Source: Mycobacterium kiyosense
GTDB taxonomy: Bacteria > Actinomycetota > Actinomycetes > Mycobacteriales > Mycobacteriaceae
Length of the DNA stretch: 64,000 bases
Direction: 5' to 3'
Assembly (NCBI GenBank): GCA_021654635.1
Contig: AP025179.1
Location: forward strand, 5,022,001 to 5,086,000
The position numbers and the translations under genes are program-made. This document shows positions 1 to 64,000 of the stretch, in pieces. A model generated the notes under the pieces. That model was given only the letters and a program-made list of their open reading frames with translations. It was not told the DNA's origin and made no database searches. The first letter of the stretch is position 1. Every line of letters begins with the position of its first letter.

Positions 1-948
1 TGTCGCCACGCCGGCGTAGGCGAACGACTTGAGGAAGTACATCGGGAAGGCCACCGTCGCCGCCATGGACAGCGCGACGGTGACGGCCGAGAAGATCACC
101 GTGCGACCGGACGTGGCCATGGTGCGGATCAGCGCCTGTTCGCGATCCCAGCCCTCAGCCAACTCGTCGCGGTAGCGGCTGATGATGAGCAGCGTGTAGT
201 CGATGGCCATGGCCAGGGCCAGGCCCAGCGCGGTACTCAGGTTCAGCGCGAAGATCGACACCTCGGTGGCGAAGGTGACCAGGCGCAACACCGACATCGA
301 ACCGACGACGGCCAGCGCGCCCAGCGCCATCGGCAGCGCCGCGGTCAGCAGCCCGCCGAACACCCACACCAGCACCAGGAAGCTGAAGGGGATCGCGATC
401 ATCTCCATGACCAGCAGGTCGGCCTGGTTCTGCTTGTTGATCTGGGCGTATTCCATGGCCGCACCGCCGGCCTGGACGGTGACACCGCCGCGATCGTGGA
501 TGATCCGGTCGGAGAGGGTCTGCGCGTTCTTCTGCACGTCGTTCTCGCCACCCTTGAGGTTGACCACGATCAGCCCGGTCTTGCCGTCTCTGCTGATCAG
601 GTCGGTGGCAGCCGCGGGCGGCACGGTCCACGGGGAGGTGGCGTTATAGACCAGCGGTGAGCCTTTGAGCTGGTCGACGAGGTCGGTGCCGACCTTGCGG
701 GCCCGATCGCTACCGGCTCCGTCGGGTGCGGTGACCAGGATCAGCAGTTGCTGGCCGCTCTGACCGAATTTGTCGTTCAACACCGAGATGGCGCGGGCCG
801 ACTCGGAGTTGGGATCCTGGAAGCCGCCCGGCGAGAGGCTGTTGGCGACGGGGATACCGAACACGGCCGCGGCAATGAAAACGAGAACCGCGATGCCGAT
901 GATCCGCCGGGGTGCCCTGATGGCCATTCGCGCGATCGCTTGCAGCAT
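1..948 (-). CDS. mmpL13: MmpL family RND transporter, N-terminal part (MmpL13-like)
   Basis: The first 316 residues of an MmpL lipid exporter are visible; the gene runs off the left edge. A hydrophobic segment at about residues 17-36 is followed by a periplasmic domain (about 40-180) and then a packed set of membrane helices from about residue 185. The segment with ALAMDYTLLIISRYRDEL is the usual MmpL helix carrying the Asp-Tyr pair that takes part in proton relay. ATG at 948 is chosen; another ATG lies seven nucleotides upstream out of this frame. MmpL proteins export lipids or siderophores across the inner membrane. Position next to an Rv1144-like SDR and mcr matches M. tuberculosis mmpL13, which is split into two genes in H37Rv; whether it is split here cannot be seen. 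Substrate unknown. Confidence 0.8.
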   Translation of the reverse strand, partial: MLQAIARMAIRAPRRIIGIAVLVFIAAAVFGIPVANSLSPGGFQDPNSESARAISVLNDKFGQSGQQLLILVTAPDGAGSDRARKVGTDLVDQLKGSPLVYNATSPWTVPPAAATDLISRDGKTGLIVVNLKGGENDVQKNAQTLSDRIIHDRGGVTVQAGGAAMEYAQINKQNQADLLVMEMIAIPFSFLVLVWVFGGLLTAALPMALGALAVVGSMSVLRLVTFATEVSIFALNLSTALGLALAMAIDYTLLIISRYRDELAEGWDREQALIRTMATSGRTVIFSAVTVALSMAATVAFPMYFLKSFAYAGVAT

Positions 949-1004
949 GTGTCATCCCTCCGCCGACGGCGCGGCCCCCCCGACAAGACTGCACCAAACC
1001 CGCG

Positions 1005-1026
1005 TTAACTTAGCAACGTTAAGTTA
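1005..1026. promoter_or_regulatory. Candidate operator upstream of mmpL13
   Basis: An inverted repeat with arms TAACTT and AAGTTA and a 9-nt spacer lies about 57 bp upstream of the MmpL start; AACGTT inside it is itself palindromic. This arrangement resembles a repressor site controlling the transporter. No regulator gene is adjacent, so the binding protein is unknown. Confidence 0.3.
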
Positions 1027-1176
1027 CAAGTGTCAAACAACCACCGTCGTTGACACGAACGCAGATGAGCCGCGGTTCAACCGGCATCGAATTGGGTAAC
1101 CTGGCGCGGCGCGGCGAACCCTACCCACCGGTAAGAATTGCCACCATTTTCCGAATCGTGACTCAAAGATTCCTTA

Positions 1177-1332
1177 ATGCGCGCTCCTACGCTCAATGTC
1201 ATGTGGATCGACGACACCAGTGCCGATGTCATCAAGGCTGACTTCGAGGCTCTCTACCACGGCGACATGCTCGTGGAGGGTGAGACTTCCGAGCAGTTCG
1301 AAGATTGGCAACCCCTTCCGACAGCGAGTTGA
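1177..1332 (+). CDS. Small 51-aa hypothetical protein
   Basis: An ATG-initiated frame of 51 codons lies in the gap between divergent mmpL13 and the convergent SDR. The product is acidic (many Asp and Glu, for example MWIDDTSADVIKADFEALYHG) with no signal peptide or membrane segment. It ends about 100 bp before a strong hairpin terminator, which fits a short monocistronic transcript. I do not recognise the family. Codons look mycobacterial (GAC, GCC, ATC), but no clear Shine-Dalgarno is seen and the ORF could be fortuitous. Confidence 0.4.
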   Translation: MRAPTLNVMWIDDTSADVIKADFEALYHGDMLVEGETSEQFEDWQPLPTAS

Positions 1333-1399
1333 GGTAACACGATGGGCGTAATAGCGCGGCTTTTGATGGCCGAACCGACCGTCTCCCGTTGGTTTCGTC

Positions 1400-1433
1400 G
1401 ATAGACCGATCAAACCGATAGACCGATCAAGTA
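1400..1433. repeat. Two tandem 17-bp direct repeats
   Basis: The 13-bp word ATAGACCGATCAA occurs twice in tandem with a 17-nt period, directly upstream of the hairpin at 1436. It may be an activator site or replication-slippage product; nothing else identifies it. Confidence 0.5.
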
Positions 1434-1435
1434 GC

Positions 1436-1471
1436 AAAGCCCCCTGACCGCGGCGTGCGGCAGGGGGCTTT
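1436..1471. terminator. Bidirectional intrinsic terminator
   Basis: A perfect 11-bp stem (AAAGCCCCCTG paired with CAGGGGGCTTT) closes a 14-nt loop; the A run on one side and T run on the other allow termination on both strands. It separates the small plus-strand ORF from the minus-strand SDR gene and ends the mcr-SDR transcript. Confidence 0.85.
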
Positions 1472-1495
1472 CGCTGTCCGGGGAGTGGCTGGAGG

Positions 1496-2260
1496 TTACC
1501 GAGGCGCCATCCTGATCGCGCCATCCAGACGGATGACCTCACCGTTGAGCATCGGGTTCTGCACGATGTGCACCGCCAGCGCACCGTACTCGTCGGGGTC
1601 GCCCAATCGCGCCGGATGCGGCACCTGCTTGCCCAGTGACTTCTGCGCTTCCTCGGGCAGCGAACCCAGCAGCGGGGTCTTGAACAGCCCGGGCGCGATG
1701 GTCACCACCCGGATCAGCTCGCGCGCAAGATCACGGGCGATCGGCAACGTCATGCCGACCACGCCGCCCTTGGACGCCGAGTAAGCGGCCTGGCCGATCT
1801 GCCCTTCGAATGCCGCCACCGATGCGGTGTTGATGATGACGCCGCGCTCCGGGGAGTCCGGCGGGCCGATCGGGTCGGTCTTGGCGATGCGCTCGGCCGC
1901 CAGTCGCAGCACGTTGAAAGTGCCGATCAGGTTGACCCCGACCACCTTCTTGAACCCGTCCAGCGGGAACGGACCATCCTTGGACAGCGTCTTGATCGCG
2001 TTGCCGATACCCGCACAGTTGACGTTGATGCGCAGCGGACCCAGCGATTCGGCCAGATCGAGTGCGGCACTGACGGCCTGCTCGTCGGTGACGTCGGCTT
2101 GCGCGAAGCGTGCCCGGTCGCCGAGCTCGGCGACCGCGTCCTCTCCCCGCAGGTCCAGCACCACCACCTGCGCTCCCGCGTCCAGCAGCCGCTTGGTGGT
2201 GGCCAGGCCCAAGCCTGACGCTCCCCCGGTGACGACTGCGACGGCGTCCCTGATCTCCAC
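1496..2260 (-). CDS. SDR family 3-hydroxyacyl-CoA dehydrogenase (Rv1144-like)
   Basis: A 254-residue classical short-chain dehydrogenase. TGGASGLG near the N-terminus binds the nucleotide, DLRG follows the second strand (NAD preference), and NCAG, Ser in NTASVA and the YSASK pair form the active site. It closely resembles type II 3-hydroxyacyl-CoA dehydrogenase (HSD17B10 family), acting on short branched acyl-CoA. GTG at 2260 is preferred because an AAAAGGGG ribosome site precedes it by the right distance, although the frame is open upstream. It lies 57 bp downstream of mcr on the same strand, as in M. tuberculosis Rv1143-Rv1144, suggesting joint work in degradation of methyl-branched acyl chains (cholesterol side chain, pristanate-type lipids). 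Confidence 0.85.
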
Positions 2261-2317
2261 TTTCGCCCCTTTTGTCCGGTCCGCGCCCTGGCGGGCCAAC
2301 CTACTGGTTGGTTGGGA

Positions 2318-3397
2318 CTATACCCAGTCCGCGAGCACGGCTTCGATGTCCCCTGCCTTAGCCGGGCGTGGCTGTTCCGGCGCGGTCCGGGAGAAGCGCG
2401 GCGCCGGCATCGGCTGCAGCCCGCCGTTCACCTCGTAGAACGTCTTGCGCTCGGTGATGTGCGGCTCGGTCTCCACTTCGCCGAACGCCAGGATCGGGGT
2501 GACGCAGGCGTCGGAATCGGCGAACACCTTGGCCCAATGGTCGCGGTCGCGGCTGGCGAACGTCTCGGTCAGGATCGCCCGCAGCTCCGGCCAGCGCGAG
2601 ACGTCGTTCTGCGCCGGCAGGTCGGCCCCCTCCAGCCCCAGACCGGCCAGCAGGGCCGCGTAGAACTGCGGTTCGATGGAGCCCACCGCGACGTAGCGGC
2701 CGTCGGCGCACTCGTAGGTGTCGTAGTACGGGGCGCCGCCGTCGAGCATGTTGGTGCCGCGGGTGTCAGTCCACATGCCCGAGGCGCGCATCTGCCACAT
2801 CATCTGCACCAGCACGCTGGAGCCGTCGATCATCGCCGCGTCGACCACCTGGCCCTTGCCGGAACTCTGCCGTTCGTACAACGCCGACAGGATGCCTACC
2901 AGCAGGAACATCGAGCCGCCACCGAAGTCGCCGACCAGGTTCAGCGGCGGCACGGGCCGCTCACCCTTGCGACCGATCGAGTGCAGGATGCCGTTGAGGG
3001 AGATGTAGTTGATGTCGTGGCCGGCCTGCTGACTGCGCGGGCCGGTCTGCCCCCACCCGGTCATCCGGGCGTAGATCAGCCGCTCGTTGACCTTGGCGCA
3101 GTCTTCGGGCCCCAGGCCCAGCCGCTCGGTGACGCCGGGCCGGTAGCCCTCGATCAACACGTCGGCCTTTGCGATCAGCTGCAGCACCCGCTTGCGGTCC
3201 TCCTCGGACTTCAGGTCGGCGCCCACCAGACGCCTGCTACGGCTCATCGCGTCCGACACCACACCGCGCGGACCGCTCGACGGCCGCTCGACGCGGACCA
3301 CGTCGGCCCCGAGATCTCCCAGAATCATGGAGGCATGCGGGCCGGGGCCGATACCGGCCAGCTCGACAACACGCAATCCGTTCAGTGGTCCCGCCAT
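2318..3397 (-). CDS. mcr: Alpha-methylacyl-CoA racemase Mcr
   Basis: A 359-aa class III CoA-transferase fold protein that interconverts 2R- and 2S-methylacyl-CoA so that branched chains can enter beta-oxidation. The catalytic residues known for M. tuberculosis MCR (His126, Asp156, Glu241) appear here one position later: His127 in AGHDINY, Asp157 in GDFGGGSM and Glu242 in SIEPQFY. Length and the N-terminus [15 protein letters not shown] match the family. It is the first gene of a two-gene unit with the downstream SDR and is divergent from echA10, so three enzymes of branched acyl-CoA breakdown share one locus. Cytoplasmic. Confidence 0.95.
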
Positions 3398-3535
3398 GGT
3401 TTGAACCCTTTCGTCTACGTCGACGCCCTAACAAACGGTTGTTCACATATTCGCAGCGTCGCTGCGGGCGCTGCACACCGGTCCCCGACGCAGCCGCGCG
3501 CAGCCGCTCGCCGGGGGTCACTTAATGTGAGCCGC

Positions 3536-4350
3536 ATGTCCGATTCAGGAATTGCCAGCCTCGCACCCGTCGACGGCCTCCAAGTCAAGCTCACCGACGG
3601 AGTGCTCTCGGTGACCATCGACCGTCCCGACAGTCTCAACTCGCTGATCACCCCCGTCATCACCGGCCTGGCCAACGCCATGGAGGCCGCAGCCACCGAT
3701 CCGGGGGTCCGGGTGGTGCGGCTCGGCGGAGCCGGCCGCGGCTTCTGCTCCGGCGCCGGCATCAGCGCCGACGACATGAGCGGCGACGGCGGCGCCCCGC
3801 CGGACGAGATCATTCTGGAAATCAACCGGCTGATCCGTGCCATCACCACGTTGCCGCACCCGGTGGTGGCGGTGGTGCAGGGACCGGCCGCCGGCGTCGG
3901 GGTCTCCATCGCGTTGTCCTGCGACGTCGTATTGGCTTCCGAGAAGGCGTTTTTTCATGCTCGCCTTCACCAAGATCGGCCTGATGCCCGACGGTGGCGC
4001 GTCGGCGTTGATCGCCGCCGCGATCGGCCGGGTCCGGGCGATGCGGATGGCCCTGCTGCCCGAGCGGTTGACGGCCACCGAGGCGCGCGACTGGGGGGCT
4101 GGTCACCGAGGTTTACCCGGCCGAGAAATTCGACGCCGAGGTGGACAAGGTGATCGCCCGACTGCTGGCCGGCCCGGCGGTGGCGTTCGGCAAAACCAAG
4201 GCCGCGATCAACGCCGCCACCCTGACCGAACTGGACGACGCGCTGGAGCGCGAATTCCGCGGCCAGTCCGGCCTGTTGCGAGCGCCCGACTTCAAAGAGG
4301 GCACCAAGGCGTTCCAGGAGCACCGCGCCCCGAACTTCACCGATTCCTGA
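3536..4350 (+). pseudogene. echA10: Enoyl-CoA hydratase EchA10-like, two frameshifts
   Basis: A crotonase-family gene of about 270 codons in three frames. Residues from MSDSGIASLAPVDG through GFCSGAGISADDM (oxyanion-hole region) to SEKAFF are in frame 2; the text continues in frame 3 from MLAFTKIGLMPDGG to EARDWG and in frame 1 from LVTEVYPAEKF to the stop. The breaks fall exactly at a T6 run (3950-3955) and a G6 run (4093-4098), each explained by one extra base. Removing one T and one G restores an uninterrupted protein, so sequencing error is as likely as true decay. Divergent from mcr, as Rv1142c is in M. tuberculosis; predicted role is hydration of 2-enoyl-CoA in lipid degradation. Confidence 0.75.
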
Positions 4351-4438
4351 GCGCAACTCCGGTTCGATTCGCGCGCAGCGGCAATCCCCACCGGTGTCAG
4401 CTTCGAATGACTGACATACGTGAACGGAACGGGGACCC

Positions 4439-5788
4439 GTGCCAGAGAAAAAGATTCGGTGCCTGGTAACCGGCGCCACCGGTTACATCGGAGCCCGCCT
4501 GGCGCCACGCCTGCTCGACGACGGCCACCAGGTGCGTGCGCTAGCACGTAACCCGGACAAGTTGGCGCACGTGCCGTGGCGCTCACGAGCCGAGGTGGCC
4601 AAAGGTGATCTGGGCGATGTCGACTCGCTGATCGTGGCGTTCGAGTACGTCGACGTCGTCTACTACCTGGTGCACTCGATGGGCGGGTCCGGAGATTTTG
4701 CGGCCGCCGAGGCCGAGTCGGTGCGCAACGTGGTGACCGCCGCCCGGCGCTCCGGAGTCCGGCGGGTGGTGTACCTGGGTGGCCTGCACCCCGAGAACGG
4801 TCCGCTCTCGCCGCACCTGGAATCACGCCGGGCGGTGGGTGAGCAATTGATCGACTCGGGCATCGAAACGGTCGTTCTGCAGGCTGGGGTGGTAATCGGG
4901 TCCGGGTCGGCGTCGTTCGAGATGATCCGTCATCTCACCGACCGCCTGCCGGTGATGACGACGCCGAAGTGGGTGCACAACCGGATCCAGCCGATCGCGG
5001 TCAGCGACGCGCTGCACTACCTGGCCGCCGCTGCGACCGCGTCGGTGCCGGAATCCCGGACCTGGGATATCGGCGGCCCCGACGTGCTCGAGTATGGCGA
5101 CATGATGCGGACCTACGCCCAGGTCGCCGGACTGCGCCGGCGCCGCCTGATCGTGCTGCCGTTCCTGACGCCGACCATCGCCAGTCTGTGGGTCGGTACG
5201 GTCACCCCGATCCCGCCCAAGCTGGCCCGGCCGCTCATCGAATCGCTGGAATGCGATGCGGTGATGCGCAATTCGGACGTCGACGACATCATCGACCCGC
5301 CGCCGGGCGGCCCGACCGGCTACCGACGAGCCGTCGAACTCGCGCTGGGTGGCGCGGCGCGTGGTCAGGTCGACGCCGACTGGGGCTCGCAGCCCGCCGA
5401 GGCGCTGCCCAGCGACCCGGACTGGGCCGGCGAGATCGTCTACACCGATACCCGGACCGTCACCACCGCGTCCGCACCCGACGACGTATGGCGCGCGGCC
5501 GAGCGCGCCATCACCGACCCTGGCTGGCAGGTGGTGGCGCGGGAACCCGGCCGGGTGCTGCGGCTGCGCGGCACCGAGCGCTCGCCGGGCCAGGCGTGGC
5601 TGGAGCTCGCAGTTACGCCGAACATCGGCGGCGGAACGACCTACACGCAGCGGTCGACCTTTGTGCCCAGCGGGATTCCCGGGCGGGTGTACTGGTTCGC
5701 TTCGTGGCCGGCGCGGGTCGCGGCGTTACGAGAGCTGACCCGCCGGGTGGTCAGACCCCGAACAGCGGAGGCAGTGCAAGCACCATGA
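4439..5788 (+). CDS. NAD(P)-dependent epimerase-like protein with C-terminal DUF2867-type domain
   Basis: A 449-aa protein with a GTG start. The N-terminal half is an atypical SDR (NmrA/epimerase-like): TGATGYIGARL binds the dinucleotide, LARNPDKL follows, and YYLVHSM and VVYLGG sit at strand ends. The C-terminal 150 residues (from about 320) resemble the SRPBCC-like DUF2867 domain often fused to such proteins. No substrate is known for the family. Its last 38 nt overlap the 3' end of the convergent CPBP protease gene. A second, shorter relative lies at 6470-7630 on the other strand, so the locus holds a divergent paralogue pair. Confidence 0.75.
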   Translation: MPEKKIRCLVTGATGYIGARLAPRLLDDGHQVRALARNPDKLAHVPWRSRAEVAKGDLGDVDSLIVAFEYVDVVYYLVHSMGGSGDFAAAEAESVRNVVTAARRSGVRRVVYLGGLHPENGPLSPHLESRRAVGEQLIDSGIETVVLQAGVVIGSGSASFEMIRHLTDRLPVMTTPKWVHNRIQPIAVSDALHYLAAAATASVPESRTWDIGGPDVLEYGDMMRTYAQVAGLRRRRLIVLPFLTPTIASLWVGTVTPIPPKLARPLIESLECDAVMRNSDVDDIIDPPPGGPTGYRRAVELALGGAARGQVDADWGSQPAEALPSDPDWAGEIVYTDTRTVTTASAPDDVWRAAERAITDPGWQVVAREPGRVLRLRGTERSPGQAWLELAVTPNIGGGTTYTQRSTFVPSGIPGRVYWFASWPARVAALRELTRRVVRPRTAEAVQAP

Positions 5789-6473
5789 TCAGGCCCCAGA
5801 AGAAATGGGTCAGCATCGGCGCCAGCACCCCGCCGGTGGCGCGGCGCTCCAGCGCGCACACGGCGCCCAGGATGATCGCGGCGAACCCCAGCATCGGGTT
5901 ACCGCTGGCCAGGGTCGCGAACACGTACAGCACCGTGGAGATCACCAGCGGGTAGCGCCGGCCCAGCGCGGTGAACAGGGCGCCGCGGAAGAACATCTCC
6001 TCGGCCACTCCGTTGATCACCGTGATCAGCACCACCAGCAGGAACGAGCCCTGATGGCTGAGCAGCAGAACCCGGGTGATCAGGTCGGACACCGGCGGTA
6101 TCTCCCGGGCAATCAGGCCGCCCAGCAGGAAGGCGCCGCCGAGCAGCAACCCGATGCTGGTCCCGGTGATCACCGGACGCTGATTGCGCCCGCGCCAACA
6201 GATGCCACCGAGGTGCAGCGGCCCGGACAGCCAGGCGCCGCCGGCCCACACCACCGCCAGCAACAGCGTCAGCCAGTAGAAGCTCGTCTCACCGGGCGAG
6301 GTGCGCAAGGTGAAGCCCAGCGTCACCGCACCGAGCACCAGCGTGACGGCGACGACGACGCGCCGCCGCAATATCAGCGCGGGCGGTTCGTGATGGGGCA
6401 CGGCGACATTGGTGATCGCGCGGCGAAACTCCTGCGCCGCGCTGACACGGTGCGGGGTGGCGGTATCAGTCAT
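5751..6473 (-). CDS. CPBP family intramembrane metalloprotease
   Basis: A 240-aa integral membrane protein of the CAAX protease/bacteriocin-processing (ABI) family. Glu158-Glu159 with Arg163 (EEMFFRG) and His223 (LTHFFWG) are the conserved metal-binding and catalytic residues; hydrophobic stretches lie at about 38-58, 66-85, 103-122, 143-155, 176-205 and 219-236. ATG at 6473 overlaps the stop of the upstream epimerase gene as ATGA, so the two are translationally coupled. Targets of mycobacterial CPBP proteases are unknown; CAAX-like prenyl processing is not implied. Confidence 0.8.
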   Translation of the reverse strand: MTDTATPHRVSAAQEFRRAITNVAVPHHEPPALILRRRVVVAVTLVLGAVTLGFTLRTSPGETSFYWLTLLLAVVWAGGAWLSGPLHLGGICWRGRNQRPVITGTSIGLLLGGAFLLGGLIAREIPPVSDLITRVLLLSHQGSFLLVVLITVINGVAEEMFFRGALFTALGRRYPLVISTVLYVFATLASGNPMLGFAAIILGAVCALERRATGGVLAPMLTHFFWGLIMVLALPPLFGV

Positions 6474-7630
6474 GCAAAGCGGACCTTCGGGGTCAGGGCG
6501 AGCAGGATGTCCAAGCTGGTGCGCAGCGCGCCGGCCAGCGGGCCGGGAACCGCGTTCACCAGACGCAGCGTAGGCCGCACGACAGCGGGTGTCACCGTCC
6601 CGGCCAGCCGGCGGATACGCAGCGCGTCGCCGCCGGCCCACCCCGGGTCGGTGTCGGCCAGATGATGCGGGTCGGACAGCGCGTTGACGGGCCGGGCCGG
6701 TTCGTTCGGGTGACCGGACAGGGCCAGCGCGATCGCCTCGTCGGGGCCCAGCAGGCCGCCGGGGGGCTTAGGCACCAGTGCGGTCAGGCCGGTGCCCGAG
6801 GCGCGCATCGGATGATCCAGCGACTCCACCAGGTCACTGGCCAAACCGCTGGGCACCGGCAGGGCCAGCGTGGTGAACAGCGAGGCGATCGACGTGTCGA
6901 TGTGCGGCACCCGCCAGGCAGCATGCCAACGGCCCGATATGTGGGCGTATTTCTTGAGCAGCTCGCGGTACGACGTGGTCTCGGGGCCACTGATGTCGTA
7001 GGCCCCGGCCGGCACCCGCGCGGCGTCGGCCGCTGCGACCAGGTAGTACAGCACGTCGCGGATCGAGATCGGGTCCAGGTCGTTGTGCATCCAGCCCGGC
7101 ATCGGCATGACCGGGAAACGGTCGCCCACGTAGCGCAGAATCTCGAACGACGTGGATCCCGCCCCGATGATCAGCGCCGCACCCAGCCAGACCAGGTCCG
7201 GCCCGCCCTCGACGGTGAGCGCGTGGGCGACTTCGGCCCGGCTGGTCAGGTGCTCGGACAGGGTGTCGTCGTCAGGCACGAAGCCGCCCAGATAGACGAT
7301 CCGCGCTACTTTGGCTTGTTTGGCGGCGTCAGCGACGTTGGCGGCCGAAGCATTGTCGATGTCGCGGAACCCGTCCTGCCCGATCCCGTGGATCAGGTAA
7401 TAAATCACGTCGATGGGGCCGCCCGCCTCGGTGGCGCCGGTCAGCGCCGCGTGCGTCTGCTTCGGATCCGATGCGTCCAATTGCACCGGCTCAACGTCTT
7501 CGAACCAACCGAAATCCTTGAGCCTGACCGGATTTCGGGTAGCCGCCAGTACCTCGTGCCCCTCGGCCAGCAACTCGGTGATCAGCCGTGAGCCCACATA
7601 TCCGGTGGCACCCGTCACCAGAATCCGCAT
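6470..7630 (-). CDS. SDR-like NAD(P)H-binding protein (NmrA/epimerase type)
   Basis: A 386-aa protein starting MRILVTGATGYVGSRL, with a Rossmann glycine motif, followed by YYLIHGIGQDGF and RIVYLGGFVP. It is homologous to the N-terminal part of the protein at 4439-5788 but lacks its DUF2867-type tail and has a different C-terminal 80 residues. Related proteins bind NADP(H) and act as reductases or redox sensors; no substrate can be assigned. It heads a two-gene unit with the CPBP protease through an ATGA overlap and is divergent from the methyltransferase gene at 7849. Confidence 0.75.
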   Translation of the reverse strand: MRILVTGATGYVGSRLITELLAEGHEVLAATRNPVRLKDFGWFEDVEPVQLDASDPKQTHAALTGATEAGGPIDVIYYLIHGIGQDGFRDIDNASAANVADAAKQAKVARIVYLGGFVPDDDTLSEHLTSRAEVAHALTVEGGPDLVWLGAALIIGAGSTSFEILRYVGDRFPVMPMPGWMHNDLDPISIRDVLYYLVAAADAARVPAGAYDISGPETTSYRELLKKYAHISGRWHAAWRVPHIDTSIASLFTTLALPVPSGLASDLVESLDHPMRASGTGLTALVPKPPGGLLGPDEAIALALSGHPNEPARPVNALSDPHHLADTDPGWAGGDALRIRRLAGTVTPAVVRPTLRLVNAVPGPLAGALRTSLDILLALTPKVRFA

Positions 7631-7848
7631 TTGTTCAACCTATCCGTCGACGATTTGGCCCCCGCAGGCCGCTACGCCCCGACCGCGTTCCCCGATCTAG
7701 TACCCCGCCCGGGGCCGGGTGAACCCGGCCAGGTCAGGACGGCGTTGTGAACTTGTCCGGCGGCGAGGACGTGACACAAACGACTCCGGCGCCGCCACCA
7801 TGGGTCCGGCGTTTTGCCGGGAGTCGGTGCTTTTAGAGTGGTGACACG

Positions 7849-8349
7849 ATGTATTACCTGCTGATCTTGGCGGTCGTGCTGGAGCGGCTGGCCGAACTGG
7901 TGGTGTCAAAGCGCAACGCCGCATGGTCGTTCGCTCAGGGCGCCAACGAGTTTGGCCAGCGCCACTATGTGGCGATGGTGACCCTGCATACCGCCCTGCT
8001 GGTCGGCTGCCTGGTCGAGCCGTGGGCTTTGCACCGCCCGTTCATCGGTTGGCTCGGTTGGCCGATGGCGGTGGTGGTGGTGCTGTGTCAGGGTCTGCGC
8101 TGGTGGTGTATCCGGTCGTTGGGCCGGCGGTGGAACACCCGCGTCATCGTGCTGCCGCACGCGCAGCTGGTCAACCGTGGCCCGTACCGGTTCATGCATC
8201 ACCCGAATTACGTTGCGGTGGTGCTCGAAGGCGTCGCCCTGCCGCTGGTACACACCGCATGGATCACGGCGCTGGTCTTCACCGTGGCCAATGCCGCCCT
8301 GCTGACGGTGCGGTTGCGGGTGGAGAACTCGGCGCTGGGCTACTCGTGA
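7849..8349 (+). CDS. Isoprenylcysteine carboxyl methyltransferase (ICMT) family membrane protein
   Basis: A 166-aa membrane protein (Rv1139c-like) with four predicted helices at about 1-18, 40-60, 66-86 and 130-152. NRGPYRFMHHPNYVAVVLEG is the ICMT/PEMT signature for SAM-dependent carboxyl or phospholipid methylation. GTGA overlap links it to the following FAD-dependent oxidoreductase. In other actinobacteria ICMT/oxidoreductase pairs accompany type III polyketide synthases; none is visible here. The substrate is unknown but likely a lipid or lipophilic quinone-like acid at the membrane. Confidence 0.85.
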   Translation: MYYLLILAVVLERLAELVVSKRNAAWSFAQGANEFGQRHYVAMVTLHTALLVGCLVEPWALHRPFIGWLGWPMAVVVVLCQGLRWWCIRSLGRRWNTRVIVLPHAQLVNRGPYRFMHHPNYVAVVLEGVALPLVHTAWITALVFTVANAALLTVRLRVENSALGYS

Positions 8350-9365
8350 ACGACCGCTTCGACACCGACCTGCTGGTGGTCGGCGGCGGGCCCGGCGGCC
8401 TGGCCACCGCGTTACATGCTCGTGCGCAAGGACTTTCGGTGATCGTGGCCGAACCTCGGCCGGACCCGATCGACAAGGCGTGCGGCGAGGGCCTGATGCC
8501 CGGCGGGTTGGCCGAACTCACCGCGCTGGGAGTCGACCCCGCGGGTATGCCGTTTCGGGGCATCGCCTACGTGAGCGAGCACCGCCGCGCCGAGGCGTTG
8601 TTTCGCACCGGCCCGGGCCGCGGCGTGCGGCGCACCACGCTGCACGCCGCGCTGTCGGCGCGTGCCAAAGAGCAAGGCGCCGAATGGATCCGGACCAAGG
8701 TGCGGGCAGTCGAACAGGATGCGCACGGGGTGAGCGCCGCCGGCCTGCGGGCGCGGTGGCTGGTCGGAGCGGACGGTTTGCATTCGGCGGTGCGGCGAGC
8801 TGTCGGAATCAAGGCCACCACCGGTACCCCACGGCGCCACGGCCTGCGCTGGCACTACCGGGTACCGGCCTTCTCGGAGTTCGTCGAGGTGCACTGGTCG
8901 CGCTGGGGCGAGGCGTACGTGACGCCCGTCGAACCGGATCTGGTCGGGGTGGCCATCCTGTCCCGGCAGCGGCCCGAATTCGATTGGTTCCCAACACTTT
9001 CTCCTCACCTGCAGGGTGCGGAACGCGGACCCGCCCGCGGCTGCGGGCCGCTACGGCAAGTGGTGTCGCGCCGGGTCGCCGGCCGGGTGTTGCTGGTCGG
9101 CGATGCCGCCGGCTACGAAGACGCGCTGACCGGCGAGGGTGTCAGCCTGGCTGTCAAGCAGGCCGGTGCGGCGGTGCGGGCCATCGCCGGGGACGTGCCG
9201 CAGTCCTACGAGCGCGCCTGGCACCGCGTCACCCGCAACTACCGACTGCTCACCCGTGGCCTGGTGCTGGCCAGCACGCCGCGGCCGGTACGGCGCGCCC
9301 TGGTGCCAGCGTGCGCGCTGCTGCCCCCGCTGTTCGGTTGGGCCGTCAACATGCTGGCCTCGTAA
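8346..9365 (+). CDS. FAD-dependent geranylgeranyl-reductase-like oxidoreductase (Rv1138c-like)
   Basis: A 339-aa flavoprotein with GTG start overlapping the ICMT stop. VVGGGPGGLATALHARAQG is the ADP-binding beta-alpha-beta fold, ACGEGLMPGG is typical of the geranylgeranyl reductase/PHBH group, ARWLVGADGLHSAVRR is the DG motif, and GDAAGYEDALTGEGVSLA the second FAD-contact motif. Likely hydroxylates or reduces a lipophilic product handled by the ICMT partner. The stop lies 10 bp from the convergent crotonase gene. Confidence 0.85.
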   Translation: MNDRFDTDLLVVGGGPGGLATALHARAQGLSVIVAEPRPDPIDKACGEGLMPGGLAELTALGVDPAGMPFRGIAYVSEHRRAEALFRTGPGRGVRRTTLHAALSARAKEQGAEWIRTKVRAVEQDAHGVSAAGLRARWLVGADGLHSAVRRAVGIKATTGTPRRHGLRWHYRVPAFSEFVEVHWSRWGEAYVTPVEPDLVGVAILSRQRPEFDWFPTLSPHLQGAERGPARGCGPLRQVVSRRVAGRVLLVGDAAGYEDALTGEGVSLAVKQAGAAVRAIAGDVPQSYERAWHRVTRNYRLLTRGLVLASTPRPVRRALVPACALLPPLFGWAVNMLAS

Positions 9366-9375
9366 CGGGGGCGGG

Positions 9376-10164
9376 TTACCGCGCCTTCCAGACCGGCTCG
9401 CGCTTCTCGGCGAACGCCAGCGGACCCTCCCGCGCGTCCTCGGTGCGGATCAGCGTCTTCATCTCCCGCACCGTGCGGTCCCAGCCAGGCTCGTCGCCGG
9501 TGACGACGCCGTCGTCGACGCCGTAGGCGATGCGCTTGCTGGCCTGCACCGACAGCGGCGCGTTGCAGGTCACCCGGGCCGCCAGGGCCAGCGCCGCGTC
9601 CAGCACCGGGCCCTTGACCACCTCGTTGATCAGGCCCCAGCGGAGAGCGTCGGCCGCCGACAACGGCTCCCCGGTCATCAGCAGTTGCATCGCCACCTTG
9701 CGCGGCAGGTGGTCCATGATCCGGAACACCCCGCCGGCCGCGGCGATCAGACCGCGCTTGACCTCCGGCAGCCCGAACTGAGCCCGCTCGTCGGCCACCA
9801 CCAGGTCACTGGCCAGCGCCAGTTCGGTACCCCCGCCCAGCGCGGTGCCGTTGACGGCGGCGATGGTCGGCTTGTCGATGAAATGGTGGACGTATCCGGC
9901 GAATCCGTACTCCGGGTGATCCGGGTGGTACAGGTTCTCCCGGCGGGCGATGGCCTTGAGGTCCGCACCGGCGCAGAACGACTTGTCGCCCGCGCCGGTG
10001 ATCACCACCGCCCGCACCTCGGGATCGTGCTGCGCCTCCTCGAGCGCGTCGCCGACGGCAATGCTGACCGAGCCGTTGATCGCGTTACGCGCCTCGGGCC
10101 GGTTGATCGTGATGATCATCACATTGCCGCGGCGCTCGGTGAGGGCGCCCGGAGCGTCTGTCAC
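9376..10164 (-). CDS. Enoyl-CoA hydratase/isomerase (crotonase family)
   Basis: A 262-aa crotonase. [13 protein letters not shown] and [15 protein letters not shown] form the two oxyanion-hole segments, with a Glu in the second and another in [10 protein letters not shown] at the position of the acid-base residues. GTG at 10164 overlaps the stop of the upstream thiolase gene (GTGA), so both enzymes are produced together and probably catalyse successive or paired beta-oxidation steps. Corresponds in position to Rv1136 of M. tuberculosis. Confidence 0.85.
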
Positions 10165-11309
10165 AGCAGCTCGAGGATCGTCGCGTTGGCCTGCCCACCA
10201 CCCTCACACATGGTCTGCAGTCCGTAGCGAATTCCGTTGTCCCGCATGTGATACAGCAGCGTGGTCATGATCCGGGCGCCGGAGCCGCCCAGCGGGTGGC
10301 CCAGCGCGATCGCGCCACCGTTGGGGTTGAGCTTCTTCTCGTCGGCGCCGATGTCCTTGAGCCAGGCCAGCGGAACCGGCGCGAACGCCTCGTTCACCTC
10401 GTAGGCGCCGATGTCGCCGATGGACAGGCCGGAGCGCTTGAGCGCCTTCTGGGTTGCCGGGATGGGCGCGGTCAGCATGATCACCGGGTCTGCACCGGCC
10501 AGGCAGGCGGTGTGCACCCGGGCGATCGGCTTCATGCCGAGTTCCTTGGCCTTCTCGGCGGACATGAACAGCAGTGCGGCCGAACCGTCGGAGATTTGCG
10601 AGGAGTTGCCGGCGTGGATCACACCGTCCTCTTTGAAGGCCGGCTTCAGCGAGGCCATCTTCTCCATCGGGGTGCCGCGGCGGATGCCTTCATCCTTGAG
10701 CACGACGTTGCCCTCGGAATCCTTGATGCCGATGATCTGGTCGTCGAAGGCACCGGAATCCTGTGCGGCAGCGGCTTTTTCGTGCGAGTCCAGCGAGAAC
10801 TGGTCGAGGTCGGTGCGGGAGAAGCCCCACTGCTCGGCGATCATCTCGGCCCCGATGCCCTGGTTGGGAATCTGACCGTTGTAGCGGGACAGGAAACCCT
10901 CCGGGTAGGGCCGGCCGCCGTTGGCCAGCGACGCGCCCATCGGCGTGCGCGACATCGACTCGACTCCCCCGGCGACCACGACATCGTAGTGACCGGCCAC
11001 CACGCCTGCTGCGGCGAAGTGCACCGATTGCTGACTCGATCCGCACTGACGGTCGACGGTCACACCGGGCACGGTCTCGGGCCAGCCGGCGGTCAGCAGC
11101 GCGGTACGGCCGATGTCGAGGGCCTGCTCACCGGCCTGCATCACGCAACCCCAGATGACGTCTTCGACCAGGCCGGGGTCGAGGCCCGCCTTGTTGACCA
11201 AACCATTGAGTACCTGCGCGGACAGCTCGGCCGGGTGCACACCCGACAACCCGCCGTTGCGCTTGCCAACCGGGGAACGAACTGCCTCGACGATGACTGC
11301 TTCAGCCAT
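10161..11309 (-). CDS. Acetyl-CoA acyltransferase (thiolase)
   Basis: A 382-aa thiolase. Cys89 in [10 protein letters not shown] is the acyl-accepting nucleophile, His338 in [12 protein letters not shown] activates it and Cys368 in MCEGGGQA is the general base; NEAFAPV supplies the conserved Asn. The start ATG at 11309 has an AAAGGAG ribosome site 8 nt upstream. Cleaves 3-ketoacyl-CoA to acetyl-CoA plus shortened acyl-CoA in fatty acid or sterol chain degradation. First gene of a two-gene operon with the crotonase; corresponds to the Rv1135A region. Confidence 0.9.
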
Positions 11310-11322
11310 GGGATGTCTCCTT

Positions 11323-11334
11323 TGACACGTGTTA
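11323..11334. promoter_or_regulatory. Candidate operator upstream of thiolase gene
   Basis: TGACACGTGTTA, an almost perfect 12-bp palindrome with an ACACGTGT core, lies 14 bp before the thiolase start in the divergent gap with the decarboxylase gene. Position overlaps the likely untranslated leader, as expected for a repressor site. The regulator is not identified. Confidence 0.3.
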
Positions 11335-11480
11335 TTTCCTCCGATTGTCGTCTAAGCACTGCGGCGGGGCGGTGCCGGGGTGCCCGGCCGCACCCTCCGT
11401 CGTGGCCCCGGTGTCTACGATCGGGTGGATCCAATGCGCCGCCCCTTCCGCTGGCGCCAACCCGACGAACGGAGCCCTCC

Positions 11481-11999
11481 ATGCCATCGGTCTCCAATCC
11501 GGTTCCCGCTCAGGATCTTTCCGGAATCGTGGGCTGCCGGTTCATCTACACCTACGCCAACGGCTGGCAGTATGAGATGTACGTGAAGAACGAGCACACC
11601 ATCGACTACCGGATTCACACCGGCCACGTCGGGGGACGCTGGGTCAAGGGCCAGCAGGTCGACCTGGTCCAACTCGACGAGGACAGCTTCAAAATCTCGT
11701 GGACCGAACCCACCGGCACCTGCGTGGCCGTCAATGTCATGCCCGGAAAGCGGCGACTGCACGGTGTCATCTTCTTTCCGCAGTGGATTCGCGAACACGG
11801 CGACCGCACCGTGTGCTACCAGAACGAGCATCTCGACGAGATGCACGCCTACCGCGATCGAGGACCGACCTATCCGATCTACGTCGTGCCCGAATTCGCC
11901 TACATCACCCGCTTCGAGCGGGTCGGGACCGACGACGAATCGGTGATCGATTGCGCCCCCGGCGAACTTCCACCCGGCTGGGCCGACCGCACCGACTGA
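11481..11999 (+). CDS. padC: Phenolic acid decarboxylase (PadC/PAD family)
   Basis: A 172-aa protein matching Bacillus subtilis PadC over its whole length with a 12-residue N-terminal extension. Tyr23 and Tyr25 (IYTYANGW), Arg53 (GRWVKG) and Glu76 (SWTEPTGT) are the residues that bind and decarboxylate p-coumarate, ferulate or caffeate to vinylphenols without a cofactor; HTIDYRIH and IFFPQWI complete the lipocalin-like barrel signature. The gene faces the ALDH gene (convergent stops 65 bp apart) and is divergent from the thiolase gene. PAD is usually a soil trait for plant phenolics or a detoxification enzyme and is not widespread in mycobacteria. Confidence 0.9.
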
Positions 12000-12064
12000 A
12001 CACCGTTACGCAGTCAGCGCATCAAGTTGTCCGCCGGGACATCGGTGGCTATCGGCTCACCGGG

Positions 12065-13549
12065 TCAGACGGCGGGGTAACCCACCGTCTTGATCTCGGT
12101 GTACTGGTCGAAGCCGGCGATACCGTTCTGGCGTCCCACACCGCTGTCCTTGTAACCGCCGAACGGCGCGTCGGCGGCGTAGGGGGCGCCGCCGTTGACG
12201 CCCATGAAGCCGGCCTTGATGCGGCGTGCCACCGCCAGCGAACGCTCCAGCGAGCCCGACATCACGTTTCCGGCCAGTCCGTACTTGCTGTCGTTGGCGA
12301 TCCGGATCGCGTCCTCCTCGTCGTCGAAGGGGATGACCGAGAGCACCGGCCCGAAGATCTCCTCCTGGGCGATCGTCATCGAGTTGTCGACATCGGTGAA
12401 AAGCGTTGGGCGGACGAAGAATCCCTTGTCGAAACCAGTCTCGGCATCGGGTCCGCCGACCAGGGCGGTGGCACCTTCCTCCACGCCCTTGCGGATGTAG
12501 CCCATCACGCGGTCGCGCTGCACCTGCGAAATCACCGGGCCGCACAGGGTTCCGGGATCCTGCGGGTCACCACAGGTGACGTTCTCGTAGATGCTCTTGA
12601 GGATGGCCACGCCCTCCTCGTAGCGGGATCGGGGCAGCAGCATCCGGGTGGGGTTGGCGCAGCCCTGCCCGGCGTGCATGCAGGGCGCGATGCCGATGGC
12701 GCAGGCCAATCCGAAATCGGCGTCTTCGAGCACAATGGTGGCCGACTTGCCACCGAGCTCGAGGAAGAGCCGCTTCATGGTCGCCGCGCCCTTTTCCATG
12801 ATCCGCTTGCCGACCACGGTCGAGCCGGTGAAGGAGATCAGGTCGACCTTGGGTGAGAGCGTAAGCTCTTCACCCACAAAGTGATCCGACGCGGTGACGA
12901 CATTGACCACACCGGCGGGGATGTCGGTCTTCTCAGCGATAAGGCGACCCAGCCGGGTCGCGTTGAACGGGGTGTTGGGCGCCGGCTTGAGAACGACGGT
13001 GTTGCCGCTGCCAAGTGCCTGGCCGAGCTTGTTGACGGTGACCTCGAACGGGAAGTTCCATGGCACGATGGCGCCGACCACGCCCACCGGCTCGCGCCAG
13101 ACCTTGATGGTGGTGTTGGCTCCGGTCAGGCTGATCACCCGGTCGCCGAGGTCGGTTTCCCAGGCGTACTCGTCGATCAGCCGGGCCGGGTACTTCAGTC
13201 CGTCGGCCAGCGGTGCGTCCAACTGGGGCCCGAAGGTGATGGCCCGCGGCGAGCCGACTTCGAGGATGAGCTCCTCACGCAGCTCTTCCTTCTCCTCTTC
13301 GATGGCGTCGTGCAGCTGCAGCAGACAGCGCTTACGCAACTCCTTGTTGGTCGACCAGTCGGTCTCGTCGAAGGCCCGCCGGGCGGCGTCGATAGCCCGG
13401 TGCATGTCCTCCTTGGAGGCGTCGGCGACCTCACCGAGGGGCTCCTCGGTGGCCGGGTTGATGTTGGTGAAGGTACCGGCCTGGCCGTCGACGAGCTTGC
13501 CGTCGATCATCATCTTCGGCTCGAAACGGACCTTTACAGTTTCAGACAT
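12065..13549 (-). CDS. NAD(P)-dependent aldehyde dehydrogenase
   Basis: A 494-aa ALDH. PWNFPFEVTVNKLGQALGSG, FTGSTVVGKRIME (nucleotide binding), LELGGKSA (general-base Glu) and GQGCANPTR (nucleophilic Cys) are all in place, with EEIFGPVLSV near the C-terminus. ATG at 13549 is chosen; a GTG nine bases upstream is also possible. Oxidises an aldehyde to the acid. It lies 83 bp downstream of the P450 gene on the same strand, so it may be the last gene of the P450-SDR-AveC-SBP unit, taking an aldehyde from P450/SDR chemistry. Confidence 0.9.
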   Translation of the reverse strand: MSETVKVRFEPKMMIDGKLVDGQAGTFTNINPATEEPLGEVADASKEDMHRAIDAARRAFDETDWSTNKELRKRCLLQLHDAIEEEKEELREELILEVGSPRAITFGPQLDAPLADGLKYPARLIDEYAWETDLGDRVISLTGANTTIKVWREPVGVVGAIVPWNFPFEVTVNKLGQALGSGNTVVLKPAPNTPFNATRLGRLIAEKTDIPAGVVNVVTASDHFVGEELTLSPKVDLISFTGSTVVGKRIMEKGAATMKRLFLELGGKSATIVLEDADFGLACAIGIAPCMHAGQGCANPTRMLLPRSRYEEGVAILKSIYENVTCGDPQDPGTLCGPVISQVQRDRVMGYIRKGVEEGATALVGGPDAETGFDKGFFVRPTLFTDVDNSMTIAQEEIFGPVLSVIPFDDEEDAIRIANDSKYGLAGNVMSGSLERSLAVARRIKAGFMGVNGGAPYAADAPFGGYKDSGVGRQNGIAGFDQYTEIKTVGYPAV

Positions 13550-13641
13550 ACCTGTCACTCTCTTCTGACTCGTGCGAAGGGCTATGGAGAGCCTTACCGG
13601 AAACTAGCCGATTGGCAAGTTTCCCGCTGCTGCGGGGTCCG

Positions 13642-14859
13642 CTACCGGGGGTCGAACAGCACCGGAACCGAGGTAGGAGACCGGAAGACCTGCCCGCGGA
13701 TGTGCGGGTCGTCGCCGTCGGGATCCAGGCGCAGGTTGGGCAGCCGATCGAGCAGCAGGTTGATCGCGGTGCGCATTTCCAGTCGCGCCAGGTGCATGCC
13801 CAGACAGACGTGCACGCCGTGGCCCCAGCCCAGATGCGCCCTGGCCGGCCGGTGGATGTCGAACTTGTCCGGATCGGGATAGCGGTCCTCCTGGCGGTTG
13901 GCCGCGCCCAGCATCGGCATCACCGTCGCCCCCGCCGGGATCGCCACTCCGCCGAGTTCGGTGTCCCGGGTCGCCACCCGGGTGATCGTCAGCAGCGGCG
14001 ATTCCCACCGCACACCCTCTTCGATGGCCTGGGGCAGCAGCGACCGGTCTGCCCGGATCGCCTCCAATTGCGCGGGGGCGCAGAGCAGCGCCAGCAGCAG
14101 GCTGCCCAGCGAGCGATACGTCGTCTCCACTCCGGCGGGCAACAGCAGTCGCAGGAACGAGAAGATCTCCTCGTCGGCGAGCTTCTCGCCGTCGATCTCC
14201 GCCGCCCCCAGAGCGCTGATCAGATCGTCCTTGGGCTCGGCGCGGCGCGCCTCGAGGATGGGCGCGAAGTACTCACACAGCGCGGCCGCGGCCGCGAGGC
14301 CGCGCTCGGGGTTCATCAGCCAACTCAGCAGCGAGATCGACCAGCGCTGGAACTGCGGGTAGTCCTGCTCGGGTAGGCCCAGCAAGCCCGCGATGATCTG
14401 GCTCGGGTAGTCGAAGGTGAACTCCTGCACCAGATCTGCCCGGCCGTTGGGCGCGAACTTATCGATCAGGCTGTTGGCCACCCGGGCGACCAACTCGTCT
14501 TGATAGCGCGCTAACGACTTCTGCGAGAACGCCTTTGACACAAGTGAGCGGAGCCGGCCGTGCACGGGCTCGTCCATGCCGAGCATCACCCGTTCGCCCA
14601 GTACCGGCCCGAACGCCGCGATGACGGCCGCCGAGGAGAAGGTTTCGTTGTCGCGCAACATCTGCTGGATGTCCTCGTGGCGGTACACGATGAACATCGG
14701 CAAGGATTCCTCGTGCGGAAGCGCGCCTGAGGTTTCCAAACGTTGCACCGGCTGCTCGCGGCGCAGTCGCGCCAACTCGGTGTAGGGGTCGCGGACGTCG
14801 CCGGAGATCGCGTCGTCGAAGGCGCCGAAGTCTTCCAGGTCGTCGAAAAGCTGTTCCAC
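13642..14859 (-). CDS. Cytochrome P450
   Basis: A 405-aa soluble bacterial P450. The I-helix oxygen-activation motif is AGVETT, the K-helix ExxR is EEGVRW, and the heme loop reads LGWGHGVHVCLG with the axial Cys. The first residue of the heme motif, normally Phe, is Trp here. GTG at 14859 follows an AGAAGGAG ribosome site, 11 bp after the SDR stop, so it belongs to the SBP-AveC-SDR-P450 operon. No ferredoxin or reductase gene is adjacent. Substrate unknown; the surrounding acyl-CoA dehydrogenases suggest a lipid or terpenoid acid. Confidence 0.9.
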   Translation of the reverse strand: MEQLFDDLEDFGAFDDAISGDVRDPYTELARLRREQPVQRLETSGALPHEESLPMFIVYRHEDIQQMLRDNETFSSAAVIAAFGPVLGERVMLGMDEPVHGRLRSLVSKAFSQKSLARYQDELVARVANSLIDKFAPNGRADLVQEFTFDYPSQIIAGLLGLPEQDYPQFQRWSISLLSWLMNPERGLAAAAALCEYFAPILEARRAEPKDDLISALGAAEIDGEKLADEEIFSFLRLLLPAGVETTYRSLGSLLLALLCAPAQLEAIRADRSLLPQAIEEGVRWESPLLTITRVATRDTELGGVAIPAGATVMPMLGAANRQEDRYPDPDKFDIHRPARAHLGWGHGVHVCLGMHLARLEMRTAINLLLDRLPNLRLDPDGDDPHIRGQVFRSPTSVPVLFDPR

Positions 14860-14870
14860 TGCTGCTCCTT

Positions 14871-15842
14871 CTAGTCCTTTTTCGACCGCGCGGCCAGCCG
14901 CTGCAGAATCGGCTGTGGGATGACCCGGGCGGCGAACACCATCGCTTTTTGAGCTGTCGTCAGGGGCCACGCCCCGTCCCGCATCGACCCCTGCCGGGGA
15001 ATGCCCAGTACCACCCGGGACACCTGATGCATTCCCGATGCCGGCAGAATCCTGTTGGCGGCCAGCAACATCGACGCGTCCGGCCCCACCCCGCGGCGGC
15101 GGAACGGCTTGGTGTCGGCGAGAGCTTTGAGCAGGCCGTCGGTGAATCGTTCGGGCGGCCTGGCGAATCGGATCGCGAACCGGCCGCGGGTGTTCATGGT
15201 GGTGTGCAGCCGCGCGTAGGCGCCTGTGAAGTCGCGCGCGTCGATGGTGCCGGCGTCGGTGATGATCTCGGTGTCGTAGGTGCCGGCCACCAGCACGGTG
15301 ACGCCGAGGCCGAACGGCGCGATCTCCACGGCCATCGACTCGCCCCACCGTTCCAGGGCGCCCTTGGCCGCCGAATACGGAGCGGTGCCGGGTTGCCCCC
15401 GCACGCCGGCCGCACTGGACACCAGCACGATGCGTCCCCGGCCGGCCGCCCGCATCGTCGGCAACAGCGCCTGGGTGAGCGCGACAGGACCCAGCACGCT
15501 GGTGGTGAACATGTTCTGCCACAGCGCCATATCGCTCTCCTCCACCACCCCGGCGGCGGAGATTCCGGCGTTGTGCACCAGCGCGTAGGGTGCGCCCACC
15601 GACTCTTCGATCGCTTTGGCCGCCGCGGTGATCGAGGCGGGGTCGGTGAGGTCGAGCTGGACACCGATCAGTCTGTCGTCGTCCTCGGTGGCTCCGGTGG
15701 CCTGTCGCAGCAGTGGCAGCCCGCGGTCGGGTGTGCGCATGGCGGCGATCACTCGCCATCCTTCGCGGTACAAGCGCACCGCCGAGGCGAACCCCAGCCC
15801 GCGTGACGCGCCGGTGATGACGACGGTGCGCGGCTCAGCCAT
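14871..15842 (-). CDS. SDR family oxidoreductase
   Basis: A 323-aa short-chain dehydrogenase: TGASRGLG near residue 11, NAG in LVHNAGIS, catalytic Ser in VLVSSAAG and YSAAK. The C-terminal 80 residues extend beyond the classical fold, with a basic end. ATG at 15842 overlaps the last 8 nt of the AveC-family gene. Arg in AAMRTPDRG after the second strand suggests NADP(H). Likely oxidises an alcohol or reduces a ketone on the same substrate as the P450 and AveC proteins. Confidence 0.85.
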   Translation of the reverse strand: MAEPRTVVITGASRGLGFASAVRLYREGWRVIAAMRTPDRGLPLLRQATGATEDDDRLIGVQLDLTDPASITAAAKAIEESVGAPYALVHNAGISAAGVVEESDMALWQNMFTTSVLGPVALTQALLPTMRAAGRGRIVLVSSAAGVRGQPGTAPYSAAKGALERWGESMAVEIAPFGLGVTVLVAGTYDTEIITDAGTIDARDFTGAYARLHTTMNTRGRFAIRFARPPERFTDGLLKALADTKPFRRRGVGPDASMLLAANRILPASGMHQVSRVVLGIPRQGSMRDGAWPLTTAQKAMVFAARVIPQPILQRLAARSKKD

Positions 15843-16971
15843 TGTTGCCCGGGGCCGCACAGGCGCCTTGGCCGGGCGGCGGCGGTTCGACGTGCGGACG
15901 CCCGTTCGGCTCTCCGCTCGCCCAGGTCGACCAGATACCCACCGAGTACGGGCCCTGCGCGCCGGCCTTCTCGTAAAACCCTTGCGGGTCATACACTTTG
16001 GCCTCAGGATACGGCCACGGACAGGCGACCGAAGTTGCCGCATGGCTGACCTTGATGACCCAGAACCAGGCGCCGTAGGCGAAATAGGACACGTTGATGA
16101 TCGCGAACATCACCAGGAAGGTGGCCAGTACCGGCCTGCTCGGGAGGATCTTGGCCTTGGCGGCGAGCTTCTCTGCGACCGACTTTCCGGTGTCGTCGCG
16201 GTAGCAGAGTATCGCGGCGGGCACCATCACGAACGTCACCGAGAGCGACTCCCAGATCAGCGGGAACTGGAACGTCGTACCGGTGAACACCGAGCCCCAC
16301 GGGATCACCTGCGAGTAGATGTACATGCCCCAGTGGATCAGGGTGTTTTCCAGAAAGGCATCGAAGACGAACCCGATCCCGCATGCCAGCATCCCCAGAC
16401 ACACCAGCGGGTGCCGCGAGACGAATGCCTCGGGTCCGTGCTTTGCCTGCAGTTTGCGCAGGATCCACACCGCCGGGAAGTAGGGGCCGAAGTAGAACAT
16501 CACGTAGCCGAAGACCACGAACGGTTCGACCGTGGGCGACAAGGACACCAGGGGCCACGATTCCGGCCAGTGCACGAGGTCGGGGTTGTAGACCGCGAAC
16601 GGCGACCAGTTCATGATCGGGTCCTGCCACACGATCAGCGTGGTGCAAAGGAACATCAGCATCACCGGGCTGCCGGGATTGCGTCGCCAGCCCCTGACGA
16701 AGACGATCAACAGGAGGATGAGCGCCACCACTGTCGCGGCATCGAGGAAGGTGATGTAGTCCAGCCCGAACGAGAATTTCACCGGGCGGGGCCGACCCTG
16801 CACATTCGGGTTCGCGACGCGCTGGTCAAGGGCCACACGGCAATTCGCGATGAAGAACAGCACGAACGCGGCCAGCGCGGCACCGGCGATCCAACCGCCC
16901 CAGCCGCGCTTCCTGGTCCGCCCGGGGTCCTCGGGCCGCTCGGCGGCGACCAGCGATTGGTCGGTGCTCAT
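15835..16971 (-). CDS. AveC-family (spirocyclase-like) membrane protein
   Basis: A 378-aa polytopic protein with hydrophobic segments at about 26-44, 76-94, 104-118, 146-170, 191-210, 243-263 and 288-308, and a Pro/Gly-rich tail. Segments such as IVWQDPIMNWSPFAVYN and GFVFDAFLENTLIHWGMY, rich in Trp, Asp and Asn within or beside membrane helices, resemble Streptomyces AveC and its relatives, which act in spiroketal chemistry of avermectin. Mycobacterial relatives have no known substrate. It starts 7 bp after the SBP stop and overlaps the SDR gene, so it is firmly within the operon. Inference: a membrane-bound enzyme or product binder for the P450/SDR pathway. Confidence 0.75.
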   Translation of the reverse strand: MSTDQSLVAAERPEDPGRTRKRGWGGWIAGAALAAFVLFFIANCRVALDQRVANPNVQGRPRPVKFSFGLDYITFLDAATVVALILLLIVFVRGWRRNPGSPVMLMFLCTTLIVWQDPIMNWSPFAVYNPDLVHWPESWPLVSLSPTVEPFVVFGYVMFYFGPYFPAVWILRKLQAKHGPEAFVSRHPLVCLGMLACGIGFVFDAFLENTLIHWGMYIYSQVIPWGSVFTGTTFQFPLIWESLSVTFVMVPAAILCYRDDTGKSVAEKLAAKAKILPSRPVLATFLVMFAIINVSYFAYGAWFWVIKVSHAATSVACPWPYPEAKVYDPQGFYEKAGAQGPYSVGIWSTWASGEPNGRPHVEPPPPGQGACAAPGNNG

Positions 16972-16978
16972 CGGTGCC

Positions 16979-18091
16979 TCACTCTCCGAAGCGGTCGACC
17001 AGGTGCGAGTTGACCCCGTCGGCGTCCAGCGTCCGCGCCACCAGGTACCCGGCCCCCATCCAGGCGCGGCGCGTCCATTTCCCGAACGACACCCGGGTGC
17101 CGGGCGCGCCCGATGCGGCGGGCAGCATCTTGACCCGCTCCAGCGCTTCCTTGACCCCGCGCGGACTGAGCGGATGCGCGTCGGTGAACGCCCGCACCAG
17201 TGTGGCGGCGACGTCGCGGTTCACCACGGTCACGCAGAATTCCGGGCGACTGCCGTTGTACCTCTCCGCGTAGGCGTCGAGGAAGTCCTGCCCGATCTTG
17301 TTCGCCTCGTCGTACTGGTCGACGCCGATCCAGCCCAGGAACGCGTTCCACATGATCGGGTTGACCCAGGCGTTCTGCCACGCGGTGGTGGTGAAGCGGG
17401 GCGGGTCCCAGTCAACGGCCTGCAGCGCCGGGTTGATGAACACGATCCCGAAGCCGAATCCCAGGTGCACGATCGCCTCGGCCTTCGCCTCGTGCAAGGT
17501 CCGCACGGCGTCGTTGATGTCCTGGGCGGTCTGCGCGACCGTGACTTCCGCCACGATCCGAATGCCCTTGCGCCGGCAGGCACTTCGCAGATTCTTCAGG
17601 TAGCTCTCCCCGATGAGGCTCTGCTCGACCAGGACACCGATCTGGGTGAGGTCGCGTTTGGCGATGAGGTCGGCGAGAAAGATCGGCTCGTCGGTCATCG
17701 ACCCCTGCGGGAGTGCGAAGGTCCACTCGCCCAGCCAGTCGTCGGTGCCGGTCACGCTGATCGCCGGAACTTTGAAGCGTTCCTCGATCGCCTCCCGCAA
17801 CGGCACACAGTTATCGGTGATGTTGGGACCGAAGACCACCAGGCAGCCCTCGTCGACGAGCTCCGCGTACGCATCGATCACAGCTTTGACCGAACCTTTG
17901 GGCAGACCCTCGACCTCGCGATAGATCATCTGCACGGGACGGTCCATCAGACCTTGGGCGAGTGCCTCTTCGAAGATCAGGTCGAACGTCTGGGTGAAGG
18001 AGGCGAACAGCTCCTCGGGGAAGCCGGGCGGCAGCTTGAAATCCATCAGGTAGCCGACTTTGATCGGCTCCGCCTGGCTTTCGTAGGACAT
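16979..18091 (-). CDS. Periplasmic-binding-protein-like (ABC type 1, amide/urea type) without signal peptide
   Basis: A 370-aa type 1 periplasmic binding fold related to branched-chain amino acid, amide and urea receptors (VGYLMDFKLP at the N-terminus, LVVFGPNITDNC, VPAISVTGTDDW, GFGIVFINPALQ). It has no signal peptide, lipobox or TAT motif: the N-terminus is charged (MSYESQAEPIK) and begins directly in the first strand. No permease or ATPase of an ABC importer is nearby. It is therefore probably a cytosolic ligand binder. ATG at 18091 follows GGGGAGG. First gene of the SBP-AveC-SDR-P450 unit, with a shared operator 45 bp upstream. Confidence 0.8.
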   Translation of the reverse strand: MSYESQAEPIKVGYLMDFKLPPGFPEELFASFTQTFDLIFEEALAQGLMDRPVQMIYREVEGLPKGSVKAVIDAYAELVDEGCLVVFGPNITDNCVPLREAIEERFKVPAISVTGTDDWLGEWTFALPQGSMTDEPIFLADLIAKRDLTQIGVLVEQSLIGESYLKNLRSACRRKGIRIVAEVTVAQTAQDINDAVRTLHEAKAEAIVHLGFGFGIVFINPALQAVDWDPPRFTTTAWQNAWVNPIMWNAFLGWIGVDQYDEANKIGQDFLDAYAERYNGSRPEFCVTVVNRDVAATLVRAFTDAHPLSPRGVKEALERVKMLPAASGAPGTRVSFGKWTRRAWMGAGYLVARTLDADGVNSHLVDRFGE

Positions 18092-18135
18092 CGACCTCCC
18101 CAATCTGCCCGGCGCCGGCACCCGCGCGGGACGAA

Positions 18136-18149
18136 ACCTAATATTTGTT
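18136..18149 (-). promoter_or_regulatory. Shared cluster operator, copy 1 (before SBP operon)
   Basis: Reads AACAAATATTAGGT on the minus strand, 45 bp upstream of the SBP start, one mismatch from the consensus AACAnAnATTTGGT derived from five copies in this cluster. Probable site of the two-domain TetR encoded at 24393-25655 (inference). Confidence 0.5.
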
Positions 18150-18177
18150 CAGACCCTAGCCGTGGGGCTATGCAGCG

Positions 18178-19038
18178 TCAATTGCGTGATCCGTCGACCC
18201 CGTCCGTCGTGCCGAAATAGACCTCGACCATTTCGGCCAGCGCCCTGCCCACCGCGACATCGTCGGTGAGCGGCCCGGCGATCGCCGCCAGTGCCGCCTC
18301 CGGCCTGGTCAGCCCCTCGGCGATCAGCCGTCCCGCCGCGATCAGCACGCGAGTCGAGGCGACCTCGCGCAACCCGCCGGTTTCCAGGCGCCGGATGGCC
18401 TGCCCGAAGCGCACCAGCTCGGCCGCGGTGTCGCCGTCGACGCCGGCCTCGTGCGCGACGATCTGCTCCTCGACATCGGCTGCGGGGAAATCGAATTCGA
18501 TGGCGACCATGCGCTGACGGGTGGAGTCCTTGAGGTCCTTCAGGACGCTCTGATAACCGGGGTTGTAGGACACCACCAGGCCGAATCCGGGCGCCGCGTC
18601 CAGGGTCACGCCGAGGCGTTCGATCGGCAGGTGCCGCCGGTAGTCGGCGAGCGGGTGCAATACCACCGTCGTGTCCTGCCGCGCTTCCACCACCTCGTCC
18701 AGGTAACAGATGGCACCCTCGCGCACGGCGCGTGTCAAGGGGCCGTCCACCCACACCGTTTCGTCGCCACGCAGCAGGTACCGGCCGACCAGGTCGGCGG
18801 TGGTGAGATCGTCGTGGCAGGCGACGATGATCAGCGGCCGGCCGAGGTCGTGGGCCATCGCCTCGACGAATCGCGTCTTGCCGCAGCCCGTCGGGCCCTT
18901 GAGGACCAAGGCCAGTCCCTGCCGATACGCGGCTTTGAACACGGCCTCTTCCCGGCCAACCGCTTGATAGTAGGGACGCGCCGGCGCGACTTCGGATCGA
19001 GCACCGTTGCGGTAGGCGAGCCCGGACTCGTCGGCCAT
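18178..19038 (-). CDS. MoxR/CbbQ-type AAA ATPase
   Basis: A 286-aa AAA+ ATPase. GPTGCGKT is Walker A, ICYLDEVVEA Walker B, SYNPGYQ the sensor region and STRQRM carries the arginine contributing to the neighbouring site; the sequence follows the NorQ/CbbQ branch. These ATPases work with a VWA-domain partner to remodel or insert metal into an enzyme. The partner is the VWA gene upstream (19344-21103), separated by 305 bp filled with repeats. ATG at 19038 follows an AGGAAG site. A copy of the shared operator lies 37 bp upstream. Confidence 0.85.
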   Translation of the reverse strand: MADESGLAYRNGARSEVAPARPYYQAVGREEAVFKAAYRQGLALVLKGPTGCGKTRFVEAMAHDLGRPLIIVACHDDLTTADLVGRYLLRGDETVWVDGPLTRAVREGAICYLDEVVEARQDTTVVLHPLADYRRHLPIERLGVTLDAAPGFGLVVSYNPGYQSVLKDLKDSTRQRMVAIEFDFPAADVEEQIVAHEAGVDGDTAAELVRFGQAIRRLETGGLREVASTRVLIAAGRLIAEGLTRPEAALAAIAGPLTDDVAVGRALAEMVEVYFGTTDGVDGSRN

Positions 19039-19074
19039 TGACTTCCTTTCCGTCCAATCCGGCAGCTTAGCCGG

Positions 19075-19088
19075 AACAGATGTTTGTT
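19075..19088 (+). promoter_or_regulatory. Shared cluster operator, copy 2 (before MoxR gene)
   Basis: AACAGATGTTTGTT, 37 bp upstream of the MoxR start, differs from the consensus at a few positions. Together with the flanks (GGAACA and TGTTTC) it forms an imperfect inverted repeat. Confidence 0.45.
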
Positions 19089-19170
19089 TCAAGAGCTCGG
19101 TGGATTGTGTCGCCGCGCGGTTCCGGCGTGCCAATTATATTCTGGGCCAAAGCATTCCCTGCGCCACTCA

Positions 19171-19384
19171 CGCGCCGAACCTTCTCGCCGAGCGTCACGC
19201 CAGCGCAACCGTGGGCGCCGAGCGTCACGCCAGCGAGACGCCCGACGCGGCGGGAGACGACGCGGCCAACCTCCGCGCGCCGGACTTCGCGCGCCGAACC
19301 TTCTCGCCTAGCGTCACGCCAGCGCAACCGTGGGCGCCGAGCGTCACGCCAGCGTGACGCCCGACGCGGCGGGAGACGACGCGG
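19171..19384. repeat. 119-bp-period direct repeat built from CG-rich palindromic units
   Basis: A block of about 95 bp starting at 19171 recurs at 19290 with only a few changes. Each copy contains two GAGCGTCACGCCAGCG units (one unit has TAGCGTC), and the second copy runs into GACGCGGCGGGA-type units that encode the Ala/Pro-rich end of the VWA protein. The unit is half of a palindrome also found after metE at 29097. This fills the gap between MoxR and VWA genes; no gene is visible in it. Confidence 0.7.
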
Positions 19385-21103
19385 CGGGAAACGACGCGGC
19401 GGGAGACGGCGCGGCGGGAAACGCGCGGCGGGCCTCCGCCGAACGCAACGCGGACCTGAAGAGCGGTCCAACCACGCCCGCGAGCTGGTCTGGACGCCCG
19501 AGGGTCGCATGCGCGGTGCTGCCGAACACGCGGCGCAGCGAGTGCACGTCGGTGCCCGCGCCGATCGTCAGGCACACGCAACCGGTCCCCCGGCGTCGCG
19601 CCTCCAACAATGCCCGGCGAGCATCGGCGGCGCCGTAGGCCCGCTCGTAGCCATGGTCGTATGCCAGTCCGTCCGACAGCACCACCAGCAGCCGCCGCGC
19701 CGTCCCCCCCGCGTGCCTGCAGAACCGTCGAGCCGTGCCGGATCGCCGCACCCAGCCGTGAGTACGCTCCGGGTTCCAGGCTGTTGAGCCGCCGCATCAC
19801 CCGGGTGTCGAGATGGTCATCGAACCGCTTGACCGGCACCATGCTCACCGCACCGCGGCCCTGCGAGTAGTACGCGTACATGGCCACCCGGTCGCCCAGA
19901 TCATGCAGCGCCACAGCAAGATTAGCGATCGCCGCCCGCTGTTGCTCGTGCACCGTGCGCCCCACCGTTCCGGGCTCGGCCGCCGACCCGGACACGTCGA
20001 GCAGCAGCAGCACCGAAAGGTCACGGCGGCGGCGCAGGCTGTCCAGATAGACCGACTCGTCGGGCGCCGACCCCGGCCCGCACCTCGACGCGCGCCTCGA
20101 CCGCCGCGTCGATGTCGATGTCGTCGCCCTGCGACTGCCGGGCCCGGCGGTGCAGACCCATGCCGAGTCGGGCCAGCGGTCGCCGGACGCTGATGGCGTC
20201 GTCGATCGCCTGCGTCGCAGCCGCTTTGATCTTGGGCTCCACCTCACGCACGGTGCACCAGTCGGCCCGGTAGCGCCTGCGCGTAGCGTCCCACTCCGGA
20301 TACCGTGCGCCGTCGGCCTGCGCGTCGTGGATGCGATCCTCCTCGCTAACGGTCGCAGCCCGCGACGACACCGCCCGCGCGCCGCGCTTGCCGGAGTTGG
20401 TGCGGTGGGTGGGGGTGTCAGCACCCGGTGGCCCGCCGGTCCCGTGGGCGGCCCCCCTTCTGGAGGACAACATCTTCTTGAGCCACTTGCCGATGAAGCC
20501 GGCCCCACCGACCGGGCTGGTGAACATGTCCGGATCGTCGGAGTCGTCGAACTCGCCGTCGCCCAGCCCTTCGAGTTCGGCCGGGTCCTGGGACTTGCGC
20601 GGCACGTGCGGTGCGCTCGCCTGAGCCGGCTGCTTGGCGGTTTCAGCGCAGGCGGCCAGTACTTTCGAGGCGCGGATCACGCCGTACTCCGGCGCCGGAT
20701 CGTCGATGGCCGTTCGCCCCTCGGCGAGACGCAGTGAGGCGGCCGGCGAATCGCTGTCACCGGGCACCTCACGAGCGGCCAACGGCGCCAACATCTTCGG
20801 CAACAAGGCGGCGTTGGCACGCAACGCGCGACTGGCCTCGATCGCCAGATACCGCTTAGCCAGACGCGGGTGGCGGACGAGCGCCCGGACCACCTCGGGG
20901 TCCAGGCTGCCCGCCGCGATCAACGACGCCTGCACCGCCACGGCGCGGAGGGCCTCGAGTTTCGCGCCGGCGGCGAGATAGATGCTCTGACCGTCGGTCC
21001 ACGAATGCTCACCCGGTGGCAGTCGGGCCACGGCTACGGCCCGACCGGCGAGAGCGGACGCGAACATGGCCAGAGCCTGGTCGTCGGGAGCGTCGTCACC
21101 CAC
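19344..21103 (-). pseudogene. VWA-domain protein (NorD/CbbO-like), two frameshifts
   Basis: Partner of the MoxR ATPase. Residues from GTG 21103 through a variable acidic linker (GDGEFDDSDDPDMF) lie in one frame; the VWA domain with MIDAS motif LLLLDVSGSAAEP continues in a second frame from SAPDESVYLDSL; the third frame carries LLVVLSDGLAYDHGYERA to the end. Breaks coincide with a C4 run (20071-20074) and a C7 run (19704-19710) on the plus strand, each curable by removing one base, so sequencing error is plausible. The C-terminus is a degenerate FPAAS/SPAAS repeat encoded by the local DNA repeat. Expected to bind the MoxR ring and a client enzyme. Confidence 0.7.
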
Positions 21104-21126
21104 GCGAACCCCCAGGTATCTCGTTG

Positions 21127-21140
21127 ACCAAATATCTGTT
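21127..21140 (-). promoter_or_regulatory. Shared cluster operator, copy 3 (before VWA gene)
   Basis: AACAGATATTTGGT on the minus strand, 24 bp upstream of the VWA start. It is part of a 21-bp sequence (21129-21149) repeated exactly at 21191-21211. Confidence 0.55.
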
Positions 21141-21188
21141 CCAACGTAGAGTCCGGTTCGACCGCCGTCAATCGACCTCCGCGCATTG

Positions 21189-21202
21189 AGCAAATATCTG
21201 TT
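21189..21202 (-). promoter_or_regulatory. Shared cluster operator, copy 4 (before acyl-CoA dehydrogenase operon)
   Basis: AACAGATATTTGCT on the minus strand, 54 bp upstream of the acyl-CoA dehydrogenase GTG start. The two copies in this divergent gap are 62 bp apart, centre to centre, one for each direction. Confidence 0.55.
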
Positions 21203-21255
21203 CCAACGTAGGGTCGGCTTGGCGGCAGACTATCCGGTGAGGTCGAATAGGAAAC

Positions 21256-22404
21256 GTGGACTTCTCATATCCAGCGGAGGTGGAACGCTTCCGCGATGAG
21301 CTGCGTACCTGGCTGTCGGCGAATCTGACCGACGAATTGCGCGCCGCCCGGCGGCCGTCGGCCCGCGACGACGCCACCTTCGGCAAGCTGCGCGCGTGGG
21401 ACGCCACCGCTGCTGATGCCGGCTGGGGCGCGGTCTCCTGGCCCCGCGAGTACGGCGGCCGGGGCGCCACGGTACTCGAACAGCTCGTCTTCACCGAGGA
21501 AACCACCCGGGCGCGAGCGCCGTTGCCGCTCAACGTCATCGGGATGAACAACATCGCGCCGGCCATCATGCAATACGGTACCGAGCAGCAGAAGACCACC
21601 TTGCTGCCCCGGATGATGCGCGCGGACGACATTTGGTGCCAAGGCATGTCGGAACCGGAAGCCGGATCCGATCTGGCGGCGCTGCGGACCAAGGCGGTCC
21701 GTGACGGCGACGACTTCGTGGTGTCCGGTCAGAAGATCTGGACCTCGCTGGGCCACAAGGCGAATTGGTGCCAACTGTATGTGCGCACCGACCCGGATGC
21801 CCCGAAGCACCGGGGGATCTCCTGCTTGATCGTGGACATGAGCTTGCCCGGAATCCAAGCCCGTCCGCTGGTGACGCTGAACGGCGACTCGGACTTCGCC
21901 GAGGTCTTCTTCCACGACGTGCGGGTGCCCGCCGATGCGCTGCTCGGTCCGCTCAACGCCGGCTGGCAGGTCGCCACCACCACGTTGAGCCACGAGCGCG
22001 CCGGCGCAGCCCGGTTGTACGCGGAATTGCATGTGCGACTTGACGAATTGGTGGCCGACTTCGCAGCGGCGGACTCCTCGGGCAGCGTGCTCGACGACCC
22101 GGTGGTGTTGTGCCGGCTCGGTGAGCTCGGCGTCCGGATCAAGTATCTGGAAGTGCTGTGCCAGCGTTCGATCTCGGCCACACTGCACGGTGGCGACCCG
22201 CTCGGGTCGGCCAGCCTGGCCAAGACGGTGTGGGGCGAGATCGGCCAGGACCTGTCCGAGCTCGCATTCGACGTGCTGGGCACCCGCGGCGGCCACTGGG
22301 CCGACTACCGGCTGTCGTCGCGCTCACTGACCATCGCCGGCGGTACCAGTCAGATCAACAAGAACATCACCGCACAGCGAGTCCTGGGGCTGCCGCGCAA
22401 ATGA
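21256..22404 (+). CDS. Acyl-CoA dehydrogenase, subunit 1
   Basis: A 382-aa FadE-type flavoenzyme (GTG start). MSEPEAGSDLAALRTKA is the acyl/FAD-binding signature, SGQKIWTS follows, and AGGTSQINKNITAQRVLGLPR is the C-terminal FAD-contact loop, in which the Glu of classical enzymes is Gly. That loss, and the second dehydrogenase gene overlapping by ATGA, are typical of the actinobacterial alpha2-beta2 heteromeric dehydrogenases that act on bulky acyl-CoA such as steroid side-chain esters. Predicted reaction: alpha,beta-desaturation of an acyl-CoA with transfer to electron-transferring flavoprotein. Confidence 0.9.
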   Translation: MDFSYPAEVERFRDELRTWLSANLTDELRAARRPSARDDATFGKLRAWDATAADAGWGAVSWPREYGGRGATVLEQLVFTEETTRARAPLPLNVIGMNNIAPAIMQYGTEQQKTTLLPRMMRADDIWCQGMSEPEAGSDLAALRTKAVRDGDDFVVSGQKIWTSLGHKANWCQLYVRTDPDAPKHRGISCLIVDMSLPGIQARPLVTLNGDSDFAEVFFHDVRVPADALLGPLNAGWQVATTTLSHERAGAARLYAELHVRLDELVADFAAADSSGSVLDDPVVLCRLGELGVRIKYLEVLCQRSISATLHGGDPLGSASLAKTVWGEIGQDLSELAFDVLGTRGGHWADYRLSSRSLTIAGGTSQINKNITAQRVLGLPRK

Positions 22405-23492
22405 ACCTCGAACTGAGCGACGAACAGGTCGCGCTGCGCGACACGGTGCGCCGCTTTCTTGCGGAGCGAGCATCGATTTCGGAGCATGTACGGCCCCTAC
22501 TCGACGACCCGACCGGCATCACGGAGCCGGTGTGGCGCGGTCTTGCCGAGCTCGGGGCGACGGGCCTGCTCGTGCCCGAGGAACACGGCGGTGCCGGTAC
22601 GACGATGGTCGAAGCGGGCGTCGTCGCCGAAGAACTCGGCGCCGCCCTGCACCCGGGCCCATGGCTGTCGACGGCCGTCGCGGCCACCCGCCTACTAACC
22701 CGACTCGGCGGTCAACCCGCCTCGCGGATCCTCGCGCAGATCGCCGACGGCACCGCCATCGTGACGGTGGCGGGACTGGGCGAGCAGCCGGCCGCGGTCT
22801 CGGTCCGAGACGGGGGTTTCTTCGTCAGTTCGCCCGCACTGGTCGCGCCCGACGCGGCGGCCGCGGAGTTGCTGCTGATATCCGCAGTAGGCCCCGACGG
22901 CACCGGTGTATTCGCGGTCAAGACCACCGGGCCCGGCGTCTCGGTGATCCCCGAGCGCGGAATCGACAAGACCCGCAAGCAGTTTGGCGTCGAGTTGGCC
23001 GATGCCGAGGCGCAGTACCTGGGCGCATTGACGCCCGACGACGTCGCCGCGGTGATCGATGACCTGCTCATCGCGACCGCCGCCGACGCGCTCGGGGCCG
23101 CGCGCGCCGTGCTGGACATGGCCGTCGCATACGCAAAGACCCGAACGCAATTCGGAGCGCCCATCGGCTCGTTCCAGGCTGTGCAGCACCTGTGCGTGGA
23201 CATGTACGAGACGGTGGAGCTGGCCCGCAGCGGCGTGGTCCACGCGTTGTGGGCTTCCGACTCGTGTCCCGCCGAGCGGCACCTGGCAGCGTTGCGGGCC
23301 AAGGCATTCGCCGGCCGGCTTGCCACCGTCGGCGACACCGCGATCCAGGTGTTCGGCGGCATCGGATACACCTGGGAACACGATGCGCACCTCTACCTCA
23401 AGCGCTTGCTGAGCTGGAGTGCGCTGCTGGGCGGCCCGGATCACTATCTCGTCGAAGTCGGCGCGCAGCTCGCCGCGGGAGGTCGACGATGA
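22401..23492 (+). CDS. Acyl-CoA dehydrogenase, subunit 2
   Basis: A 363-aa acyl-CoA dehydrogenase fold protein lacking the SEPEAGSDL signature in its middle domain ([15 protein letters not shown] instead) but with a well-kept C-terminal helical domain ([34 protein letters not shown]). This asymmetry is the pattern of the second chain in heteromeric FadE pairs. ATG overlaps the stop of subunit 1, so equimolar synthesis is expected. Also overlaps the following SDR start by ATGA. Confidence 0.9.
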
Positions 23493-24206
23493 TCGATTTC
23501 ACCGGCCAGGTCGCGATCGTCACCGGCGCCGGACGCGGCCTCGGGCGCCGCTACGCACTGGAATTGGCCCGTCGGGGGGCCACCGTCGTGGTCAGCGACC
23601 TCGGCGGAACCATGAACGGCGACGGCTCGGACACCTCGACAACTTCAGCCGCCTCGACGCCGTGGTGAGCAACGCCGGGATCTTCAACAGCATCCCGTTC
23701 GACGAACTGTCCCCCGACGACTGGCGGCGCATGCTCACCGTGCACCTCGACGGCGGGTTCTATCTCAGTCAGCCGGCGTACCGGCTGATGAAAGCGCAGA
23801 AGTACGGCGGGTTCGTGTTCGTCTCGTCCTCCGGCGGCATGTTCGGGCAGCCGCTGGAAGCCCATTACGCCGCCGCGAAGGCCGGCTTGGTGGGCCTGTC
23901 CAATGTCATCGCCATCGAGGGGGCCGAGCACGGCATCCTGTCCAATACCGTGCTGCCATTCGGCTTTTCGCGCATGGTGACCGAAACCGTGGGAGATCAG
24001 AAAGCCCTTGACGGCCTGGGCCAGGGTTGGTTCGCCGAAAAGGACAGCGAACCGACCGCCGACGACGTGCTGGCTTGCGCCGGCCGATTCGCCCGGGTCT
24101 TCGTCGTCATCTGGCCGAAGTTTCGGCGACCGAGCCGTTCACCGTGCCGGGATCGATCTTCGAGGAAGTATTCGGTGTTGCCGCACAACTCGGCGTCACC
24201 ACCTGA
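23489..24206 (+). pseudogene. SDR, broken by internal deletion and frameshift
   Basis: Third gene of the dehydrogenase operon. The N-terminus is intact ([34 protein letters not shown]) but at about 23635 the frame jumps and roughly 35-40 residues are missing before [13 protein letters not shown]; the Tyr/Lys pair follows in HYAAAKAG. Near 24100 the frame changes again to end with EPFTVPGSIFEEVFGV and TGA at 24206. The missing block cannot be a homopolymer error, so this copy is probably a true pseudogene. Homologues are 3-hydroxyacyl-CoA dehydrogenases of the MFE-2 type; loss would leave the pathway needing another dehydrogenase. Confidence 0.75.
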
Positions 24207-24312
24207 CCGCGGCGCGCACGACGCTGGCCCGGCCGCCCATCTACGATGATGTGTGCAGCCGTGCGCACGCCCCGTAAGCAGCGCGTTCGCCGAGGGCGGT
24301 CTGATAGCCTCT

Positions 24313-24326
24313 AACAAAGATTTGGT
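24313..24326 (+). promoter_or_regulatory. Shared cluster operator, copy 5 (before TetR gene)
   Basis: AACAAAGATTTGGT lies 6 bp before an AGGAGG ribosome site and 67 bp before the TetR gene, as expected for autoregulation. Matches the consensus AACAnAnATTTGGT at every defined position. Confidence 0.55.
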
Positions 24327-24348
24327 TCGGCAGGAGGACGGGATTCGC

Positions 24349-24396
24349 ATGGTGCAAACGCTGCGCCCCTCCCCGGCGACGACCCGCCGGCCATGA
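24349..24396 (+). CDS. 15-residue leader ORF coupled to the TetR gene
   Basis: ATG at 24349, 11 nt after AGGAGG, opens a 15-codon ORF whose TGA overlaps the TetR start as ATGA. Either a short leader peptide that couples translation, or the real N-terminus of the TetR protein separated by one extra base (a C4 run lies inside). The TetR ATG itself has no good ribosome site, which supports one of these two readings. Confidence 0.35.
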   Translation: MVQTLRPSPATTRRP

Positions 24397-25655
24397 CCGA
24401 CAGCGCAATCGAAAGCGGCACCCGCCGCACCGAGATCCTCCAGACCGCCGCCGCACTGATCGCCACCTCGGGCCTGCGCACCTCGCTGCAGGAAATCGCC
24501 GATGCGGCAGGCATTCTGCCGGGCAGCCTCTATCACCACTTCGAATCCAAGGAAGCCATTCTGGTCGAGCTGATCCGCCGCTACCAGGCCGACTTGGAAC
24601 ACATCGGGCAAAGCGCGCAGGCGAAGCTGGACGAGCCGGACTCACGACCGCCCGCCGAGAAGATCGTTGAATTGGGGCGCGCGATCGCCAACTGTGCGGT
24701 GCGGCATCGCGCCGCACTGCAGATGTCGTTCTACGAGGGGCCCAGCGCCGATCCCGAGCTGATGCGGCTGACGCAGCAGCGCCCCGTCGCTATGCAGGAG
24801 GCGATGCTGCAGACGCTGCGCGCCGCCCGGTGGAGCGGCTACATCAAGGCCGATGTCGACCTGCCCATCCTGGCCGACCGCATCTGCCAGACCATGCTGC
24901 AGGTCGGGCTCGACGTCATGCGGGCCAACTCGTCGGCCGATCAGGTGGCCGCACTGCTCTGCCGAATCATGTTGCAGGGTCTGGCATCCCGTCCTCCCAC
25001 GGATCGGGTGCTGGATCGGTCCAAGGCGTTTGCCGCGGCCAGTGCGGTCATCGAGTCCTGGGCCGACGACAGCGAGGCCGACCCCAGCGACAAGGCGGCA
25101 CACCTGCGCGCCGTCGCACGGACGGAGTTCGGCCGCAAGGGTTATGAGGTCACCACGATCCGCGACATCGCCGCCGCGGCCGGTCTGGGCACTGGGACGG
25201 TCTACCGAGTGATCGGCTCCAAAGACGAACTGCTGGCCTCGATCATGCGTTCATTCGGCCAGAAAGTCGAAGCGGGTTGGGTCGACGTGCTGCGCTCGAA
25301 TGCGACGCCGATCGAGAAGCTCGACGCCTTGAGCTGGGTCAACGTCAATGCGCTGGACCAGTTTTCGGACGAATTCCGCATCCAGCTGGCCTGGATGCGG
25401 CAGTCGCCGCCGCGGGACACGGTAAACCCGGGCTGGTCGTACACCACCCGGTTGCGTCAGATGAAATCGTTGCTGTCCGAAGGCATTCGGTCGGAAGAGA
25501 TACGTGCCGACACCGGTTCCACCACGATGCTGGCCCGCTGCGTCATCGGGATGCAGTGGATCCCGGAGAACATTCTGCGCGAGGTGGGCACCCGCACGTC
25601 GTTGTTGCTGGCGCGCGACACCGTCGTGCGCGGTGTGGCAGTACGCGGTAAATAG
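24393..25655 (+). CDS. TetR regulator with two DNA-binding domains
   Basis: A 420-aa protein made of two TetR units. The first helix-turn-helix is at residues 32-51 (LQEIADAAGILPGSLYHHF) and the second at about 254-274 (IRDIAAAAGLGTGTVYRVIG); each is followed by an all-helical ligand domain of about 150 residues. Ordinary TetR proteins are about 200 aa and dimerise; this one may act as a covalent pseudo-dimer. Downstream of the acyl-CoA dehydrogenase operon and preceded by a copy of the motif found at all cluster promoters, so it is the likely cluster regulator (inference). The ligand may be an acyl-CoA intermediate. Confidence 0.85.
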   Translation: MTDSAIESGTRRTEILQTAAALIATSGLRTSLQEIADAAGILPGSLYHHFESKEAILVELIRRYQADLEHIGQSAQAKLDEPDSRPPAEKIVELGRAIANCAVRHRAALQMSFYEGPSADPELMRLTQQRPVAMQEAMLQTLRAARWSGYIKADVDLPILADRICQTMLQVGLDVMRANSSADQVAALLCRIMLQGLASRPPTDRVLDRSKAFAAASAVIESWADDSEADPSDKAAHLRAVARTEFGRKGYEVTTIRDIAAAAGLGTGTVYRVIGSKDELLASIMRSFGQKVEAGWVDVLRSNATPIEKLDALSWVNVNALDQFSDEFRIQLAWMRQSPPRDTVNPGWSYTTRLRQMKSLLSEGIRSEEIRADTGSTTMLARCVIGMQWIPENILREVGTRTSLLLARDTVVRGVAVRGK

Positions 25656-25757
25656 CGTCCCTCGGGGAGCCCGCCGGGCACAACCAAGCGGTCATCGATG
25701 CGCGAAAGATCCGCCCTCAGTTCAGTTTCGGCCTAGGTGGCGCGTAACGTCGGAAAG

Positions 25758-26402
25758 ATGATGCATATCATCGTCATCGGCGGCCACGGCAAGGTCGCGT
25801 TGCAGCTGGCCAGGATCCTGACCGAACGCGGTGACCAAGTCACCTCGGTGTTCCGCAACCCCGGCCACACCGACGAGGTCGCCGCCACCGGCGCCAAACC
25901 GGTCACCGCCGACATCGAGCAGCTTGACACCGAGGCGCTGGCCGACCTGCTGGCCGGCCACGACGCCGTCGTCTTCTCCGCCGGGGCCGGCGGTGGCGAT
26001 CCGGCGCGGACCTACGCCGTCGACCGGGACGCCGCGATCCGCGTGATCGACGCCGCGGCACGGGCAAACGTCAAGCGCTTCGTCATGGTGTCGTACTTCG
26101 GAGCGGGCCCCAACCACGGTGTATCGCCGGAGGATTCGTTCTTCGCTTACGCCGAGGCGAAAGCCGCCGCCGATGCCCACCTACGTGCCACCGATCTCGA
26201 CTGGACGGTGCTCGGGCCCGGCCGGCTGACGCTGGATTCCGGCACCGGCCACATCGAGGTGGACAAAGCCAAGGGTGAGGTTTCGCGCGCGGACGTCGCG
26301 GCCGTCGTCGCCGCGGCCCTGCAGGACGACTCCACCATCGGGCGGACCATCAACTTCAACAACGGCGAGGTTCCCATCGCCGAAGCGCTGGCAACCGCAT
26401 GA
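25758..26402 (+). CDS. NAD(P)H-binding atypical SDR (NmrA-like)
   Basis: A 214-aa protein: HIIVIGGHGKVALQLARIL is a Rossmann motif of the YwnB/BVR-B type, AVVFSAGAGGG and FVMVSYFGAG follow, and FAYAEAKAAAD holds the Tyr and Lys of the SDR active site. Single-gene unit between the TetR gene and the cobalamin riboswitch. Family members reduce quinones, flavins or biliverdin-like molecules; substrate not assignable. ATG at 25758 is chosen, with a second ATG immediately following. Confidence 0.75.
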   Translation: MMHIIVIGGHGKVALQLARILTERGDQVTSVFRNPGHTDEVAATGAKPVTADIEQLDTEALADLLAGHDAVVFSAGAGGGDPARTYAVDRDAAIRVIDAAARANVKRFVMVSYFGAGPNHGVSPEDSFFAYAEAKAAADAHLRATDLDWTVLGPGRLTLDSGTGHIEVDKAKGEVSRADVAAVVAAALQDDSTIGRTINFNNGEVPIAEALATA

Positions 26403-26471
26403 CCGTGAACCGCTGACCGCAGGCGCGGAGTACGCTGATTTCCGCAGCTGGTCTGCCGTCGCCTCACGGCG

Positions 26472-26664
26472 CCGGCATCGAGTGCGGCACCTGAGCCGCA
26501 CGAGAGGGAACCCGGTGAGAATCCGGGACTGTCCCGCAGCGGTAAGCAGGAACGACCGCCGTCCCAGCAAGCACTGGTCCCCGAAAGGACCGGGAAGCGA
26601 CGGCCATTAGGAGCACCGGCACGGGTGCGCGCCTGCGAGTCCGAAGACCTGCCAGTTGTGCCGG
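26472..26664 (+). promoter_or_regulatory. Cobalamin (AdoCbl) riboswitch upstream of metE
   Basis: Contains the conserved core GGTGAGAATCCGGGACTGTC followed by CCGCAGCGGTAAGC, the B12-box region AAGCACTGG with GGGAAG, and the 3' element GCGAGTCCGAAGACCTGCC. P1 is formed by CCGGCA (26472) and TGCCGG (26659-26664). In M. tuberculosis the same riboswitch represses metE when vitamin B12 is available, leaving methionine synthesis to MetH. Confidence 0.95.
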
Positions 26665-26679
26665 ACGCGCCGCGTCCGG
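26661..26679 (+). terminator. Hairpin competing with riboswitch P1 (expression platform)
   Basis: A perfect 9-bp inverted repeat, CCGGACGCG and CGCGTCCGG, starts inside the 3' strand of P1. Formation of P1 and of this hairpin are mutually exclusive, which is the geometry of a riboswitch switch point. There is no U tract, so attenuation may use Rho or be translational. Confidence 0.5.
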
Positions 26680-26808
26680 CGGCACATCGCCTCGTGGAAT
26701 GGGCGTTTGGCCGAAGCTGTTGCGGTTAATGCACTGCGAGGTTGCCGCCGCAACGCGATCGGCTGCGCGTCCGCGGGCGGTGACCACCCGTCGATTGAAG
26801 GACCGCAA

Positions 26809-29083
26809 GTGACCACACAACCATTTTCCGCAACCATTACCGGTTCACCCCGTATCGGCCCCCGGCGCGAGCTCAAGCGCGCCACCGAGGGCTACTGGGC
26901 CGGGCGCACCAGCCGATCCGACCTGGAGTCGGTCGCCGCAACGCTGCGCCGCGACACCTGGTCGGGCCTGGCCGCCGCCGGCCTGGACTCGGTGCCGGTG
27001 AACACCTTCTCCTACTACGACCAGATGCTCGACACCGCGGTACTGCTCGGCGCGCTGCCGGCCCGGGTGCAGGGCATCGCCGACGAGCTGGACCGTTATT
27101 TCGCGGCCGCGCGCGGCAACGACGAGGTCGCTCCGCTGGAGATGACCAAGTGGTTCGACACCAACTACCACTACCTGGTGCCCGAGATCGGGCCGTCGAC
27201 CAGGTTCGCGCTGAACCCCGACAAGGTGCTCTCCGAGCTCAAAGAGGCACAGGAGCTCGGGGTTCCCGCCCGTCCCGTCGTGATCGGTCCGGTCACGTTC
27301 CTGCTGCTCAGCAAGGCCGTGGACGGCGGGGGCGCACCGATCGAGCGGTTGCAGGAGTTGGTGCCCAGCTACTCCGAATTGTTGTCGCTGCTTGCCGACT
27401 GCGGCGCCCAGTGGGTGCAGTTCGACGAACCCGCGCTGGTCACCGACATCTCCCCGGACGCCCCTGCGCTGGCTGAGGCGCTGTACAACGCGCTGGGCGC
27501 CGTCGCCAACCGGCCGGCGATCTACGTCGCCACCTATTTCGGCGATCCGGGCGCCGCCCTGGCGGCGCTGGCACGCACCCCCGTCGAGGCGATCGGTGTC
27601 GACTTCGTCTACGGTGCCGACACCGCGGTGGCCGCGGTTCCTGAGCTGGCGAACAAGACGCTGGTGGCCGGGGTCGTCGACGGCCGCAACATCTGGCGCA
27701 CCGACCTGCAGGCCGCGCTGGACAAGCTGGACACGCTGCTGGGGTCGGCAGGGTCGGTAGCCGTTTCCACGTCCTGCTCCACCTTGCATGTGCCTTACTC
27801 ACTCGAGCCGGAGACCGAGTTGGACGACGCGTTGCGCAGCTGGCTGGCGTTCGGCGCCGAAAAGGTGCGTGAGGTGGTGGTTTTGGCGCGTGCGTTGCGT
27901 GACGGCCGCGACTCGGTTGCCGACGAGATCGCCGCATCCAACGCCGCCGTAGCCTCCCGCCACAACGACCCGCGGCTGCACAACGACCAGGTTCGTGCCC
28001 GCATCGACTCGATCCTGGCGTCCGGAACCCACCGCGGCGACGCCGCGCGGCGCCGCGCCAGTCAGGAAGAGCGCCTGCACCTACCACCGCTGCCGACCAC
28101 CACGATCGGGTCGTTCCCGCAGACCGTCGACATTCGCAAAGCCCGTGCGGCGCTGGTCGCCGGGGAGATCGACGAGGCCGAGTACACCCGCCGGATGCGG
28201 CAGGAAATCGCCGCGGTGATCGCGCTGCAGGAGCGGCTGGGACTGGACGTGCTGGTGCACGGCGAGCCGGAGCGCAACGACATGGTGCAGTACTTCGCCG
28301 AACAGCTGGAGGGGTTCTTCGCCACTAAGAACGGCTGGGTGCAGTCCTACGGCAGCCGCTGCGTCCGGCCGCCGATCCTCTACGGCGACGTCACCCGCCG
28401 GCACCCGATGACGGTGGAGTGGGCCAGGTACGCGCAGTCGCTGACCGACAAGCCGGTCAAGGGCATGCTGACCGGTCCGGTCACCATCCTGGCGTGGTCA
28501 TTCGTCCGTGACGACCAGCCGCTGGCCGACACGGCAAACCAAGTGGCCCTGGCGATTCGGGATGAAACGGTGGATCTGCAGGCCGCAGGCATCGCGGTCA
28601 TCCAGGTCGACGAGCCGGCGTTGCGTTGCGGAGCTGCTGCCGCTGCGTCGCGCCGATCAGGACGACTACCTGCGCTGGGCGGTCGGTGCGTTCCGGCTGG
28701 CCACCTCCGGTGTCGACGACTCGACCCAGATCCACACCCACCTGTGCTACTCGGAGTTCGGCGACGTGATCGGTGCGATCGCCGACCTGGACGCCGACGT
28801 CACCTCCATCGAGGCGGCCCGCTCGCACATGGAGGTGCTCGACGACCTCAACGCGATCGGCTTCTCCAACAGCGTCGGACCGGGTGTCTACGACATCCAC
28901 TCGCCGCGGGTGCCCAGTACCCGGGAGATGGCCGAGTCGCTGCGGGCGGCGTTGAAAGCCGTTCCCGCGGAACGTCTTTGGGTGAACCCGGATTGCGGCC
29001 TGAAAACGCGCAACACCGACGAGGTGACGGCGTCGCTGGAGCACATGGTCGCGGCCGCCGAAGAGGTACGGGCCGGGGCATAA
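26809..29083 (+). pseudogene. metE: Cobalamin-independent methionine synthase MetE, frameshifted
   Basis: About 756 codons with GTG start after a GAAGGA site. It encodes 5-methyltetrahydropteroyltriglutamate-homocysteine methyltransferase. The N-terminal barrel ([16 protein letters not shown] onward) and most of the C-terminal barrel up to IQVDEPALR are in one frame; at 28621-28630 the sequence TTGCGTTGCG, a tandem duplication that adds 4 net bases, shifts the frame, and [16 protein letters not shown] continues in another. The zinc and homocysteine ligands (His and Cys in THLCYSEFG, Cys in NPDCGLK) all lie after the break, so the protein as written is dead. If real, methionine synthesis depends on B12 and MetH. 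Confidence 0.85.
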
Positions 29084-29096
29084 CTGACCCGTGTGC

Positions 29097-29150
29097 GCCG
29101 AGCGTCACGCCAGCGTGGCGCTCGGCGTCCACCGTCACGCTGGCGTGACG
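29097..29150. terminator. Two CG-rich palindromes between convergent metE and DUF3556 genes
   Basis: First element (29097-29126): arms GCCGAGCGTCACGC and GCGTGGCGCTCGGC, one mismatch. Second (29133-29150): CGTCACGC-TG-GCGTGACG, perfect 8-bp stem. Both are the same word family as the repeats at 19171-19384. In this convergent gap they probably end transcription on both strands; their recurrence suggests a small dispersed (REP-like) repeat. Confidence 0.55.
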
Positions 29151-29186
29151 CTGGGCGCAGAAAGGGTGCCGCCGGGCGCAGGAAAC

Positions 29187-30905
29187 TCAGGTCTCCACGT
29201 AGACGGGCACCTCGTCGTCCCACGGCTGCCGCGTCACCATGTCGGCGACCCGCACGTAGCCGTGCTCGAATTCGCCGGTGGCGGCGTCGACCAACCGATA
29301 GCGCTGGGTCTGCCGGTGGATCGGCTGGGCGTCGAGCAGCACCACCCGCACCTCGCCGGGTTCGAATTGGCAGCGCCGCTGCATGGCTGCGATCAACTGC
29401 TCGTTGTGCATGTGGCCGTCACCGAAGTTCCAGCCGATGGCGGTGCTGCAGATTCGCTCACCGTCGGTGAGGACGTAGTCGTCTTCGTTCTGTCCGGCCA
29501 TCGCGCGGTGCGCCAGGGTGAACAACGCCCGGCCGTGAGTGTTCATGGCACGGAACGCATATCCGAGATACATCGGGATCTGGGCGCGGTCCTTGCCGTA
29601 GAAGCGCTCCAGTTGTGCTTGCGGCATGCTGGCGATCGCGATGACGCCGCGGCTGATCTTGTCGGCCGCGGACGGCTTGATGCACCACAGGGTGGTGTCC
29701 CAGTTGCCGGCGTAGTACCGCATGCCGGGCAGGAACGAGATCTTGCGCGGGAACAGGTTTCCCGCGATCACGATGCTCACCAGCAGGCCGAACAGGATCG
29801 CCACCGCCACAGGGTGTTTGGCGTTGCTGAAGCCGACGCCGGCGTGCCCCACGAACAGCGACAGCACACCGAAGATCATGAACACGTTCCACTCCAGCGG
29901 CACCCCCATCGGGATCGCGGTCAGGATGCCCAGATGGAAGCACACCATCACGATCGCGGCCACCGTGGTGGGCCAGCCGCCGTGGGAGAAGAACAGCACC
30001 AGCGGCACGAACATCTCGATCAAAGTGCTGACGTGTGCGAACAGCCGCGAGAGCAGGCCGGGCCGCAGGTCGTCGGGGAACTTCTCGAAGAACATCCGTT
30101 TGATGAAACGGGGTCGGAACAGCGGGTTGTTGGACATCATCGTGGAGATGACGAACGGGAAGTGTTTGTTCAGTTTGGATGTGGCCGCGCCCATCCAGAT
30201 CACCAGGAACACCAGCTTGGCGGCGACGATCATGTCGGGGGCACCGAACAGGAAGGTCACCGTCAGCGACCCGTAAACCTCGCCGCGGGCGGCCAGGAAG
30301 ATCACTTTGTCGCGCAGCCCCGCGGCGCCCAGCACCACCAGGATCGACACGATCTGCCAGGTCGGCAGCACCCCGACCTTGCTGCCCAACTCCGGCATCG
30401 GACCGCTGCCATCGGTGAACAACGCGGTCACCAGCAGGATCAGCAGCAACGCGTAGAGCGCGACATCCAGTGGCTTGCGTTTGGTGCCGTAGGTCATGGG
30501 TACGCGGTCCGGCCAGGGTGGCAGCCGGATGGTGCCGAACCGCAGCCAGTACAGGATCGAGCCCATCGGCGGGAAGAACCGGTTGTTCAGCGGACCGAAC
30601 CCGCAGCCCAGGCCGACCACCTCGAACAGCATCGTGTACAGCACGACCTTTTCGAAGACGATCGGCTCGGCGTACCAGGCCCGGACGTTGGTGAAACCGT
30701 CTATCCCCTTGGTGCTGAAGACAATCAGCCAGGCGAACAGAATGTAGAGCAGGATCTTGCCGACGTAGAACAGGTGCATCACCACCGGCGTGCCGAAGCC
30801 CACCTCGGCCCAGTGCCGGGCCATCGGGCGAATCTTCTCGGCCCGGGTGCCCTTGCTCCATTCCTCGATGTCGACCTCTGGCAGTTGGGGCTTGAGGAAT
30901 CCCAT
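29187..30905 (-). CDS. DUF3556 membrane protein, KstR-type operator upstream
   Basis: A 572-aa polytopic membrane protein typical of mycobacteria. Hydrophobic segments lie at about 38-62, 150-165, 187-200, 240-260, 305-330, 335-352 and 360-400; a soluble C-terminal domain of about 160 residues follows (AIASMPQAQLERFYGKDRAQ to the end). The HTTM-like/DUF3556 family has no proven function. The start ATG at 30905 lies 13 bp from a perfect KstR-type palindrome, placing it in the sterol/lipid regulon by inference. Convergent with metE. Confidence 0.75.
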   Translation of the reverse strand: MGFLKPQLPEVDIEEWSKGTRAEKIRPMARHWAEVGFGTPVVMHLFYVGKILLYILFAWLIVFSTKGIDGFTNVRAWYAEPIVFEKVVLYTMLFEVVGLGCGFGPLNNRFFPPMGSILYWLRFGTIRLPPWPDRVPMTYGTKRKPLDVALYALLLILLVTALFTDGSGPMPELGSKVGVLPTWQIVSILVVLGAAGLRDKVIFLAARGEVYGSLTVTFLFGAPDMIVAAKLVFLVIWMGAATSKLNKHFPFVISTMMSNNPLFRPRFIKRMFFEKFPDDLRPGLLSRLFAHVSTLIEMFVPLVLFFSHGGWPTTVAAIVMVCFHLGILTAIPMGVPLEWNVFMIFGVLSLFVGHAGVGFSNAKHPVAVAILFGLLVSIVIAGNLFPRKISFLPGMRYYAGNWDTTLWCIKPSAADKISRGVIAIASMPQAQLERFYGKDRAQIPMYLGYAFRAMNTHGRALFTLAHRAMAGQNEDDYVLTDGERICSTAIGWNFGDGHMHNEQLIAAMQRRCQFEPGEVRVVLLDAQPIHRQTQRYRLVDAATGEFEHGYVRVADMVTRQPWDDEVPVYVET

Positions 30906-30917
30906 GGTTTGACAGAC

Positions 30918-30931
30918 TAGAACGTGTTCTA
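30918..30931. promoter_or_regulatory. KstR-type operator
   Basis: TAGAACGTGTTCTA fits the published KstR consensus TnnAACnnGTTnnA exactly and extends to a 16-bp inverted repeat (CTAGAAC-GT-GTTCTAG). KstR is the TetR repressor of the mycobacterial cholesterol regulon, relieved by 3-oxo-cholestenoyl-CoA. Confidence 0.8.
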
Positions 30932-31022
30932 GCTACGGGGCGAGTTCTTCGCCGACAATCCTTTGTCAGTAGCTCCGGCCGGGGATACCGTGGTTCGACG
31001 GCGAGCTAGGGAAGGAGACGCC

Positions 31023-31238
31023 ATGCGCCGGATTCGCACATCGATGTTGCTCCTCGCTGCCGGGTCGATCGCGTTCGCGACCGGCACCGGCACGGCCCAC
31101 GCCCAACCTCCGTCCGCGGGTGACTCGTGCACCACGCTGCACGCCACCACCAAGGACGCCGACGGCCAGACGATGTGGTGCAACCCGACGATGACCGGCA
31201 ACCACAGCCTGGTCTGGCAGTACGGCGGCCCAGGCTAG
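31023..31238 (+). CDS. Small secreted protein
   Basis: A 71-aa precursor with GAAGGAG ribosome site and a clear signal peptide (MRRIRTSMLLLAAGSIAFA, cleavage after AHA at about residue 27). The mature part of about 44 residues has two Cys (SCTTLHATTK and MWCNPT) that could form a disulfide, and Trp-rich ends. Similar small secreted proteins are frequent in mycobacteria; no function is known. Convergent with cobQ, stops 6 bp apart. It is divergent from the DUF3556 gene and could share its KstR site. Confidence 0.75.
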   Translation: MRRIRTSMLLLAAGSIAFATGTGTAHAQPPSAGDSCTTLHATTKDADGQTMWCNPTMTGNHSLVWQYGGPG

Positions 31239-31244
31239 AGGGAC

Positions 31245-32723
31245 TCAGGACGGCGCACCGGGAGGCAGGAACGGCAGGCCCGGCGGGCAGCCGTGACGGG
31301 CCAGACCCAACAACGCATCGACGTCCAGGTAGCGTTCGACGAGGTCGCCGAGCAGGTCGAGGCGCCGCTCCCGGGCGTCCGAAAAGCAGGCGCCCGAAGA
31401 CAATCCGAGCGTCTCGCGCAGAAACGCCGAGCGGAAGCCGTCGTCTTCCAGCGAGCCGTGCCACATGGTGCCAAATACCGCGCCGTCGCGCGCCCCACCG
31501 AGGAACTCCTCGACCGGACCTGCCCGGGCGACCCTGCCGTGGTGGATCTCGTATCCGGACGCCGGCACGCCGAGGCCTTCGCCACGCGGTAACCGCAGCA
31601 CCTTGTCGGCACTGAAAGTGGTTGCCACATCGAGCAATCCCAGGCCGACGACTTCGCCCTGCGAACCCTCGACACGCTCCGGGTCACGGATCACCCGGCC
31701 CAGCATCTGGAATCCGCCGCAGATGCCCAGCACCGGCTTGCCCGCCCGCGCATGCGCCAGCACCGCGCGGTCCAAACCCCGCGCCCGCAGCCAGGCCAGG
31801 TCCGCGATGGTGGCGCGAGTGCCGGGCAACACGATCAGGTCGGCGCCGTCGAGCGCGCGCGGGTCGGCGGCGAACACGACGTCGAGGGCGGGCTCCAAGC
31901 CCAGCGCGTCGACATCGGTGAAGTTGCTGATCCGCGGCAGCCGCACCACGGCCACCCGCCGCGCCGCGCTGCCCGAAGCGCGGCGGCCCTCGAGGTCCAG
32001 GGCGTCCTCGGAGTCCAGCCACAGATCGGGGTGCCAGGGCAGGGTGCCGAACACCGTTCGCCCGGTGAGACGCTCCAGATCGAGCAGTCCCGGCCTCAGC
32101 AGATCGAGTTCGCCGCGGAACTTGTTGACCACGAAACCCGCGATCAGCGCCTGGTCCTGCGCACTGAGCAGTGCGACGGTGCCCAGGAACGCGGCGAAGA
32201 CGCCGCCGCGGTCGATGTCCCCCACCACCACGGTCGGCAGCCCGGCGTGGCGGGCCAGGCCCATGTTGACGTAATCGCCTGCGCGCAAATTGATTTCGGC
32301 CGGGCTGCCGGCACCTTCGGCAATGACGACGTCATAGCGGGCGGCGAGGTCGTCGAACGCCTGATGCGCGGCCTCGCCCAGCGCCCGTCGCCCCTGCAAC
32401 CAGTCCGCCGAATCCAGCTCGCCCCAGGGCTTGCCCATCAGCACCACGTGGCTGCGCTGGTCGCTGCCCGGTTTGAGCAGAACCGGGTTCATCGCCACCT
32501 CGGGTGTCGCCTTGGCCGCCAGCGCCTGCACCCATTGCGCCCGTCCGATCTCCGCGCCCTCGCCGTCCGGGCCGGAACAGACCATCGAATTGTTGGACAT
32601 GTTCTGCGCCTTGAACGGAGCCACCTTCTTCACTCCGCGCCGGGCCAGCGCGCGGCACAGCCCGGCGGTCACGGTGCTTTTGCCCGCATCGCTCGTGGTT
32701 CCGGCAACCAGCAAACCCGACAT
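31245..32723 (-). CDS. cobQ: Cobyric acid synthase CobQ
   Basis: A 492-aa glutamine amidotransferase that amidates four carboxylates of adenosylcobyrinic acid a,c-diamide in cobalamin synthesis. LLVAGTTSDAGKSTVTAGL is the ATP-binding P-loop, FKAQNMSNNSM binds the substrate, GICGGFQMLG carries the class I amidotransferase Cys and GYEIHHG the His. ATG at 32723 matches the usual MSGLLVAG start; the frame is open upstream into the neighbouring esx sequence. In M. tuberculosis cobQ1 (Rv0255c) lies elsewhere, so this copy, sitting between metE and esx genes, indicates rearrangement. No other cob gene is in the window. Confidence 0.93.
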   Translation of the reverse strand: MSGLLVAGTTSDAGKSTVTAGLCRALARRGVKKVAPFKAQNMSNNSMVCSGPDGEGAEIGRAQWVQALAAKATPEVAMNPVLLKPGSDQRSHVVLMGKPWGELDSADWLQGRRALGEAAHQAFDDLAARYDVVIAEGAGSPAEINLRAGDYVNMGLARHAGLPTVVVGDIDRGGVFAAFLGTVALLSAQDQALIAGFVVNKFRGELDLLRPGLLDLERLTGRTVFGTLPWHPDLWLDSEDALDLEGRRASGSAARRVAVVRLPRISNFTDVDALGLEPALDVVFAADPRALDGADLIVLPGTRATIADLAWLRARGLDRAVLAHARAGKPVLGICGGFQMLGRVIRDPERVEGSQGEVVGLGLLDVATTFSADKVLRLPRGEGLGVPASGYEIHHGRVARAGPVEEFLGGARDGAVFGTMWHGSLEDDGFRSAFLRETLGLSSGACFSDARERRLDLLGDLVERYLDVDALLGLARHGCPPGLPFLPPGAPS

Positions 32724-32846
32724 CAGCACGAGCATGCCACTGCCGCTCAGCGGGTCCGCGAACGCCCGCAATTCGGTGCCGAATTCGCCTAGGCGGGCAA
32801 AACGCGCAACCGGCAACGCCGAAGAAGCAAGGCCGAGCAGGCGGCG

Positions 32847-33032
32847 ATGTCGGCGCAGGCGTTTCACCAGGGTGAGTCCGCGGCGGCGTTTCAGGCGGCG
32901 CATGCCCGGTTCGTGGAGGTCGCGGCGCGGGTGAACACGTTGCTGGACATCGCCCAGGCCAACCTCGGTGATGCCGCGGGTACCTATGTGGCTGCCGATG
33001 CCGCGGCCGCCTCGACCTACACCGGTTTCTGA
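32847..33032 (+). pseudogene. esxG: EsxG-like WXG100 protein, N-terminus missing
   Basis: The frame encodes the C-terminal 61 residues of an EsxG/EsxS-type protein ([39 protein letters not shown], ending TYTGF). Six residues upstream (KAEQAA) still match the family, then similarity stops abruptly at about 32830. About 30 residues, including the first helix, are lost next to the start of cobQ. The remainder could be translated from the internal ATG, but a lone second helix would not form the normal heterodimer with EsxH. Confidence 0.75.
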
Positions 33033-33060
33033 GCCGGTCTGTTACCAGGGAGGATCACGC

Positions 33061-33351
33061 ATGTCGCAGATCATGTACAACTACCCGGCGATGCTGGCGC
33101 ACGCCGGGGACATGGCCGGTTACGCGGGCACGATGACGGGGCTGGGCGCCGACATCTCCGCCGAGCAGGCCGCCTTGCACAGTGCCTGGCAGGGTGACAC
33201 CGGGTTGACGTATCAGGCCTGGCAGGTGCAGTGGAACCAGGCCATGGAGGATCTGGTGCGCGCGTATCAGTCGATGGCCAGCACCCACGAAGCCAACACG
33301 ATGGCGATGATGGCCCGCGACCAGGCCGAAGCCGCCAAGTGGGGCGGCTAG
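33061..33351 (+). CDS. esxH: EsxH-like (TB10.4 family) WXG100 protein
   Basis: A 96-aa protein close to ESX-3 substrate EsxH/Esx[21 protein letters not shown] at the N-terminus, central SAWQGDTG (WXG turn), and C-terminal [19 protein letters not shown] with no gaps. GGAGGATCACGC precedes the ATG. EsxH pairs with EsxG and is exported by ESX-3 for iron and zinc acquisition and host interaction. Here its partner gene is truncated and no ESX secretion gene is nearby, so it is an orphan paralogue. Convergent with pyc, stops 11 bp apart. Confidence 0.9.
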
Positions 33352-33362
33352 AGGTACCCGCA

Positions 33363-36300
33363 CTATTCCACCACCAGCAACAGATCCCCACCTTCGACAT
33401 GGGCAGCGCCGGAAACCGCGACGCGCGTGACGTTTCCGGCCTTGGGTGCGGTGACGGCGGCTTCCATCTTCATCGCCTCGATCGTCGCGACGGTTTGCCC
33501 GGCTTCGACCCGGTCACCCACCTCGACGCTGACCGTCACGACTCCGGTGAACGGCGCTGGGATCTGACTGGGGTTACCGCGCTCGGCCTTCTCGGCGGCC
33601 GGTATCTGCGCAGCAATACTGTTGTCGCGCACCAGCACCGGACGCAGCTGACCGTTGATGATGCACATCACCGTGCGCATGCCGCGCTCGTCGGGCTCGG
33701 AGATGGCTTCCAGGCCGATCAGCAGTTCGACGCCGGGCTCCAGCTTGACCCGGTGCTCCTCGCCGCTGCGCAATCCGTAGAAGAACTGATTGGCGCTAAG
33801 GCTTGACGTGTCACCGTATCTGTCGCGATGATCCTCGAACTCCTTCGTGGGTCCGGGAAACAGCAACCGGTTGAGCGCAGCCTGGCGGCCGGCCCCCGGC
33901 ACGGCCAACGTGCGCTCATCTTCCGACGAGATCGGCTGCTCGGTTCTGGCTGGACCTCGTCCCTGTAATGCTCTGCTACGCAACGGCTCCGGCCAGCCAC
34001 CGGGTGGATCGCCGAGCTCGCCGCGCAGAAATCCGATCACCGACTCCGGGATGTCATACCGAGTCGGGTCGCGCTCGAAGTCCCGCGCGGTGATGCCGGC
34101 ACCGACGAGGGCCAAGGCGAGGTCGCCGACCACCTTGCTCGACGGAGTCACCTTGACCAGGTGTCCCAGAATGGAATCCGCACCCGCGTAAGCATTTTCG
34201 ATGTCCTCGAAGCGGTCGCCCAATCCCAGGGCCACCGCCTGCTGGCGCAGGTTGGACAGTTGCCCTCCCGGAATCTCGTGGGCATACACCCTTCCGGTCG
34301 GCGACGGCAGCCCGGATTCGAAGGGTGCGTACACCTTTCGCAATGCTTCCCAGTAAGGCTCCAGCGCACACACTGCGTCAAGTGACAATCCGCTGTCGTA
34401 GCTGGTATGCGCCGCAGCGGCCACGATCGAGGACAGCGCGGGCTGGCTCGTCGTTCCGGCCAGCGGCGCCGCGGCCCCGTCCACCGCGTCGGCGCCGGCT
34501 TGCCAGGCCGCCATATAGGTAGCTAGTTGTCCACCCGGGGTGTCGTGCGTGTGCACATGGATCGGCAAATCGAAACGTGACTTGAGTGCCGATACCAATG
34601 TGGTCGCGGCCGGCGCCCGCAACAACCCTGCCATATCCTTGATGGCCAATACGTGCGCACCGGCCAGGACGATCTGCTCGGCGAGCTTCAGGTAGTAGTC
34701 CAGCGTGTAGAGATTTTCGGCGGGATCACTCAGGTCACCGGTGTAGGACATGGCCACCTCGGCGACCGCCGTACCCGTCTCCCGTACGGCATCGATCGCC
34801 GGCCGCATCGAGTCGATGTTGTTGAGCGCGTCGAAGATCCGGAAGATGTCGACACCGGTTCGGGCGGCTTCGTCGACGAAGGCCGATGTGACGATCTCCG
34901 GGTAGGGCGTGTAGCCCACTGTGTTTCGGCCACGCAGCAGCATCTGCAGGCAGATGTTGGGCATCGCCTCACGAAGGGCGGCAAGCCGCTGCCACGGGTC
35001 TTCCTTCAAAAAGCGCAGCGCCACATCGTAGGTCGCCCCACCCCAGCACTCGACCGACAACAGTTGCGGCATCATCCGGGCGACGTAGGGAGCCACCTTG
35101 ACCAGACCGGTGCCGCGGACCCGGGTAGCCAAGAGCGACTGATGCGCATCGCGGAATGTGGTGTCGGTGACACCGATAGAATTCGACTCCCGCAGCCACC
35201 GTGCGAACCCTTCCGGACCCAACTCGGTCAGGCGTTGCTTCGAACCCGCCGGCGGCGGCACCGTGAGATCCAGCTGCGGCAGCTTGTCACGCGGATACAC
35301 CGCGGAGGGCCGCGGACCGTGCGGTTGATTGACCGTCACATCGGCCAGATATTGCAGGATCTTGGTGCCCCGGTCGGCGCTGGTGTGGGCGGTAAGCAAC
35401 TGCGGGCGCTCGTCGATGAACGATGTCGTCAACCGCCCCTCGGCGAAGTCCGGATCGTCGAGCACTGCCTGCAGGAAGGCGGTGTTGGTGGTGACGCCGC
35501 GGATGCGGAACTCGGCGACGGCCCGGCGGGCCCGGCGCACAGCGGTATCGAAATCTCTTCCCCTGCAGGTTAATTTGACCAACATGGAATCGAAGTGTGC
35601 CGATACTTCAGCGCCCAGATGTGTGCCGTCATCCAAGCGGATGCCCGACCCGCCCGGAGCGCGGTAGGCGCTGATCCGTCCGGTGTCGGGGCGGAAACCG
35701 TTGGCCGGATCTTCGGTGGTGATGCGGCATTGCAGAGCCGCGCCGTGCGGGGTGATCGCCTCTTGGCTCAAACCCAGATCAGCGAGGGTCTCCCCGGCTG
35801 CAATACGGAGCTGGCTGGACACCAGGTCGACGTCGGTGATCTCTTCGGTCACCGTGTGCTCCACCTGAATACGGGGATTCATCTCGATGAATACGTGATT
35901 CCCGCGTTCGTCGAGCAGGAATTCGACGGTGCCGGCACAGGTGTAGCCGATCTGACGGGCGAATGCCACGGCGTCCGCGCAGATGCGTTCTCGTAGTTCG
36001 GCGTCCAAGTTTGGGGCCGGTGCGAGTTCGATCACCTTCTGATGCCGGCGTTGCACGCTGCAGTCACGCTCATAGAGGTGGATGACGTTTCCCTCGGCGT
36101 CGGCCAGGATCTGTACCTCGATGTGACGCGGATTGATCACCGCCTGCTCGAGAAACACGGTCGGATCACCGAAAGCGGACTCGGCTTCCCGAGACGCCGA
36201 CTCGATAGCTTCGGCCAGTTCGGCGGGATCGGTCACCCGGCGCATGCCGCGGCCGCCGCCCCCGGCAACCGCCTTGACGAACAGCGGGAACTGCATCGAA

Positions 36301-36746
36301 GTTGCGGACGCAATCAGCTCCTCCGGCGACGAAGAAGGCGCGGCTGAGGCGAGCACGGGAAGGCCCGCCTCGCGCGCCGCAGCGACCGCCCGCGATTTGT
36401 TCCCGGTCAGTTGCAGAATCTCAACCGATGGACCCACGAAGATGATTCCGGCGGATGCGCACGCCGCCGCCAATTCTGGGTTCTCCGAGAGGAATCCGTA
36501 GCCGGGATAGATCGCGTCGGCACCGCAGGCGCGCGCCGTTGCGACGATCTCCGCCACGTTGAGATAGGCCCGTACCGGATGACCGGGCTCGCCGATCTGG
36601 TAAGACTCGTCGGCCTTTGCCCGATGGGCCGAATTTCGATCTTCGACCGGGTAGACCGCAACGGTGCCGACACCCAACTCGTAGGCGGCGCGAAAGGCAC
36701 GTATCGCGATCTCACCCCGGTTCGCGACCAGAACTTTGGAGATCAC
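33363..36746 (-). CDS. pyc: Pyruvate carboxylase
   Basis: 1127 aa, the same length as M. tuberculosis Pca/Pyc. Biotin carboxylase domain at about 1-450 (GGGGRGMRRV ATP loop, FIEMNPRIQVEHTVTEE), carboxyltransferase barrel at about 530-830 (DTTFRDAHQSLLATR, HTHDTPGG) and C-terminal biotinyl domain with Lys1093 in EAMKMEA. Makes oxaloacetate from pyruvate and bicarbonate with ATP. GTG at 36746 overlaps the prpC stop as GTGA, so it is the fourth gene of the prpDBC operon; oxaloacetate is the co-substrate of methylcitrate synthase, which explains the coupling. The frame is open upstream into prpC, but the family start is clear. Confidence 0.95.
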   Translation of the reverse strand: MISKVLVANRGEIAIRAFRAAYELGVGTVAVYPVEDRNSAHRAKADESYQIGEPGHPVRAYLNVAEIVATARACGADAIYPGYGFLSENPELAAACASAGIIFVGPSVEILQLTGNKSRAVAAAREAGLPVLASAAPSSSPEELIASATSMQFPLFVKAVAGGGGRGMRRVTDPAELAEAIESASREAESAFGDPTVFLEQAVINPRHIEVQILADAEGNVIHLYERDCSVQRRHQKVIELAPAPNLDAELRERICADAVAFARQIGYTCAGTVEFLLDERGNHVFIEMNPRIQVEHTVTEEITDVDLVSSQLRIAAGETLADLGLSQEAITPHGAALQCRITTEDPANGFRPDTGRISAYRAPGGSGIRLDDGTHLGAEVSAHFDSMLVKLTCRGRDFDTAVRRARRAVAEFRIRGVTTNTAFLQAVLDDPDFAEGRLTTSFIDERPQLLTAHTSADRGTKILQYLADVTVNQPHGPRPSAVYPRDKLPQLDLTVPPPAGSKQRLTELGPEGFARWLRESNSIGVTDTTFRDAHQSLLATRVRGTGLVKVAPYVARMMPQLLSVECWGGATYDVALRFLKEDPWQRLAALREAMPNICLQMLLRGRNTVGYTPYPEIVTSAFVDEAARTGVDIFRIFDALNNIDSMRPAIDAVRETGTAVAEVAMSYTGDLSDPAENLYTLDYYLKLAEQIVLAGAHVLAIKDMAGLLRAPAATTLVSALKSRFDLPIHVHTHDTPGGQLATYMAAWQAGADAVDGAAAPLAGTTSQPALSSIVAAAAHTSYDSGLSLDAVCALEPYWEALRKVYAPFESGLPSPTGRVYAHEIPGGQLSNLRQQAVALGLGDRFEDIENAYAGADSILGHLVKVTPSSKVVGDLALALVGAGITARDFERDPTRYDIPESVIGFLRGELGDPPGGWPEPLRSRALQGRGPARTEQPISSEDERTLAVPGAGRQAALNRLLFPGPTKEFEDHRDRYGDTSSLSANQFFYGLRSGEEHRVKLEPGVELLIGLEAISEPDERGMRTVMCIINGQLRPVLVRDNSIAAQIPAAEKAERGNPSQIPAPFTGVVTVSVEVGDRVEAGQTVATIEAMKMEAAVTAPKAGNVTRVAVSGAAHVEGGDLLLVVE

Positions 36747-37879
36747 CTGAGTGCACGTTGCGGTGGTCCGACGTACTCGCTGAGTGGACGGATCAACGCG
36801 TTGGAGGCGGTCTGCTCCATGATGTGGGCGGTCCACCCGGTGATCCGGCTCATCACGAAGATCGGTGTGAAGCAACCGATGTCGAAGCCCATCATGTAGT
36901 AGGCCGGCCCGGTCGGGAAGTCCAGGTTCGGCTTGATGCCGTTGGCTTTCGCCATCCCCTGCTCCAGGACGTGGTAGATGTCCAGCCATCGCTGGCCGTC
37001 CCGGACAGCCGCCACTCGTTCCAGGGCACGCTTCATGGTCGGCACCCGCGAATCGCCGTTCTTGTACACCCGGTGCCCGAATCCCATGATCTTCTCTTTG
37101 CGGGCGATCTTGCCCTGCAACCACTCCGAAGCTCTTTCGGCCGTGCCGATTTCGAGCATGTCGTGCATCACGGCTTCGTTGGCTCCGCCGTGCAGCGGTC
37201 CTTTTAAAGCTCCGATTGCCGCGGTGACCGCACTGTAGATGTCGGACTGGGTGGAGGTGACCACCCGGGCGGCGAACGTGGATGCGTTGAAGCTGTGCTC
37301 TGCATACAGCACCATCGACTGCTCGAAGGCATCGACGATCACCTGTTCGGGCACATCCCCGAAGCACATGTGCAGGAAATTCTGCGCATAGTTCATATGA
37401 CTATGCGGCGCAATGGGTTCCAGGCCACGCCGGCGGCGCATGTCGGCAGCGACGATGGTGGGCAGTACGGCGTACATACGCAACGACTTCGCGTAGTTCG
37501 CTTCGACGCTGCTGTCCTCTTCTTCGGCGTCTTCGGCGCCCAGGTAGCTGATCACGGTGCGCAGCACGTCCATCGGGTGACAGGTGTCGGGCTGCTTGGC
37601 GATCAGCGACAGCAGGGAGCGATTCAACCGGCGGTTGGCGCGTTCCCGTTGGGTGAATAGTGCGAGCTGCTGATCGTTGGGCAGCTCGCCGTGCCAGAGT
37701 AGATACGCCACCTGTTCGAAACTGCAACGCGCGGCAAGGTCTTGGACCGGGTAGCCGCGGTAGGTCAGGGAGTTGGTCTCGGGGACCACCTTGGAGATGG
37801 CGGTGGTGTCGACCACGACGCCGGTCAGTCCCTTGAAAATCCGGGGTGCGTCCGCAGTTGCTTCGTTGTTGCCGCTCAT
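36743..37879 (-). CDS. prpC: 2-Methylcitrate synthase
   Basis: A 378-aa citrate-synthase-family enzyme condensing propionyl-CoA with oxaloacetate. Catalytic His230 (GPLHGGANEAVM), His269 (GFGHRVYKNGD) and Asp320 (LDFPTGPAYYMMG) are present. Length and the type II-like short form fit mycobacterial PrpC (GltA1). ATGA overlap with prpB upstream and GTGA overlap with pyc downstream. Detoxifies propionyl-CoA from cholesterol and odd-chain lipids. Confidence 0.95.
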   Translation of the reverse strand: MSGNNEATADAPRIFKGLTGVVVDTTAISKVVPETNSLTYRGYPVQDLAARCSFEQVAYLLWHGELPNDQQLALFTQRERANRRLNRSLLSLIAKQPDTCHPMDVLRTVISYLGAEDAEEEDSSVEANYAKSLRMYAVLPTIVAADMRRRRGLEPIAPHSHMNYAQNFLHMCFGDVPEQVIVDAFEQSMVLYAEHSFNASTFAARVVTSTQSDIYSAVTAAIGALKGPLHGGANEAVMHDMLEIGTAERASEWLQGKIARKEKIMGFGHRVYKNGDSRVPTMKRALERVAAVRDGQRWLDIYHVLEQGMAKANGIKPNLDFPTGPAYYMMGFDIGCFTPIFVMSRITGWTAHIMEQTASNALIRPLSEYVGPPQRALR

Positions 37880-38793
37880 GACGTGACTCCTTGCAGGGCG
37901 AAGTTGTAGATATCAGAATCGAATTGGTTGTAGTCGCTGTACCGAAGTAGCTCGTAGAGTCGGCTGCGATGTTGCATGCGGTCGATCAGATCGGATTGCG
38001 TTCCGCTGGAGGATATTTCGCGAAGTCCTACCTCTACGGCATACATGGCCAGTCGCAACGTGGTCACCGGATAGATCACCACGTTGTAACCGATGTCGGA
38101 AAGTTGTGCGACCGTGAGCAACTCAGACTTTCCGAATTCGGTCATGTTCGCGAGCAACGGCGTGTCGACCGCATCGCGGAATTGCTCGAAATCAGCCGGT
38201 GTGTTCAAGGCTTCAGTGAAGATGAGGTCGGCGCCCGCATCGGCGTATGCCTTCGCCCGGTCGATCGCCGCGGGGATTCCTTCGATGCCGGCCGCGTCGG
38301 TGCGGGCGCAGATGATGAAGTTCGGGTCGCGCCTTGCCGATACGGCGGCCCGCAACCGCTTGACCATCTCCCCGGTCGGCACCACCGCTTTGCCGTCGAG
38401 ATGCCCGCAGCGTTAGGGTTGACCTGGTCTTCCAGGTGGCAGCCGGCCAACCCCCGCATCTTCGAGCACCGTCACGGTGCGCGCGGCGCTCATCGGCTCA
38501 CCGAAACCGGTGTCGGCGTCGATCAGGGTGGGTAGGTCCGTCGCGCCGGCGATTTGCCCGCCGCGCACACTGACCTCGGTCAACGTGATCAAACCTATGT
38601 CGGGCAGACCCAGGTCGGCGGAGAGCACCGCACCGGACACGTACACACCGTCGAATCGCAGCTCGGCGACCAGCTTGGCAACCAGCGGTGAGAATGCTCC
38701 CGGGAAGCGTTGCAGTCGTCCACTTTCCAGCGCCCTGCGAAATCTGGCGCGCTTCTGCCCGGCGGGCACGGCGCTGCCGATCAGCCCGCTCAT
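37876..38793 (-). pseudogene. prpB: Methylisocitrate lyase PrpB, frameshifted
   Basis: Reads as PrpB of about 305 residues in pieces. The N-terminal part ([20 protein letters not shown] to VTVLEDAG) runs from ATG 38791-38793, overlapping the prpD stop. At a C5 run (38451-38455, plus strand) one extra base shifts into a stop; the lost text LAGCHLEDQVNP is in the next frame, and a missing base near 38414 leads back to CGHLDGKAVVPTGEMVKRL. The C-terminal 165 residues are intact. The CGH active-site loop lies at the second break. Paired +1/-1 errors within 40 bp favour sequencing or assembly error over decay, since the operon is otherwise well kept. Cleaves methylisocitrate to pyruvate and succinate. 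Confidence 0.8.
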
Positions 38794-40298
38794 CCGAAGA
38801 TCCCGGCCGGAATCGTCGGCGCCTTGTCCAACACGGAACGGGCGACGATGACGTTGAGCGCACCGAGCTCACCCGACTCGAGCGCAGCGAGCCCCTCGAC
38901 CGCCGACAGGAAACGCTGCTGTTCGGCGTCGTCGACCACACCTTCGGCCAACTCGGCGAACTTCGCGGCGTATTGCTTGCGCTCAAAGGGCCTGGCACCC
39001 AATGGGTGTGCGTCGGCGACAGCGATCTCGTCGACGATCACCTCGCCGCTTTTCAGGGTGATCTCGGCGCGGGCACCGAACGCCTTCTCCGCGGGATCAG
39101 TCGAGTGGTAACGACGGGTCCACTCGGGGTCTTCGAGGGTGGAGATCTTGTGCCACAGCTCGACGGTGTCGGGCCGGTGCGCCCGCTCGGGCGTGTACGA
39201 GCGCTCGTGATGCCAGGTTCCGTCCTGCAACGCGACCGCGAAGATGTACATCACCGAGTGGTCCAGAGTTTCCCGGGACGCGTCCGGATCCATCTTCTGT
39301 GGGTCGCCCGCGCCGGTGCCGATCACGTAATGGGTGTGGTGGCTGGTGTGCAACACGATGGTGGCGATCTCGTCCAGGTTGCCGATCCGCTCGCGCAGCC
39401 GGCGGGCCAGGTCGATCAGGGCCTGACTCTGGTACTCCGCGGAGTGCTCCTTGGTGTAGCTGTCCAGAATCGCGCGCTTTGGCTCACCCGGTTCGGGCAG
39501 CGGCACCTGATAGGTGTGCTCGGGGCCGGACAGCAGCCAGGCGATCACCCCGTCCTCACCCTCCCAGATGGGAGCGGGCGCACCTTCGCCGCGCATCGCG
39601 CGGTCCACGGCCTCGATGGCGACCTTGCCCGCCCACGCCGGGGCGAAAGCCTTCCAGCTCGAGATCAGCCCTTTGCGGGACTGCCGGGTGGACGTCGTCA
39701 GGTGCAGTGCCTGGCCGACGGCCTGATAGATCGTCTCCTTGTCCAGGCGCAACATGGTGCCCAAACCGGCGGCCACCGACGGACCCAGATGGGCGACGTG
39801 GTCGATCTTGTGCTCGTGCAGGCAGATTCCCTTGACCAGGTCGATCTGAATCTCGTAGGCGGTTGCCAGGCCCCGGATCAAGTCCGCTCCCCCGATGCCG
39901 AGGTGCTGGGCGACAGCTACCAGCGGCGGGATGTTGTCACCGGGGTGGGAATACTCGGCAGCCAGAAATGTGTCGTGGAAGTCCAATTCGCGGACCGCGA
40001 CACCGTTGGCCCAGGCTGCCCATTCCGGCGAGTAATCGCCGGTGACGCCGAAAACCTTCGCCCCCTTGGCCGATACCGGGTGTGCGAGTGCCTGTGCGCG
40101 GGCGGCGGTGACCGGCCGACGAATCACCGAGGCGGCCGACACCGCAGCGTTGTCGATGATGCGGTTGATCACCATCGACTCGGTCTCGGCCGGTACCCCC
40201 ACCGGGTCCGCCGCTACCTCGGCGATCTTCCAGGCCAGGTGCTCGGTACGCGGGAAGTCGTCGGCGCTGCGCCGTGCTCGAACGTCGTGGATACGCAT
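38790..40298 (-). CDS. prpD: 2-Methylcitrate dehydratase
   Basis: A 502-aa MmgE/PrpD-family enzyme beginning [20 protein letters not shown], as in M. tuberculosis PrpD; an upstream start is possible but lacks conservation. [20 protein letters not shown] and [16 protein letters not shown] are conserved active-site segments. Dehydrates 2-methylcitrate to methylaconitate. First gene of prpD-prpB-prpC-pyc, divergent from prpR across a 110-bp promoter gap with a PrpR-type site. Confidence 0.95.
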
Positions 40299-40375
40299 AA
40301 GACGCACAGTACGCAGCGCCACAACTGGGGTAAATGCACTGTAAAGGCGTAATTTTGTGTCCTTGCGGGCGCGAT

Positions 40376-40383
40376 TTTGCAAA
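40376..40383. promoter_or_regulatory. PrpR-type operator TTTGCAAA
   Basis: An 8-bp perfect palindrome in the prpD/prpR divergent gap, 78 bp from prpD and 26 bp from prpR. TTTGCAAA is the motif reported for M. tuberculosis PrpR at the prpDC promoter. Placement fits activation of the operon and autoregulation. Confidence 0.75.
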
Positions 40384-40408
40384 TGTTGTGTAAGGAGGCG
40401 GGCGTACG

Positions 40409-41846
40409 GTGTCCAAGGTGGCGAAGACGTTCGCCGGTGCGCGGTTGCGGCGGCTACGTGAGGACCAGGGGCTGACCCAGGTGGCGCTGGCGCGCGCCCT
40501 GGGACTGTCCACCAGCTACGTCAACCAGCTGGAGAATGATCAGCGTCCCATCACCGTGCCAGTGCTGCTCACCCTCACCGAGCGTTTCAACCTGCCGGCG
40601 CAATACTTCGCCCCAGACTCCGATGCGCGCCTGATCTCCGATCTGAGCGAGGTGCTCGCCGAGGGGGCCGCCACCGCAGCACAGATCGAGGAACTCGTCG
40701 CGCGGATGCCGGCCATTGGACAAACACTGGTCAATCTGCACCGCCGACTGCACGACGCCACCGCCGACCTGGAGGCTCTGCACAGCCGCGCGAGCATCGA
40801 GAGCCCGACGGCCACGCAGCAGCCGATGCCCTTCGAAGAGGTCCGCGACTTCTTCTACGACCGCAAGAACTACATCGGCGAGCTGGACCTGGCAGCCGAG
40901 AGGCTATTCGACCGGAAACGTATGCGGATCGGCGGGCTCGACGCCCAGCTGGCCGACTTCCTGGACGATGAACTCGGCGTGACCGTTGTCATCGACGGCG
41001 GCCAGGCGCTGCAGCCCAACTCCCAAGCGCCTCTTCCACCCTGAATCGAAGACGTTGTACGTGGCGCGGTGGCTGCATCCCGGCCAGCGCGCCTTTCAAC
41101 TCGCCACCCAGATCGCGCTGCTCACCCAGGCCGAGTTGATCACCGGGTTGATCGCGGCAGACGACCAGCTCAGTGACGACGCGCGAGCGGTGGCCCGCAT
41201 CGGCCTGGCCAACTACTTCGCCGGCGCATTGTTGTTGCCCTACCAACGATTCCTCGAAGCCGCAGAGCGTGCACGCTACGACATCGACTCGCTGGCAAGA
41301 GGATTCGAGGTCGGCTTCGAAACCATCTGCCATCGGCTGTCCACCCTGCAGCGTCCGAACGCGCGCGGCGTCCCGTTCATCTTCGTCCGTGCCGACAGCG
41401 CCGGGAACATCTCGAAACGGCAGTCCGCCACGGCTTTTCACTTCTCGCGTGTCGGCGGCAACTGCCCGCTGTGGGTGGTACATCACGCGTTCTCCCGGCC
41501 CGGCCAGTTCCTCACCCAAGTCGCCCAGATGCCCGACGAGCGCACCTATTTCTGGGTCGCCCGCACCACCACCAGCGAACCCAGCCGCTACCTGGGCCCG
41601 GACAAGAGCTTCGCCGTCGGGCTCGGATGCGACCTGGTCCATGCCGAAAAGCTGATCTATTCCGTCGGGGTCGACCTGACCGACCCGGAGGCGATGGTGC
41701 CGATCGGTGCCGGCTGCAAGATCTGCGCGCGCGCCGCATGCGCGCAGCGGGCTTTCCCCTACCTCGGTCATCCGGTCCACGTCGACCCGCACACCAGTAC
41801 CGATCTTCCTTATCCGCCTGTGGTCGGGCCTCGCCAACCGGCATGA
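40409..41846 (+). pseudogene. prpR: Transcriptional activator PrpR, one frameshift
   Basis: A RamB/PrpR-type regulator of about 478 residues (GTG start, AAGGAGG 10 nt upstream). The N-terminal XRE helix-turn-helix is at about residues 12-66 ([19 protein letters not shown]), then a coiled region, an ImmA/IrrE-like domain, and the C-terminal short-chain acyl-CoA domain with the Cys cluster GCKICARAACAQRAFP that holds an Fe-S centre in M. tuberculosis PrpR. At 41022-41024 an extra C switches frame between VVIDGGQALQPNS and KRLFHPESKTLYVARW. Removing it restores the whole protein. Activates methylcitrate and glyoxylate genes on propionate. Confidence 0.85.
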
Positions 41847-41882
41847 TCAGTGCGGGATCGCCGGACCACTGAGGAGTCGGGT

Positions 41883-43235
41883 ATGACGGATGTCGATTAT
41901 TGCGTGGTCGGGGCCGGGTTCGCCGGCCTGACGGCAGCGCTGCGGTTGAAGCAGTCGGGCCACTCGGTGGCGCTGCTGGAAGCGCGCGACCGGGTCGGCG
42001 GCCGCACCTTCACGGTGCCGCGCGATGACGGGGTGTGGATCGACCGCGGCGGCGCCTGGGTCGGGCCCGGCCAGGACCGGATCTACGCGCTGATGGCTGA
42101 ATTCGGCGTCGGAGACTACAAACAGCACGACGACGGCGACGCCATGATGATCGTCAACGGCAAAAAACACCGCTACGGGGGGAAGCTGCCCTGGAGCATG
42201 AGCCCGTGGGCGGTGGCCAACCTCGGCGTGGCGCTGCTGTCCCTGGAGCAGATGTGCAAGACCATTCCGCGCGAAAACCCTTGGGATGCAACGGATGCCG
42301 CCGAATGGGATCGGACCAGTATCGGCGACTGGCTGGAGCGCAACGTGCCGTCCAGGGCGGCCCGCGAGATGCTCGACCTGGTATTGGGCGGTACCTACAC
42401 CTCGACTTCCGCCGAGGTGTCGCTGCTGTGGATGCTGCTGCAGATGTCCTCCGGCGGCGGTCCCACCTTCGTGATCTCCGGCAGGGGCGGCTCACAGGAC
42501 GCCCGCCCCGTCGGCGGGATGGGGGCGATCTATCGGCCGATGGTTGCCGCACTCGGGGATGCGCTGCACCTGTCGCAGCCGGTTCGCCAAATCACCCAGG
42601 ACACCGACGGCGTCACGGTGAGCGCCGATGGTCTTACGGTGCGCGCACAGCGCGCGATCGTGGCGATTCCGATGGCGATCGCCACCTCGATCGTCTACCA
42701 ACCCGCGCTGCCGGTGGACCGGGCGATGTTGCACCAGCGGATGCCCAGCGGTGCGGTGATCAAGACCTCGGTCGTCTACGACGAACCGTTCTGGCGCGCC
42801 GACGGATTCTCCGGGCAGTCCGCCGCACCAGGCACGCCGGTGACGCTGACCATCGACGCGTGCACCGACTCCGGGAACCCGGGGATCATGTGCGCCATCA
42901 CCGAGGGGCGCGCCGCGCGCCGGCTGCTGCGGCTCGACGAGACCGGACGCCGGGAGCTGATCATCGGCGAACTCGTCCGCCGGTTCGGCGAAAAGGCCGG
43001 TGCGCCAGTGGAATTCCATTTGCAGGACTGGACGCTGGACCGGTACTCCGGCGGCGGCATGATCAGCCATACTCCCACCGGCGTGCTGACCGAGTTCGGC
43101 CGTACCCTGCGGGCGCCGTGCGGGCGGGTCCATTGGGCCGGGACCGAAAGCTCGGCCGTGATGTGCGGCTGGGTCGACGGCGCGATCCGCTCCGGGGAGC
43201 GTGCTGCGGCGGAAGTGGTTGCCGCGCAGGCCTGA
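41883..43235 (+). CDS. Flavin-containing monoamine oxidase family protein
   Basis: A 450-aa amine oxidase. YCVVGAGFAGLTAALRLKQSG is the FAD beta-alpha-beta motif, LLEARDRVGGRTFT the ribityl contact, and WAGTESSAVMCGWVDGAIRSG the C-terminal FAD motif. An N-terminal residue pattern like plant and bacterial MAO/aofH, but without an evident covalent-FAD Cys motif. Oxidises an amine to an aldehyde with release of ammonia and peroxide; substrate unknown. ATG at 41883, 36 bp after prpR, same strand. Confidence 0.88.
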   Translation: MTDVDYCVVGAGFAGLTAALRLKQSGHSVALLEARDRVGGRTFTVPRDDGVWIDRGGAWVGPGQDRIYALMAEFGVGDYKQHDDGDAMMIVNGKKHRYGGKLPWSMSPWAVANLGVALLSLEQMCKTIPRENPWDATDAAEWDRTSIGDWLERNVPSRAAREMLDLVLGGTYTSTSAEVSLLWMLLQMSSGGGPTFVISGRGGSQDARPVGGMGAIYRPMVAALGDALHLSQPVRQITQDTDGVTVSADGLTVRAQRAIVAIPMAIATSIVYQPALPVDRAMLHQRMPSGAVIKTSVVYDEPFWRADGFSGQSAAPGTPVTLTIDACTDSGNPGIMCAITEGRAARRLLRLDETGRRELIIGELVRRFGEKAGAPVEFHLQDWTLDRYSGGGMISHTPTGVLTEFGRTLRAPCGRVHWAGTESSAVMCGWVDGAIRSGERAAAEVVAAQA

Positions 43236-43259
43236 TCGTGAGTGCGGCGGGCGAGGCTG

Positions 43260-44428
43260 CTAGCCGACGCCCGTGCGCGGAATCACGCTGGGCCGGTTCT
43301 GCGTAACGTGCGGACTGGCGCCGCCGCGGCCCAACGGGCCGCCGGGCATCCCCGCGCCACCACCGGCACCGCCACCCATTGGCATCGGCATCATCGGCAT
43401 GCCGCCGCCGGTGGGCGCCGCTTGAGCTGCCGCGGCAGCATTGGGCATCGCACCCAGGCCTTGCATCGCAGACGTAGTCATACCTTTGGGCGTCGAACCC
43501 TCCCACGTGGGTGGCACCGACATTGCACCGACGAGTCGCGCCTGCCCCAGGCTCCCCGACATCCCGCCCCCAGACCGCCGCCGCCGAGGCTGCCGGCGGC
43601 TGGCATGGTGTCGCCGACGAATTTCGGTACGTCAGCCAATCCCGTTGCCGCACCGGCCAATCCGGCGGTGCCGGCATTGGCCGTCTGACCCAGCTGCATC
43701 AATGGACCGATCAGCATGCTGGCCGGGTATGCGCCCACCTGGGCCACCGACATCAGCGTCGACACGGGTACCGCGGCGGCCGCCGATTGCACCTCCGACA
43801 CCAGGGCCGTGGCCCCGGCGGCCACTGGGCTCAGCGCCGCCGACGCCGACGTGGCGAACCCGACGACGTTCGCGTTGACCGTCGACGCCAGGCCCGCCAG
43901 ATCGAGCGGCGGCACGCTGAACGGGGTCAAACTCTGCGCCACCGCCGTGGCACCCGAGTGATACCCCAGCATCGCGGCCACATCCTGCGCCCACATCTCC
44001 ACGTAGTCGAACTCAGTGGCAAAGATCGCCGGCGTGTTCAACCCCAGAAAATTCGTCGCCACCAGCGTCGCCAACGACACCCGATTGGCTTCCACCGCCA
44101 ACGGATGCACCGTCGCCGTCAGCGCCGCCTCGAACGACGTCGCCGCCGCCCGCGCCTGCAACGCCGCCGCCGTCGCCTGCGCCGCCGCCGCACTCAACCA
44201 GCCCACATACGGCGTCGCCGCAGCCACCATCGCCGCCGACGCCGGACCCGCCCACGGCCCACCCGCCAACGCGGTGATCACCGAATCGAACGAACTCGCC
44301 GACCCCGACAGGTCCGCGGCCAGACTCTCCCAGGCCGCCGCCGCCACATGCAACGGGCCCGAACCGGCACCGGCGAAAATCCGCGCCGAGTTGATCTCCG
44401 GCGGCAACCACGCAAAGTCCAATATCAT
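43260..44428 (-). pseudogene. PPE family protein (SVP subgroup), frameshifted near C-terminus
   Basis: The N-terminal PPE domain begins [20 protein letters not shown] and carries the WESLAADL helix and the hydrophobic tip region typical of the 180-residue domain; an Ala/Gly-rich middle follows. The SVP motif ([14 protein letters not shown]) and a Gly/Met-rich tail lie in another frame. The break is in a C-rich run at 43563-43571, curable by adding one base. PPE-SVP proteins are exported by ESX systems, usually with a PE partner; none is adjacent. ATG 44428 follows AGGGG. Confidence 0.75.
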
Positions 44429-44465
44429 CTGCACCCCTACCGGCCAGCCGCGTCAACGAAATCTT

Positions 44466-44488
44466 GGGGCCGCCCTCAGAGCGGCCCC
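44466..44488. terminator. Hairpin terminator after doxX-like gene
   Basis: GGGGCCGC and GCGGCCCC form a perfect 8-bp stem around a 7-nt loop, between the DoxX-type gene and the PPE gene on the minus strand. No strong U tract. Confidence 0.55.
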
Positions 44489-44587
44489 TATTCTGCTCAC
44501 CCTCGCCGGTGATCGGCCCCCGTGTGGGCGAATTCAGGCGATTCCCAGGAATCCCCCAGGACTCCTCCAGCTCGGGAGAATTGCCCG

Positions 44588-45100
44588 CTAGGCGGCCTGT
44601 TTGGCCGGCGGCCGGTAGAAGATCAGCAGCTGCCCGATGGCTCCGGCCAGCCCCAGGCCGAGCGAGATTGCCAGACCGGGCCAACCGCTGAGCCACGAGG
44701 CATCCCCGAAGATCACCCGATCCAGGCTGAGCCGGCCCGCGCCCACGGTGGCAACCGCAACCGCGCACAGGGCCAGGACCAGGTTGTACTCCCAGCCCTC
44801 CTTGACGATGAAGAAGCCGTTGTGGCGATGCACGGTCCAGGCCGCGACGATCATCAGCGACACGAAGCCCGCCGCCGGGATCGGGGTGAGCAGGCCGGCG
44901 GCCAGGCCCAGCCCGGCCGCCGTCTCGGTGGTGGCGGCAACGATGGCGTGGAATTTGCCGGGCTTCATGCCGATGCTCTCGAACCAGCGGGCGGTCCCCG
45001 CTATCCGCCCGCCGCCGAAGAATTTGTTCAAGCCGTGCGCGGCCAAGGTCAGACCCAGTACCAGCCGCAGGATCAGTAAACCGACATCGATGGCAGCCAT
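44588..45100 (-). CDS. DoxX family membrane protein
   Basis: A 170-aa protein with four hydrophobic segments (about 5-22, 58-90, 104-120, 140-162) and the conserved LRLVLGLTLAAHGLNKFFGGG start of DoxX/DoxD proteins. In M. tuberculosis a DoxX protein joins SodA and SseA in a membrane oxidoreductase complex against oxidative stress; whether this paralogue does so is unknown. Stands alone between PPE and WS/DGAT genes. Confidence 0.85.
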   Translation of the reverse strand: MAAIDVGLLILRLVLGLTLAAHGLNKFFGGGRIAGTARWFESIGMKPGKFHAIVAATTETAAGLGLAAGLLTPIPAAGFVSLMIVAAWTVHRHNGFFIVKEGWEYNLVLALCAVAVATVGAGRLSLDRVIFGDASWLSGWPGLAISLGLGLAGAIGQLLIFYRPPAKQAA

Positions 45101-45195
45101 GGCGTCAAAACTAGATCATGTTGCTCCGCGGATGTAACGCCACCGCTGTTTCGGGCGCGGGATGTCGCGGCGTCCGTAGCACTCGCGGCCAGGGT

Positions 45196-46434
45196 CTAAT
45201 GGAGCGCCGCGTCCAGCAGTCGCAGATATCCGTCCACGTCCGGCAGCGCCGACTCGGCCGCGTGCACGCTGATAGCGATGGTGTCGCCGATGCCGTGCAC
45301 GCCGTGGGTCAGCCCCATCGCCGGCGACAAGGACGGATAGCCGGCGGTGAACAGCACCGGAGCTCCGCCGAAACTCACGTCGGCGGCACCCCGATACACA
45401 CTGGACACCACAGTGTTGCCGGTCACCTGCGTGGGCCGCGCCTCGGCGTCGAATTGCGATACCCCCCAACGCAATACCGCAGCGGGAACGGTGGCGAACG
45501 CCCGATCGGCGGCCCGGCCGGCGGGATGCCACATGCGGCGGCGGGCATTTTCCAGATCGGAGGCGATCCGCGCCATGCGTTCGCCGCGGTCGAGGTGCGG
45601 GTAGAGCCCCACAGCCACATTGCCGAAATGGTTGTAGCCCAGCGGCGCACCGGGTTTGGCCATCGGCACCTCCGCACCCAGAGAATCGGCGGCCGGGCCG
45701 AGCAGCTCCGCCAGCGCACCGGCCACCGCGGCCAGCACCGCGACGGTGACGGTGGCGCCCGGCAGTTGCGAACGGTGGCGCACCAGCGTGCGCAGCGATC
45801 GCGCTCCCCGGGGGCGGGTGTTGATGGCCAGTGGCCGCCGCGATCCCGCCCCCGCAGGCAACAGCCCGGCTTCGGTATCGGCGACGAGTCGCCGGTACGT
45901 GCGGACCGCCTCCACCGCGCGCCACGGCGCCAGTCCCGGCCGCGGCGGGGCCACCTGCGGCACCGGGGCCGACCGGCCCAACAAATAGCCCGCCATCGCC
46001 GAAACCCGCCGGCCGTCACCCAGCGCATGCGCGGCCTGCACCACGACGACCGTGCCCGGGCCGATGGCACCCGGGATATCGCGCACCGGGGTGAATACAT
46101 GTAAGCGCCAAGGCATCTCGCGCGGATCCAGCTGATCGCCGGTCAGGGCGGCTACCGCGCTCAGACAGCCAGCCCAGGTGTCGTCCGCCAGCTGGTGGCA
46201 GAGCAGCAGTTCCGGGCCGACCGCCGCGGGGACCCACCGCGGGAAGCGCACCGCATAGTCGTCCCGCACGCGCATCGCCCAGTCCGGGCAGGCCTCGGCG
46301 CGCCGGCGAACCTGCTCCAGGGCCCCGTCGAGATCGGCAGGTTCGCCGTCGAACACGTACAGCAGGAACTCGTCGTTGGGGACTTTGGCCGACATCCAGT
46401 AAAACTGTGCGTCGACGGCGGCCATCCGGTGCAT
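45196..46434 (-). CDS. WS/DGAT-like acyltransferase
   Basis: A 412-aa wax ester synthase/diacylglycerol acyltransferase relative. The catalytic motif HHxxxDG reads A135-H136-ALG-D140-G141 (QAAHALGDG): the second, catalytic His and the Asp-Gly are kept but the first His is Ala. The C-terminal NTVVSSVYRGAADVSFGGAPV is typical of the family. Start ATG 46434 overlaps the stop of the upstream hydrolase by one base (TGATG). Likely makes triacylglycerol, wax ester or another acylated lipid; the hydrolase partner may supply or remove the acyl acceptor. Confidence 0.8.
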   Translation of the reverse strand: MHRMAAVDAQFYWMSAKVPNDEFLLYVFDGEPADLDGALEQVRRRAEACPDWAMRVRDDYAVRFPRWVPAAVGPELLLCHQLADDTWAGCLSAVAALTGDQLDPREMPWRLHVFTPVRDIPGAIGPGTVVVVQAAHALGDGRRVSAMAGYLLGRSAPVPQVAPPRPGLAPWRAVEAVRTYRRLVADTEAGLLPAGAGSRRPLAINTRPRGARSLRTLVRHRSQLPGATVTVAVLAAVAGALAELLGPAADSLGAEVPMAKPGAPLGYNHFGNVAVGLYPHLDRGERMARIASDLENARRRMWHPAGRAADRAFATVPAAVLRWGVSQFDAEARPTQVTGNTVVSSVYRGAADVSFGGAPVLFTAGYPSLSPAMGLTHGVHGIGDTIAISVHAAESALPDVDGYLRLLDAALH

Positions 46435-47336
46435 CAGGGCGAACCGACGAAATCCAACACCAGCTCGGCAACCTTGTCGGGCTGTTCGAGCTGCAGGAAG
46501 TGGCCGGCATTGGCGACGATGTCCACCGCGCTGCCGGCCGGCAGCGCCGGCTCCACCCAGCGCGCGAAAGCCGCTGTCATGCAACCGTCGTCGTGTCCGT
46601 GCAGGTACAGGCTGAGCAACTTCGGTGTCTCGGTCCAATGCCGGTGCAACTCGGCGTACTGCGGCGGCGGCTCGGTGTTACGGATGGTGGCACGATAGGG
46701 GCCCAGCGCGGCGCGCCAACTCTGCGGGGTGCCGATCGCGGCGTCGACGTGGCGCAGGTCCTCGTCGGCGCGGTAGCCCGGCGACCACCGTCGCCACAAC
46801 AGCGGCAGCACCCAGGACGCCGACCGTTCCGGCAACCACGGCAGCTGGAAGTAGCTGATGTACCAGCTGCGCAGCAACTGCGGCGGCACTTCGCGGAGCA
46901 GGCGGGCCCGGTTCGGCAGCTGACCGAACGGCCGGAAAGCGCCGATCGGTGGGACGGACATGATCACCGCCCTGGCGAACGGGCTGTCGGGTATCGCGGC
47001 CAGCCCGGCGGCGGCCATCGCTCCCCAGTCGTGGCCGATCACCACGTCGCGGTCGGAGCCGCCCGCGGCCGAGCGCACCCGCAGGGCGTCGTGCATCAAC
47101 GCGCCGACGTGGTAACTGCCGTCGACGGGAATCGACGACGGCGCGTAACCGCGCATGAACGGCGCCACCACCCGCCAACCGGCCGCGGCCAATAGTGGCG
47201 CGATCTTGCGCCACCCGTACGCGGTGTCGGGAAAACCGTGCAGGCACAACGCAATCGGCGCGTCGTCGGGTCCCCAGGTCAGGGCTTTCAGATCACCGTT
47301 GGGACTCTTCACGTCGACCCAGCGTGGTTCAGACAA
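46434..47336 (-). CDS. Alpha/beta hydrolase, epoxide-hydrolase-like
   Basis: A 300-aa hydrolase. CLHGFPDTAYGW holds the HGxP oxyanion motif of epoxide hydrolases, Asp103 in GHDWGAMAA is the nucleophile (Asp rather than Ser), and NAGHFLQLEQP carries the catalytic His. Asp at the nucleophile elbow points to epoxide hydrolase or haloalkane dehalogenase chemistry rather than esterase. Coupled to the WS/DGAT gene downstream; divergent from the TetR gene. Confidence 0.82.
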   Translation of the reverse strand: MSEPRWVDVKSPNGDLKALTWGPDDAPIALCLHGFPDTAYGWRKIAPLLAAAGWRVVAPFMRGYAPSSIPVDGSYHVGALMHDALRVRSAAGGSDRDVVIGHDWGAMAAAGLAAIPDSPFARAVIMSVPPIGAFRPFGQLPNRARLLREVPPQLLRSWYISYFQLPWLPERSASWVLPLLWRRWSPGYRADEDLRHVDAAIGTPQSWRAALGPYRATIRNTEPPPQYAELHRHWTETPKLLSLYLHGHDDGCMTAAFARWVEPALPAGSAVDIVANAGHFLQLEQPDKVAELVLDFVGSP

Positions 47337-47517
47337 CTCGACTCCTGTTCACCTTTTTCTCGCCCGCACGTCCAACGTAACCGGCCCATTGGGAGGACCA
47401 GAAGCCCATCAATCGGAGGACGCGAAATTCATCCCCCCCGCTGGCCGCTCGGCCGACAGACTTCCCACCGCTGTCACGGCACGCTATTGGCATGGGCGTA
47501 AAGGGAGGCCAGCAACG

Positions 47518-48171
47518 ATGATGTTCGCCGCGGTACCACCAGAGGTCAACCCCGGTCGCGTCCACACGGGCGTCCGGTTGACCGCGCGATCCACCGCCTC
47601 GAGGCGCTGGGCCAAGTCCGGCGCCACCCAGCGCAGGATTCTCGACGCGGCCACCGAAGTGTTCGCGGAGAAAGGCTTCACCGCCGCAACCATCGCCGAC
47701 GTGGTGCATACCTCCGGCGCCAGCATCGGCAGCATCTACCACCACTTCGGCGGCAAGAGCGAGCTGTTTCTGGCCATCTACGAGCAGCTCGCCGACTCCG
47801 TCGCCGCCTCCATCGAGAACGCCGTCCAGCCACACCGCGAGGCCGCATCCGACCGGCGCGACACGTTCCGGCTGCACGTGCGGGCCTATCTGGAGGCGAT
47901 GTGGGAGAACCGCCACGCGGCCCGGGTGCTGTCCTGCGGCGACCTGCCGGCCGGGTTCGAGGTCACCCGCCGTAAGCGATTGGCGACGGAGCTGCGCAAC
48001 TGGCTGGCGGCGCTGGAGCTGGGCTCCTCCCCGCGCGAGGTGCTGCTCGGGCGGGTGTTGATCGCGACGCTGGCCGAGGCCACGCTGATGGTCACCGGCT
48101 GCGACGACCCCGACGAGGTGCCGGCGGTCATCGACGCGACGATTGCGTGGATCGACCGCATCATCGAGTGA
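47518..48171 (+). CDS. TetR/AcrR family regulator
   Basis: A 217-aa regulator: 35-residue basic leader, HTH at about 59-77 (IADVVHTSGASIGSIYHHF), then helical ligand domain. ATG 47518 follows AAAGGGAGG. Divergent from the hydrolase-WS/DGAT unit, which it may control. Convergent with the VOC gene, stops 2 bp apart. Confidence 0.85.
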   Translation: MMFAAVPPEVNPGRVHTGVRLTARSTASRRWAKSGATQRRILDAATEVFAEKGFTAATIADVVHTSGASIGSIYHHFGGKSELFLAIYEQLADSVAASIENAVQPHREAASDRRDTFRLHVRAYLEAMWENRHAARVLSCGDLPAGFEVTRRKRLATELRNWLAALELGSSPREVLLGRVLIATLAEATLMVTGCDDPDEVPAVIDATIAWIDRIIE

Positions 48172-48173
48172 GC

Positions 48174-48647
48174 TCAGGCCTGGTCGGCCGCCTTCTCCAG
48201 CTCGGCGATGACGATCTTGTGCATGCCGTGCATGGCGGCGGTGGCCGCGGCGGCCCGGGCCGGGTCTGGATCCGAAACGAGCTCGAACAGCCGGTCCGGC
48301 GTGATCTGCCAGCTCAGGCCGAATCGGTCCTTGAGCCAACCGCACTGCGACTCTTGGCCGCCGTCGGCCAGTTTCTCCCAGTAGTAGTCGACCTCGTCCT
48401 GGTCCTTGCAGTGCACCATGAAGGACACGGCCTCGCTGAGTTGAAAGACCGGGCCGCCGTTGATGCCGAGGAAGCGGGTGCCGTCGAGCACAAAGGTGCC
48501 CGACAGCACCGAACCCGGCGCACCAGGACCCGCCTCGGTGGCGCGGTGCAGTTCCTCGATGTGCGAGTTCGGGAACACCGAGACATAGAACTCGGCAGCC
48601 TCCTCCAGGTTCTGGTCGAACCACAGTGAGGGCGTGATCGCGGGCAT
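48174..48647 (-). CDS. VOC family protein (PhnB/glyoxalase-like)
   Basis: A 157-aa vicinal-oxygen-chelate protein of the PhnB/3-demethylubiquinone group: MPAITPSLWFDQNLEEAAEFY, NSHIEELHR, FLGINGGP and WLKDRFGLSWQITP. Usually a dimer; metal-binding residues are not complete, as is common for this group. Function unknown. ATG at 48647. Confidence 0.8.
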   Translation of the reverse strand: MPAITPSLWFDQNLEEAAEFYVSVFPNSHIEELHRATEAGPGAPGSVLSGTFVLDGTRFLGINGGPVFQLSEAVSFMVHCKDQDEVDYYWEKLADGGQESQCGWLKDRFGLSWQITPDRLFELVSDPDPARAAAATAAMHGMHKIVIAELEKAADQA

Positions 48648-48734
48648 ATCGCATCTCCTAGTTCGTTGGATCTCTTCCCTCACATAGACCGGGGCGCCGA
48701 CCAGAACTCATCGGCGCAGTCGCTTGCCCGAAAA

Positions 48735-48750
48735 GATTACGAGTGTAATC
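48735..48750. promoter_or_regulatory. Candidate operator before five-gene operon
   Basis: GATTAC-GAGT-GTAATC, a perfect 6+6 inverted repeat, ends 8 bp before the GTG start of the SDR gene. It is well placed for a TetR repressor, and a TetR gene is the fourth gene of the same operon. Confidence 0.5.
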
Positions 48751-48758
48751 ATCTGTCA

Positions 48759-49631
48759 GTGGACCCACGGCCTGCGCTGGACGGCAAGGTCGCCGTCGTC
48801 ACCGGCACCAGCCGCGGCGTCGGCGTGGGCATCGCACACGAATTGTTGCGCGCAGGAGCCACCGTGATCGGCTGCGCACGCTCGCCGCTGGACACGCTGC
48901 CCGGCATCGAGTCCGAGCCCGAATGGGCACAACGCAGCGCCCAAATGGTCTGCGACCAAGGCGATTACCACGCGATCGACGCCTTCGTCCAACACGTCGC
49001 CGACAGCTACGGCCGGATCGACATCCTGGTCAACAATGCCGGGGGTACCGTACCCGCACCGCACGTCGAAGACATCCCCGAGCTGGTGCAGCGACTGCAG
49101 GGCGCCCCGCGCAGCGGCGACGACTTCGAACGCACCGCGCTGTTCCACGCCTTCGCGGTGCAGATGAACCTGATCAGCCCGATGTGGTTCGCCATCCGCG
49201 CCTACCGGCAGATGAAGACCCAGGACGGCACAGGTTGCATCGTCAACGTCTCCAGCGGCGCCGGCCACCCCGCGGGTTCGCCCACCCTGGTGTCCTACGG
49301 CGCGGCCAAGTCCGGCCTCAATCACATGACGCGGTCGCTGGCCCAGGAATGGGGACCGCGGGTGCGGGTCAACTGCGTGGCGCTGGGACCGACGATCACC
49401 GACAACTTCCGCGCTTTCGTGTTACCCGAGGACGACCCGACGGGTGCCGGGTATTTCGCCAAGGTTCCACTGAAGCGCGGCGGCGAACCGGCCGAAGTGG
49501 GCCGCACGGTCGTGTTTCTGGCCTCGGGCGCAGCCGACTACATCAACGGCACCACCATCGAGATCGACGGCGGCATGCTGCCCGGCGTGCTGTACGAGGC
49601 CGGCCTGAAGACCATCACCGACCTGATGTGA
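48759..49631 (+). CDS. SDR family oxidoreductase
   Basis: A 290-aa short-chain dehydrogenase: TGTSRGVGVG cofactor loop, CARSP after strand 2, NNAGG, Ser in NVSSGAGH, YGAAKSG active-site pair, and a typical C-terminal INGTTIEIDGGML. An insertion around residues 100-130 (EDIPELVQRLQGAPRSGDD) is unusual for the family. GTG at 48759 has no ribosome site, so leaderless initiation just after the palindrome is possible. First of five coupled genes. Confidence 0.85.
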   Translation: MDPRPALDGKVAVVTGTSRGVGVGIAHELLRAGATVIGCARSPLDTLPGIESEPEWAQRSAQMVCDQGDYHAIDAFVQHVADSYGRIDILVNNAGGTVPAPHVEDIPELVQRLQGAPRSGDDFERTALFHAFAVQMNLISPMWFAIRAYRQMKTQDGTGCIVNVSSGAGHPAGSPTLVSYGAAKSGLNHMTRSLAQEWGPRVRVNCVALGPTITDNFRAFVLPEDDPTGAGYFAKVPLKRGGEPAEVGRTVVFLASGAADYINGTTIEIDGGMLPGVLYEAGLKTITDLM

Positions 49632-49639
49632 GGAACCGA

Positions 49640-50209
49640 ATGACATATGACCGAGGCGAATTCGACGAGTTCTGGGAAGCCTGGCTGGAGGTGAACCGCC
49701 GCGCGCAGGACTCCGGCGACTGGGGGGTGATGGCCGACTTCTACGAGCCGGACGCCACCTACGGCTGGTCCTACTCGCCGACGGACCAGTTCATGGCCAA
49801 CGGCCGCGACGAGATCCGCGACCTTGCGCTGGGCACCGAGATGCTCGGCTTTCAGGGCTGGATATATCCCTACCAGACAGTACTTTTCGATGATCGCTCC
49901 GGACAGGCGTTCGGGCTGTGGCGCCAGCTGTCCACCTTCACCTCGCCCACCGGCGAGCCGTACGAGATTCAGGGACTGGGTGGTAGCTGGTTCCAGTACA
50001 GCGGGCGCCGCAGCTGGTCCTGGCAGCGCGACATCTTCGACGTCGGAATGGCAACGGCGGCAATGCTCGACATCCTGCGCGACGGCAGGAACACGCCCGA
50101 ACTCGACGCGCGGATGGCAGCGCTGCGCTCGGGCAACCAGCCCGGCCACTACCGGTCTTGGACCGAGATGAGCGCGCCGCTGTGGCCGATTCCCACCACG
50201 CTGACATGA
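49640..50209 (+). CDS. NTF2/SnoaL-like protein
   Basis: A 189-aa protein with the nuclear transport factor 2-like cone (FDEFWEAWLEVNRRAQDSGDW, FYEPDATYGWSYSPTD, GLGGSWFQYSG). Such folds act as isomerases, hydratases or cyclases on steroid- or polyketide-like molecules. Starts 8 bp after the SDR stop with AGGA, and its TGA overlaps the next ATG. Confidence 0.7.
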   Translation: MTYDRGEFDEFWEAWLEVNRRAQDSGDWGVMADFYEPDATYGWSYSPTDQFMANGRDEIRDLALGTEMLGFQGWIYPYQTVLFDDRSGQAFGLWRQLSTFTSPTGEPYEIQGLGGSWFQYSGRRSWSWQRDIFDVGMATAAMLDILRDGRNTPELDARMAALRSGNQPGHYRSWTEMSAPLWPIPTTLT

Positions 50210-51273
50210 CGCGTGTCATCCAATACTCCACCGGCAACGTCGGTCGGCATGCCCTGCGCATGCTGATCGAGCGGCCCGGCCTGGAATTGGTGGGCGTGCA
50301 CGCATTCAGCCCCGGCAAGCTGGGACGCGACGCCGCCGAATTGTGCGGCCTCCGCGAGCCGACGGGTGTCACGGCCACCGACGACCTCGACGCGCTCGTA
50401 GCCCTACAGGCAGACTGCGTCGTGTACGCCTCGCAGGCCGAAACCCGGCCCAAGGAAGCGATTTCGGAGATCAGCCGGTTCCTACGGGCCGGCACCAACG
50501 TGGTCGGATCGTCATTCGTGTGGATGGTGGCCCCCGACCACGCTGACAGCTGGCTGTGCGAGCCACTGCAGCAGGCGTGCACCGAGGGCGACGCGACGCT
50601 GTACATCAACGGCGTCGACCCCGGCTTCTCCGGCGACACCCTGGCCTACACCGCGCTGAGCCTCACCGAGCGCGCCACCAGCATCACCGTCCAGGAGATC
50701 TGCGACTACGCCAGCTACGATGACGCCGAATTCACCGGCGTCAGTTTCGGTTTCGGTACCGACCCGGATCACACGCCGGTGATGTTTCTGTCCGGCGTGC
50801 TGGCCTCGATGTGGGGCGTGCAGGTGCGCAGCCTGGCGCAGGACCTGGGCGTGGAGCTCGACGAGATCCGGGAACGCTGCGAGAAGTGGGTGACGCCCGA
50901 ACCGATCGACTGCGTGATGATGCACGTCGAACCCGGGCAGGTCGCCGCCGTGCGGTTCGGCGTCGAGGGAGTGCGCGACGGCGAGGCGGTGATCACCATG
51001 GAACACGTCAACCGGCTCGGCCCGCAGACCGCACCCGACTGGGCCTATCCCCCGGATGGCCGCCTCGGTGTGCACCGCGTCGTGGTCACGGGCAGCCCCG
51101 GCGTCGAGATCAACACCCATCTGGGTGGCCGCGGCGACCACAACGAGGGTGGTGTAATCGCAACGGCTGCAAGGGTTGTCAATCTAATTGACGCGGTCTG
51201 CGCGGCGCCGAGCGGCATCCTGGCCGCCCACGACCTGCGGCCGCTCGACCATTTGCGCGGCGTGATGTGGTGA
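50206..51273 (+). CDS. Dihydrodipicolinate-reductase-like (2,4-diaminopentanoate dehydrogenase type) protein
   Basis: A 355-aa NAD(P)-binding protein: VIQYSTGNVGRHALRMLIER Rossmann start, GTNVVGSSFVWMVAPDH, NGVDPGFSGDTL. The family was named for 2,4-diaminopentanoate dehydrogenase but is expanded in actinobacteria within lipid and steroid loci where its substrate is unknown. Coupled to the NTF2-like gene by ATGA and 4 bp before the TetR gene. Confidence 0.75.
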   Translation: MTRVIQYSTGNVGRHALRMLIERPGLELVGVHAFSPGKLGRDAAELCGLREPTGVTATDDLDALVALQADCVVYASQAETRPKEAISEISRFLRAGTNVVGSSFVWMVAPDHADSWLCEPLQQACTEGDATLYINGVDPGFSGDTLAYTALSLTERATSITVQEICDYASYDDAEFTGVSFGFGTDPDHTPVMFLSGVLASMWGVQVRSLAQDLGVELDEIRERCEKWVTPEPIDCVMMHVEPGQVAAVRFGVEGVRDGEAVITMEHVNRLGPQTAPDWAYPPDGRLGVHRVVVTGSPGVEINTHLGGRGDHNEGGVIATAARVVNLIDAVCAAPSGILAAHDLRPLDHLRGVMW

Positions 51274-51277
51274 ACCG

Positions 51278-51916
51278 ATGACCGCACCACGCAGGCCGCC
51301 GAGCGGTGGACAGGCGCGCGCCGAACGCAGCCGTCAGGCCGTCATCGACGAAACGGTCCGCTACATCCTGAAGGAGGGATTCGCGCCGCCGAGCATGCGA
51401 CAGATCACCGAACGAGCCGGATTGACCTGGGGCGTGGTGCAATACCACTTCGGTGACCTGGACGGCATCTTGATGGCCGTGGCGGACAAGGGGTTTGCCG
51501 AATTACTCGAGGCGCTCGAGGCGCTGCCCGCTAAAGCCGCACGGATACCACCGGAAGATCGGCCGGCGTTCGTCGTGGAAGCGGTGTGGCGCGGCATCTC
51601 CAGCCCCACCTCGATGGCCGCCCTGGAGATCATGATCGCCACCCGCGGTGCCCGCACCGCGGCCGCCAACGCCCACCTGGCGGCAATGTCGGCGCGGATG
51701 ACCGAGATCGGCGAGCACCTGGGCACCGGCATCGACCCGGCCCAGGCCAGCCGGCTGGGCAACCTCATCTGGGCCACCGTCCGCGGCCTGGTGGCACTGC
51801 AGCTGACCTGGCCCCGGCCGTTGGACAGCACCCGGGACCGCGAGATGCTCGTCGAAGTCATCAGCGCCTACCTGGCCCGCCCACAACCCGAACCGAAAGA
51901 GAGACTCACCGTATGA
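51278..51916 (+). CDS. TetR family regulator
   Basis: A 212-aa regulator with HTH at about 39-58 (MRQITERAGLTWGVVQYHF) and a C-terminal helical domain. Fourth gene of the operon and probably its own repressor through the 48735 palindrome (inference). TGA overlaps the next ATG. Confidence 0.85.
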   Translation: MTAPRRPPSGGQARAERSRQAVIDETVRYILKEGFAPPSMRQITERAGLTWGVVQYHFGDLDGILMAVADKGFAELLEALEALPAKAARIPPEDRPAFVVEAVWRGISSPTSMAALEIMIATRGARTAAANAHLAAMSARMTEIGEHLGTGIDPAQASRLGNLIWATVRGLVALQLTWPRPLDSTRDREMLVEVISAYLARPQPEPKERLTV

Positions 51917-52761
51917 GTAGCCCCCAGACAGTCGAATTCTCCGGGGTGGACGGGCTTACCCTGATCGCCGACGAGTGGAACCGCGGCGCCGGATCCGATC
52001 GGCCCACCATCCTGATGTTGCACGGCGGCGGGCAGAACCGGTTCTCCTGGAAGAACACCGGACAGGTCCTGGCCGACGACGGGTACCACGTGGTGGCGAT
52101 CGATACCCGCGGGCACGGTGACAGCGACCGCGCGCCCGACGCCGACTACGAGGTGGAGACCCTGGCCACCGACGTCATGCACGTCCTGGATGCGATCGGC
52201 CGGCAGGTGGTGATCATCGGGGCCAGCATGGGCGGGCTGACCGGAATCCTCGTCGCGGACCGCGCCGGGCCACAGCGGGTGACCAAGCTGGTGCTGGTCG
52301 ACGTGGTGCCACGATTCGAGAAGAACGGCAGTGCCCGCATCCGGGATTTCATGATGAGCAACATCGACGGGTTCGAGACGCTGGAGCAGGCCGCCGACGC
52401 CGTCGCCGCCTACCTGCCGCACCGCGCCAAGCCGCGCAGCCCCGAGGGCCTGAAGAAGAATCTGCGGCTGCGCGACGGGCGCTGGTACTGGCACTGGGAC
52501 CCGGCGTTCATGACCAAGCCCGGCGACGACCCCGAACTGCGCACCGAAGGTTTCGAGGAGGCCGCCACCAACCTGAGCATCCCGGTGCTGCTGATCCGCG
52601 GGAAATTGTCCGACGTGGTGAGCCTCGAGGGCGTCGAGCATTTCCTGACCCAAGTGCCGCGCGCGGAGTTCGTCGAATTGTCGAACGCGGGGCACACCGC
52701 GGCCGGCGACGACAACGATGCCTTCAGCGACGCGGTGGTGGCCTTCGTCGAACGCCCCTGA
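51913..52761 (+). CDS. Alpha/beta hydrolase (BpoB-like)
   Basis: A 282-aa hydrolase: MLHGGGQNRFSW oxyanion region, Ser105 in GASMGGLTG nucleophile, Asp in LIRGKLSDVV, His in NAGHTAAGDD. Ser nucleophile and the Trp after the oxyanion hole resemble non-haem haloperoxidase-type esterases. Neighbour of gnd2, as bpoB (Rv1123c) is in M. tuberculosis. Last gene of the five-gene unit; convergent with gnd2. Confidence 0.82.
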   Translation: MSSPQTVEFSGVDGLTLIADEWNRGAGSDRPTILMLHGGGQNRFSWKNTGQVLADDGYHVVAIDTRGHGDSDRAPDADYEVETLATDVMHVLDAIGRQVVIIGASMGGLTGILVADRAGPQRVTKLVLVDVVPRFEKNGSARIRDFMMSNIDGFETLEQAADAVAAYLPHRAKPRSPEGLKKNLRLRDGRWYWHWDPAFMTKPGDDPELRTEGFEEAATNLSIPVLLIRGKLSDVVSLEGVEHFLTQVPRAEFVELSNAGHTAAGDDNDAFSDAVVAFVERP

Positions 52762-52792
52762 CCCGGCCGTCCCGGCTTCCCGGCGAGCCACC

Positions 52793-52944
52793 CTGCGCGA
52801 GTTCCCCTGCGCGCATCCCCCTGCGCGAATCCCCCCGCGCGAGTGTGAGTTTCACGACGCGGCACGCCGGTGATACGTCGTGAAATTTACGCTCGGCGCG
52901 GTAGGCGGGGCTGACGCAGCCGCACGCTCGGCGCGGTAGGCACG
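52793..52944. repeat. Intergenic repeat block with inverted repeat
   Basis: Between convergent genes. Three parts: four CTGCGCGA/CCGCGCGA-type units from 52792 to 52842; an inverted repeat TTTCACGACG (52850-52859) and CGTCGTGAAA (52876-52885), perfect over 10 bp; and two copies of ACGCTCGGCGCGGTAGGC (52889, 52924). The hairpin may end both transcripts. No coding potential is seen. Confidence 0.6.
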
Positions 52945-52945
52945 G

Positions 52946-53968
52946 CTAGTTGGCCGGTTTCTCCGCGTGGCCGCCGAACTGCTTGCGCATCGCCGACAAC
53001 GCCTTGTTTGCGAAGTCGTCGAGGTCGCGGGAGGCGAAGCGGGACTGCAGCGCGGTGGTGAGCACCGGCGCGGGCACCCCCTCGTCGATCGCCGCGATCG
53101 AGGTCCAGCGGCCCTCGCCCGAGTCGGAGACGCGGCCGGAGAACTCCTTCAGCGTCGGCGACTCGTGCAAGGCGATCGCGGTCAGATCGAGCAGCCACGA
53201 GCCGATCACGCTGCCCCGCCGCCACACCTCGGCGACCTCGGCGATGTCGAAGTCGTATTGGTAGCACTCGGGATTGGACAACGGGGCCGTCTCGGCGTCG
53301 CCCTCTTCGATGCGTTTGCCGATGTCGGCGTTGCGCAGGATGTTCAGCCCCTCGGCCAGGGAGGCCATCATCCCGTACTCGATTCCGTTGTGCACCATCT
53401 TGACGAAGTGCCCGGCACCCGCCTGGCCGCAGTACAGGTATCCGTTCTCGGCCTGGTCGATGGCACCCTCGCGCCCCGGTGTCCGCGGCGCGGCGTTCAC
53501 CCCGGGGGCGATGGTGGCGAAGATCGGCTCGGCATGCTCGAAGGCGTCCTGATCGCCGCCGATCATCAGACAGTATCCGCGCTCGCGGCCCCACACTCCG
53601 CCGCTGGTGCCCACATCGAGCAGACGAATATCTTTCTCCGCCAACAACTTTGCATGCTTGAGGTCGTCACGGTAGTAGGAGTTGCCGCCGTCGATCACGA
53701 TGTCGCCGGGCTCGAGCGTGCCGGCCAACTCCTCGATCACCCCGGTGGTGATGTTGCCGGCCGGCACCATCACCCACACCAGCCGCGGGGCGTCGAGCTT
53801 GTCGCGCAACTCGGCCAGCGAGGACACGCCGGTGATGTTGTCGTCTCCGGCCATCGCCTTGACCGCGTCGGCGCTGTGGTCGTACACCACGCACTGATGC
53901 CCGGCGGTGACGACGCGGCGCACGATGTTGGCGCCCATCCTGCCCAGACCGATCATGCCTAGTTGCAT
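52946..53968 (-). CDS. gnd2: 6-Phosphogluconate dehydrogenase, decarboxylating (short form)
   Basis: A 340-aa enzyme, the length of M. tuberculosis Gnd2 and of the short, NAD-preferring form. MQLGMIGLGRMGANIVRRV binds the cofactor, VIDGGNSYYRDD and SGGVWGRERGYCLMIGG bind the substrate, and HFVKMVHNGIEYGMM holds the catalytic Lys and Asn. Converts 6-phosphogluconate to ribulose 5-phosphate. The zwf partner is not in the window. ATG 53968. Confidence 0.93.
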   Translation of the reverse strand: MQLGMIGLGRMGANIVRRVVTAGHQCVVYDHSADAVKAMAGDDNITGVSSLAELRDKLDAPRLVWVMVPAGNITTGVIEELAGTLEPGDIVIDGGNSYYRDDLKHAKLLAEKDIRLLDVGTSGGVWGRERGYCLMIGGDQDAFEHAEPIFATIAPGVNAAPRTPGREGAIDQAENGYLYCGQAGAGHFVKMVHNGIEYGMMASLAEGLNILRNADIGKRIEEGDAETAPLSNPECYQYDFDIAEVAEVWRRGSVIGSWLLDLTAIALHESPTLKEFSGRVSDSGEGRWTSIAAIDEGVPAPVLTTALQSRFASRDLDDFANKALSAMRKQFGGHAEKPAN

Positions 53969-54083
53969 AGTTTTTCGTCTCCTCAGCGTCACGTGCGCAC
54001 CGTCCGGGCAGTCGAAGCCAACCCTAGACACTGCGTATTGACCCGACAAGGCGAACGCAATGAACCGGAAGTGACCTGACAGG

Positions 54084-54911
54084 ATGGTGTGCGTGGGTGA
54101 CGTGCTGCACATCGCGCTCTACGCCCTGGCCGGAGTCGCGGTACTCGAGGCCGGCGGGCTGGTGGTGCTGTGGCAACTGCTCACCCGCAGCCGCCAGGAG
54201 GTCGAGGAACTGCAGCAGCGGGCGGACGTCCGCAACCGCCTGTGGTCGGGCGGCCGGGAGGCCGTTAAAACGGTGTGGAACACCGCAAACATCGTGCGCA
54301 AAGAGGGTTTCGGCGCGGCCGTGCGCAGCTCGATCGAGGACCTGGCCGACTGGGCCGAGGTGGAGCGGCCCGACTTGGCGCGGGTCACCCCGGACGGGCG
54401 GGTGGTGATCCTGTTCTCCGACATCGAGGAATCCACCTCTCTCAACGAGCGGATCGGCGACCGGGCCTGGGTCAAGCTCATCGCCGCACACGACAAGCTG
54501 GTGCATCGGCTGGTGAAGAAGCACTCGGGGCACGTGGTTAAAAGTCAGGGCGACGGGTTCATGGTCGCCTTCGCGCGCGCCGAGCAGGCGGTGCGTTGCG
54601 GCCTGGACCTGCAGCAGGAACTGGATAAAGACGCAAAACGCAAGCGGCACAACGCGCTTCGAGTGCGGATCGGCATTCACATGGGCCGCTCGGTACGCCG
54701 TGGCGACGACTTGTTCGGCCGCAACGTCGCGATGGCCGCCCGGGTCGCCGGGCAGGCCGCCGGCGGTGAGATCCTGGTCAGCGAACCGGTTCGGGACGCA
54801 GTCAGCGGCTGCGACGGCATCGCCTTCGACGAGGGCCACGAGGTCGAGCTGAAAGGATTCTCCGGCAGTTACCGGTTGTTCGCGGTCGAGGTCGAGCCGG
54901 AGCGGGACTGA
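54084..54911 (+). CDS. Membrane-anchored class III adenylate/guanylate cyclase
   Basis: A 275-aa cyclase with one N-terminal membrane helix (about 9-31), a short coiled linker and a catalytic CHD domain from about 105. [10 protein letters not shown] supplies metal-binding Asp113; GDGFMVAF holds the second conserved segment at 156-163; ILVSEPVRD and HEVELKGF end the domain. IEEST replaces the usual VGST. Corresponds in position to the Rv1120c fragment of M. tuberculosis, which is degraded there; here it is full length. Probably makes cAMP; sensory input unknown. Confidence 0.82.
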
Positions 54912-55072
54912 GAGGCTTCGCTGTCGGATTCGGCCAACCGCTCGTGCAGCCGGGCCCGGATCTCGTCGGGTGTGTAGGCCTGACGTCTGCGTTGATCGCG
55001 CACCACCAGGGCGCCACCGGCGACCACGCCCGCGACACCGGCCAGCCCGACCCACTTCCAGATGTTGCGCAT
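54869..55072 (-). CDS. Small single-helix membrane protein
   Basis: A 67-aa protein: one hydrophobic helix (about 5-24, [18 protein letters not shown]), then a basic turn (RDQRRRQAY) and an amphipathic tail ([16 protein letters not shown]). Its 3' end overlaps the end of the cyclase gene on the opposite strand by 43 bp. Start ATG at 55072; a TTG two codons upstream is possible. No known function. Confidence 0.6.
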
Positions 55073-55112
55073 CAGCAAAGGCTATCCGGCCGCCGTCTCT
55101 TAGAGTGCTCTG

Positions 55113-55802
55113 GTGGACTCCAACACGCTGACCTTGGACCAGGCGCTGGCCGAGACTCGCACCGGCGACTTGTGGCTGTTCCGGGGCGGCTCCCGACCCG
55201 ACCGCGCCATCCAGACGTTGACCAACGCCCCGGTCAACCACGTCGGCATGACGGTGGCTATCGACGATCTGCCGCCGCTGATCTGGCACGCCGAACTGGG
55301 CGACAAGCTGGTCGACATGTGGACCGGCAGCAACCACCGCGGGGTCCAGCTCAATGACGCTCGCCAGGTCTTCCTGCAGTGGACCGAGCACTACCATCAG
55401 CGTTGCTGGATTCGTCAGCTCACCCCGTACGCCACCCGGGAGCAAGAGAACGAGCTGTTGCGGGTGATCGCACGTATGGACGGCACCGCCTTCCCCACCA
55501 CCGCGCGGCTGACCGGCCGCTGGCTACGCGGCCGGCTGCCCACGCTCAATGACTGGTTCCGCGGAATCCCGTTGTTGGACAGGAAGATCAGCGAGAAGAC
55601 GCAGCGACGTAGGGAAGAGCGCAGGATGAGTATCGCCACGGCCTACTGCGCGGAGACGGTCGCCATCACCTACGAGGAGATGGGCCTGCTGGTCACCGAC
55701 AAGGACACCAACTGGTTCGACCCGGGCAAGTTCTGGAGCGGTGACAGTCTGCCGTTGGCGCCCGGATATCAGCTGGGCAAGGAGATCGCGGTCATCGCGT
55801 AG
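55113..55802 (+). CDS. YiiX/permuted-papain-like (NlpC/P60 superfamily) hydrolase
   Basis: A 229-aa soluble protein (GTG start). GDLWLFRGGSRPDRAIQTLT with His43 in NHVGMTVAI, and Cys179 in ATAYCAETVA, have the order His-then-Cys seen in the circularly permuted papain-fold amidases (YiiX/G6R-type). No signal peptide, so cytoplasmic. Proposed to hydrolyse amide or thioester bonds of lipids or peptides. Corresponds to the Rv1118c position. Convergent with the OsmC gene, overlapping it by 11 bp. Confidence 0.65.
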   Translation: MDSNTLTLDQALAETRTGDLWLFRGGSRPDRAIQTLTNAPVNHVGMTVAIDDLPPLIWHAELGDKLVDMWTGSNHRGVQLNDARQVFLQWTEHYHQRCWIRQLTPYATREQENELLRVIARMDGTAFPTTARLTGRWLRGRLPTLNDWFRGIPLLDRKISEKTQRRREERRMSIATAYCAETVAITYEEMGLLVTDKDTNWFDPGKFWSGDSLPLAPGYQLGKEIAVIA

Positions 55803-56322
55803 CATCCTGCCCGGCAAGTTCCACTCGAGTGGTCACCGGAGTGGCGTTACGGGTCAGATCGAGCACCGGGCAATGCGCGTCGACCGCCTCCTGAAGTTCG
55901 CGGTAGCGCTGCGGGGTCTCCGGTCCCGTCACCTTGACGACCACCCGGACCTCCTGGAATCCCGCCCGCACGCTGTCGTCCAAGCCTAAGAAGCCCTGGA
56001 CGTCGAGATCGCCCTCGGCCTGCGCGGTGATCTCGTCGACGGCGATACCCAGCTTCTCCGCCCAGAACCGCCAGGTGACGATCTGGCACGACAGCAGCGA
56101 GGCCAGGTAGTACTCGACCGGGTTCGGCGCCTCGGCTTCGCCGCCCAGTGCCGGCGGTTCGTCCACCTCGACCTGATACTGGCCGAGGGTGATGGTGCTG
56201 GCCACCGCGTCGTGCGCGGTGGCGGCGGCCCGGAAGACGACTTGGGCATTGACCCGGTCCTGGGCGACGGCGTCCTGGGTAGCCGCGATGACGGCGCCCG
56301 GCCGGGTGGTGGAGGTTGTCAC
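55792..56322 (-). CDS. OsmC/Ohr family peroxidase-like protein
   Basis: A 176-aa OsmC-like protein with the redox pair Cys79 (LLSCQIVTW) and Cys151 (AHCPVLDL) and the start APNPVEYYLASL. Reduces organic hydroperoxides with thiol donors in this family. Confidence 0.85.
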   Translation of the reverse strand: MTTSTTRPGAVIAATQDAVAQDRVNAQVVFRAAATAHDAVASTITLGQYQVEVDEPPALGGEAEAPNPVEYYLASLLSCQIVTWRFWAEKLGIAVDEITAQAEGDLDVQGFLGLDDSVRAGFQEVRVVVKVTGPETPQRYRELQEAVDAHCPVLDLTRNATPVTTRVELAGQDATR

Positions 56323-56489
56323 GCGGCCATAGTACGAAAGGGCGGCGGCCTGGATCGAGCGTCCGGTTCAGGGTGAACGTAATTCGAACAATGGCGAAGA
56401 AGGCCGGCAAGAATACGACGGCACCGTAGTGGGTATTGCTATTGAGGCGATGAATTCAAATGGCTCGTTAGATTTGAACCACACCCGTA

Positions 56490-56518
56490 GCGCATTGTGA
56501 CGCACGCCACAAATGCGC
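56490..56518. terminator. Hairpin downstream of NlpC/P60 gene
   Basis: GCGCATTGTG pairs with CACAAATGCGC (one bulge) around an 8-nt loop, 20 bp after the stop at 56538 on the minus strand. Confidence 0.5.
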
Positions 56519-56537
56519 CATGCGGGCGTAGCTGCGT

Positions 56538-57149
56538 TTATTCGAAATTGGAGTGATTCAGGTCGCACAACATAGTTGTCGCGTTGGTCACTTTGCCCCG
56601 TCGGGTCAGGACGCCATTTGCGGATCGCCGGCCGGAGCAGGTTCGGCGCCCGGCGGCTGGGCGGCTTCGGGGCCGCGGCGGCCGGCGGGGCGGGGCGGCG
56701 GGCTCCGGCGCCACCGCGTCAACCAGAACCGCAGGAGCATCGGGGGCGTCCGGCGCCGGGAGCTCGCCTTCCGGCAGCTCATCGACCGGCAAGAACATGT
56801 GGTGCGTGAATCCGGGCTGGTAAGCGCCGGCGCCGCCGATGCGAACACCACCACCTTCGCCGCTGGACACCGGAGTTCCATCGGGCAGTGTCACCGCAGT
56901 GTGCCCCCCGTTCCACCCGATCACCAAAGCATTGGGAGCGGTGCCCGGCCGAAAGCCACGCGCGAGCAGCGCCGCCTCTTCGTTCCCGGTGTTGAACCTG
57001 CTACCGAATACCGGACGTTCGCTGGCCGCATTTGCTACCCAGGACGCCAGTCCTGAGCAATCAGTGCCTGCGGGAGAATCTCCGCCCGGAACGTAGGGCG
57101 TCCCGGAAACTTGATTAACCAGTGCCAATAGCGTTGCAAGAGCAATCAT
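56538..57149 (-). CDS. NlpC/P60-like peptidoglycan hydrolase domain protein
   Basis: A 203-aa protein. The N-terminal 110 residues form a compact cysteine peptidase/amidase domain: YVPGGDSPAGTDCSG with Cys31, GFRPGTAPNAL, and His83 in NGGHTAVTL. The rest is Pro/Ala/Arg-rich. Around 56690 the frame may slip: another frame continues with GPEAAQPPGAEPAPAG and ends at 56606, a more natural Pro/Ala tail. Signal peptide is weak. This domain is common in mycobacterial and phage lysins. ATG 57149 is preferred over an upstream TTG. Confidence 0.7.
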   Translation of the reverse strand: MIALATLLALVNQVSGTPYVPGGDSPAGTDCSGLASWVANAASERPVFGSRFNTGNEEAALLARGFRPGTAPNALVIGWNGGHTAVTLPDGTPVSSGEGGGVRIGGAGAYQPGFTHHMFLPVDELPEGELPAPDAPDAPAVLVDAVAPEPAAPPRRPPRPRSRPAAGRRTCSGRRSANGVLTRRGKVTNATTMLCDLNHSNFE

Positions 57150-57567
57150 GGGGCCGGACGCTACCGACAATTAGCGTCAGAAATCAAAATTTGTGGTGCT
57201 CGTCACGCGTATTAAACAATGGTTTGGTCATTTCGTATACAGCAGGTAGGTCACGGCGCAATCTAATAACTGAAACAGATGTGATCACTGAGACTAAGGT
57301 AATTAGTCAGCAAATTTCGCTACGGTCCATATGATCGTGTCCAACTGCTAGTTCAGTCGTAGCTAGTTTCGTGCAGCAATCTAATTATTAAGTGTGGCGC
57401 CGCAGTGCCCACCCGAAAGTCCAAGGTCGCGCGTGGCCGGCCGGGTCGGATCAGCCGACCCGGCGGGGATCTCGGCGCGTGCCGTGGGTCACATCAACCG
57501 CGACATCAGATCTACGTCTCATAAATGGCCGCGCCGCTGTCTCGAACGGCCGGAAGCCGTGCCGGGG
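57150..57567. other. AT-rich intergenic region, no gene seen
   Basis: Between the divergent-side start of the NlpC gene and the stop of the VOC gene. About 250 bp (57150-57395) are distinctly AT-rich for this genome. I see no convincing ORF, tRNA or riboswitch; it probably holds the NlpC promoter and may be horizontally acquired DNA. Confidence 0.5.
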
Positions 57568-57921
57568 TCAGTCGGCGTGACGGACGACGTTGACCACATT
57601 GCCGTCCGGCGCCCGGACCAGGAAGCGGCGCACTCCCCACGCTTCGGTGGTCAGTGGATGCACAATTTCGTAGCCCAGCTCCTGAGCTTCCCGATACGCG
57701 CCTTCGACGTCGTCGGTATGAACCGAAATCACAGAATCTGCTGCCGAAGTCGCGTCCCGCGTGACCAACTGGACACTGACGCCGCTGTCGGGAGAGGTGA
57801 GTCTCGCCACCCACCCCAAGTTGAACTCTTCGTCGCTCAACCCGAGGAAACCGGCATAGAAGCCCTTCGCCGCCTCGAGGTCGGGCACCCGCAGATTGGC
57901 CGTAATTCGTTTGGCGCGCAA
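57568..57921 (-). CDS. VOC family (glyoxalase/bleomycin resistance-like) protein
   Basis: A 117-aa single-domain protein: ITANLRVPDLEAAKGFYAGF, SVHTDDVEGAYREAQELGYE, and RAPDGNVVNVVRH. One betaalphabetabetabeta pair, expected to dimerise. Start appears to be TTG at 57921. Function unknown. Confidence 0.78.
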   Translation of the reverse strand: MRAKRITANLRVPDLEAAKGFYAGFLGLSDEEFNLGWVARLTSPDSGVSVQLVTRDATSAADSVISVHTDDVEGAYREAQELGYEIVHPLTTEAWGVRRFLVRAPDGNVVNVVRHAD

Positions 57922-57954
57922 TTGATTCCTCTCAGGTAACGCGTTGCGGTTGCC

Positions 57955-58245
57955 TCACTGCGGGATCACCCAATCCGACCAGCGGTTGGCGGGGTTGACC
58001 CGAAACGAGCCGGGGAACACCCGCGCCATCAGGACGGGCATCGGCTCGGTCCCCGGCACCGTGCCTTGCCGTTTCCACACCTCGGGGTCCTGGCACGAGA
58101 GTTCGAAGGTGAGTTGCACCGGTATCGATCCGGGTATCGCCTCGGCGCACGCTTCGCTGGCTGTGACCGTGCGATCTGCGTGCGCGGACGGCGCAAATGT
58201 CACCGCAGCGCCCGCCAGCGCGGCGCACGCGAGCAGTCTGACCAT
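57955..58245 (-). CDS. Secreted protein of unknown function
   Basis: A 96-aa precursor with signal peptide MVRLLACAALAGAAVTFAPS, cleaved after AHA at about residue 24. Mature part has two Cys (EACAEA, ELSCQD) and a Trp pair near the end (RWSDWVIPQ). 10 bp before the next gene is not reached; stop is 33 bp before the VOC start. Unknown mycobacterial family. Confidence 0.7.
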   Translation of the reverse strand: MVRLLACAALAGAAVTFAPSAHADRTVTASEACAEAIPGSIPVQLTFELSCQDPEVWKRQGTVPGTEPMPVLMARVFPGSFRVNPANRWSDWVIPQ

Positions 58246-58377
58246 GTGCTTTCTCCTGCCGACGCCCACTAGGGTACCGCCATCTGTCAACACAGAGTTC
58301 AGCTCCAATAGGGTTACGTAACAGACTGTTTCGGCGACACTTCGGCCTGGTCCAGCACGCGGGAGCAGACTGACACT

Positions 58378-58944
58378 ATGACGGACTCCGCACTCGAGGC
58401 CTTGGAGCTCGCGCGATCGGCACTGACGGCCCGACTGCACGCCATCGCCGCGGCCGATTGGGACAACGCCACCCCGTGCTCCGAGTGGAACCTACGGCAG
58501 CTGGTCAACCACGTGGTCGGTCTGCATCACCGCATCGCGGGGATCCTGCGCGGCGGCAGCCTCGAGGAGTACGTGACGACGCGGGAGGACGACTGGCTCG
58601 GCGCCGATCACCTCGCCGCGTGGCAGCAGGGCACCCGTGCGCTGAATGACGCGATCGGCTCGCTGCACGACCTCAATACCGTTGTGGCATATCGGGTTCC
58701 GCTGCCCGCTTGGGACGCGATTGGTCTGGTCGCGTTCGACACCGCCGTCCACAGCTGGGACATCTCTCGCTCGATCGGCTTTGACGAGCGACTCGATGAC
58801 GGACTGGTGCAGTTCGCGCTGGGTTTCATCGAGTGGGTGCTGGGCGAACCCCGCTTGTCGTTCTTCACTGCGTCGGCGGGCCCGCCGCCCTCGGCCGCGA
58901 CACCGCAGGCCCGGCTGCTCTACCTCGCCGGCCGCAAACCCTGA
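58378..58944 (+). CDS. TIGR03086-type DinB-like metal-dependent protein
   Basis: A 188-aa protein of the maleylpyruvate isomerase/DinB fold. TPCSEWNLRQLVNHVVGLHH holds the first metal His (His45) and FDTAVHSWD the second (His125). Members use thiols such as mycothiol in some cases; no substrate can be given. Confidence 0.82.
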   Translation: MTDSALEALELARSALTARLHAIAAADWDNATPCSEWNLRQLVNHVVGLHHRIAGILRGGSLEEYVTTREDDWLGADHLAAWQQGTRALNDAIGSLHDLNTVVAYRVPLPAWDAIGLVAFDTAVHSWDISRSIGFDERLDDGLVQFALGFIEWVLGEPRLSFFTASAGPPPSAATPQARLLYLAGRKP

Positions 58945-59031
58945 GGCGGCCGCATTGACCTGCGGCAAGCGGGCCGGACTGGCTAGGATGGGGAGAAATC
59001 TCGCGGACTCCTCGGTCATGGGAGGCGCGGC

Positions 59032-59448
59032 GTGCGATCAAGGGGAGCTGTCATGGTGGCGAGAGCGATTGCGCTGGTCCTCCTTGCCGTCGGTCTGGCC
59101 GTGCCGGCCCATGCGGACTCCACCGACGACGCGTTCATCACCAACCTCAAGACCTCCGGCATGGACTACGGCGCGCCCGATCGGGCGATTCAGGTCGCGA
59201 AAACCGTCGTCTGTGGCTCGCTGAGCGCTAATCCCAACACCAGCAACGCCGACCTGGTCACCAAGGTCACCAACGCCACCAGCTGGCCGGCACTCAATGC
59301 CGCCTACTTCACCGGGGCCGCGATCCAGGCCTACTGCCCCCAGTACGGCTCCCTGACCGCGCCGTCGGTGCCCAGCAAGGTCCCGGCCCCGACCGGCCCG
59401 AGTCCCACACCACCGGCGTCTCCCTCGCCGACCGTTCAGTCGGCGTAG
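59032..59448 (+). CDS. DUF732 secreted protein
   Basis: A 138-aa precursor (GTG start) with signal peptide ending AHA at about residue 28. The DUF732 domain follows: DDAFITNLKTSGMDYGAPDR, Cys in VVCGSL, Cys in AIQAYCPQY. The tail is Pro/Ser/Thr-rich (PTGPSPTPPASPSP), a feature of mannosylated exported proteins in mycobacteria. Confidence 0.85.
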   Translation: MRSRGAVMVARAIALVLLAVGLAVPAHADSTDDAFITNLKTSGMDYGAPDRAIQVAKTVVCGSLSANPNTSNADLVTKVTNATSWPALNAAYFTGAAIQAYCPQYGSLTAPSVPSKVPAPTGPSPTPPASPSPTVQSA

Positions 59449-59514
59449 CTCGCTCCCGCGGCACACCCCCGGAAGATGCCCGGCAACCACGGACGTGGCG
59501 GTTAGCATGTTGCG

Positions 59515-59874
59515 GTGGTGTCGGCCCGGCGTCCCACTCGCGCGCAGCGGTATGCCCGCCGGCGCCGCCGTCGGATAGCGGCCAGCGTTCACGATCTCAC
59601 CGAAGTCCAGTGGACCGCTCTGAAATTCGCGTGGCGTGGCTGCGCCTATTGCGGCGAGGCCGGAGCTGCCCTGCAGCGGGATTGCCTGCTGCCCATCGCC
59701 AACGGCGGTCGCTACACCCTGGCCAACGTGGTGCCCAGCTGCCGCTCATGCAATGCCAGCAAGTGCGATTCGGAAGTCACCACCTGGATGCGGCGCAAGA
59801 AACTCGACGAGAAGTCGTTTCTGGTCCGCCATGTCGAGATCGTCAGGTTTCTACTCGGTTGTGAAGCCCAGTGA
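59515..59874 (+). CDS. HNH endonuclease
   Basis: A 119-aa protein with a basic N-terminus (RYARRRRRRIAAS) and an HNH/zinc-binding core: Cys43-x2-Cys46 (CAYC), RDCLLPIANGGRYTLANVVP as the degraded His position, and Cys76-x2-Cys79 (CRSC). The first His of the motif is Cys or Asp here, so activity is uncertain. Small chromosomal or phage-derived HNH protein; adjacent to the mobile element. Confidence 0.75.
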   Translation: MVSARRPTRAQRYARRRRRRIAASVHDLTEVQWTALKFAWRGCAYCGEAGAALQRDCLLPIANGGRYTLANVVPSCRSCNASKCDSEVTTWMRRKKLDEKSFLVRHVEIVRFLLGCEAQ

Positions 59875-60111
59875 AGTCCATCGCCTCATACGTCGACCTC
59901 GCCCGCGCGATGCGTCGTCGGTGAACGTCCCGACGGTGCGCGATGTGGACGACGCGGACGACTACCCGCTCAGCGAAAATCTGGTAAACGACCCGAAATC
60001 GGCCGCGCCGTGCCGTTGTCGTGTCACCTCGATTCGCTGGTGTGTCCGAACCCCCTCATCGACCAGTCTGGACAAGTTTGCGCGGACTTCGGCAAGCGGA
60101 AGCGTCGGCAT
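59843..60111 (-). pseudogene. RelBE-type toxin-antitoxin remnant
   Basis: ATG 60111 opens an antitoxin start (MPTLPLAEVRANLSRLVDE, GVRTHQRIEVTR) of the RelB/Phd type. After about 33 residues the frame changes and the text becomes the C-terminal third of a RelE toxin (RVVYQIF, VVVRVVHIAHRRDVHRRR), ending at 59843. The antitoxin C-terminus and the toxin N-terminus are missing, so a deletion joined the two genes. Its end overlaps the HNH gene by 32 bp. No active toxin is expected. Confidence 0.6.
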
Positions 60112-60202
60112 GTACCGAATTCCAGCGTGATGCTGGACCGCCAGACGTTCAGACGTTGAACCGGAACTCGACCAGATTACAACGCCGTGCAACAATATGT
60201 CG

Positions 60203-61575
60203 ATGGCGAGTCGACTTCGTGCTGCTACATATCTCCGGATATCGCTTGACCAGACCGGCGAGGGGGCTGGCCATCGCTCGCCAGCGGGACGAATGCGCGC
60301 GCATCATCAGCCAGCGAGGCTGGAAACCGTTGCGGGAGTTCGTCGATAGCAGCGTTTCGGCCAGCGACGCCCGCAAGAACCGGCCCGGCTACGACGCGCT
60401 CCTACGCGCCTATGAAGCGGGAGAGTTCGACGCCCTGGTCTGCTATGACCTCGACCGGCTCACGCGCCAGCCACGTCAGCTCGAGGACTGGATCGAGGCC
60501 GCCGAGGAGAGGGGGCTGGCGTTAGTCACTGCCAACGGCGAGGCAGACCTGACCACCGATGCGGGCCGCATGTTCGCGCGGGTGAAGCTGGCTGTCGCTC
60601 GCGCCGAGGTCGACAGGAAATCTCGCCGCCAGCGTGACGCGCTTTCCCAACGCGCCCGGTTGGGCCGGCCACCTCTGGGGGGTGCGATTGACCGGCTACA
60701 CAATCAAAGGTGACGTCGTGCCCGATGAGGCCGAGACGGTACGCCGCGTCTTCAAGCTGTTTTATGCCGGTGAGTCGCTGCGTTCGATCTGCCGCACGCT
60801 CAACGATGAAGCGGTGACTACCCGCCACGGACGTCCATGGAATCCGTCGAGCGTCCGCACGATCCTGAGCAATCCACGCTATGCGGGACGCGCAATCTAT
60901 CAGGGCCGCCCGACAGGCGAGGCCGGCAACTGGGAGCCGCTGGTCAGCGGAGACGTGTTCGATGTCGTGCAGGCACGCCTGAACGACCCGCGCCGCGTGA
61001 CCAACCGGGAGGGCACAGACCGCCGCCACCTGGGATCGGGCTTGTTCCTATGTGGAGTGTGCGAGGAACCCGTCAGCGGCTGGTCCCAGGGCCGCTACCG
61101 GTGCAAGGAACGACACGTGAACCGTGCCCGCGGCCCAGTCGACGCGTGGGTCCGGGCGGTGATCACCGCTCGGCTGCGACGCGAGGATATGACCGAACTG
61201 CTGGCGCCGGCCGAGGCGCAACTCGCCCCGCTGCTCGCCGAATCGACTCGGCTGCACGACCGGCTCGCCAGGATCGAGGCAGATTACGATGCGGGTCGGA
61301 TCGACGGCCACCGATACGCCTCGGCGAACGCGCATGTGCGAGCCGAGTTGTCCGTGCTGGAACGTGCGATGGCGGCTCAGACGACAAGCGCCGCGTTGGG
61401 CGAAATCCTGGCCACCCCCGATCCGGCCGCCGCTTTTCTCGACGCCGGTCTCATGACCCAGCGTGCCGTGATCGACGCGCTCTGTGTAGTGCGGCTGCAC
61501 AAGGGAACTCGCTACTCCCGAGCGTTCGACGAGAACACCGTCGAGGTCACGCCGCGACAGTGGGTTCGAGAATGA
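60203..61575 (+). pseudogene. Serine recombinase (large phage-type integrase), two frameshifts
   Basis: About 456 codons from ATG 60203. RAATYLRISLDQTGEG holds the catalytic Ser14 in one frame; GLAIARQRDECARIISQRGW to RQRDALSQRARLGRPPLG (resolvase domain with VCYDLDRLTRQPRQLEDW) is in a second; VRLTGYTIKGDVVPDEA onward (recombinase domain, zinc ribbon LCGVCEEPVSG, coiled coil) in a third. Breaks coincide with a G5 run (60262-60266) and G6 run (60677-60682), each cured by removing one G. Similar integrases drive mycobacterial prophages and phiRv1-like elements. Marks the left end of a mobile element. Confidence 0.85.
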
Positions 61576-62030
61576 ATGACACCACTGACCTTCGCGTGTT
61601 CATGCGGTCACTGGAATCGGGGCCGCGCGTCGGGATGTATTGCGACGACTCGTCGCACGACCAGCACCGTGAATACGTCGAGGTCTTCAAGCGGGTCGAA
61701 TTCCGGGGAGAACGGTACTGGCTCGGCGCCTTGAGCCATTCCGCCACGATGGGGACAGACCAGCTCCGTATCGAAGCCGGCGAAAAGCCGCTTCACGTCC
61801 ATCCCGACATCTATCACGGCCCAACAAGCCCCTTCCCGTCTTTCCGGAAACCTGGCGGGATCGAAGAGCAAGGCCTCACCGCGGGCCGGTTCAATCTCAA
61901 GTGTTACCGCTGCGGCGTGACTGTTCCCGCACGGTATGCCAATATCGCGCCGATCCTCGACGCTCTGGCCTCGAAAAATGTCACCGAGATCAGCTTGCGT
62001 GGTTTAGCCGCTAGACTTCGACGCAAGTAG
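61572..62030 (+). CDS. Hypothetical mobile-element protein with zinc-ribbon-like Cys pair
   Basis: A 152-aa protein coupled to the integrase by ATGA. MYCDDSSHDQHREYVEVFKR near the start and CYRCG at about 115 suggest a metal site (two Cys plus Cys/His). C-terminal VTEISLRGLAARLRRK may be a helix binding DNA. Found beside integrases in mycobacterial elements; function unknown. Confidence 0.6.
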   Translation: MNDTTDLRVFMRSLESGPRVGMYCDDSSHDQHREYVEVFKRVEFRGERYWLGALSHSATMGTDQLRIEAGEKPLHVHPDIYHGPTSPFPSFRKPGGIEEQGLTAGRFNLKCYRCGVTVPARYANIAPILDALASKNVTEISLRGLAARLRRK

Positions 62031-62044
62031 GCAGCGTCGAGGTG

Positions 62045-62061
62045 GCCCCTTAAACAGGGGC
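62045..62061 (+). terminator. Hairpin after integrase operon
   Basis: GCCCCT-TAAAC-AGGGGC, perfect 6-bp stem, 15 bp after the stop at 62030; a second GC-rich hairpin (GGCAGG/CCTGCC) follows directly. Confidence 0.5.
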
Positions 62062-62130
62062 AGGCGCGGGGCCTGCCAAGTCAAGCCTCCCAGCGGAGTG
62101 CGTCATTTCGCATACCCGGAGGCAACCGTC

Positions 62131-62364
62131 ATGGCTGCACCCTCGGCCGCCGTTGCGAAGCTACGCGCCAGCAAAGCGCGGCGGATCCAGTCCTACCCTC
62201 CCGATCACCCCAAGGTCCGCGAAGCCAGCGCTGCCCTCGAATACGAGCTGCTCATTGAGCGTGCCGCCAAGGTCGTCGCAGACTGGCCGACGCCGCCACC
62301 CGAAGTGCGCGATCGGATCGCCGCGATCCTGCGTTCCAGCTTCCAGGGCGGTGACGTTGCATGA
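62131..62364 (+). CDS. Small mobile-element protein
   Basis: A 77-aa basic protein (ATG 62131; an upstream GTG at 62098 is possible). AAVAKLRASKARRIQSYPPD and ELLIERAAKVVADWPTPPPE are predicted helical. Overlaps the next start by ATGA. Typical of the short genes before the replication ATPase in these elements. Confidence 0.6.
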   Translation: MAAPSAAVAKLRASKARRIQSYPPDHPKVREASAALEYELLIERAAKVVADWPTPPPEVRDRIAAILRSSFQGGDVA

Positions 62365-62744
62365 ACACCTACGGGGGTCCGCCGGAAAAAGAAGACGGGC
62401 CCCACACCCAGGGCCCGTCCGATGCTGAGGGTTCCGACACCACGACCAGCACCGCCCACGGTAGCAGCGCGGGCCGACACTCCGCGCAACATCTGGCCGG
62501 CCAGCTCCACCGGCGGCGCCTTGCCGCCGCCCGCTGCGTCCCGCTGCCATGCGGGCACCGCGACCCGATCCTGTGCGCCGTCGGCGACGGGCAGGCAGCC
62601 GCACCCACCGGCCACGCACCGACCCGTCACCAGCTCGACGCCTGGCGGTACACCGTCGCCTACCTGGCCGCGCTGGGCCTGCCGCCGCTGGTCCCCACCG
62701 ACATCGCCGCGGCGCTCGCCCGCACACCCGTCAGGGTCGCCTGA
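62361..62744 (+). CDS. Hypothetical mobile-element protein
   Basis: A 127-aa protein with a polar N-terminal third and a possible structured C-terminus (RYTVAYLAALGLPPLVPTDI). CVPLPCGHRDPILC has three Cys and one His that could bind a metal. No recognised family. Its TGA overlaps the next ATG. Confidence 0.55.
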   Translation: MNTYGGPPEKEDGPHTQGPSDAEGSDTTTSTAHGSSAGRHSAQHLAGQLHRRRLAAARCVPLPCGHRDPILCAVGDGQAAAPTGHAPTRHQLDAWRYTVAYLAALGLPPLVPTDIAAALARTPVRVA

Positions 62745-63001
62745 TGCCCGACATTCCGTACGGCCGCGACTATCCCGAGCCGATCTGGCCCGACGAAGAC
62801 GGCCAGCCGCTATCCAACGGGCACGTCGTCGACCTGGCCGAGCCGCCCGGGCTCGACGGACGCCAGCACGAGGCCGCCGGTTGGGCCGACTGGGACGGCA
62901 CCGAGCCCACCGATCCGCATCTACGCGGCGAATACGACACCCTGCCCCGCACACCGGAAACCGAACGGACACGCTGCCGACCAGGCGACCGCATCGACTG
63001 A
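62744..63001 (+). CDS. Hypothetical protein, probably the N-terminus of the AAA ATPase
   Basis: An 85-aa acidic ORF (MPDIPYGRDYPEPIWPDEDG start). From about 62960 the next frame stays open without a stop and leads directly into the AAA domain, so one extra base (for example in the AAA run 62958-62960) would separate two halves of one gene. As written it ends at 63001. Confidence 0.5.
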   Translation: MPDIPYGRDYPEPIWPDEDGQPLSNGHVVDLAEPPGLDGRQHEAAGWADWDGTEPTDPHLRGEYDTLPRTPETERTRCRPGDRID

Positions 63002-63056
63002 GAAACTCGGCCAATCGTGGCATCCGATCGACCTCGGACCCTACCTGCGCGGCGAA

Positions 63057-64000
63057 ATGAAACCTCCCGAGCCACCAAGCCTCGGCGCGGCCCGCAGCGA
63101 CGGTGTGCGGCTGATCTATTCCGGCCGCGAACACGTCGTCATCGGTGAGACCGAGAGCGGCAAGTCATGGTTCGTGCTGGCCTGCGCCGCCGCCGAGCTG
63201 CAGCGCGGAAACCCTGTCGTCTACGTGCATTACGAGGAACCCGGACCAGAGAGCACCATCGAACGGCTACGCGACCTCGGCGTGCCAGACAAGCTGATGC
63301 TTCCGCCGCTGTTCCGGTTCGTCGCACCTAACGAGGCCGCCAACCGCGACAACATCTCCAACCTGCTCGACCCCGTGCCCACTCTGGTGATCCACGACGG
63401 CGTCAACGAGGCGATGACTCTCAACGGACACGACATTCTCGCGGCCGAGGGTGCCGCTCTGTTCCGGCGCCGCCTCATCGCCCCATTTCTGCGTGCCGGC
63501 GCCGCGACGATCGCCTGCGACCATCTGCCTGGCGGCGCCGACGGGACCCGGAAGAACGCCTACGGTTCGGTCCATAAGGGCAACGCGATCGACGGCGCCA
63601 GGATCGCCCTGGAGAATCGAGAGCCGTTCGGCCGCGACCGGCGGGGCCGATCCAACGTCTACGTGACCAAGGACCGTCCTGGCCACCTCCGCAAGCACGG
63701 TTCGCCCGACCGCAGCACCGTCGGCAAGACCTACCTCGGAACGCTGGTCGTCGACGCCTCGGACCCATTCAAGCCACTCGAGCTGATGTTCTACGCGCCG
63801 ACACCCGAGGACACCGCGGCGGCGACCGATCTGTCCAAGTCAAAACTCGCCGACACGATATGGGAAGTCACCCGGACGCTGCCCGATCACCGGGTGAAGT
63901 CCAAGCGAGCCCTCTATGCCCTCATGCGCGAAGCGGGACACAGCTTCCGTGAGGCCGACGCCTCGGCCACGGTCGACGCGATGCTCGAACAGGGGCGGTT
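63057..64000 (+). CDS. AAA family ATPase (RepA/DnaB-like helicase type), partial
   Basis: The reading frame is open from 62745 to the window end; ATG 63057 is the first good start in frame, although the true start may be 62744. VIGETESGKSW is Walker A, HYEEPGPES and LVIHDGVNEAMT Walker B-like segments, and IACDHLPGG a sensor-like motif. The order fits RepA-like AAA proteins of mobile elements that load or act as helicase for replication of the excised element. C-terminus lies outside the window. Confidence 0.7.
   Translation, partial: MKPPEPPSLGAARSDGVRLIYSGREHVVIGETESGKSWFVLACAAAELQRGNPVVYVHYEEPGPESTIERLRDLGVPDKLMLPPLFRFVAPNEAANRDNISNLLDPVPTLVIHDGVNEAMTLNGHDILAAEGAALFRRRLIAPFLRAGAATIACDHLPGGADGTRKNAYGSVHKGNAIDGARIALENREPFGRDRRGRSNVYVTKDRPGHLRKHGSPDRSTVGKTYLGTLVVDASDPFKPLELMFYAPTPEDTAAATDLSKSKLADTIWEVTRTLPDHRVKSKRALYALMREAGHSFREADASATVDAMLEQGR

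Follow-up and report, generated by a model that had tools for sequence, protein, structure and literature searches.

We consider it probable, judging from sequence comparison, that several likely transcription units of a mycobacterial gene cluster share one operator, which is predicted to be bound by a regulator with two TetR domains (tandem TetR), and that the NorQ/NorD pair encoded by the cluster likely activates the AveC-like membrane protein encoded by the same cluster. The cluster lies in a 64,000-nucleotide stretch of DNA (the window), and its features are listed in Table 1.

Table 1. Features of the cluster in window coordinates; operator mismatches are counted against AACAnAnATTTGGT
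Feature	Position	Strand	Remarks
Aldehyde dehydrogenase (ALDH)	12065..13558	-	Ends likely SBP operon; Pfam Aldedh 2.9e-145; syntenic in relatives
Cytochrome P450	13642..14868	-	Pfam p450; syntenic; start codon unresolved, end coordinate approximate
Short-chain dehydrogenase SDR1	14871..15842	-	Pfam adh_short 2.7e-42
AveC-like polytopic membrane protein	15835..16971	-	PF17198 8.8e-65; likely NorQ/NorD client
SBP, periplasmic-binding-protein family	16979..18091	-	Peripla_BP_6 4.5e-22; first gene of likely operon; start at 18091 inferred
Operator before SBP	18136..18149	-	1 mismatch
NorQ/CbbQ-type AAA+ ATPase	18178..19038	-	AAA_5 and CbbQ_C; MoxR of the earlier note
Operator before NorQ	19075..19088	+	2 mismatches
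NorD-type VWA gene	19690..21103	-	Frame broken in assembly; boundaries approximate
Operator between NorD and FadEa	21127..21140	-	Exact
Second operator between NorD and FadEa	21189..21202	-	1 mismatch
FadEa, acyl-CoA dehydrogenase	21256..22404	+	Pfam
FadEb, acyl-CoA dehydrogenase partner	22401..23492	+	Pfam match on longer frame
SDR2	23620..24249	+	Middle part alone readable in frame; adh_short match begins at profile position 73
Operator before tandem TetR	24313..24326	+	Exact
Tandem TetR regulator, 420 aa	24393..25655	+	Two TetR_N domains

A count by eye put the P450, SDR1, AveC, SBP, NorQ, and NorD genes together in 30 of the 40 relatives. The FadE pair varies more than the other cluster genes, FadEa passing the filter in 21 of 41 loci. 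The reading frames of NorD and SDR2 are broken in the GCA_021654635.1 assembly. An N-terminal signal stretch is not evident in the SBP translation. A phenolic acid decarboxylase gene (11481-11999) also falls inside the interval delimited by the earlier note, and its vicinity holds no operator site at up to three mismatches.

A probable shared operator and the tandem TetR regulator

All five sites at which the motif had previously been placed are present with zero to two mismatches, and they occupy four intergenic regions because the sites at 21127 and 21189 share the one that separates the divergent VWA and FadE genes. The motif is close to palindromic. A shuffled window is expected to hold 0.00 exact matches to AACAnAnATTTGGT, and with up to three mismatches the window gave 25 strand-counted matches versus a shuffled mean of 8.77. 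The absence of further copies from the window holds at a stricter cut-off; it fails at two mismatches, where position 57215 is as good a match as the site at 19075.

The earlier note had named two findings that would speak against a shared operator, namely a motif common at random in the genome and its absence from orthologous clusters of relatives, and neither was obtained. In the whole genome (6.35 Mb), no place other than two of the cluster sites is matched exactly, four of the five matches with at most one mismatch are inside it, and the strand-counted matches with at most two mismatches number 80, versus 41 for the reversed pattern. Across 41 loci (the window and 40 relatives, 776 kb, picked for the presence of a tandem TetR gene), the operator is conserved, occurring 147 times versus an average of 2.85 for 20 permuted patterns. 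It was located upstream of SBP in 32/33 loci, NorD in 31/31, NorQ in 21/31 (none detected in 10/31), FadEa in 16/21, and TetR in 26/41, and it was absent from the starts of the internal genes (P450, 0/32; SDR1, 0/32; AveC, 0/30; FadEb, 0/21); the highest value of the permuted-pattern control for any one gene was 1.40 loci (SBP). These genome-wide and 41-locus searches strongly support an operator shared within a cluster that is conserved and regulated.

The tandem TetR carries two TetR DNA-binding domains (TetR_N stretches) in one chain, and a match at E <= 1e-40 was found in 121 of 198 same-genus genomes, own genome included. Its two helix-turn-helix (HTH) heads are 68% and 66% near-invariant, versus 36% and 32% elsewhere. 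Four of the five site classes have unequal operator half-sites; A stands at position 2 in 106/115 sites and C at its mirror position in 98/115, an asymmetry of the kind that the search pattern favors. Unequal half-sites and two equally conserved heads would fit a single-chain repressor like Mce3R (Rv1963c), which also has two TetR units in one chain. According to PMC11667970, the Mce3R operator is asymmetric; Mce3R sites are described as 25 bp long and non-palindromic, whereas those of the cluster are near-palindromes of 14-16 bp with unequal halves. An Mce3R ortholog was rejected as the identity of the cluster's regulator, the match covering residues 11-94 only (43.2 bits), and 2ibd and KstR2 scored higher.

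TetR regulators often control neighboring genes. The two different heads of one TetR chain would be placed on the two unequal half-sites, and the protein would repress the SBP-AveC-SDR1-P450-ALDH, NorQ, NorD, FadE, and TetR units, and would let go upon binding a pathway acyl-CoA or the substrate. We think it improbable that some other regulator reads the operator and that the tandem TetR is merely linked to it: this would agree with the 15 of 41 TetR loci in which no site was detected before TetR, and with locus L087, where a related motif lies close to a different TetR gene, but most loci chosen for the tandem TetR carry sites, and conservation extends to each of the two HTH heads of this regulator. 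The conserved operator together with the tandem TetR offers a ready handle on the inducer, and therefore a route to the substrate.

The NorQ/NorD pair and its linkage to the AveC-like protein

The cluster ATPase matches PF07728 (AAA_5; 3.4e-33) and PF08406 (CbbQ_C; 2.1e-26), as is characteristic of the NorQ/CbbQ type. Among solved structures its top match by bits is NorQ (9qhd, 313 bits), and 5c3c ("CbbQ/NirQ/NorQ domain protein," 308 bits) and 6l1q ("CbbQ protein," 284 bits) are also among the top matches. NorD of the window consists of two pieces in different frames, with VWA_2 in the second piece, and relatives carry longer open frames. Because the gene is frame-broken in this assembly, the system may be inactive here. 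The 31 loci with both pieces gave 30 aligned readings of >480 residues (L052 omitted), in which the MIDAS positions DxSxS, S, and D come out invariant; these readings include the second frame of the window copy, which breaks off ahead of the D position.

An AAA+ ATPase of the CbbQ_C type with a VWA partner (DxSxS, S, and D in relatives) and a polytopic membrane protein as client would be common to this cluster and to the NorQD-nitric oxide reductase system, the client of the cluster being assigned by gene linkage only. The membrane protein linked here is, however, AveC-like. A cNOR maturation operon was rejected, since none of the four NorQ genes of the genome has a COX1-superfamily catalytic subunit linked to it within 90 kb; the COX1-family genes of this genome are at 1.574 and 1.789 Mb. 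The ATPase family is likewise shared with the Rubisco activase CbbQ/CbbO, which was rejected because no Rubisco client was found in the genome (no PF00016 match to the large subunit at E <= 1e-5).

The AveC-like protein belongs to PF17198 (218.8 bits; curated cut-off, 26.6), and its predicted structure is mostly helical (pLDDT 81.7, pTM 0.82). The trio AveC-NorQ-NorD recurs beyond Mycobacterium, where several genera of actinobacteria and some proteobacterial MAGs carry it. NorQ is present in 76 of 80 AveC loci (a biased query), the gap between the two genes being 10-83 bases in all 76, and absent from four (L153, L191, L203, and L208). Among the matches listed, AveC lies no more than 9 kb from 121 of 124 NorQ genes with 74% identity or higher, the exceptions being G093, G143:C16, and G133:C4. 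Among the 198 same-genus genomes, 116 have both this NorQ and AveC, one has AveC alone, and 81 have neither; thus every genome with such a NorQ also has AveC (116/116). In L059 and L125, AveC is a remnant, NorQ and NorD were not found, and SBP, SDR1, and ALDH are retained. In a second class of NorQ (67% class), AveC directly precedes NorQ on the same strand in all 34 fetched loci (20/20 and 14/14). From this gene linkage, AveC is likely the client of NorQ/NorD. The earlier proposal that the MoxR/VWA pair matures a cluster enzyme thus gains support and can be narrowed to a pair of the NorQ/NorD type, with linkage pointing to the AveC-like protein.

It is unlikely, in our judgment, that NorQ/NorD serves the P450, the FadE pair, or the SBP-like protein and that AveC is a mere neighbor. 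All of these genes do lie with NorQ/NorD within the operator-bearing cluster; a P450-like gene occurs in 11 of 19 stretches around NorQ-NorD pairs of a third class (48% class); a FadE-like gene is convergent with and immediately beside NorD in L105, L111, L113, and L114; and a distant FadEa-like gene in 12/34 and an ALDH-like gene in 18/34 of the 67%-class loci mean that AveC is not the sole recurrent neighbor. Relatives of the cluster SBP and FadEb, however, were found in 0/34 of these 67%-class loci and of the P450 in 2/34, against 34/34 for AveC. We give a low probability to the linkage being mere hitchhiking, the cluster being an ordinary accessory catabolic one that is passed on as a unit: the co-occurrence of NorQ and AveC within the genus would be expected from it, but AveC genes of a different subfamily, found in a changed gene order and in genera and MAGs other than these, also lie directly before NorQ and NorD.

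AveC was found in none of the 19 fetched stretches around 48%-class pairs (flanks of about 5 kb, one L237 flank being limited to 1.6 kb), nor at a 56%-class NorQ locus of another family (L223), which indicates that the NorQ/NorD machine has other clients. The genome encodes 17 AveC-like genes, 13 of which have no NorQ within about 3.5 kb, so the AveC family as a whole needs no linked NorQ.

We infer that NorQ/NorD would activate AveC and perhaps metallate it. NorD, driven by the hexameric NorQ, may dock through its MIDAS site on an acidic patch on the cytosolic side of AveC (candidate residues D258-D259, numbered as in alignment A3, which begins at protein residue 2); the docked NorD would then remodel AveC or load a cofactor, an action that has also been proposed for NorQD toward nitric oxide reductase. 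The conserved residues of AveC comprise carboxylates, N, Q, Y, W, P, and R. Across 70 AveC-like proteins, none of the invariant or nearly invariant positions is a histidine, so nothing points to an iron site of the NorB kind. The lack of histidine would suit a metal-free AveC that NorQ/NorD only remodels, as CbbQ/CbbO does Rubisco, a serious possibility to which we give somewhat less than an even chance, and CbbQ is also a close homolog of the cluster ATPase. On the other side, the conserved carboxylates could hold a metal, and according to two reports (PMC13036017; PMC9976466) metal insertion is driven by NorQD, which gave the highest bit score. Remodeling alone is compatible with the explanation that we prefer, activation of AveC by NorQ/NorD, which allows either remodeling or loading.

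The cluster protein shares PF17198 with the avermectin AveC (spirocyclase/dehydratase). The avermectin enzyme acts on dihydroxy ketone polyketide intermediates, according to PMC13303154, whereas the cluster here is of a catabolic type; the words metal, transmembrane, cofactor, and homolog do not occur in the main text of that paper.

To our knowledge, few clients of MoxR/VWA machines are known, and the recurrent trio would name a directly testable client class. If the assignment is true, the poorly understood AveC membrane family would gain a helper machine of its own, and some AveC-like proteins may need an activation or a cofactor so far unconsidered, which could bear on work with the avermectin spirocyclase. 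A bolder and rather doubtful reading is that AveC-like proteins form a new class of membrane metalloenzymes loaded or activated by a dedicated NorQ/NorD, that the maturation of NO reductase is one branch of this wider family, and that the system is here placed under a single-chain repressor reading an asymmetric operator.

Oxidizing enzymes and a possible substrate

The P450, SDR, ALDH, and FadE enzymes would oxidize a bulky hydrophobic substrate. The SBP-like protein may hand this substrate over; oxidation of a side chain by the P450, SDR1, and ALDH would then yield an acid, whose beta-oxidation would begin with the FadE pair. The top solved relative of the P450 is CYP125MRCA (235 bits), and the closest NCBIfam of ALDH is TIGR04284 (Rv0768-type; 658.7 bits, under the cut-off of 775). 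FadEa is closest to 4x28_A ("Acyl-CoA dehydrogenase," 213.9 bits), which we take to be ChsE4, and FadEb to the NCBIfam IpdE2 (169.1 bits, under the cut-off of 450). ChsE4-type acyl-CoA dehydrogenases form heteromers, and the two adjacent FadE genes of the cluster may likewise encode a complex. The terpenoid, polyketide, or sterol-like acid put forward as substrate in the earlier note is a conjecture. In 3 of 80 loci, each of them from a gammaproteobacterial MAG, a ketosteroid dehydrogenase-like gene neighbors AveC-NorQ-NorD; this gene and the likeness of FadEa to 4x28 hint weakly at a sterol-type substrate. SDR and AveC domains are fused in single proteins in three cases (P0016, P0024, and P0092).

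Operator sites and the tandem TetR regulator

All five sites that the earlier note had placed at the promoters of the cluster are present at the positions it gave. Two are exact copies of AACAnAnATTTGGT, two carry one mismatch and one carries two mismatches. No further exact copy exists in the 6.35-Mb genome, where five matches have at most one mismatch, four of them inside the cluster. The top three genome matches to a 16-base version of the motif are also all within the cluster; at up to three mismatches this version gave 61 strand-counted matches versus 19 for the reversed control, so related sequences are present elsewhere in the genome. TTAGGT-type related sites were seen at two loci of the same genome (L087 and L093), near luciferase-like, DapB-like, P450, aminotransferase, TetR, and amidohydrolase genes.

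Of 198 genomes of the genus, the window's own included, 121 have a tandem TetR match (E <= 1e-40). We chose 40 of these loci, one per genome from 40 other genomes, and placed them in one orientation together with a 25-kb part of the window; by manual count, P450, SDR1, AveC, SBP, NorQ, and NorD co-occur in 30 of the 40 relatives. When AACANATATTTGKT was scanned at up to two mismatches over the 41 stretches (776 kb), 147 sites were obtained, versus a mean of 2.85 for 20 permuted patterns. Although the loci are kin and their counts are thus not independent, a site lay within 300 bases upstream of SBP in 32/33 loci, NorD in 31/31, NorQ in 21/31, FadEa in 16/21, and TetR in 26/41, while with the permuted patterns SBP reached 1.40 loci and no other gene exceeded 0.10. 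Within the same distance in the 41 stretches, no site preceded P450 (0/32), SDR1 (0/32), AveC (0/30), or FadEb (0/21), and sites were rare before the ALDH (1/36) and SDR2 (1/20) starts. Because sites precede SBP but hardly its inner genes, SBP-AveC-SDR1-P450-ALDH looks like a single unit. The strength of the operator conservation is that the site is retained at the same intergenic places. Site placement and conservation across the 41 loci strongly support the shared regulation proposed earlier; the cluster would be a tandem TetR regulon. An extra operator-like site, absent from the window, stands just behind TetR in 19 of the 40 relatives by manual count (L031, L032, L037, L040-L043, L045-L047, L049-L053, L055, L056, L059, and L061).

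When 115 distinct sites were oriented on the AACA half, one half read GAACA(G/A)AT and the opposite one (G/A)ACC(A/T)AAT. In the AACA half, A occupies the second position in 106/115 sites, and its mirror position holds C in 98/115, an asymmetry favored by the search pattern and the orientation; the orthologous site classes number only five, of which four are unequal and that before NorQ is often equal. Two TetR_N domains are present in the regulator; 68% and 66% of their positions are at least 95% identical over 41 sequences, versus 36% and 32% in the rest of TetR, so constraint appears to act on both heads. The known single-chain tandem TetR Mce3R recognizes asymmetric sites of 25 bp (PMC11667970). 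Its sequence match to the window TetR is confined to residues 11-94, which rules out orthology, but the window TetR may work in the manner of Mce3R.

Linkage of AveC to NorQ/NorD

The ATPase, called MoxR in the earlier note, has AAA_5 and CbbQ/NirQ/NorQ C-terminal domains, and among solved structures it matches NorQ best (313 bits), followed by a CbbQ/NirQ/NorQ domain protein (308 bits) and CbbQ (284 bits). Its VWA partner is NorD-like judging from position, length, and VWA domain; it is divided between two reading frames in the window, while long open frames in relatives retain the DxSxS, then S and D positions. A study of the Paracoccus system (PMC9976466) proposed that the MIDAS motif of NorD binds the membrane enzyme at an acidic surface. 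Because no NorQ of the genome has a COX1-family gene within 90 kb and no Rubisco large subunit was found in the genome, the known clients, nitric oxide reductase and Rubisco, do not explain this pair.

The genome holds 17 AveC-like and four NorQ-type genes. AveC, NorQ, and NorD form one run at its locus L077, and the order is SDR-AveC-NorD-NorQ at its locus L079. The L077 NorQ belongs to a class 64-69% identical to that of the window, in which AveC directly precedes NorQ in 20/20 relatives fetched first and in 14/14 later loci from an order-wide NorQ search. These 34 loci contain no SBP or FadEb relatives; P450 is found in 2, a FadEa-like gene in 12, and an ALDH-like gene in 18. Among listed NorQ with 74% or more identity to that of the window, 121/124 have AveC within 9 kb, and all 116 genomes with such a NorQ have AveC; of the 198 genomes, one has AveC alone and 81 lack both. 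Co-occurrence at this identity could stem from joint inheritance as a single block.

An AveC scan of named genomes, from which 80 of 159 relatives were kept (Mycobacterium, Nocardia, Aldersonia, Actinomadura, and gamma- and deltaproteobacterial MAGs), found NorQ in 76 and NorD in 75 of the 80, with a query biased by being taken mostly from NorQ neighborhoods; the order-wide NorQ search is unbiased in that respect. The AveC-NorQ gap was 10-83 bases in 76 loci, and a related TetR lay within the stretch in 72/80. AveC was near none of the 19 NorQ of the 48% class in the order-wide search. At L059 and L125, loci of one genome, AveC is a remnant and neither NorQ nor NorD was found, while SBP, SDR1, and ALDH are retained.

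Judging from this linkage, AveC is likely the client of NorQ/NorD, which narrows to AveC the earlier suggestion that the ATPase and VWA proteins mature one cluster enzyme. The cluster is a variant of NorQ/NorD-type systems with what is probably a new client class. The literature searched contained no paper connecting AveC with NorQ, and AveC and MoxR appeared together only in work unrelated by title. A P450-like gene lies within the fetched stretch in 11 of 19 relatives of the 48%-class NorQ-NorD pair.

Features of the window and of related loci
Feature	Locus	Position	Strand	Remarks
Operator sites	window	18136, 19075, 21127, 21189, 24313		
Enoyl-CoA hydratase and thiolase	window	9376-11309		without operator
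Phenolic acid decarboxylase	window	11481-11999	+	PF05870, 7.4e-77
Short GC-rich direct repeats	window	19190-19440		between NorQ start and NorD end, by eye
NorD	window	19690-21103		out of frame in assembly; pseudogene or sequencing error
SDR2 parts	window	23492-24249		out of frame in assembly; pseudogene or sequencing error
Large DUF3556 membrane protein	window	29187-30905	-	near cluster; PF12077, 4e-285
Fourth NorQ-NorD pair	L078	11301-13644		48% class
TTAGGT-type sites	L087	5046, 8099		
TTAGGT-type site	L093	4735		
Second set	L172 (Pseudomonadales MAG)	13640-19171		SDR (52%), window-type AveC (57%), NorD, NorQ, further AveC-like stretch

AveC protein and predicted pathway

Y155, E207, and D259 are invariant over 70 AveC-like proteins (numbered by the first alignment row, which begins at protein residue 2), and the nearly invariant residues include D116, P117, N120, E148, D203, Q234, P236, and D258. 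The structure model of the window AveC is largely helical and has a fairly high confidence (pLDDT 81.7); no solved structure compared was convincingly like it. Judging from the helices and the positive-inside rule, the D116-N120-E148-D203-E207-Q234 set would lie on the outer side, where it may form an active or metal site rich in carboxylates, and D258-D259 on the cytosolic side, where they could be a NorD docking patch. In the proteins P0016, P0024, and P0092, precomputed domains show SDR and AveC joined.

From family membership, P450, SDR1, and ALDH would convert a methyl or side chain to an acid, and the FadE pair would start beta-oxidation, with the enoyl-CoA hydratase and thiolase as possible helpers. 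The nearest relatives of the FadE pair are 4x28 and IpdE2, the latter below the cut-off. Translation of the SBP-like protein revealed no evident signal stretch. The phenolic acid decarboxylase gene is convergent with the ALDH gene and has no operator site.
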